A program made the position numbers and the translations under genes. This document shows positions 1 to 37,548 of a DNA stretch of 37,548 nucleotides, piece after piece. This stretch comes from Irineochytrium annulatum (taxonomy: Eukaryota > Chytridiomycota > Chytridiomycetes > Chytridiales > Chytridiaceae). The notes under the pieces were generated by a model. It did not search any database and had not been told where the DNA came from. It saw nothing but the letters and a program-made list of their open reading frames with translations. The first letter of the stretch is position 1. Every line of letters starts with the position of its first letter. Location: assembly GCA_027600665.1 (NCBI GenBank), contig JADGJL010000140.1, forward strand, positions 1 to 37,548, read 5' to 3'.

Positions 1-2101
1 GCCGGGATTTCAGCTGGTCTTGGAACCCGCCCGCGAGAGCCGCGGTGCTAGAGCCGATTGGTGCCTTCGGTTTTGCCGGTTGAAATGATTGTATTTTAGG
101 CGCAACGTAGGAACCCGGTGGCGGTGGTGGAGGTGGAGGAGGTGGAGGTCCACCAGCGGCGGCCAGCGGTGGATGCGTTGGTGGCGTGCCTAATGATATA
201 AGTCAAAAGTCATCCCATCCAAAAGGCTCGGTAAAGCTTACCACCGTTCACCGTTTCCGGTGTTGGCTCGACCTCTATGGCGCGGATGGGACGCGAGAGA
301 TTCCGATCCGAGGACGATACTAATGCATAGATCAGCCCTGCAGTCTAGAATACCGAACACAAACCGTTCTCGTTCCGCCGCGCGATATTCTGCTTATGCT
401 GATCTTGCAAGCTAAGAGGGGGCGACGCCGTATACGGAGAAATTATGCTGCCTTCGGCGGCCAGGTTCCCCATGGAGGCAGACACTATTATAGAATCGCA
501 ATGAAAAAAGGAAACAAGAGTCAACAATAGTCGCTTTGGATCAAAATAAAAGTGGCACGCACGATTTTCCGCCCTCCTGCTTATTTTCTGCATCAGCTGT
601 TCCTGCAGGGTCAAAGGTGTCGAAGGAATGGAATGTTGTTGTCTTGCTGGCCCATCTGAGAGGCTGCTTTCGTGAGAAGCTACAAGCGGTCAGCACGAGC
701 GCAATCTGGCGACGCGACATTCGCTGCATACGTTTCTCTTTGCGCTGAAGAAGATTTTGCCGGATCTGGTCCTGCAGGCTGCTTCCAGTATATCCGGGTA
801 CCACGTAATCGGCAGATAACCCAAGATTCTCATCCAAAATGGACGCTAGAGGAGAGGCGGGCGTGAGACTCTCGTCGGCACAGATCACGCATCAAGGTAT
901 GCTCATACCATTCTCTGCCCGTCTCGCCAGGTTTTGGCGTATTTGCTCGTGAAGGCTGAGCGCACTACCGGGTGGTGCTCGCGTCGCAATCGGTACCGGC
1001 TCCGAAAGGTTACCTTCCGATGCTAACACTGTTGATAGATTGAAGTGTGTCAGTAGCCACAGCGACTTTCCCCTTACCAGTCTCGGCCCGCCTCGCGAGA
1101 CTCTGCTTGAGTTGCTCGTGCAGGCTCATAGAGCTGCCAGGCGGCGGTGGTGGCGCATAATCCGCGAGGTTATTTTCGGACACGGAGGCTATCAACGGGA
1201 ACAACGCAAGATCAGCAAAGTCGAGAAGCACACCCTCTCTCGCTGAAAGCATCACCGTTCTCCGCCCGCCTTGCGATGTTCTGCTTAAGCTGCTCCTGCA
1301 GGTTAAGCGCGCCGCCGCCGACCGGCGCCATCCGTGTTTGCTCCTGCAGCCCACCGCCGCCTGTCTGAAAAGCGGACAACAGCGAAGCCGATGATGTCTC
1401 CGCGGCCACCTTGGAGTCCGACACACTCCTCCGCGGGTAAAGCGCAGACCCCGTAGACCCATCGAGACGTGCGCCACCGCCTCCCTCCAATTCCGCATGC
1501 AGTGAACCATCACCTAGCAGGGCCACTTGCACTTCAGTGTTTCCAGTGGCCGCCGCAGTTGGGGTCGGAAGGCCGCCCCACCTGTCGCCGACGACTATTA
1601 TCCCACTGCTGCGGATGCTGGCGCTGCGGACGCTCGCGCTTCGATGGGCGGCGCCAGATGAGCCTCGTACAGGGAGGAAGCCGTCGTCATCGGGCCGAAA
1701 CGGGGTGGTCACAAGGGTCGCATCTTTTGAAGGATAGGAGTTTCTTTTGGCCGCTGGGTCCAGTGAGTATCATTAAGAAGCGCGCATGATTTTTTCCGCT
1801 CTCAATCAGAGGCAAATGAGGGCGGTGCGGTGCAGCATGCATTACCTTGGTATGACTCCTTACGACGCAGCCAAAAAACAAATTCCTCAGGAGGCAGATT
1901 CTTTCCAAGCAGAGACCTCGTCCTGTCGAATCTCTCGGCCAGGACCTCGATATCACCTCGTAGGCATTCCACCGCCACGACCTGAGATCTGATCTTCGTA
2001 TGAAGCTGCTCCGCCCGCGTCGAGACAGCTCTGGTGAGGCTGTGCAAAAGGTCTTTAAGCTGCTGCGTCAGGGCCGCCTCCGTTCTAACGAGCTCGTCCA
2101 T
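1..2101 (-). CDS. Repeat-exon protein: N-terminal helical region, then Pro/Gly-rich linkers with repeated LxxQxxQxxxRR motif (3' end off window)
   Basis: Not recognised as a named family. I built nine exons by following reading frames across GT-AG junctions: 2101-1846, 1753-1256, 1188-1078, 1028-909, 845-732, 679-563, 484-365, 319-242 and 189-1 (runs off the edge). Every junction is phase 1 and keeps the frame open. Exon 1 encodes a charged helical segment of about 85 residues starting MDELVRTEAALTQQLKDLL, probably coiled coil. Exon 2 is Ser/Gly-rich. From the end of exon 2 onward each exon except exon 8 ends in one copy of a motif such as LQEQLKQNIARRAEN, LHEQLKQSLARRAET or LQDQIRQNLLQRKEK. 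Exons 3 and 9 also hold polyproline. A helical head followed by polyproline and short repeated amphipathic motifs recalls actin-regulatory scaffolds of the WASP/WAVE/WASH/FAM21 type, but no diagnostic WH2 or LFa motif is present, so this is only a guess. The start is the first Met in the open frame; exons further upstream are possible. Confidence 0.7.
365..1368 (-). repeat. Tandem motif-bearing exons (symmetrical phase 1-1)
   Basis: The end of exon 2 and exons 3 to 7 each carry one motif copy directly before the splice donor. In order the copies read LQEQLKQNIARRAEN, LHEQLKQSLARRAET, LHEQIRQNLARRAEN, LQDQIRQNLLQRKEK, LQEQLMQKISRRAEN and LQDQHKQNIARRNEN. Exons 3-7 are 111, 120, 114, 117 and 120 nt. 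Another copy (FQDQLKSR) lies at the left edge in exon 9. A degenerate LQEQTR sits upstream in exon 2. The linkers differ strongly in sequence while motif and donor position stay fixed. Confidence 0.75.
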
Positions 2102-2921
2102 TCGATCTGCGCCCCACCGGACGTCTATTTGTATGGGGGCGTCAAAGTGTCTCGTCCCGCATCAGATTGTGCGGTGAGTCCACGTCGACCGCTTTCATCC
2201 AAAATGACGCAAAAACCATCTCGCGTGTAGTTAGTATGCCAGTGTTCCGTCCACGTGGCCAGTCAAAGCAGTAACACACGACAAGGCACGTCATACTCGC
2301 TCGCGCATATTGACAAGGTCTATGGCCTTGAGGGCGTGGATAGGTCATGTCGGCCATGAAAGCCGGCCGCAACTCGTGACCATATGCTATTTCAAGAGCG
2401 CGCACTCGACGCGTGTTCCCGAAGACTAACGTTCGACGCGCGTAACGGAGGGCGATCGTGTAAGATATCGGAGAGTTGGACGATACTTTGCCAGGATGCG
2501 TGTTATTGCACTTGCAGCAACTCATTTTATCAATAGGGCGTTTCAATCTTTCACGGAAGAGTTCAAATGGTCGGAATTAATGGCCACACCTCAGCCAATA
2601 AAAAAAGACGTCCATTGAGATCCCCATTTTCTCGGCCTCAAATATTCAGATTTTGGATGAATCTTTCTAGTTCCCAACTTTGAGTACCCCAAGTGGCTTA
2701 AGCGCCTTGCATCAGTCAAGCCACGACAGCCGATCCCCCCAATGGCACGATGCCGCGGGTTTCCAACAGACAGCGCGTCATTCAGTATCTCGCGAACAGG
2801 ATTTTCCTGGCGGAGGACTTGTGCTTTGCATTACTCCGCTCGACGTCAAGCCGGAGGATGCGCTGCAGGCAACCATCAGTCTGCCGCCCCCTGCTATGTG
2901 GCCACTCTTCTTGCTGGTAAG
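2102..2921. other. Intergenic stretch, no supported gene
   Basis: Nothing is recognisable here. A 134-codon minus-strand open frame (2546-2142) lies just upstream of the repeat-exon gene and has no recognisable domain. It could hold 5' UTR or an upstream exon of that gene, since an acceptor-like TAG is present near 2126. Right of 2680 the sequence is open in several frames but has no family signature. It ends exactly where the Copia-A LTR begins. Confidence 0.5.
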
Positions 2922-3836
2922 TGTTGCGGTCCCTTCCCTATTAAGCTGCGGAGCCGTAGCTCCGACGTAAGTTCGTAAGTATTGAACGTAGGTTAGTAAT
3001 AAGGTAAAGCTCGTAGCGCCGTCGTAGTCATTCTTGATTGAAGGTTCGTGTCGGCGCAGAGAGATATTCGATGCAGTGTCAAAGGTGTTGAGGCCGTAGC
3101 GTCTCCTTATAGCAGAGCCTTGGGTTGCCACAGGGCACACCACGCAGATCGCCGAAGCGATGAAGGGCATGATAGGAAAAGTCTAAGAGGACTATTTCAT
3201 CAGTGACCATATGAGAGGATAAAGGGGTTTTGACTCTCCATCCGTCCGCCATCTGATCAAAGGCCTTGAGGACGTGGGCATGAAGGGGCTTCACACCCTT
3301 GACATGGGAAGCCACGCCGGGCTTCTCGTGTCTCGTCATTGTGACGTCGTCCCGATCGAACAGCGACAGCGTAGCCATGACCGAGTGTTTGGGAGGCGGT
3401 ATATTGTCGGAGTTGATCCCGCAGTGCGCCTTGCAATCGGCGCTAACCAAGTATGTTTGGTTAATAACAGTATAGGTAACAAACGCAGTCGCTCAGCCGG
3501 GGTGACGATACCTCTTCTGGAGAAGGGGTGCTTCCCTTGTCAGGACGGTCTGTACCTTCCTGGGACTGAAACGTGACTCGGCCTCATACTTGCTCTTCGC
3601 CAACGGATGGGAATATGAGGTTGCTCTGTCGCTGGGGGTGCAGTGGCCCTCGAGCCAGAATGGTCGCGCAGGGGTCATTGGAAAGCTGGATCGGCAGCTC
3701 TTCCAAGCCACTTTGGTCATACAGCATCCAGTCAATCCACTAGGAGTTATTTCTGCGGATGGTCATATCGTAAAGCACGGCAGGAAGCGGTCTCTGACTA
3801 TCACAGGTGACGGCCAGATTGTCCTCCCCACTAACA
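2922..3836 (-). repeat. Copia-A 3' LTR (about 915 bp)
   Basis: On the plus strand it starts TGTTGCGGTCCC and ends CACTAACA, giving TGTT...AACA ends. It is bounded on the inner side by the polypurine tract at 3837-3846. The outer 137 bp (2922-3058) match 18472-18608 with few mismatches. The remaining ~780 bp have no second copy in this window. Open frames inside it carry no family signature and I treat them as chance. Confidence 0.65.
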
Positions 3837-3846
3837 CTCCCCCGCG
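3837..3846 (-). other. Copia-A polypurine tract
   Basis: The minus strand reads CGCGGGGGAG directly before the TGTTAGTG start of the 3' LTR. This is the expected position of the plus-strand priming site. The same 10-mer occupies the same position in Copia-B. Confidence 0.7.
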
Positions 3847-3890
3847 ATGTGGACGTCGCAAACCGTGATATAGTAACCATTTGGCATCGG

Positions 3891-3947
3891 ACACTAGGTA
3901 TAGTCTCTACCTAGTGTACTATGGTCTATACCGTATAGACCATAGTA
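3891..3947. repeat. Two abutting hairpins in the Copia-A 3' non-coding region
   Basis: Hairpin 1 has arms ACACTAGGTA (3891-3900) and TACCTAGTGT (3908-3917) around a 7-nt loop. Hairpin 2 has arms TACTATGGTCTATAC (3917-3931) and GTATAGACCATAGTA (3933-3947) with a single central base. Both are perfect and share base 3917. They lie between the pol stop (4354) and the polypurine tract. Confidence 0.85.
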
Positions 3948-4353
3948 ATGTCTGGTGAGTAGCGAGCTTCAAGTACGGAGCGGCCTTATCTTGGTGCCGC
4001 CTCTGGATATAAAATCCTCCCCCATGTAGTAGTCCGCGATGATATCGGATCATGATTCCAAATCATCCGTCACCATCAACTAGTAATGATAAGGTTTTTA
4101 AGCTAATCATACAGTTGGTTCATTAACAGACTAGCCCAAAGTTTAATAGCTTTGGGTGTCCTGGTGTAAGCATCTACATGTTGTGTGCGTGGTAGCAGCG
4201 TAGGGCGAAGGGTTGGGACCATTAAGTGTAACAGTATGGAGACTGGCTGTGATGCATGTATCAGTCCCACTCCAAGACACCTTCTTCGTACTTGTATGTT
4301 GCGAGCAAAGCAGACATTAAGCTTGTGCTTTGAATGTGGGCAAGACTTCTCAT

Positions 4354-6192
4354 TCATAGTAGGGAAGTGAGCTTGACGTGTTGAGCTTGTGGTAATGACT
4401 TCGTAAAGATGTCGGCAACCATGTCTTCAGTAGAGATGTACACAAGGTCGACCGTTCCTTTTGCTATCACGTCTTGAATAAACCTTCCCTTGATGTCGAA
4501 GTGCTTAACCCACGTGATGTATTAGGTTCAACGCAAGGGCGATTGCGGATTGATTATCTTGGTAGATTCGCATCGGTAATTCGAGTTGTAGTTGGAGTTC
4601 ATCAAAGAAATGCTTGCTCCATATTGCTTGCTTGACAGCCTCTACAAGAGCGTTTGTTTCGGCTTCAGCTGATGATAGCGCGATGGTTGATTGCTTCTTG
4701 GAGTAGTAGGCCCAAGCTCCCCCGCAGATGAGAAAAACCAAGCCTGATCTTGACTTCCTGTCAATCTCGTCACCGCAGTTGGCATCTGCGTAGCCTTCAA
4801 TGGCGTTGACCCCTGTTAAAGGATCCACAAAGATGGTTGGTCTTGGTCCCTTTCTGTGAAAAAAGATTCCGTAATCGTGTGTTCCTCGTACGTAAGCCAT
4901 AATGCGTCGTAATGCACGCATATCGCCAGTGCTTGCTCGTTCCATTTGGAACTGGGAAAGATAATTGACGGCATAGAGGATGTCGGGTCTCGTTTGTTGC
5001 GCGAGGTACGACAGTTTCATCAGGCATGATGTGAAAACTGTCGTATTTCCGGAGAGAGCCTTTCGTCCTCAGGGTTATGCCGGAAGGACTTTGCCATAGG
5101 TGTTGGTTGGGTTTTAACAGGTGTACCGTCCGGTTCGCCCAAAAGTTAAACTCATTGAGTAACTCGAACTGACCCATCGAAGCACCGTTGGTTGTCCAAT
5201 CGATTTCAATTGATAGAATCCACTGGATTCTTTATTATCCCGGTTAGTTATCTCCCAGTGGCCTCGAAGATCACCTGGAATGTCTTGGAGGAGCTCATCT
5301 TCTGACGCAGCGATGATGAAGTCGTCGGCGTAACAGCAGATGATTTGAATGCAATTCTTAATCTTGTCGAGCTTATAAAACAACCAGGGCTCAGAAGCGA
5401 TCTGCATGTAGCCATTCTTGGTGCATGTGGCCTTGACCGTCTCATACCACAGCATTCCAGATTGGTGTAACCCGTACAGGGCTTTTCCAAGTTGGTAGAC
5501 AAGTACCTCCCCCGTGTCGGCGTCTTATCGTTTAAATCCAGGAGCTGGTCTTACAAAGACTGGTAAGTCTATGTCCGCATACAAGTATGCGGTCTTGATG
5601 CCCAGCTGGCTGACTTGAAATCCAAAGAGCACGCTTAATGCGACGATCAGCCGGAGGGAGGTAATTCGTATAACGGGTGAATAGGTGTTGAAATCATCGA
5701 ATCCTTTTCTTTGTTGAATTCTTGGGCAACGAACGTTGCCTTAAACTTGGTGCACATGCCTCGTTCGTCCATTTTATAATCATACACCCACCTGCCTGGG
5801 ATAAGTGTATGTTGTTTCGGAACTTGGCTGAGCGGAACTCCTTTCCGGACTTTACGCTTTACAAGCTGTCTGTACTCGAGGTTCATAGCTGCAACCCATT
5901 TATCAGCATATTTTGACTGTAATGCCTCATGATGATATTTGGGGAGCTCTGGTAGACTTGATACTTGAATATGTACATCAGGTAGAACCTGTAATTCCAA
6001 ATCTTGCTCCGTTGGGTCGTATAAGATGACCGATGGAGGTTGCGGTAAATTGTCGAAGTTAAGCGCAGTCCTCGCTGCCGTCGGGACGAACTTCTTGGTA
6101 AGCTTCCCAAGGTATGTGCTCCTATGACAGCCTTGAACCGGCATATCTCGTTATGAATTTTGTTAACGCGATATGTCCTGATATAGCTCGCT
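4354..6192 (-). pseudogene. Copia-A pol, 3' part: reverse transcriptase and RNase H (degenerate)
   Basis: Read from right to left. The RVT_2 start is at about 5850-5700 (GRWVYDYKMDERGMCTKFKA). The catalytic YADD sits near 5330 in the frame containing IQIICCYADDFIIAASEDE. The RNase H part (5020-4505) has YADANCGDEIDRKSRSG, SKKQSTIALSSAEAE and DNQSAIALALN. Near 4515 a one-base shift moves the frame to VKHFDIKGRFIQDVIAKG, followed by STEDMVADIFTKSLPQ and a stop at 4354-4356. Several frameshifts separate these pieces, so no intact polyprotein can be made. The 5' half of the same pol lies beyond Copia-B, at 14282 and above. Confidence 0.9.
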
Positions 6193-6197
6193 TTGCT
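6193..6197. repeat. Target-site duplication of Copia-B, left copy (TTGCT)
   Basis: TTGCT directly left of the left LTR, identical to 14277-14281 directly right of the right LTR. Five bases is the usual duplication length for copia elements. Confidence 0.9.
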
Positions 6198-6978
6198 TAT
6201 CAGGTAAAAACCGTCGTTTCGCTATTTGATCAAGTCCGTTATAGCGGGCTTGGTCGTTGGCCGTGAGATTGCTCTTCGAATTCGTAGCGAGGCAGGTGTA
6301 TCGTTTGCTCAAGAATTGAACTTGAGATGTGCAACTGAAAAATCAATTGTTGATTGTGCGCATTCCTCCACCTGATTGGGCGTTCTGAGGCAAACGAGAT
6401 GATTGGTGCGGAGTTTGACATGTGCCCAATATTCTGACTGATCCTATGCTATGCGTCTCATTTCGAAAATGAGACGTAGCATAGTATAGTAGTGTAGTAC
6501 ACTTGTAGGGTACTATTGGTTTGTGAAATGTCATAATAGACAGCATCCGTAGTCCAGTCTAATCACTGAATAGAGTGTGGGATCGACCCAACTTTTGGAT
6601 CTCACATATATGTGTTTACACCTTATCTCGCCTCCTTGAGTAATCTTCATAACTTGGCCAATGTCGAAAAGGGGTAGCTAGTCCCTTAATCATTAGCAAT
6701 CAAGTAGATCTTCGGAGGATTCCATGGATTTCACCAACTGTATAGGCGGGTCCTTTGCTTGCGTCAGACAACGCTCGCTGAGTCTCCCTACTTTCGCTAT
6801 ACTTAAGGATCTTGACTATATTCCACCAATATGGTGTTGCTCTTTTCCAAGGAACGAGCGTGATTCCTATCGGATGGGAACATTTGGAACTTTTAGTGCC
6901 ACATCACCTTTTAGTGGTTATGGCGTATCGAACCTATATGTATACCAACATACACGTGATACTTCGTTCCGCCTGACA
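6198..6978 (-). repeat. Copia-B 3' LTR
   Basis: 781 bp, aligned almost end to end with 13498-14276. Both contain a ~10-bp-arm hairpin (here arms CGTCTCATTT at 6454-6463 and AAATGAGACG at 6467-6476). Both contain the stretch GGGATCGACCCAACTTTTGG with a single-T length difference. Open frames on the plus strand are chance. Confidence 0.92.
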
Positions 6979-6988
6979 CTCCCCCGCG
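6979..6988 (-). other. Copia-B polypurine tract
   Basis: The minus strand reads CGCGGGGGAG immediately before the TGTCAGG start of the 3' LTR, the expected position for plus-strand priming. Identical to the Copia-A tract. Confidence 0.75.
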
Positions 6989-7175
6989 ATATGTCATAAT
7001 CATGCCAGGGGTTATAATGTCTTGGTTCTCAGTCGATTCTTTTATTCTACCACTCTTAGATATTCATAAACCATGTAAAGGGCATGACTCCAATCTTTAC
7101 ATGTTGCTATGCTACTTCTGATGCGACTTCAGAAAGTTGGCATAGTCCTTCTGCTATCTTTGCATTATAGTATAG

Positions 7176-7981
7176 TCAGAGGCAATTTAAATTATGGTGG
7201 TGAACATACCATTTACGGTCAGATCTAAAATCTGCCATAATATGGAAGAATCGATATGTAAGCGTATTAGCTACAATTGAACTTGTTCCTTTCAAGTCTG
7301 CCAACGAGCGGACTCCCAGTAATTGCCTATGTTTTATAAACAATCCGGCTGGCTGTGCTTTCGTAAAGATATCAGCTATCATATCTTCTGTCATGCAGTA
7401 TTCTAAGTGCACAACTTTGTCAGCAATATTCTGCCTGATAAATGCACTTTTTATCTTGAAGTGCTTTACACGTTGATGATGAATCGGGTTTAACGCTAAT
7501 GCAGTCGTTGATTGGTTATCTTGAAAGATGTTAATTGGCAGGTTGAGCGACAAGCCAATCTCTTTCAACAGGTGTTTAAACCATATAACTGTTGTGATTG
7601 CTTCGGTTAATGCATATGTTTCAGCTTCAGTTGATGACAGCGCAATTGTGCTTTGCTTCTTGCTACCATAGGCCCACACACCATTGCTACACAAAAACGC
7701 CCAGCCCGAGCGGGACTTTCTGTCGTGTTCGTCTCCATAATTTGCATCCGCATAAATTGGGAATTGCTCAGGAGTTAGTTCATTGTAGAATAGAACTTGT
7801 TCCACTGACAAACCTTTGGAATATAAAATTCCATAGTCGTAAGTGCTGCGTAAATATTACAGTATTTGAACTTAGGCTTTCATGTCTTTTCGTGTGGCTT
7901 TACCAGCTTGAAATTGTGCTAGGTAATTCACCGCATACATTAGATCAGGTCTGGTGTGTTGTGTCAAGTACGATAGTTTCA
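7176..7981 (-). pseudogene. Copia-B RNase H domain and pol C-terminus
   Basis: Minus-strand frame with YADANYGDEHDRKSRSG, SKKQSTIALSSTEAET, DNQSTTALALN, VKHFKIKSAFIRQNI and TEDMIADIFTKAQP, the standard copia RNase H series, with acidic residues in place. Upstream, 7981-7812 encodes MKLSYLTQHTRPDLMYAVNY followed by stop codons and a frameshift before the RNase H frame resumes. It is therefore not continuous with the reverse transcriptase. The stop is at 7176-7178, about 190 bp before the polypurine tract. Confidence 0.88.
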
Positions 7982-9245
7982 TCAAGCATGAAAATACAAA
8001 GACATTTTCTCCTGTGGTAATATTTCGTCATTCTTATCGTGTCGATAAGTGATCGGCATAGGAGTTTCCTTTATTTTCGGAAATTGTCCTTCACTGGTTT
8101 CCCAGTACCCAAATTCGATCAGAATTTGTTTCGCAAACTTATGTTGTCCTATGAAAATGCCATCTTTCACTTTTTCAATTCTGATTGACAAAATCCATTG
8201 CGCTTCAGAATCGCGATGAGACACTTCCCATTGGTTATTCAAATGTTCTTTTAATTGCTTTAGCAATTCAGGATCCGAAGCGATCAGTACGAAATCATCG
8301 ACATAGATAATTAAAATATGCATTGATCGCATTGCTGTGTCAATTTTATAAAATAGACAACTATTAGCCGTGCTTTGCTTATAGCCAATCTTCAATGCAG
8401 TCTCGACGACAAGTTCATACCTTGCTCTTCCGGACTGTTTCAGTCCGTAGAGTGCTTTTCATAGTTTCCAAAGCTTACGTTTTCCGTTTTTCCCTATGGT
8501 TTCGTAACCTTTGGGTGCTCTGATGTAGACGTTTCTAATAGTATTGCATGTAGATAAGCAGTCTTTACATCAAGAGTTCCAATCGCAAGGTCGAACATTA
8601 CACATAGGGCGAGTACTAAGCGAAGCGTGAATATTTTCACAACTGGTGAATAAGTTTCGACGTAATCTCTGCTATATTCTTGGCTAAATCCGCGCGCAAC
8701 AAATCTTGCTTTAAAGCGGAGGAGATCATCCCATTCTGAAACTTTATGATCAAAAACCCATTTACTATCTCATCTTCGACTTCCTCCCAAACTTCTTGTT
8801 CTTTAAGGGAGTTTAACTCCGAATCCATAGCTGCCTTCCATTTTAGGCGGTACTTCTCATGTTCCTTTGAAAACATGGCTATATCATAGCTTGAAGGTAC
8901 TCGTGGCATTTCGGATATTTTTGTTGGTTTGTCTGGTACGACATCAAGAACAAGTCTAGGATCCATTGAAGCATTTCGGGAAATGAGGTCATGGAATTGT
9001 AAATCCACATAGTCATTTTTCATAGTGAAATCTTCGGATTCAGCAGAAGTCAATACCCTAGCATCAGCTCTTCTAGCTGTGGCAGGGTCGGTATCACATG
9101 CGTTGGAAACGGCCCTTGTGTTGATAATCCCCTTTATGATTCTAGGATCAGGTTGATATTTCCAACTTGTCATTCGCATTTTAGCGATGCTCGTCGTATA
9201 TTCTCTTTCAACACAATTCATGATTGTTACCATTGCAGTATTCAT
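7982..9245 (-). pseudogene. Copia-B reverse transcriptase (degenerate)
   Basis: RVT_2-type reverse transcriptase. The frame at 9245-8637 contains EHEKYRLKWKAAMDSELNSL, the usual lead-in to the domain. The 8636-8396 stretch contains DVKTAYLHA and, after a frameshift, ALYGLKQSGRARYE. The 8395-7982 frame has the catalytic YVDD (IIYVDDFVLIASDPE) and the downstream GQHKFAKQIL. At least two frameshifts and a stop separate the blocks, so the enzyme is dead. Similarity to the Copia-A copy is clear at motif level but low overall, so they are different families. Confidence 0.88.
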
Positions 9246-11348
9246 CTCTTGAATTTGCCTTTCACTATAATGCCGGAATCCAGAATTATCTGGTTGCGTA
9301 TTTGCACAGTGGATAATTTGATTTCACGTTCCCATTCGGGATCCATGAATTCCAAAATCTGCTCGGCATAGTGCTTTCAATATGAAACGTAGTCTTCCTT
9401 TCGACTAATACTGCTTGGTCTTCACCATCATCCAATTCGATAGCTATTTCCTCTTCTTCATCCTCTTCCGGATCGGAAATATATATGACTAGTTCTGGTT
9501 CGTTGGTTTCTTCCACAATTCCAGAAAGGTTCTATCAATGTGAATTCACCCTCGGATGGTTCAACATTTTGTCGATTTCGCTTTCGCAATTTGCGTACCC
9601 ACGGAATATCTTCGATTCCTGTCTCTTCGCGTTCTTCTTCGCTTTCTTCCTCCCCCGGAACCTCATCTTCATCCTCTTGACCTAATGGTTCAAAGAAGAA
9701 GAGATTTGGGTCCACTGGTTCTGCACCCTCGGCATCACTTATAAGTATATCTGCCTTTTCACGAGGTTGCTGTTCAGCGAATGATAATTCGCGTACTTTG
9801 CGTTGTTAAACCAGGGAGGCGTTGCTCAAAGAATCGCGCGTGGTAGACCCTTTGTATAGCTCGCGTTCGCAAGTTAAATACAAGTATAATACTGCGACCT
9901 TCCATTCCTAAGAAGAATCCCGAATCTGCTCGGGCTGCAAACTCGTTCCCTTGGTTTTTCCTTTTCCCAAAGTTCTCAATATAAGAACAAGGCATCCGAA
10001 CACTCGGAAGTGCTGGTAATCTTGCGGCGTTAATTCCTTTCCAGACCATCTTTCCCAAGGGATAAATCCATTATTTAATGTATTCCCTTTTGTTTGGTCT
10101 AAGGACCGCCAAGTGTAATTGTGGCACTCAGCCGCGTATTTCATCGCGTATGTCCAAAGGTTGCCAGGTAACCCTGCTGTTGCCAGCATGCATAATGCAC
10201 GGGTTACTAGCTCTCGAAAAGGTCTTTCATAAATGCCGCCCAGCGCTGAAACATATGGGACTATCCATTCCAACTTGATTGGATGGTTGCGGTGGGAATT
10301 CCATTCCTCAAAAGAATTCAATTTTAGTTCCCGTTCGTTGTCTGCTCTTAAGCTCTCAACATGTTTCTGCTGATAGTTTTCCATTATTTGAATGGTTTTC
10401 TTTAACGCAATCAGAGCCTGGGATTTCAAAGCAATCGTGTTAATAAAACACTACAGATGACCATGCATCCACGATCAATTGGAGGTATAGTTCTCCATTG
10501 TACGCTCTAATTGGCATCTTCCCACATAAGTCTGTTCCAATCCTCTCTAGCACCCTCGTTGCAGGTCTTTTCGTATCATACAACGGTAGAGAGCGTGCTT
10601 TATATTCAGCACAAATTAAACAGTCATCTGGATTTGGGAAGAAATTTGCCACAGTATAATGAGAAAGATTTTCATTGGTAGTTTTTGCAAGATTGACGTT
10701 TTCGTCATTACTTTCATCCCCATCCTCCTCTACTGACCTTTCGCCTTCTTGGAAAAACACTCGTCGCAGTGTATTCCTCAGGTATATCTTGCTAGGATGT
10801 CCGAGACGTTGATGCCATATCTGCATCAGTCTTATTCCTTTAGCAGAATTTTGTTCAGCATAAAGTTGAGGAGGTTGATCTACCTCAGCCTCGGGCAACT
10901 GTTGTCCCGTCGGGCTACTTTCTCCAGACGGGGCATCACCCGCCTCTCTTTCAGGAATATCCCTTCGGCTTCTTTGCGAAGGTCCTGCCTGCAGCTCTTC
11001 CGGTGCTTCTAGACGTTTCTGTGCACGCCTTGTAATGACTTCAGGAGTCAAATCCATTGGGACGTCTACGCGTCTACCATAAATCGTCGTCGACTTTGAC
11101 GCGACTTGACCAGGCTGGAGTTCTTTCACAGTAAAACCCCAACCAGTTGAGCGATATCCGCTGGTTGGCGGTGCTCTAGTCCTTTCTGGCGATTTTGCCA
11201 AAGATACAATCGTGATCTCAGGTCCCCTTAAAGGGACTTCAACTTTGGAAGATGTCTGATATCCTGGAAATAAGTGGATTGTCCTATATGTCGACAATTC
11301 CGCTTCATAAAATCTCTGAGATGAACTAAACCTCCTGTTGCTATTCAA
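9246..11348 (-). pseudogene. Copia-B GAG-pre-integrase, integrase and acidic linker
   Basis: The frame at 11348-10440 is a long Pro/Arg-rich segment, then IWHQRLGHPSKIYLRNTLRR and DCLICAEYK, the HHCC zinc-binding pre-integrase module. IGTDLCGKMP follows, carrying the first catalytic Asp. A one-base frameshift at about 10435 leads into the 10429-9908 frame with LRADN (second Asp) and GGIYERPFREL (catalytic Glu). The frame at 10058-9774 carries the typical post-integrase sequence DSGFFLGMEGRSIILVFNLR. From about 9715 to 9286 an Asp/Glu-rich linker bridges to the reverse transcriptase. Breaks at about 10435, 9908 and 9774 make it non-functional as one protein. Confidence 0.87.
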
Positions 11349-12501
11349 CCCAAGTCGATTATGGAAATATACTGATAGCGACTGGGGTCATATTTCTCGA
11401 TATTCAAGAAAAGTAGTTCATACAGGTCATTTCCAGGACTCATCATGTCTCTGAACTCAGCTGCATCACGTTTTTGGGCCGCCATGGAATTTTCCATTGA
11501 CATTGGTACGACCCTCATAACGGGTTCCCACAACCGATTTGCAGAACGTCCCAAACAAAGAGGAATGTTCGCGAGAATATCACCCGCGAATGTATCGGTT
11601 AAGTCCTCTCCATTTTGCCGTACGATATAGAGTAATCGGCCCGTTAGCCCATCTTCGACTAACTGTGAAAATTCTCCAGTCCTTGATCCTTCGGCGATCT
11701 TTTCGATCTTTGTAGTGCCGATAAGAACCTTAACTAGCCCTTCGACAATCAAGGCTTCTGGAATATAAAATTCACTCTCGCCAATCATAAAAGTTATGGC
11801 ACAATCCTGAGAATTCTTAGCCGCGTATTTCCGTCGGCCATAATCAACATAGATTGCTTCAATGGGATATACTTTACTCCAACCTCAAATCGGAGTTGGC
11901 TCAGTGGTAAGAACACATTGTTCGCACCACTATCTATGAGCGACTTAGCCGAATATTCCATTGTGCTTCGATTGTCCGGGGTCAATGTGAGGTATTCAGG
12001 GGTTTGATATGCTGGCAGCCTCAATGTCTGCTCATGGATATCCATTGATCGAGGAGTTGGACGAAATAAAACATTGAGGGGTTCTCGTGCTTTATAAGCT
12101 ATAAAAGTTCTCCCATCAATTTCGTCCATTTGTAGACTCATCGATACGTTTGCCCGAAACCCAAAACGAGAAGGTGAATGTTCGGTATGATCAGCAGCCG
12201 TATTAACAACCGCTTCCGGTTTCTTTACAATGACCAATGCCTTTGAATTCTCCACCATTCGGGCGTTAAAGGTATCATTAATCATTTCCCGCAGGTCTTC
12301 CTTGCTAACATTCAGCAACTGCTTCGTCTGGATCGCCCCTTTCTTCGGAGTCTTTACAACTTTGCGTTTATTTGGAGAGTTTGATCTGCTTCTTTGAGCT
12401 AGAGATCCTCCTTTCAGATAACATCGGTCAGCATTATGATGACCTATTGCAAAAGTTGCTTTAGTTAAGTTATTGCTTAACATAATTGGGCCGTACCCCA
12501 T
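11345..12501 (-). pseudogene. Copia-B post-knuckle region and aspartic protease
   Basis: The frame at 12501-11794 continues from the second half of the zinc knuckle (GHHNADRC) through a Lys/Arg-rich segment to SLIDSGANNVFLPLSQL near 11940. That is the D-S-G active site of a retropepsin-type aspartic protease. It stops at 11794; the next frame, 11788-11345, probably continues the protease C-terminus and spacer and ends just as the integrase frame opens. The frame changes could be mutations; I see no convincing programmed slip site. Confidence 0.8.
12444..12496 (-). other. Candidate intron (53 nt) splitting the Copia-B Gag zinc knuckle
   Basis: On the minus strand the segment starts GTACGG, contains CTTAACTAAAG (a good branch-site match) and ends TTTTGCAATAG. 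Removing it joins CNKHQGWG to HHNADRC in frame and rebuilds a Cys-His-His-Cys zinc knuckle. Without removal the frame ends four codons later in a TAA. The corresponding Copia-A knuckle (CDMHGWGGHITKDC) has no insertion. Confidence 0.55.
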
Positions 12502-13476
12502 CCTTGGTGTTTATTGCACAAGATAGCGGTCTTCGTTTTGTGCCATGACGGTCGCTGAGAGCGGTCTGCATTCTCTCCAGCGACATTTGCGATGGGAGTC
12601 ACCCGGGCTTTGCCCTTTTATAGTCACGTGTCGGCTTATAAGCCATAATAGTTTTCGCCGGTTGACCGTTTGATATTTTAAAATTCATGCCATGCAGTGA
12701 AATCAACCAGTCAAGGAGTTGATGCAATGCATCTTGCAACTCCCTTATATTCACATCCGACTTGCTACCGCGAGGCCCATACTCATGCTTCAAGATAGCA
12801 AATGCCTCGGTATCCGGTAGGTCCATCATAATCTTTGATTGTATAATCGTTTTCAGTCGGTTCCGTTGGTCATTATAGACCTCTGACTCGACTATCTGTT
12901 AGACGTCGAGCCAAGTCATTCCCGAAGGCACAGGAGTTTCAAGAGGTGGAAACTCGAACTGAGGTACTCTGGCCGACTGAATACGCCTTCATGGCTGCCG
13001 ATCTGCTCATCAAGGCCTTTCATGTATTTCTGAAAGCCCCCAACAGTCATGGTTGTGAGGTCCAATTCAAGGATCTCATTAAACCAGGCAGAGTCCGCAG
13101 TGACCTGTGATATCACTGTAAACCTATCACGTAGGTAGTTAACCATGTCCTGCACCAGGTTGATAGCGGTCAACTCGGAACGTATGACGTCTGAGCGGTC
13201 AGCCACGGCGTTCGTCAGGATTCCCAACGCTTTCTGATGTTGCTTGGAGTAATCCGTCCATGCTTTGACTCGACCATTAAAGTCAGCAGCCGTTTCGCCC
13301 TCAATCCGAGTGGGGCGAGCTGGCGTCCATGTCAAGTCCGGTGTGGTGAATGGATCAGCACACCCTTGATCACGTAGGGCTCCAAGGAACTTCGTCTCGA
13401 GCCAATATTGGTATTCTTGTAGAGTATGTCCGGTAAACTTTCCGGCCTCCACCTTCGAGGTCGATTGATTCGACAT
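12502..13476 (-). pseudogene. Copia-B Gag (degenerate)
   Basis: The start codon at 13476-13474 lies 22 bp inside the 5' LTR border. The first frame (13476-12916, 186 codons) resembles copia Gag of the UBN2 type, with AWFNEILELDLTTMTVGGFQ as the conserved core. Copia-A Gag has DWLTNFHALELTSFTVGALI at the same place. A frameshift near 12960 and an in-frame TAA near 12900 follow. The frame resumes at about 12870 with MMDLPDTEAFAILKHEYGPRG and shifts again near 12600 before the zinc knuckle. Confidence 0.85.
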
Positions 13477-13497
13477 CGCCGTTGTATCTGAAGATTA

Positions 13498-14276
13498 TAT
13501 CAGGTAAAAACCGTCGTTTCGCTATTTGATCAAGTCCGTTATAGCGGGCTTGTTTGTTGGCCGTGAGATTGCTCTTCGGATTCGTAGCGAGGCAGGTGTA
13601 TAGTTTGCTCAAGAATTGAACTTGAGATGTGCAACTGAAAATCAATTGTTGATTGTGCGCATTCCTCCGCCTGATTGGACGTTCTGAGGCAAGCGAAATG
13701 ATTGGTGCGGAGTATGACATGCGCCCAATATTCTGACTGATCATATGCTCTGCGTCTCATTTCGAGAATGAGACGTTGCATAATATAGTACATTTGTACG
13801 GTACTATCGATTCATAAAATGTCATAATAGACAGCATCCGTAGTCAAGTCCAATCACTGAATAGAGCGTGGGATCGACCCAACTTTGGATCTCACATATA
13901 TGTGTTTACACCTTATCTCGCCTCCTTGAGTAATCTTCATAACTTAGCCAATGTCGAAAAGGGGTAGCTAGTCCCTTAATCATTAGCAATCAAGTAGATC
14001 TTCGGAGGATCCCGTGGATTTCACCAACTGTATAGGCGGGTCCTTTGCTTGCGTCAGACAACGCTCGCTGAGTCTCCCTACTTTCGCTATACTTAAGGAT
14101 TTTGACTCTATTCCACCAATAACGCATTGGTGTTGCTCTTTTCCAAGGAACGAGCGTGATTCCTATCGGATGGGAACATTTGAAACTTTTAGTGCCACAT
14201 CACCTTTTAGTGACTATGGCGTATCGAACGTATATGTATACCAACACATAGACGTGATACTTCGTTCCGCCTGACA
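13498..14276 (-). repeat. Copia-B 5' LTR
   Basis: 779 bp. It is the partner of 6198-6978, with about 95% identity by eye and a 7-bp length difference near 13790. It begins on the minus strand with TGTCAGGCGG and ends CCTGATA. Gag starts 22 bp further on. Confidence 0.92.
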
Positions 14277-14281
14277 TTGCT
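14277..14281. repeat. Target-site duplication of Copia-B, right copy (TTGCT)
   Basis: Identical to 6193-6197 on the other side of the element. Confidence 0.9.
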
Positions 14282-16027
14282 CCGATTTGCAATCTTCTTG
14301 ACCGCCTTCTTGAATTGCTGGTTTGGTTTTGATGTCAACTGTTCGTGTTGGGGACGAACAATGACATGACCAACTAGACGTCTTTGCCTTAGTCGGCTAA
14401 GAGGTATATTGTCCAAATCAATGTCTTGGCCAGCAAGACGTATGCTAACTTGTTCTATTCCGTCGTTGTCATCCGACGGTATTTCCTCTTCTCCTTCCCC
14501 ATCGCTGAGTTGGATTTGGAGTTCGCCTTTTTCAACCTCGGGCTCATCAATTCCCTCATTTGGTCGATGAAGCCAAGGCTCCTCATCCAGTATCTCCTGC
14601 TCAGAAGGTTTGATTTCTTGTCGTTGTTGAGTTCTTGAGGAGATGGGGAAGGCATCCTCGAGTACGGCTATTCGATTTGCTTCGTCTGAGGGGATCTCTC
14701 CATCATCTGTTGGCTAAGCCGCAGCTTGATAGAAAGCATCCAGGTCCACTGGTTGTGCGTCTTCTTGCTCACTTGTGAGTATATCTCCTCCGGTTTGTGG
14801 TTGTTGTTTTGCAAAGGTGAGTTCGCGAAGTGTATCACGAGTAAGTCCAGGAAAACGATTTTCAAAGGATCGCACATGGTAGGCCCTGGTAATCTTGCGT
14901 GTCCATAAATTATACACGTAAGTAATTGTTCGTCCATCGAAACCTAAGAAGACGCCAGGATCCGAGTGGTATGCCATCTTTCCCGCAAAGTTATCCTGCC
15001 CTTCGCGTGTCCGTAGGTCTTTGGGAATGAGTAGAAGAACCAGGCAGCCAAAAATTCGAAAATGATCGATATTTAACGGTTTACCTGTCCATCGCTCAGC
15101 CGGGAAGAAATCCCCGGTATGCCAAAGCACATTATGGCATTCCGCAGCATAGTTAAATGCGTACGGCCAGAGCGTGGCTGGCAACCCAGCTGTCCGTAGC
15201 AAACTAAGCCCCTTCTTCACAATATCTCGAAGAGGTTGTTCTTACAAGCCTCCCTCTTGCGGAACATAGGGAACGATCCATTCCAATTTAATCGGATGGT
15301 CTCGTTGGGTTGCCGACTTATTGAATGCCTTGGACTTGTTTTCACCGTTGTCGGCCCGCAAAGATTCGACTGGTATTCTTTGATAATTCTCCATGGCTTG
15401 TATGGTTTGTTTCAACGTAACCCATGCCGCATCCTCTGATCGTAAGGCAACAGGAAAGATCATCCTTGACCAGTAGTCGATGTTGATCTGCCAGCATTTT
15501 TCCTTGCTTGGACCTAGGACGGGCATATCGCCTAGGAAATCGGAGCCAATTCGTTCGAGAACTCTTGTTGCGGGTCGTTCAGATGGTGGTGTGGGTCGCT
15601 TGTTCTGTTTCATGCCCTGACAGATTAGATTGTCATAGGGTCTTGGTAATTGCTCTATGACGATGTCACGGAGACCATTCGCCCCTCGATACGATCGAGA
15701 TAAAGAAGACTTGGGATTAAAGGTAATGCCATCTTTATTGTTTTCATTGCTAAACTTCTCCTCCCTGCCGAACGCTCGATTGAGAGTTCGTAGGACTTTC
15801 TCAGACGGGTGAGCTAACCTGAAGTGCCATAATCTGACAAGTTCAGAGTTCCTATCGAAAGGACCGTGTGAGTGCGAAGTTCGCAATGAAAAGATGTTCA
15901 CCTTTCCATATCCGTCAGCTGAAGCTTGATCTTCATCGTTGAGAGTCAGATCAATGACGGTTTGGTTCCCATCCTCGTCATAGGCCCTCTTGGGGCCGAG
16001 ACGGGACATGGCAGGAATCCGGGGCAA
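14282..16027 (-). pseudogene. Copia-A integrase and linker to reverse transcriptase
   Basis: The frame at 16027-15242 has LWHFRLAHPSEKVLRTLNRA (pre-integrase zinc module, histidines present), RIGSDFLGDMP (first catalytic Asp) and LRADNGE (second Asp). It ends at a TAA (15242-15244) within PQEGGL*EQPLRDIVKKG. The same frame then runs on to 14714 through LRTAGLPATLWPYAFNYAAE and PGVFLGFDGRTITYVYNLW. The only break across this ~1.3 kb is that TAA, where Copia-B has a Tyr codon; the catalytic Glu follows directly. From about 14700 to 14282 a degenerate acidic and basic linker leads to the point where Copia-B inserted. The reverse transcriptase continues at 6192. Confidence 0.88.
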
Positions 16028-17040
16028 ACCTATCAGGTTGAGAGCCGTGGTTGGAGTCGCGCCGGGGCCTCTTGCTATAAGGTCCGGATTGTGGCTGCGC
16101 TTGTTCCACTACCTGAATGTCGTTTGATCCACCCCGCGGATGGTGTATCTTACGCCTGGGCCGGAGCCTCCTACTCCCGGCTTTTGATTGCCTTTCCTGG
16201 GAGACTTGTAATTGCCTGAGTCGATCTCCATCTGGTCAAGGACCTATGAATCAGGGCTTCCAATCCCAAGATGGTCCTGTTGTGCGCAGGTGTAGCACAA
16301 TTGGCGGACCGGCGGTACTCGTATGGAACTTGAATATGATGATCGAGCCAGGTACGCATAACCGCTCCTCTTGGGATTGTTCTGACAATGTCGCTTAAGG
16401 CCACGGTCGGTTGAGTGAGGTCTATCCATGGGTAACCAGGATCACTCTTCACCGTATCCATGATCGGGTCCGTGGCGGCGACTTTTGCCAGCTTGGCGAT
16501 ATATTCCTTGTTTGCAGAGATTGCGCATAATTGGTGAAGCAATTGATCATAATTGCATAATTGCTAAGGAGAAACGCCGCATCATGCCCAAAGCAGAAAC
16601 TGTAATCCGGTGTTGTCAATGTCGGGATTGAAATCAACGCCTGCGGGAGATCTTCCACTAAGTAGGCATGGGAGACTGCACATTTGACCCCATTAATCTT
16701 GAATACAGCTGGTCCGCATCCGAGAATTCGTAATCGGTATCTGCCAGGTTCAGAAAGCTATTCTCTCCAAAGGCACTCATGTCTTGGAGTTGGCTGGTGG
16801 CAAAAAAAAATGCAATTCTTGCAGACCAAGGAAGACTTCGTTGGCGTCAGTGTCTAGATTTCCCGTGGTTGGCATGTTGAGGTGATCATCTATTTCCGTG
16901 GTAGGGCTATACAGTTGTGTATAGTCTATACTGATGGCAGAGATGGTCGTCTTAGCAGCCGCAAGACGAGCAACTGGACCTGATCGGATGCTACGGCCTA
17001 TCGATCCGCGGAAGCGAGCGCTTTTGCCCTTGCCCTGAGC
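16028..17040 (-). pseudogene. Copia-A protease region, heavily degenerate
   Basis: This is the interval between the zinc-knuckle frame and the integrase frame, where the aspartic protease should lie. Minus-strand frames at 16658-16449 and 16542-16171 are partly open and include LPQALISIPTLTTPDYSFCF. I find no intact D-S-G motif. Frame changes are frequent. The assignment rests on position between Gag and integrase and on the Copia-B layout. Confidence 0.5.
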
Positions 17041-18433
17041 TCAAGCGCCTTCCGTGATGATCTCACCGTCGCTTTCTTCATCGGAACTGTTGTCGCGGAT
17101 CATTTTCCGGGCTTTCTTGGTTGACTTGCCAAGGTATGCTTTTGCTGCTGACTTAAGATCCTCTTTCAACTCATCCTTGAACTCGGCCAGGGAAGCCGTG
17201 AGCATTTTCTGAGTAACCGTGCCTTTCTTGGGTGTCTTGACTTTGTGGCGTCTGTCTTTGGTCTTGCCCTTGCCGTCGCGATTGGAGTCGGTCCTACGCT
17301 GGAGGCCTTTGCAGTCCTTGGTAATGTGACCGCCCCATCCGTGCATATCGCACCACTTGGCGTCGGCATTTGGGCGCTCCGGTCGGTCAGCAGCCGAAAA
17401 TGTTTGTACGTGGATACGGCTTTTGCTTTCCGAGTTCGGGAGTCTTTGTCATGCTTGACGAGGGCTTGGAAGTACTGCCGCTTGTGACAATCGAGGAGTT
17501 AACATTGCCCTTGGCCTGAGCACGATAGAGCTGAAGGATCTTGTGAAGCTCCGTTTGAATTCGCCCAATCGACTTGTCACCGGCGGTGCCCTGGGGTCCG
17601 TATTCATGCTTGAGGATGGAGAAATGATTTTCGTCCGGTAGATCCCTTATAAACTTGACTTTGACCAGGGCCAAGGTTAGACTATCCTGGTACCTTCCCG
17701 CTTCCCTTGCGAACCAATCCTTATCTCTTCCTCGTTCAGGGGATTTCGCCTTTGTCGGGCAGGAACCGCACCGACATGTGGTCTTCCCCATGCCGCAGTT
17801 TGGCGTAGTGCAACCGTTGCTTCCCATGCGGCATTATCCGGAGAAATAGGGAGAGGAAGCGTGTATCTGAAGGTGTTGGTAGCGGTCGCCAGGAACTGAT
17901 CCATCTCTTTTAAGTATTTGATAAGCGCTCCGACCGTGAATGAGGTGAGCTCCAAGGCATGGAAGTTGGTGAGCCAGTCGGTGTCAGCAGTGTGACCTGC
18001 ATTCTGTCGGAAGACTTGATGGATGCAGTTGATTTTCTGATCAAGCCTAACCAGGTCATCGAAAGTCTTGCGTACTAATTCTGTGCGGTGCTGAATACCA
18101 CTCCAGAGGATACCGACTGCCTTCGCGTGCTTGTGGAGATAGTCGTACTCCTTCCTAAGGCGGGTATCACGTTCAGACTCCGTTTCGATTCGAGCTGCAC
18201 GGCCCACAGCTGCTCCGATGGCTGGTACTGCAGGGAGAAGCTGAAGGGCCTCGTCGACATCTCCGGTGCCGGTCAGACGCGGTCCGGTGTAGACAGACCA
18301 CTTTGATTCCACTTGAGAGTTGAAGGGAGTTCCTGTATTTGGTATCTAGCCAGAGCTGAAGGTCCGAATCCGTAGTGCCGGTGAAAGGATTTGGCAACTT
18401 CGTGTTGGAGGAATTCGAGGTATCGTCAGACAT
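17041..18433 (-). pseudogene. Copia-A Gag with CX2HX4HX4C zinc knuckle (frameshifted)
   Basis: Gag starts MSDDTSNSSNTKLPNPFTG at 18433, 38 bp from the 5' LTR remnant. The frame shifts near 18320 to the 18312-17677 frame with the Gag core DWLTNFHALELTSFTVGALI. It shifts again near 17800 to the 17827-17387 frame (LPDENHFSILKHEYGPQG). It resumes at about 17380 with KWCDMHGWGGHITKDCKG and a basic, then acidic, C-terminal segment ending at 17041. The knuckle has His in place of the second Cys of the classical CCHC. At least three frame changes make it inactive. Confidence 0.85.
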
Positions 18434-18471
18434 AGCTTGTTGCGATTCGTCGTATAGATGAGCTGCGTTTA

Positions 18472-18608
18472 TGTTGCGGTCCCTTCCCTGTTAAGCTGCG
18501 GAACCGTAGCTCCGACGTAAGTTCGCAAGTACTGAACGTAGGTGAGTAAGAAGGTAAAGCTGGTAGCGCCGTCGTAGTCCGTCTTGATTGAAGGTTTGTG
18601 TCGGCGCA
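18472..18608 (-). repeat. Copia-A 5' LTR remnant (137 bp)
   Basis: Matches 2922-3058 over 137 bp with few mismatches and no visible length change. Beyond 18608 the sequence is unrelated to the rest of the 3' LTR. Either the outer ~780 bp of the 5' LTR were deleted, or the true LTR is only 137 bp. The polypurine tract at 3837 favours the first. Confidence 0.7.
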
Positions 18609-19423
18609 TTGCTAGGGAGTCCAGCTCACTAAGCTTCTACCATCATTGTGCCGCGAGGGGCGCGCGCTAAAATCAGGTGCTGGCGCATCGGCAGCCTGGC
18701 ACGCGCTGAATTTAAAGGGCTCGCGGGGGTTGTATGTGTAAACGATAGTGTAGGTGAAAATGTAAATTGTAAATTGTATTGGTGGACTGTATATTTGTCT
18801 GATATGTATGCAGTGTTCTTGTGAGCGGCCATTTCATTCTCCAACGGATAATGGCTCTGGGAAGTGGCGACTATCGATGCGCTCGCTAACTTCACATACT
18901 CACTTGTCGGCGTGAGCGGGGTATGCTTTCCGAGGATTTTAGCATACCAGTCATCACTCTATGGGTGAAGCGGATAAGCATGGTTTCGCGGCATGCCTAT
19001 GCTGGAAATTTAAGGGGGGTAACCCTACTATAGTACCGTAGGTATCACCGTAAGGTGTATGTCAATCTGTGGGATTTGACAGAAGGGCATCTATTGACGT
19101 CTTCGAGTGAGGGTCATTACGGTGGCGTTCACACTGGCACGGTTGACACGGTCTTTCAAGACTGTACGCGAAGAACTCGAAAATGTATTGTCAGCAGATG
19201 AGTCAGCAAGTGTTGGGGCATCATAGCATCTTGGAATGACGGTGACAACGGTCGGTTTTATGACCAGAATAGACATGCAGTAGGAGGGTAACGAACGGGG
19301 GTATATGTAAAAAAGAAAAATACGAAAAATACAAAAAATAAAAAAAATGAAAATAAAAATAAAAAAATAAAAATATAAATTGGTGTGCAAGCAGAAAAGT
19401 ACATGGTGAGATATACATATAAA
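18609..19423. other. Spacer between Copia-A and the Furry gene, with A-rich tract
   Basis: No supported gene. An 88-codon minus-strand frame at 18895-18629 has no recognisable features. At 19307-19380 the plus strand is almost pure A with scattered T, C and G. This lies just downstream of the Furry stop codon on its own strand, so it would be in the 3' UTR or downstream region of that gene. Confidence 0.5.
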
Positions 19424-22400
19424 TTAAATTTCGATGTTACGAGAAACCTCTCGCAATAGCGCGCCAATTTGTACGCATCGTAGGGATTCGTCCATTCGTG
19501 ACTGATGTTGTTCCTATGAGAGTGTCAGCAAGGTCAACGGCAACATGTATTCCACACCTGCTCGCCAATAAATTCATCAAACAATCCTTCAAAAGACAAC
19601 ACCATCCCGTAGAAAGTAGTCAAGCCAACGCCCAAATCCGCACAGACTTTGGCGATCCCCATTCCAGTATACTCCGTGCTATGGCCCTCCAGTGTGACGC
19701 TTTGTCTCGCCTCAAAGTACGTCTTCATCTGGTTGTTCACACCAGCAAGCAACTGGTCTCTGCGACTAAGAAACGCCTGTACAGCATCCGGCTCTCGCTG
19801 TGCACAGATTAGAGTAAGAAAATTCGCACATGGGTTTCTCACCTCGTTAATATCTAAAACGCGATGAGCGGCCTTCAACAAGGCATCCTCGTCCAGCCCA
19901 TCACCCGGATCATCGCTTGTCTCGCCATTGGGGTTTAACAAGAGAGGGCAATATCCTATGCTGTCTCCGCGCAAACCCTTCATGGCGTCGGATATCGCAC
20001 ACAGTTGTTTATACGCGTAGGCATCACTCTTGGCACCGCCCGGCATGTGGAGAGCTTTCATCTCATCGACCAAGGCCAGCCAATCTTTGTAGTACAACAC
20101 CGCCAGTCCAAAGGCATCGGGGAAAATTCGTAGAGAACCTTTTGCTACGTCAAGCGTAACCACTCGGCGTTTTGCAACAACATCTGGAAGCGACGCGCCG
20201 GCGCCAGCGAGTATTTGGGCAATTGACGGGGAAGGTGCCGGTGATAGTACAGATCGCGGGACTTGATTCTTTAAGTGTTGCCTATGGGGCAGCTGGTAAC
20301 GCAATCCCTCCGGAATGAAAGGTACCGGCAGGCCCATAAAATCTGTAAACGGTAATTATTTTATAGTAAGGGTTTCAAACCGGTACCGATAATTATTTCC
20401 GGCTTGAAGCTTTGGTCAATGCACGCTGAGATATCCCCTTTGAGCAACCTTTCACGTTCAGGCCGTTCCTCCGCCCCATCGCCAACGACTAAAGCTTGCA
20501 ACTCTTCTGCGAGCGCCGCCGCCTCAACGTTGTCAGATTTTCCTTTGAGCAGTACCGTCACTAAAGATTTTCCCGGAACGGAGATATTGTCGCCGCCGGC
20601 CACTTCGGCTTTAACAATCGTGACTTGGGAAACATCCTCCAATCTCAACGCTGCGGTTATATCGCGAGACAAAGCGTCACAAGCTTCTGTTGCAACTGCC
20701 AACTCCACCGGCAGAATGTTCAGCCGAAGTACGACTTGGACAGCTGCTTTCGGAACGGAAAGCAAGCGAATTGACGCGCTTGTTTTGGATCTTAAAGGTG
20801 CAAGTGTACTAGGTGCATTTGAAATGCCGACATCCCGCGAGCTAGCTCCGTCTGTTTGATTCGAAAGGCTGACAAATGCAGATGGTGCATTTCCGTAAAG
20901 CAGCTGGGTTTCTCCATCAAATCCGTGGAGACCGCCGATTTCATCTGAAGCAGCACTTGCCTCGTTGCCATCATCGCTTCCAAGTCCCGAAATTCCGTCG
21001 AATGACAGCGTCGATAACGATGTGTCTCTAGATATGTGAGGCTCCAGAGTCTCGGCGGAATAGGAAACTTCACTGGAGTCCGATGTCACGGACCCTTTCC
21101 TCCGAAATTCGTGGGAGCGCCGCCTTCCGGGACGACCGGCCGGCAAATGATCCATGTCGGCGTCGTGTGGAAGAGGAGTTGCGAGATAGTCCTCGCTTGA
21201 ATATGGCTTCTCGCCTTGCATGGGGAGAGGTATAAACGCGCCAGCGCTTTCGTACTCTTCGCTGAAGTAGTTTTCAAGGTCGTTAAGCATCTCGACTAAG
21301 ACCGCAGGGTTGTCCGGCCCAAATTGCCAACTTGAGCCATCGGACGATGCGTCAGCGACATCACCATAACCATACTGCGGCCTGTTCGCAGCCCGTTGCG
21401 AATGCGGAAGAGGTGATGGGTGCCGTGGCACTGTCGGCGACTGAGTTTTGCTAAGGTCTGAGCGTTCAGCAAATTTGCGTAATATGGGAGGCAGGCCTCC
21501 AACTTCTGGCCCGAGCGCGCATGTGCTCGAAACTCCCGCGATATTATACCGCGTAGACTTGGATGACTTAACTTTATCCAGGCAGCGCCAGCCGGATTCG
21601 GTCTCTTCGCGTATCGCAGACCTCACTTCTTTGCCGCCCGACAATATCTGTGAGATTTCCATTGTTCGAACACTTCGGGTGATCCAGCGCATGGAGTTTC
21701 CTCCACCCCCGAAAAGAATCGCTTTCAAGCTCGTATCTGAGTTCGAGATTCCATTCGCCATCACCTCGTCAATAACCTCGGAGGCAGAATCAGCAACGTC
21801 GGAAGCCAGTAACGCGACCAAAGGAGACAGAAGATCCTCTTCTAAGTTTAGTTGATGTGAGCCAACTGAAGAGGTCCAATCGATACTTTTCGCTGCAGGC
21901 GCTGCGGCTGTCGTACTAGCGTTATTCCCACCCCACCCCGAGCCCCATCCTGCTCCCCAGGGACCAGTCGACGTTGGCGCGGGGCGTCTGGAGTTCAATA
22001 CCGGTAATAAAGCTTTCAATATCTTCAGCGATCGCTTTTTATAGAAGGGCACTGAGTTTCGGAGGAGACTTATAATAAATTGAAATGCTGCGGCTTCATG
22101 TTCCGGGAAAAATGCATCTCGCAAAATAAGAACAGTCTGATTTAAAAAGTCTTCTTTGGATCGAAATCGCTTCTTTGAATAGCTCGAAAGCAAGCGCGCT
22201 AAGCTCTGCTTGCCTGCGCGCTGTGCTTGCTGTGACAGCGCCTCAGCAACTGCTAAACCTTGCTCGGTTGAAACTTTGGCAGATTCGCCTCCGTCATCCA
22301 GAGGATTAATTTCATAGCCTTGCAGTAGGCGTGGCAAGATTGCGAGAAAAGAGAAAAGGATTCGCGATGGTTGAGCATCAACAAAAAGGTCGTCTTCAAT

Positions 22401-25400
22401 AGTGATGGTCAAAGTAATAACTTCGACCGTCTCTCGTTCTGTCTCGGCCGAACACATCCCTCGGAGCAACATGGGTAGAATACCTGCAAACTGTCCCTTC
22501 CATTTTGTTGGCCTATGAACCGATAAAGTGTTTTTCACGGCCTGGTCTCCGATATCAATATCCGAAAGTATCTTATAAATCATTCGCACGCCCTCTAAGA
22601 ACTCCCACTCCAGGGGTGAGTTTAAACACGCCACTCCTGCCCAGAACAACTGCGGAACAAGCAGGACATCGGACGTTGACATCTTCTTCATCATAGCATT
22701 TAACGTAATTAAAATCTCCAACGCGAAACCTTGAATTTCCTCTGTAGGATCAGACACTGTGCTCGATAATCGATGCAGTATTTCTCCGACAATTCTCTGA
22801 CTACAAGGTGGAGAAATTGTTCTAAGAATTTGAAGAGATCGGCAAGCTGAATGACGGACAGGACAGCCAACAGCAAAGGCGAGGGCGACTTCGCCCCATA
22901 CTTCCACCAAGTTAGGTTCTACAACTTGAAATAAGCTCATAACGTCCGTAGCAAGATCGCTCAGCTGCTTTGTGGACTCGATTTCGCGAAGGCTGGGGCT
23001 GATGTCTTGATAAGGCCATATCCGGCGACCCTCCTTCAAGTCGAGTTTTGCCAATATGGCATCAATTTTTTGCCCCGCAAGACGTCGAGGAACAACACTA
23101 TGTATCAGATTTATCAAAAGCAGCCGCATTTGCTCGCATACGAGAGTTATAAAGTGGTCCAGTTGAATGAAGACGACGTGGAGAACGACCGGGAGGTGCT
23201 CTAACAAAGGCGAGCATCCTACCTCAATCGAGAGATCCACGAGTAGAACACAAGCCAACCCGCCTGAGCCAAACGCAGGACGCATCGGCATTTCTGGAAG
23301 AATTTGGCTGAGGTCAATGACGTATAAATCTGATTTAGTCCTGGCGTCATCATCTCGATCGCCGTCAAATCTTCTCGAAGCGTCGACAGGTATCAAACTC
23401 CGCGGAGTTATACGAGAGATAATTGCATTAACAAGTTTATCGCAAGCTCGAGTCCTGCTCAAGTAGACAACGACCTTCTTGGCATGAGCGACAAACTTCG
23501 GATTTCGACGCCTAATGCCAACTGCCAGCAGGAAATCCACAATAATTTCAACGTGTTGCTCCATTCGTATGGTGTCCGTATCGTCGTCCAACGTGTGGGC
23601 TGACAACGATGTAACGCTCTCATTTTCGCCATGCCTTTCTTCGACCTGAGTTTCAACTAACTCAACCCATAACTGTTCAATTTCGGAAACGTAGTCGTCG
23701 CCATAACGCATTGTTAAATAGAAAAGGTTGGTTAAAATGGCGTCGGCACGTAGGATGGCTTGGTCTATACTTCTTCGTGGCTTTAAAAAAATAATTTCTC
23801 GAGGGGCGTCCTCCCAACCCGGGTTCCGTCTAGCGGAAGGGGCATCGTACTTATTCTCAAGCGTTTGCCACAAGTTCAGGTTTCTGACCCACGGGACGAT
23901 AAACGTCAAGAAGTCTTTAATGCCCTCCGGATTCGATACTTCATTGGCTCCAACCTGTTCTAATCTCATACAAATTTCTGATAACATCTGAAGAATATTA
24001 TATAAGCAGAACTGCGTACTATCTTACATCACAAGTCAGCTCAGGCCGCTGAGAGGCGAGTCGCGTCGACGCGCACTTCTGAGCGGACTTATACATTGCC
24101 GGAAGGGAGCTTACTATTGCCAATGACTCGTAGATCGCGTCGTCATCGTCGACTTCAAATTTATCAACAGACGGAGACAAAACGTCCGGATCCGGGAATA
24201 ACTCATCGCCCCATAGTCGGAGTTCGACGGCCCTTAGCAACCTTGCAGCACCCTTGCGCACCTGAGGGTTTGATTCTCCGGCCTTGTACAAGGCGAGCGT
24301 TAACATCCTATGAGCAACGCAAGGATAGTCACGAGGAGCGCCACCAAATCCTAAAGGTCCGCTTTCCTCGCCCTTTCCAGCATATATGTTCACAATCGCC
24401 GTAAAATAGCTGATCGAACCCGGAGATATTGGGGCCCTGAGATAGCATTCGCAAATAGCATGTTCCATCAAATGTTCCATTGTCGGATTATTTGCCAGAA
24501 GTGCTTCGATGGCAGACAAAGCTATCGCGTGCACAGCTTCATCCGGCGACTTGAACATATCATTCAACCAATTCGTTATATCGTCAACGCTGAAGTCGGA
24601 GGATTTTAGCGTTGGATCATGAAATTCCTTTTCAACTTTTAGCGAGCCCTTGCAAAGAGTAGACATTGTTTTTAAGGCAGCTATCGCCAGAACCTTCCTT
24701 TGCTCGTCCATCGTCGAAGCGAGCACGCCACGTTCTCGATTATCTTTAATTGGGTCAAGGGCAGAAAGCATGGTCTTTGTTTCCCGATCCAAGAAAACAA
24801 CAGCATGCTTCCCGTGACCACACCACTGCTCAATAAGTTGAAATAAACTCAGCCTGAGCTCACACGGGAAGTACTTCGAGACGGACTCGAGACTCTTAAG
24901 ACCAATCAGCTTAACGCTTGCGTTCCGTCCCCCATCTTGAGCGTCTAGAATTGCAGAATAAAGGCGATCATACACCCGATCCACGAGGTTGCAAAAGTAG
25001 TATCGCAGCATTTGGTAGTCCCACTCCATCTTTACGTCCGAGCTCCCAAGAAACTTGGCCGTATCACGAATGTAAGAAACGATAGGCCGGACAATAGACT
25101 CGTTAGAGCGGTACGAGTCTATTTCGACGAAGTCTGCCACTAGGGATATCAGGTGCGTTATTTCGACCCGAAGACGTTCCAGTCGTTTGATGTTCGATAT
25201 CATAGCCACCTGAGATGGCGAGGATACCGATTTTTTCCCACCTCCTGCATTAGGAAGGGCGCTCCCAGCCGATTCCGTAGTTCGCATTGGCCTCAACCTC
25301 ATGTCCTCGGTAACGTTGCGCATAAACGGCTGAAGACCCTCCAACAACGTTTTGTAACTCAGCCAGTGAACGTTTCCCAACGAAGCGACGACATGCTGTC

Positions 25401-28400
25401 TTATCGAGTTTCTTTCGGACGAAAGCAAAGGCAGCATCATTGTAAATAGCTGGCTCGGGGTCATCGGTCGTTCCTTTGGCAGATCTTCCGTATCACTACT
25501 GCTGATAGAGCGCCTCATCAAGGGCGACTTCTCGGGAGAAAGAGAGCTGGATCGCGCGACTTCGATCGTTGCCGCTGTAAAGGTTAGGAACACCTTCCAC
25601 TGATCAATGATGCTATCGGTCGCAGGCGTGGTAATGCTATAGCCCGCCCCCGGTACTCCTTGAGGAGCCACGCCGGGAGACGCGCCGAGCCATCTCACGT
25701 TATTAGCGTTAAGCTTCGTTGATGAGGGAAAGTCCGAGGCAGTTTGAATAGACGGGTGCAGATTGACAAGCCTTGCAAACACGTCAACCAGACAGACTGT
25801 CAGAGCCTTCGAGCTTGCAAACTCATGGAACCACTGGACGAGGTCTGGGACGCACCTTAGCCATATCGCCGCTTCTTGCGGATTCTCGGATCCCGCAATG
25901 ACTACCAACGCATCCTTCATACCCAGCAAGCGCAGAAGGTTTTGCTGATGCTGTTGCTGATGCTTCTGGTTCTCGTACCGCATAGAGCCGATGGCGATGG
26001 TAGGTTGAAGGAAATGCCGGCTAACCAAATCATGACCAGATTGCTCCATAATGTGAATGATGCGGCTTCTTTGCGTTTTCAATCGAGATGTCGAAACGCC
26101 TTTAAACATAAATTGCTTTCGGAGGTTCAAATTTGACTTGGAAGCTTTATACATGGCCTGCCTTCTCCGAAGTTCCGGGGTCTCCGAGCCTTTACTTTTA
26201 GTAGAATGCATGTCAGCGTCAAGGTCTTCCGTAGACCCTGTGAGTGTTTTCTCAAAAGAGGCGGCAAGCTTTATAATTCGAATCCCCATTCGTCGGACAC
26301 AAATTGACGTCGATAACAGAAAAAGCACGCCTTTCCCCTCTATTTCATTGACGATTCTTTCGATTTCTTCCTCTTCCATTCCTTTAAGGGTCGCCTCCCC
26401 GCTTTTCAACTTTTCGTACCAGCTTTCGATCATTTGAACATAAAGTCCAAGTCCGCCGCTCTTCAAAACATTCTCGCTGCATTCCGCCATCGTTGTCAAC
26501 GATGCAATACGGTCATTTACGGTGGCGACTATGGCATTTCCAAGGATGCGGATCACCCCCTGCGTCAGATCCGTGCCAGGCCGTAGTCGATCCCCAAGCG
26601 TCCAGAAAATCCGGCCGGACACGTCGTCATTTTCCCCTTGCGTAATTTCTGATATTCGTATTAAGCATTCCAAAGCAGCCTGTCGAACGTTGTCGTCTTT
26701 GTGTAGAGTATACCGCGACATCATCTCCACAATTCGAGTCGCGCTTAGCCCCGCCGGCGTAAACCGCGGTAAACACTCAATATAGTTCTTTAGCAAATCG
26801 AACAAGACGAGCCTATCCCGGCTGTTGATCAAAATTGACTCAGAGGATCCAGTCGGCCGATCCGTTCGCGTCTCCGTAGCTGATAGCTCCGAAAACGACG
26901 ATCTCCGACCAGAATTCGTGGATGAGGGTATACTCGACGAGTTGGAACTGCCATATGTGAAGCTGCCACCGGGTTCCGATGAGGGCACTACGTCCCTCCA
27001 TAAATACGTTCCGCAAGCTTTATCTAACGCAATGGCGAGACGGCCCAAAACCGTGTTGACTCTTTCCAAGTGATCGCGTACGCTGCTACTCATTCTTTGC
27101 ACAATTCTGTCAGACAACGCGGAGTTGATTTTAGTCTTGCCGGCCTCTATCACGACGGATAAGCTTCCAAATGATGTTATCTCGCTGGGAATCACCCTTT
27201 TCCGCATAGCAGCCAGGCTTTCGATCGAAGATTGTGTTGGTGACATTGGACCGGGAAATGGTGGGTGAGGAATTTTAACCTTCCCTTCCACAACAACGTA
27301 TCCGACCGTTGACACGGATGCCGCGGTGAGACCGCCCTGTTGCGGAACGCCCAATTGTTGATTCCCGGTGTTCCCAGTTGCTCCGCCCTTTCCTTGCAAC
27401 GCTTCTTCCATGTCGGCCAACAGGAGCAGAAATGATCTCATTGCAATTGTCAGCCGCTCCGGATTTACACTCACGTCTCCAATTACAATGCTCGAGGTGG
27501 TAGCCGCAGCTTGTCCGCCCATTCCGTTCGGAGCTCGAGCAGTCGAGTCGTCAAGTGAATCACCAAAACCGATCGTAGTTCCGCCAAGTGTCGTTCCTGA
27601 AAACGACGTCCCAAACGTAAATGCTTGCGAGGGCCCGCCAATCATCGGAGAAACAGCTCCAGAGCTGTGAGGAACAACAGGCTCAATCCCCAATAGCAAA
27701 GAGCCAATCTGGTCAAGTATAGGGTCCGTAAAGCGAACGAGGGCGATATATACTAGGCGGACGAATATATCTAAATGAGTCTCGCTCGGTGTTAGACTGC
27801 GGCTTTTCGAGGGGAATAAGTGATTTAGAAGTTCCCGAATTCGTCGCTGTGCATTCGTGCTGGACGGATCGCAGCATCGAAACAGATAAACCCAGACTAT
27901 CCGGCTAACCGATATTAACGCAGAGGTCTTCAGTTGCTTGTTTTTAAAGTTTTGCAGGCAGCTTTCAATGACAGGCGGGTAGTTCTTAAGAAAGAATTCC
28001 TTCTTGGACACGCAAAGCAGGGTCTCAACCACCGGTAGTGCCACCTTATGTAATCGTTGAAGGAGCTGAACAGTCAAGGCAGCAACGCACCTGCAGATGA
28101 CTACGCTTAGTGGCCATGCGCGACGCCTTGACATAAATGCTCTCCACAGACTTCATCCACGCAGGAAGATTTACCTCGGCTTGCGCAACCTGTGTTGTGT
28201 CAGAAAACCGTCGTCACCTGTTCAAATACCGAGGCCACCGGTTCCAGTAACTCCGCCAGCACTTCTGCATACGCATGCTTTATTCTCTGCGAGTGCGATT
28301 TGTCAAAGAATTCTGAACAAATGCCCAAGAAGTCAGCCGTCTCCTCCAAGCTCTCCATCGGGTATATCTGACGACCATATTAATCGCAGCAACGACAAGG

Positions 28401-29320
28401 AGGAGCCACCTTCAGCTTCAAAAAGCGCATGCTCCTGATGATCAGCTCAAGCTTGAGCTCGCGCACTGAACTTGCTCTGGATAACTCGGAAATCTCCGAT
28501 ACAAAGCGATCGCTGACGGTAGCAAATCTTCCAGGAGTCAATATGAAGTAGTACGCCTGTGCGTGTACCTTATGTTCGACAACGCCCCAATAAGTTCAGA
28601 GAACAGCTCCACATTGGCCTGCCGGTTTGCGGACCGCATCGTTAGTTCCCTACTTGGAATTAAATAATTGTGCTGCAATGCTGTAGAACTTACGGATCAA
28701 TGTTTCGGAGCTGCGCGAAAACCATCTCCTCCAACTTAATCCCAAGATCGTTTGGTAATGTCTCCTTCGTCAGACGCCGTATAATCTCTATCAAAGCGCG
28801 ACATAAAATGAAGTTTGACACAAGCTAGACATGTGTGTTCAGTAATTTGAAGCATGGCACTGGCACAAAAACGTACTGATTTTCGTTCCTTGATGATATG
28901 TTCCAATTCCCGGGATCGATAAATCGCAGCACTAAGGATCACGCGTTAGTAGAAAGCACAGCCAGCAAAAATCGGTCTCTACACATACACGTTCGAAGGT
29001 ATGTCGTCAGACGTCCGTTCACTCTTCCCCTTCCTCCATATCATCACGCAGTCAATGATAAGTTTCGGGCAGTACTTCGCGACAGAGCCGAGACCACGCA
29101 GCAGGCCATCAAACTCAGGGTCCACGCCAGGCCTCAGAGGAACGGAGAGGTCGATGGTGGAGTCTGTGACTGATGTTGACGAGAAAACGAGTGAGTCGAC
29201 CTTGAGCTCGGCCACCTTGACGAATCTGATGAAGACCGACTGCAAAGCAAACATGGCCGGCGTCCGAGACGGCGCTGCAGCCACCTCCGTCGGCATCGCG
29301 GCATCGCCCCCGGAGCTCAT
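19424..29320 (-). CDS. Furry/Tao3/Mor2-family cell morphogenesis protein, about 3149 aa
   Basis: A giant HEAT-like scaffold. In yeasts and animals the family acts with NDR/LATS-type kinases (RAM/MOR pathway) in polarised growth. Eleven exons, all frame-consistent: 29320-28989, 28931-28877, 28824-28694, 28652-28569, 28527-28410, 28367-28230, 28189-28091, 28044-24028, 23987-20387, 20342-19558, 19513-19424. Introns are 40-57 nt. Diagnostic N-terminal blocks are FALQSVFIRFVKVAELKVD, LRPGVDPEFDGLLRGLGSVA, WRKGKSER, SMRFLKLK and YPMESLEETADFLGICSEFF. EVNLPAWMK and LLCVSKKEFFLKNYPPVIE follow. A long HEAT-like middle covers about residues 350-2450, then a Ser-rich segment. Near residues 2723-2858 is a compact alpha/beta-like stretch containing QVTIVKAEV and SLVTVLLKG. 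About 290 helical residues I do not recognise follow. The start is the first Met after an in-frame stop; upstream exons are not excluded. Length fits the family (about 2200-3500 aa). Confidence 0.88.
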
Positions 29321-30284
29321 TGCTTCAGGTTCAACAACAAGCCTTTTCGACCTTCAAGCCACGTCGGAGCTGAATGCCGTTTGGTGGCTTGATCGCCCTC
29401 ATCAACATCATCCTCAAATGTAGGGAAGGAGAGTGGCAAACGGAGAGTAGCAAGCGTTCGTTTTGCGAGGACGTGCAGCGATGAAGCAGTTGTTTATTTC
29501 ACATACTTGGCTACGGCAACACGTAATATGTACAACGCCTCGGTTGACCAACGCTACGAGCCACAACCTCGCAACCGTGTCCTGCACCCATCCTTGCCTT
29601 AGCAGGCAGCGCTGTCATCCTCACAAGCGTTTTCTATAAGTTATAACTGCCGCAGGTGCTGTCCGTAGCAGTTGCAGCGAATCCGGTATTTCTGGTCATC
29701 AGCTCCACATCTTCTACCCGCTCCTTCCTGCGCCCTGTCATTCCTCCAACGAAGATGCCCCTGTCTATTGACATCGCGATGATCGCCCTCGTCTGGGATT
29801 TAGTTGGCACCAGGAACTACGAAAACGTAAATGCATATGTCCTTCAATGCTGCAAATGTACGCGTTGTTCGCAAACGAAGATTGTATATATGGTTCATAG
29901 AACATAATGTAGGAGTCTTACCTTACTAATTATTTACAACGGGTATCCTCTCCCCTCAAAATAACTCAAAAATAATGCGTTTTTTTGGATTTTTTATTTT
30001 TTAATTTTTATTTTTATTTTTATTTTTTTTTTGCAGATGGCAGCGAAGGTCAGATGGATTTGACCACAACGAGAATAAAGTAATGATAAACAAACGCTGG
30101 CGCCATGTGTAAGCACATTCAACCACATCTCCCTCGCACCTGAGCCTGGCGCCAGGCCCATCTAGCATGCTTGGCGGCCCACCAAAAGCAATGGGTGAGC
30201 GTCCCTACATCAAATATTGGAATGCGACCACCGTGCTCGTTTGCCGTCTTCCTATGGCCTGCAAACGGACCACTTGTACGGGTT
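29321..30284. other. Intergenic region between Furry and OLA1, with T-rich tract
   Basis: Upstream region of both genes, which diverge from here. No supported gene. A minus-strand stretch at about 29807-29634 is open without an initiating start at its left end and includes IIAMSIDRGIFVGGMTGRR. It might be an upstream exon or chance. Between 29979 and 30033 the plus strand is nearly pure T, ending TTTTGCAG. Confidence 0.45.
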
Positions 30285-31610
30285 ATGCCTGTGGTCTCCA
30301 TCCGCAAGCACTTGTACACTACGAAGTCTAGCACGCGGGGTTACGGCGTCCTTGGCCGGAGCTCGAACAACCTGAAGATGGGTATATGGGAATTGCATGC
30401 GTTTAGACCCGCTTACCGCCAGGGTAGGGATTGTCGGGCTGCCCAATGTCGGAAAGTCAGCATTCTTTAACGTGCTGACGGCGAGCTCGGTTCCAAGCGA
30501 GAACTTCCCTTTTTGTACAATCGACCCAAGTGAGGCCCGCGTTAACGTTGCGGATCCACGCCTAGAGACATTGGCTACAATGTACAAACCCAAAGCCGTG
30601 ATTCCGGCGTTCCTTACCGTTGTCGACATCGCTGGCCTGGTAAAAGGGGCGGCCGCTTCTGGGGAAGGGATCGGCAATAAATTCCTTTCCGACGTCCAAG
30701 CGGCGGACGGCCTGTACCATCTGATTCGCGGCTTTAAATCTCCGGACGTCATTCATGTCGAGGGTTTGCATTGACGACTTGGATGATCGCTAAGCTTATC
30801 CGCAGGCTCCGTGGATGCGGTCCGGGATTGCGACATCATAAAGACGGAGCTCAGGCTGAAGGATGCCGAGCAGGTTGCGACCATGCGCGCCAAGCGCGCC
30901 CGCGCGGTCACCTCGGACCGAACGGGAGCGGCTGCGATGGAAGTGGCTATTTACGATCGCGTGACAGGGCTGTTGTTGGAGGAAAATATGGACGTTAGAG
31001 ACGTGGAGTGGTCAGTTGTGGAGGCGGAGGTCCTGAACCGGCTCGCCCTTCTGACGGCAAAGCCGGTCGTATACCTGGTAAACGTCAGCGAGGAAGACTT
31101 TGCAGCGGGGTCCTGCGAGGCTGTGGAAGCGGTGCGGGCACACGTACGACGGGATGATCCGGTTCTTGCGTTCTCCGCCGAGCTTGAGGAGATGTTGGCG
31201 ATGACGGAGGGAGAGGAGGAGAAGATGGAATACCTCGCGAGTCTTGGGCATAATGTGAACTCTGCGCTGGATGACATCGTCTTAGCCGGTTACAAGGCGA
31301 TGGGCCTGGAGTACTTCTTCACGGCAGGGCCCATGGAGGTCCGCGCCTGGACATTTAAGTCGGGCAGCAAATGTCCTCAAGCGGCAGCTGTAATACACTC
31401 CGACTTTGAGAAGGCTTTCGTTGCTGCAGAAGTTATGCGTTTTGAAGACTTAAGAGCGTTGGGTTCAGAAGACGCGCTGAAGAAAGAGGGGAGGCTTGTC
31501 ACGAAAGGAAAGGATGGTATTATCCAGGTACTCATGGCGCCGCGGTCAAGCTAACATATCCATAGGATGGCGATATTTGTCATTTCAAGACAGCGAAAGT
31601 AGCAAGATGA
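30285..31610 (+). CDS. OLA1: Obg-like ATPase 1 (OLA1/YchF family)
   Basis: A P-loop ATPase of the Obg group that binds ribosomes in the cytosol. Four exons: 30285-30381, 30428-30763, 30806-31527 and 31566-31610, giving 399 aa, the normal family length. Introns are 46, 42 and 38 nt; each contains a pyrimidine-TAAC/TTAC-like branch element near the acceptor. Motifs: GLPNVGKS (G1, residues 36-43), [11 protein letters not shown] (G3), [10 protein letters not shown] (the family NxxE replacing NKxD, which explains ATP over GTP preference), and a C-terminal TGS domain with [14 protein letters not shown]. Splicing out the last intron restores the C-terminus [12 protein letters not shown]. The start at 30285 gives the conserved [20 protein letters not shown] lead-in; an upstream Met in the same open frame (30171) would add 38 residues. 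Confidence 0.95.
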
Positions 31611-31698
31611 CGTATGATATAATTCCAATAAACACAATTTGCAGATTCCCACAGATGAATAACAAGACATGATAAGGCACAAAATTGAGTCACGATCA

Positions 31699-32457
31699 CT
31701 ACTGGAGAAAACATCCGCCGCCCTTTTCTCCACCCATTCCACAAATATTCCCCGCGTTCAAAAACTGCATCCCAACCACAGCCCGTCGGAACTTGTTCCA
31801 GCCGTCGTCATCATCCTGTGTCACAAGCTTGTCCCCAGCTTCATCATCAGCCGGCATCGACAACGTCCTGTCTGCCCCATCCACCATCATCACCACGCTC
31901 GGCAACGGCGCCGCGGCGCTCTTATCCGGCACGGGAGCGAACACGGAAGCGGCGTGGTGGGTTGGCGACGTCGCCGATCCTGACCCAGCCTTTCCCGCGA
32001 AGAACGACGTAATCGACGTACCGAAGCTTACGTTTTGTGGCGGTTCGATCGTCTCCTCGTCGTCATCCAGCCTTAGCTCCCGATATCCCCCTCCACCCTG
32101 CCCGCCGTTGTTCCCAACGCCGCCGATCGCATGCGAGTCACCGGGGGCCATGGGTGCGGACGCCGCGGATGCTGATGCGGGGATGGTAGCTGATGTTGGT
32201 GAGTCGGTGCGGCCGCGATTAGACATGAACGAGGTCCGGGCGGGGTCATTGGATCGTTGAATGGAGAGAACCGCCGGTTTGGAGTCGGTGACATTGTCGA
32301 GGACGGACTTTGGGGTGTTGATGTCGATGGATATACGCCCGAGGTCGTCGAGATCAATGGGCTTTAGGGTACCAAGGCCCTCGAGCTCGGACGCCTCGTC
32401 GTACTGGCTAAACGATGACATGGTAGCGACAAATGAGAGCGAGTTTGACGAATACAT
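31699..32457 (-). CDS. Disordered protein with C-terminal CaaX-like box (CFLQ)
   Basis: Not recognised. One uninterrupted frame of 252 codons, low in complexity and rich in Ser, Ala, Asp and Gly. An acidic N-terminal stretch (YDEASELEGLGTLKPIDLDD) and a second acidic patch (LRLDDDEETIEPP) stand out. A more ordered-looking C-terminal segment contains DDGWNKFRRAVVGMQFLN. The last residues are GEKGGGCFLQ. Cys plus two aliphatic/aromatic residues plus Gln fits a farnesylation box after a Gly linker, so membrane attachment is a reasonable inference. The start at 32457 is the first Met after an in-frame stop; Met13 (32421) has a better context (ACCATGT). The gene converges on OLA1 and its stop lies 89 bp from the OLA1 stop. 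Confidence 0.6.
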   Translation of the reverse strand: MYSSNSLSFVATMSSFSQYDEASELEGLGTLKPIDLDDLGRISIDINTPKSVLDNVTDSKPAVLSIQRSNDPARTSFMSNRGRTDSPTSATIPASASAASAPMAPGDSHAIGGVGNNGGQGGGGYRELRLDDDEETIEPPQNVSFGTSITSFFAGKAGSGSATSPTHHAASVFAPVPDKSAAAPLPSVVMMVDGADRTLSMPADDEAGDKLVTQDDDDGWNKFRRAVVGMQFLNAGNICGMGGEKGGGCFLQ

Positions 32458-32809
32458 CCTAAATGTAAAACTGGTGCCTAGCAGCTGTTGAGGGCAAACA
32501 TTCTGCTTTCGTATTCACGTTTCTGCCTTCGCACACAGCAACTTCATGAACTTTTCTGTTGCCGAACTTCCGTCTCAACCCCACCCCACACCGTATCCAA
32601 GCAAAATTGGCAATGACTGATCTATTCAGGTCTTTCAAGGGATGAGGAATAGAGAAGATGGTGTCACTTGAGGTGAGCACCGGCGCTAAACTTCGAGGCG
32701 TGAAAACGTACAAAAGTAAATTAACTGAAAAAGAAACCGGCGAGGCAAGTATCTATCTCTATCGCGATTTAACGTCCCGTCCCCTCTCGATACGCATTCC
32801 ACATCCATT

Positions 32810-34660
32810 TCACTCCTCAACCTCCTCATGCGCTTCCACCTCCAACGCTCCCTCCTTGGCTGACTCCGGTTCATGTTCCAGTACCGGCTCTGAGACCTTT
32901 TTCTTTTTCGAGCCCTTCTCTCCAGACTTCTTCTTCTTCTTTTTCTTTTGAGCCGCCGCGTCGATCTGCTGCTTCATTTGCATTTGGGCCGTAAGAGCCG
33001 CGAGAACCTGCTGCTGTTGCTGCTGCTGAGCAGTTTGCGCGAGGTAAGCTAACATCATCTGCTGCTGTTGCTGCTGTTGCTGTTGGTGTGTCATCCCACC
33101 TAGCGTACCCTGATATTGGCTTGCCGCCAGCATCATCATGATTTGCTGTTGCGCCTGCGCTTGCTGCAGAACGAGGTCGGCAGGGGCACCGACATTCACC
33201 ACAGGCGATGCGGGCGACTTTGGCGAGCCGGCTGCGACGACCGCGGGCACGGCCGCTGGCATCGAGTTCGACGAGCCTGACGAGTTCGATGACGTCGCGG
33301 AGGTGTCCGACGGGGCGGCGCGGCCAGTTGTGTTGACGCGTCTCATGGCGGGCGAGGATGGCGGCGCACCCGAGCGCGGGGATGAGGGCTTGGCGGATGT
33401 GAGGGATTGCGAGCTCGATGTCCGACGAACCTGGTCGAAGGCAGATGAAGGGTGCAGGCCGTTAGCTGAGGGGGCGTAGCCGGATCGGATGGAGGAGGGT
33501 CGAGAATTGGACCGGCCTTGGTTGTAGGCGTCCGAGTGCTCATAGGCATTGACGCTGCCGGTGCGGGATGACCGGCCGGATGGTGACTGAGGAGGTCGTT
33601 GAAGGTGGTGATGAGGATCAATCGACATCATGCTGCCGGCACGGGATGATGGTCGAGAAAGGGGCAGGCTCTGGGCGACCTTGGCGAGCGGCTTGTCATC
33701 CTCGTCCGAGCTTCCCACCGAAGCGGACTCGGACGACCCGCTGCCAGACCGCTGCATGGGCTTGCCCCCTTTGTGGCCCAAAGCCGCCTTCCGTGGTGCG
33801 CTCTGGCTTAGTTTGCTGCCGTTCGCCAGGCTCGTGTTCGAAAGGGAGGCCTTCAATGCCTGGCGAGGGTTCTGCGATTGAAGATTCTCCGAGCCGGAAC
33901 CAGCCTGCGCCCGAGCGTTCCGGCTGAATTTCCCGCCGTGAGGAGGGGCCACATTGGCCGCGTCCGTTGTTAACTGCTCCGAGGGGCCGATAGGCAGCGA
34001 CTGGGAGGAATTCACGGAGGTAGGTCTGCCTGTGTTGCCGCCACTCCTCTGTGCCGCTGGAACGTTTAAGGAAGAGGCGATTGCGGCCCGGGAAGGTTCC
34101 ATGTGCGCGCTGGTTCGCCGCGATGCCGACATGGACGATCCTGACTTCATCAACCGTCTGATATCCCGGATGGAGACCGTGTCATCGTCGGCATCGTGTG
34201 CGATGTTCCGGTCGAGGAAGTTCGGCGTAGAAGATCCAGGTTCCGCCGACGACGCACCACCGCCGAGCTTAAACGTCTTCATTGTAGAAGCCGAACCATT
34301 GCCCGCTGCTTGCACTGACGGCGAAGAATACTGTGACTTCGGCTGCGGTCTGCTGTTGTCCACTGCTGGTGCGGGGGTGGTGTTCATGGAGTCCAGGGTG
34401 CCGAAGATATCATCCATGAGCGAGAAGCCCCCTCCGCTGGCCGAACCCGATCCCGACGTTCCTGAACCCAACAGGGAGGACGTGTCCAGCAGCGACGATG
34501 AGTAGCCGAGGGCAGCTGACCCTTGGCCCGCATTCTTGACGTCGTTCACCAACCGCCCTTGCCCTACTGTGTTCACGCTGGAGGCACTGGGCTTGGCAGA
34601 TGTCGCTGCGGGAGGCACGTTCTCCTTCGCATCCTTTCCCTTCTTCTTAACAAACCACAT
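32810..34660 (-). CDS. Ser-rich disordered protein with poly-Gln and poly-Lys tracts (616 aa)
   Basis: Not recognised. One frame of 616 codons without introns. The N-terminus MWFVKKKGKDAKENVPP is basic. Around residues 75-90 is a short hydrophobic-acidic motif, FSLMDDIFGTLDSM. About residues 130-500 are Ser/Pro/Arg-rich with many RxxS and SP sites, suggesting phosphorylation. Near residues 500-560 Gln runs alternate with hydrophobic helices (MMMLAASQYQ, MMLAYLAQTA, VLAALTAQMQMKQQ), which looks like an amphipathic helix or coiled coil. It is followed by a Lys block with lysine runs and an acidic tail ending EVEAHEEVEE. The size and consistent codon composition argue for a real gene. A nuclear or RNA-associated scaffold is conceivable but not shown. 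Confidence 0.7.
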   Translation of the reverse strand: MWFVKKKGKDAKENVPPAATSAKPSASSVNTVGQGRLVNDVKNAGQGSAALGYSSSLLDTSSLLGSGTSGSGSASGGGFSLMDDIFGTLDSMNTTPAPAVDNSRPQPKSQYSSPSVQAAGNGSASTMKTFKLGGGASSAEPGSSTPNFLDRNIAHDADDDTVSIRDIRRLMKSGSSMSASRRTSAHMEPSRAAIASSLNVPAAQRSGGNTGRPTSVNSSQSLPIGPSEQLTTDAANVAPPHGGKFSRNARAQAGSGSENLQSQNPRQALKASLSNTSLANGSKLSQSAPRKAALGHKGGKPMQRSGSGSSESASVGSSDEDDKPLAKVAQSLPLSRPSSRAGSMMSIDPHHHLQRPPQSPSGRSSRTGSVNAYEHSDAYNQGRSNSRPSSIRSGYAPSANGLHPSSAFDQVRRTSSSQSLTSAKPSSPRSGAPPSSPAMRRVNTTGRAAPSDTSATSSNSSGSSNSMPAAVPAVVAAGSPKSPASPVVNVGAPADLVLQQAQAQQQIMMMLAASQYQGTLGGMTHQQQQQQQQQMMLAYLAQTAQQQQQQQVLAALTAQMQMKQQIDAAAQKKKKKKKSGEKGSKKKKVSEPVLEHEPESAKEGALEVEAHEEVEE

Positions 34661-36010
34661 GGCTGCGGAGGCTGTGAGGCGGTGGGACGAGCGTTGGCGA
34701 GGAGGACCGCCGGCGTCCTAGGGTCGGGCGGAGGTGCGGGAGTAGGAGCAACAGTGTTTTCAGTTGGCGATGTCAACAACACTCCGCGATCTGTTTCACA
34801 CGGGAAACATAAAAAAAAAAAAAAAAAAGGAGAAACGACGGAGTATTCAAATTAAGAGTGACGTGCTGGTGATGCTCACTATCGTTTCAAATACTGACGG
34901 GCAGCTAACTCCGATGGAACTCTTTCGATTTTAATCTTAGCAGAACGATAACAAGATAGAAAATAGAAAGCCAAGTATTTGTGGTTGTCGATCTGTTTGG
35001 CAGCACGTAATGCTGGCTCTGTGTATATGCCGCCCATGTCAACAGGCGGGGAATCTCAGACGGTTACGGCTTGCATCGCGCTCACAGCGCTCACTGTTCT
35101 GGAGAGACAGGGGTGGGAAGAACCTCAGTTCGTACGTCGGCCGATATCGGCCGAGTAAGGGAGAGCTGAAGTGACGTCAACTGAGAAGCCATAAGATCGT
35201 GCCAACCGTTCCGCCGTTCAAACAGCCTCGTTGACAAGCGGCTGTCTCCCATCCTAAGAAACGGGGACCCTGGAACGCGCTCATGATTCATAAAAAAGAG
35301 GATTGGAATCCTGCCACCCGGAGAGTGGGAAAGACGGCATAGTCGACAGTGATAACAGCGCCAAACCTTGTTCGGACGTGTGAAGCGAGCACTGTCCTTT
35401 TCCTTAAAAAGAATAGCGTCAATAGCTTCCGTTCAACTTTTAGCGGCTGGGTGAATGCGCCTGCTCCGTCTCCGTATTGCCGAGTGTGATCCCCTCATAC
35501 GCCACCTTATCCGGTCCATCATGTGGGTAAGGGTGTCGCAGCCCAGCAGCAGGAGAATCAGTTGAAGTCTTGATAATGAACCGGTGAGCAACCAATAAAC
35601 CTACCATCCGTCATTTAGCCAACGGTGTCATCTTGACCAACGGTGACCGAATCTGGACTCAATCTTGTCCATCTATCAAAGCACGGGCTCTCAGGGATCC
35701 ACCGGCCCCCTCTCTCCCTCGCTTCCCACCTCGGTCGATCATCGGCCGAGGTAAAAGGAGGGCCTGAGTAAACCGAGACAACAGCTCGGAATGGTTTCGA
35801 TTCGCAGCGCGTAAGTCTCCCTACGCGCAAAAGCGAAGAGCTGAAAGTGGCGTCAAATGTCCCCCAATCTAACCACCCGTGCCTCTGAACGCGCTCTGCA
35901 CTCGTTTCCAACATTCAGAAGCTGTTCACTCTCGCCACACAGGCAGAACCCGTACGATTCACACCTCGCTCGCGTCAATTTCTCCCACCAACTTCGGCGA
36001 AATTGGAAGC
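34661..36010. promoter_or_regulatory. Divergent intergenic region with 18-bp perfect palindrome
   Basis: 1.35 kb separating two divergently transcribed genes, so it should hold both promoters. It contains an 18-A run (about 34811-34828) and a perfect 18-bp palindrome TCGGCCGATATCGGCCGA at 35137-35154. A related imperfect version lies near 35731-35751 (CATCGGCCGAG). A GAGCTGAA...GTCAA block occurs near both (about 35162-35180 and 35839-35858). No gene is supported in it. Confidence 0.45.
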
Positions 36011-37548
36011 ATGGCCGACCCCTGGAGCGCTTGGGATAATAAGGTGAGAGACATTATTGGAGGCCTGACGGGTCGTTAAGGCGGTCTTCGCAACGAGTCG
36101 CGCATCGTCGGAGTGGCGCGACTGGGGAAACGTTTGGGCCGCATGAAAGCGCGACGCTTACAAGCAGTTGGGAGACAGCGCGACGGATGCCGATGGATGC
36201 AATCACTCCTGCCACCGTCCCTCTTGCTTGCTTTATAGCCGCCTCCGTCTGCATTGCATGACACTAAATCAGCCGTTTTATTTGCAGGCCCCTACTGCCG
36301 CCGTTCCCACGCGTGACGATGGATTTTGCAAAGATGATATGCCGGAGAGGCCGGAGAGGCCGCCGCAGCAGCATAGCAATGTCGAGGTTGGATGGCAGCT
36401 CCGTATGTTCCTTGTCTGACGATATTTTCAGGTAATTCCCAACAGGCAGTGGTTGGCCTCCGCGAAGCTCTGGAACGAGAACGAGCGGGACCAGGACCTT
36501 GAGAACGAGGTATGGATTATTCGCGTGTTGCTCCTTTGTGAACAAATCTGTTGCCACTTTTTAGTTGTACAACGGCTTTAACGTCACCGCCGGCATTAAC
36601 TTTGCGGCGTACAAGGAGATCAACGTCGTTTGCCGCGGAGCCGACATTCCTCCTCCCGTTGATTCTGTTTGCTTTCTTCTTTTGTCTTAGCTAACGTTTC
36701 TGCTCCAGTTTAAGGCGATGGGTCTTCACCCCACCTTACTCCAGAACGTTACCCTCATGAAGTACAAAGAGCCGAGTAAGAGTGCATCTGTGAAAAACAA
36801 TGACTGACACGGTTCAATCTAGCGCCTATTCAGATGCACGCAATTCCCGCTATCATGAGCTTTCGTGATGTCATGGCGTGAGTTACACAACCTTTTGCGT
36901 CACATAATAAGCTGTCGGCTACAGCTGTGCTCAAACGGGCTCCGGAAAGACGGCCGCTTATGTCTTGCCGATTGCCGATAGGTTGTTGAAGAAGGGCAAG
37001 TCTTTCTTCAAACAGGAGACCGATAAGGCCGGATGTAAGCATTCGTTTGCTTTGTCGCCATTATCAGTAACGTCGGCTTAGCGCCTATTGCGCTGATTCT
37101 CTCTCCCACGCGCGAGTTGGCGTGCCAGATATTTGATGATTGGCGCAAGATGGTGTACCAAACGTGGATCCGCCCTTGCGTTATTTACGGAGGCGTGGAC
37201 ATGTCCCTCTTGAAGGACAATGTTCAGAGAGGCTGTGACATATTGGTCGCCACTCCCGGTCGTTTGATGGATATGGTTTCGAAGAAGATAATAACCCTCT
37301 CGAAGGTTAAATTCTTGGTTATAGATGAGGTACGAAAGTTTTTATCGCTGTGAATCTCTTCTTACCGACGATGAGGCCGACCGGCTTTTGGATATGGGAT
37401 TCGGCCCCGATATCAAGGTCATCGTCGAGAAGGAGGACATGCCTCAGGACGAGAGCCGCCTGACGATGTTGTTCTCGGCGACGTTCCCGAAAGACGTAAG
37501 ATGGTCACCTTCCGCTTTTGCTCCAAATGAGTTTTTTCGGGGGGGGGG
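36011..37548 (+). CDS. Ded1/DDX3-like DEAD-box RNA helicase (3' end off window)
   Basis: ATP-dependent RNA helicase. Nine frame-consistent exons: 36011-36043, 36288-36386, 36432-36509, 36565-36666, 36709-36775, 36823-36877, 36925-37034, 37082-37329 and 37376-37495, then a donor GTAAGA. Apart from intron 1 (244 nt), introns are 42-55 nt. Motifs in order: INFAAYKEINVVCRG (pre-Q linker, as in Ded1/DDX3/Vasa), Q motif YKEPTPIQ, motif I AQTGSGKT, Ia PTRELA, GG, Ib TPGR, motif II DEAD, motif III SAT. The second RecA domain is missing because the window ends. The intron at 37330-37375 splits DEAD between Glu and Ala. Exons 1 and 2 encode a short low-complexity N-terminus and are the least certain; the exon 2 donor (GTTGGA) is weak. 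Confidence 0.9.
37539..37548. other. Terminal 10-G homopolymer
   Basis: The window ends TTTTTTC followed by ten G inside an intron of the helicase gene. It could be an assembly or sequencing end artefact, or a true homopolymer at which assembly stopped. Confidence 0.7.

Follow-up and report, generated by a model that had tools for sequence, protein, structure and literature searches.

A chytrid gene with introns inside each tandem short-helix repeat may encode a multivalent actin-binding protein

A WH2 domain combined with proline-rich sequence is a known pairing in actin polymerases (PMC5753033, partial text), and the FAB helix of Dictyostelium VASP is described as similar to WH2 (PMC11231147, partial text). 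The available part of the same paper reports that Spire has not been found in fungi. Filament binding is also reported for an unfolded stretch of lamellipodin, through weak electrostatic contacts (PMC4543927, partial text). Chytrid fungi crawl by means of actin-filled pseudopods (PMC5461030, partial text) and retain actin regulators that are missing from yeast (PMC12050087, partial text). Here we describe a gene of the chytrid Irineochytrium annulatum (order Chytridiales) that encodes tandem copies of a putative short helix next to proline tracts, analyse the anatomy of its repeat and compare it with these systems.

Gene model and anatomy of the repeat

The stretch of DNA that was analysed, referred to here as the window, is an entire contig of 37,548 bp from an assembly of 26.9 Mb in 1,082 contigs. 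The repeat gene lies on the minus strand at the left contig end, where it begins with an ATG at position 2101, the first ATG downstream of an in-frame stop, and remains open where the contig ends at base 1 (Table 1). It had originally been placed at 1..1368, an extent that the present model replaces. The model, which is sequence-based, has nine exons and eight GT...AG introns of 45-92 nt and leaves a 532-residue open frame. It reproduces the eight junctions of the original prediction and also the near-equal length of exons 3-7 (111-120 nt). All eight introns are in phase 1, and therefore each internal exon is symmetric. Of the six junctions that follow a motif copy, two have just one AG 40-110 nt past the donor, which serves as acceptor in the model; the other four have three to six candidates. 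Introns 3, 5 and 6 contain no in-frame stop, so intron retention is possible by sequence, and for intron 6, at 78 nt a multiple of three, it would keep the frame. A search with the first 180 bases of the contig found no contig overlapping the left edge, and Rfam and tRNA scans of the window gave no matches.

Table 1. Modelled exons and motif copies of the repeat gene, listed from the start codon towards the contig end
Feature	Position	Strand	Content and basis
Exon 1, 256 nt	1846..2101	-	Begins with the ATG at 2101; coiled coil predicted at the N-terminus; model and AlphaFold
Exon 2, 498 nt	1256..1753	-	Ser/Gly-rich region, half copy, complete copy 1 at 3' end; donor GTGATG
Half copy LQEQTR	1332..1349	-	Preceded by GGGG, without second half; translation
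Motif copy 1	1257..1301	-	LQEQLKQNIARRAEN; model and motif regex
Exon 3, 111 nt	1078..1188	-	Tail ASVSENNL, PPPPP-containing linker, copy 2; single candidate acceptor 40-110 nt past donor
Motif copy 2	1079..1123	-	LHEQLKQSLARRAET; model and motif regex
Exon 4, 114 nt (120 nt with acceptor 6 nt upstream)	909..1022	-	Tail ASEGNL, linker, copy 3; 1 of 5 candidate acceptors
Motif copy 3	910..954	-	LHEQIRQNLARRAEN; model and motif regex
Exon 5, 114 nt	732..845	-	Tail ASILDENL, linker, copy 4; 1 of 3 candidate acceptors
Motif copy 4	733..777	-	LQDQIRQNLLQRKEK; letters DQIRQ common to an N-WASP WH2
Exon 6, 117 nt	563..679	-	Tail PSHESSL, linker, copy 5; 1 of 6 candidate acceptors
Motif copy 5	564..608	-	LQEQLMQKISRRAEN; model and motif regex
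Exon 7, 120 nt	365..484	-	Tail LSASMGNL, then linker and copy 6; single candidate acceptor 40-110 nt past donor
Motif copy 6	366..410	-	LQDQHKQNIARRNEN; model and motif regex
Exon 8, 78 nt	242..319	-	Tail VSSSDRNL, end without helix copy; 1 of 4 candidate acceptors
Exon 9, open at contig end	1..189	-	11-proline run, then start of copy 7
Truncated copy 7	2..28	-	GFQDQLKSR; letters close to copy 2 of the metagenome protein P0001 (SFQDQLKNRLAQR)

The anatomy of the repeat can be read directly from the sequence. When all six reading frames of the window were scanned with a regular expression for the motif, it matched six times, always on the minus strand and at the ends of exons 2-7, directly before the donor as had been predicted, and not once in 100 single-base shuffles of the window. 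Seven copies had been counted originally; six are complete, the seventh is cut by the contig edge, and exon 2 holds an additional half copy. Each complete 15-residue copy ends one base short of the exon end, and the six copies are spaced 37, 38, 38, 39 and 40 residues apart in the model. The 15 residues to which the motif had been assigned are only the first part of the unit. Following the intron, the next exon begins with x-S-x(2-4)-N/S-L, in which S and L are present in all six tails and N in five of six (S in copy 4). Because this conserved S, N and L stand at the start of the next exon, the repeat is a unit of 21-23 residues, from first to last Leu, with an intron inside it: L-x-[DE]-Q-x-x-Q-x-[LI]-x-[RQ]-R-x-E-x-x-S-x(2-4)-[NS]-L. 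Alignment over the modelled junctions shows L, Q, Q, R and E, followed by S and L, in all six copies. The linkers are thus unrelated in part, as first described, but the repeat takes in the six to eight residues with which each exon opens.

Invariant residues of the repeat are encoded by varying synonymous codons (CTG, CTT or TTG for Leu1, CAG or CAA for Gln4, and TCC, TCG or TCT for Ser17). Codon positions 1 and 2 agree more than position 3 in all 15 copy pairs, and third-position identity between copies is 0.13-0.67, which means that they are well diverged. Synonymous variation and the greater agreement of the first two positions indicate that the motif is conserved at the protein level, by selection on the protein. 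Leu or Ile occupies positions 1, 5 and 9 in most copies. By the Eisenberg moment, none of 12 helices, taken from this gene and its relative described below, was significantly amphipathic (p 0.23-0.99).

In all six units the intron splits the codon next after position 15, between its first and second bases. The six junctions from exons 2/3 to exons 7/8 thus cut the repeat at an identical codon position and all in phase 1. This is strong sequence evidence that a single symmetric exon was duplicated serially to build the array, in agreement with the exon duplication proposed at the outset. The duplicated unit would have been a phase-1 symmetric exon of about 115 nt, in which the tail of one repeat is joined by a linker to the head of the following one.

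For exon 1, AlphaFold without alignment predicted a long helix at residues 2-65 and a short helix at residues 71-84, with mean pLDDT 92.2, and in the best register 13 of 19 a/d positions of the helix are hydrophobic. The end of exon 1 (1847-1888, minus strand; EEFVFWLRRKESYQ) bears a faint likeness to the motif, with L-R-R-x-E just before the phase-1 donor; judged by its letters, it may be what is left of an earlier copy.

Elsewhere on the contig, broken frames at 4505-18345 on the minus strand appear by eye to be decayed Ty1/copia-type retroelements. Seven minus-strand frames were scanned, and two of them had sub-threshold matches to Pfam gag_pre-integrs (19.7 and 22.6 of 28.4 bits). Two long open frames at 20361-28152 (minus strand) encode a cell morphogenesis protein of the PAG1/MOR2 type; the scanned part, 24019-28152, matched MOR2-PAG1_N at 157.8 bits. 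On the plus strand, 30376-31554 encodes a YchF/OLA1-type GTPase in two frames, the second of which matched YchF-GTPase_C at 91.6 bits. A short intron seen there by eye, at about 30,760-30,806, has a donor, GTTTGC, that resembles the intron 7 donor of the repeat gene.

A second carrier of the repeat

Using model residues 228-460 as query, we searched a collection of 5.8 billion sequences (5,890 candidates) and found a sole match at E <= 10, an unnamed 386-residue JGI metagenome protein (P0001) with E 0.07. This value alone is unconvincing, but the sequence of P0001 is convincing as that of a relative. It carries six copies of the motif in a single frame, three on each side of four poly-proline tracts (8, 6, 7 and 7 prolines). 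Single-pair BLASTP against the repeat array gave E 3e-10, and the Smith-Waterman score was 114 compared to 45.8 +/- 7.3 (maximum 82) for 1000 shuffles of P0001. With the six motifs masked the score dropped to 40, so the similarity is carried wholly by the motifs. When scored with a matrix made from the window copies only, the P0001 copies stood above their own shuffles with p 0.0005 for five of six and p 0.0045 for the remaining one. Copy 6 of P0001 (EQLKNRLKKRADGGSNANLQE) matches window exons 3/4 (EQLKQSLARRAETASEGNLSE) in having the helix and then S-x-x-N-L at the same distance. Because P0001 reads this continuation in one frame, it supports the exon 3/4 splice junction from outside. Among the P0001 copies, S is found at that place in two of six and NL in one of six.

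The two proteins are alike in carrying the motif six times around poly-proline tracts, and both contain at least three copies of [SNT][LF][QH][DE]Q[LIH][KRM]-x-x-[LIA] together with a poly-proline tract. They share the tail S-x-x-N-L through copy 6 of P0001. They differ in that no long N-terminal helix is predicted in P0001 and in that its copies lie in one frame. As judged from these sequences, the repeat is common to two carriers, so the motif is not private to the window gene.

These findings bear on whether the modelled gene is an artefact, that is, a decayed gene or a set of chance frames instead of a spliced gene. The stop-free introns 3, 5 and 6, with intron 6 retainable in frame, would suit such a reading, as would the result of a whole-protein search, which found no relative of the gene product at E <= 1, nor any protein of the window gene itself, among 7,989 candidates scored. 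It is opposed by protein-level conservation with synonymous change, by eight in-phase junctions and by P0001, which reads the same junction-spanning motif in one frame, and we regard it as very improbable.

AlphaFold without alignment predicted helices in P0001 at residues 29-44, 71-84, 110-124, 216-232, 253-266 and 289-302, one on each of its six copies (14-17 residues each). Outside the copies only one five-residue helix and two short strands near the C-terminus were predicted. Confidence was low (mean pLDDT 56.9, pTM 0.18), with 179 of 386 residues at pLDDT < 50. If the copies paired with one another or with the N-terminal helix as short coiled coils, the protein would be a self-assembling or condensate protein that requires no outside ligand. 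Leu or Ile at three positions spaced by four, the long N-terminal helix and the low-complexity linkers are all compatible with this. Set against it are the 15 residues of the helix, short for a coiled coil, and the separate helices in the P0001 prediction, although a single chain at pTM 0.18 is a weak test; self-pairing of this kind appears improbable to us.

Searches for known families did not return the repeat. Pfam gave no match on the spliced 532-residue model, chance-level matches only on the repeat array (E 0.19 and 0.5, neither of them WH2), a best E of 4.2 on P0001, which is not significant, and one match, not WH2, on 12 single copies (E 0.029). NCBIfam had no match to P0001. In the PDB, the best sequence match to the window protein (E 0.14) lay outside the repeat array and the best match to the motif profile had E 1.1. 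The best PDB match to P0001, Spp42 (E 0.015), spans the poly-proline region and copy 4 and was taken as compositional. In the I. annulatum genome, two repeat protein queries found only chance-level places outside the gene (contigs C153, C148 and C385; E 0.94, 0.55 and 0.65). No such repeat was named in the open-access literature searched, part of which was available as partial text, and among the matches listed for motif peptide strings in open-access papers none was on actin by title. Thus the motif, which the original prediction did not recognise, has no significant Pfam or PDB match and is also carried by P0001. On the basis of the Pfam, PDB, NCBIfam (P0001 only) and open-access literature searches, we consider the repeat to be undescribed and unnamed.

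Further relatives were sought in nucleotide collections. For P0001, 126 peptide-pattern stretches in viral contigs and 373 in genome contigs yielded no confirmed relative. A 29-base motif core led to two viral and 21 genome loci, with one regular-expression match in 21 of the 23 and none in two; these are attributed to chance because none has a second copy in the same frame. The PAG1/MOR2 protein is conserved in fungi. In a control search with the copy encoded on this contig, scored against the 7,994 candidates that had most words in common with it, the sole match at E <= 1e-20 was the query itself. The control suggests that the collection holds few fungal proteins, so the absence of relatives says little about how rare the repeat is.

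Resemblance to WH2 and Ena/VASP helices

The original prediction held that the motif is not a WH2. In the I. annulatum genome, the WH2 profile PF02205 matched one place, a verprolin-like gene on contig C145 (32.6 bits), and none of the six motif copies. The copies fall below the Pfam cut-off and have no LKKV-type element, so we rejected a classical WH2. By eye, L-[KR]-[KR]-[VTA] follows the helix in none of the six copies; in register stand [AS]RRA (four copies), LQRK (copy 4) and ARRN (copy 6), and only copy 4 has the leucine of the WH2 tail. The helix half is closer. Measured against the WASP-family WH2 helix pattern given in PMC3298513 (partial text), copies 1-4 fit five of six positions and copies 5 and 6 fit four of six. 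Comparison by eye shows Q or H at position 2 in all six copies. The other five positions fit in copies 1-4; copy 5 has M at position 6 and copy 6 has H at position 5. It is therefore conceivable that the copies are true WH2 domains that have diverged past the Pfam profile, in a Spire-like tandem-WH2 nucleator. We consider this unlikely: the nearness of the helix half to the WASP-family pattern speaks for it, yet the same profile that misses every copy scores the verprolin-like WH2 of the same genome well, and no copy has the tail after the helix.

We scored ten known peptides with a matrix combining the copies of both proteins and compared each with its own shuffles. The VASP FAB (residues 259-278) has its sequence printed in the available text of PMC10340426. 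It stood most above its shuffles among the ten (p 0.0009, or about 0.009 after ten tests), followed by the Mena FAB and N-WASP WH2 b (both p 0.006), formin DAD (p 0.014), N-WASP C (p 0.021) and N-WASP WH2 a (p 0.027). N-WASP WH2 b had the top raw score, 9.2 compared to 6.8 for the VASP FAB. The WIP WH2, the verprolin WH2 of the genome, the VASP GAB and thymosin beta 4 were not above their shuffles (p 0.14-0.49). The ungapped alignment of the VASP FAB extends over the L-A-R-R found in copies 2 and 3. Its score occurs about once per 3,334 residues in background open reading frames and lies below the leave-one-out scores of the members (18.2-42.7 bits). The best background score, 22.4, exceeded that of the lowest member, copy 3 of P0001, in a background that is biased upward by loci fetched by motif pattern. 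By hhalign, the probability of relationship was 3.6% for the WH2 set and 4.9% for the VASP FAB. Taken together, the helix half shows a weak likeness to the helices of WH2 and of the Ena/VASP FAB, to which profile comparison gives no significance. The original statement consequently stands for the WH2 domain as Pfam defines it and needs qualifying for the helix half.

For the part of the gene that lies on the contig, Ena/VASP membership was rejected and Spire membership was not supported. Pfam found no EVH1 in the ATG-started modelled N-terminus, where the predicted coiled coil lies here, and no KIND domain in the first 119 residues or in the 532-residue model. The VASP tetramerisation domain PF08776 had one sub-threshold match in the genome (contig C54, 18.3 of 25.8 bits); the C-terminus of the window gene lies beyond the contig. 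No Ena/VASP protein was found in the genome, and both WH1 matches, each under the cut-off, fall on contig C767 in one gene. That gene (locus L043, 1-1600, minus strand) has WH1-like exons, a CRIB/GBD-like stretch seen by eye and poly-proline, runs off the contig start and, from its sequence, looks like WASP.

Possible function and comparison with known systems

We tentatively favour, at slightly less than even probability, a multivalent actin-binding protein in which tandem WH2 or Ena/VASP FAB-like helices lie beside profilin-binding prolines and are clustered N-terminally. The window protein is probably disordered over most of its length. Flexible linkers would present six complete short actin-binding helices and part of a seventh, which a poly-proline tract precedes. 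The N-terminal coiled coil would cluster chains, profilin-actin would be recruited by this tract together with the PPPPP linker of exon 3, and the helices would bind actin in the manner of the Ena/VASP FAB or the WH2 helix. The resulting cluster could hold a filament and feed or bundle it. By analogy, helices on flexible linkers with proline tracts behind a coiled coil form the layout of a multivalent actin polymerase, and a profilin gene is present in the I. annulatum genome. We infer actin as the ligand from the weak resemblance of the helix half; profilin recruitment, oligomerisation and any effect on filaments are likewise proposals. Given how lamellipodin binds, basic residues alone could give some actin binding; the conserved helix would then be unexplained.

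A different partner is quite possible, if somewhat less than probable. The repeat could be a multivalent docking helix for an adaptor, a kinase, a coiled coil or a membrane protein, making the protein a scaffold, with the Ser of RRxENxS as a regulated site. The most conserved positions are polar (Q4, Q7, R12, E14 and S17), a hint that the partner is specific and offers more than a hydrophobic groove, and the formal similarity to WH2 or FAB is insignificant. Actin is favoured over such a partner by poly-proline beside the helices in both proteins, a trait of actin polymerases, and by the FAB-like L-x-E-x-x-x-x-x-L-A-R-R of copies 2 and 3, as in actin polymerases.

If the repeat of the multivalent actin-binding protein proposed here does bind actin, the gene would be a clear case of valency built by copying a single symmetric exon, with exon borders inside the binding units, and its product an unlisted multivalent actin regulator in crawling chytrids. 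The way in which filament binding depends on the number of short-helix copies would then become open to a simple test. A broader proposal, which we put forward as rather doubtful, is that helix-RR-x-E-x-x-S-x(2-4)-N/S-L is an unnamed actin-binding module of a wider eukaryotic family, represented by this chytrid gene and P0001, in arrays of at least six around profilin-binding prolines, serving as multivalent filament polymerases or tethers in lineages without Ena/VASP, and that in the chytrid the valency rose stepwise through duplication of one exon.

Compared with described systems, the Ena/VASP FAB and the repeat share the ungapped helix register L-x-E-x-[LM]-x-x-x-L-A-R-R. In contrast, Q4, Q7 and the S..NL tail are absent from the FAB, and the conserved glutamines are hallmarks of neither WH2 nor FAB. 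Whereas a VASP chain has one FAB, the window protein has six complete copies plus a truncated seventh. Tandem WH2 proteins such as Spire and the WASP family resemble it in their arrays of short helices, divergent linkers and the WH2-like start of the helix, and the WASP family also in the neighbouring poly-proline; unlike them, the part on the contig has no LKKV-type tail and no WH2 or other Pfam domain. The verprolin/WIP-like gene of the same genome likewise combines a WH2-type helix with poly-proline, but it has a single classical WH2 with LKKT and was not matched by the two repeat protein queries.
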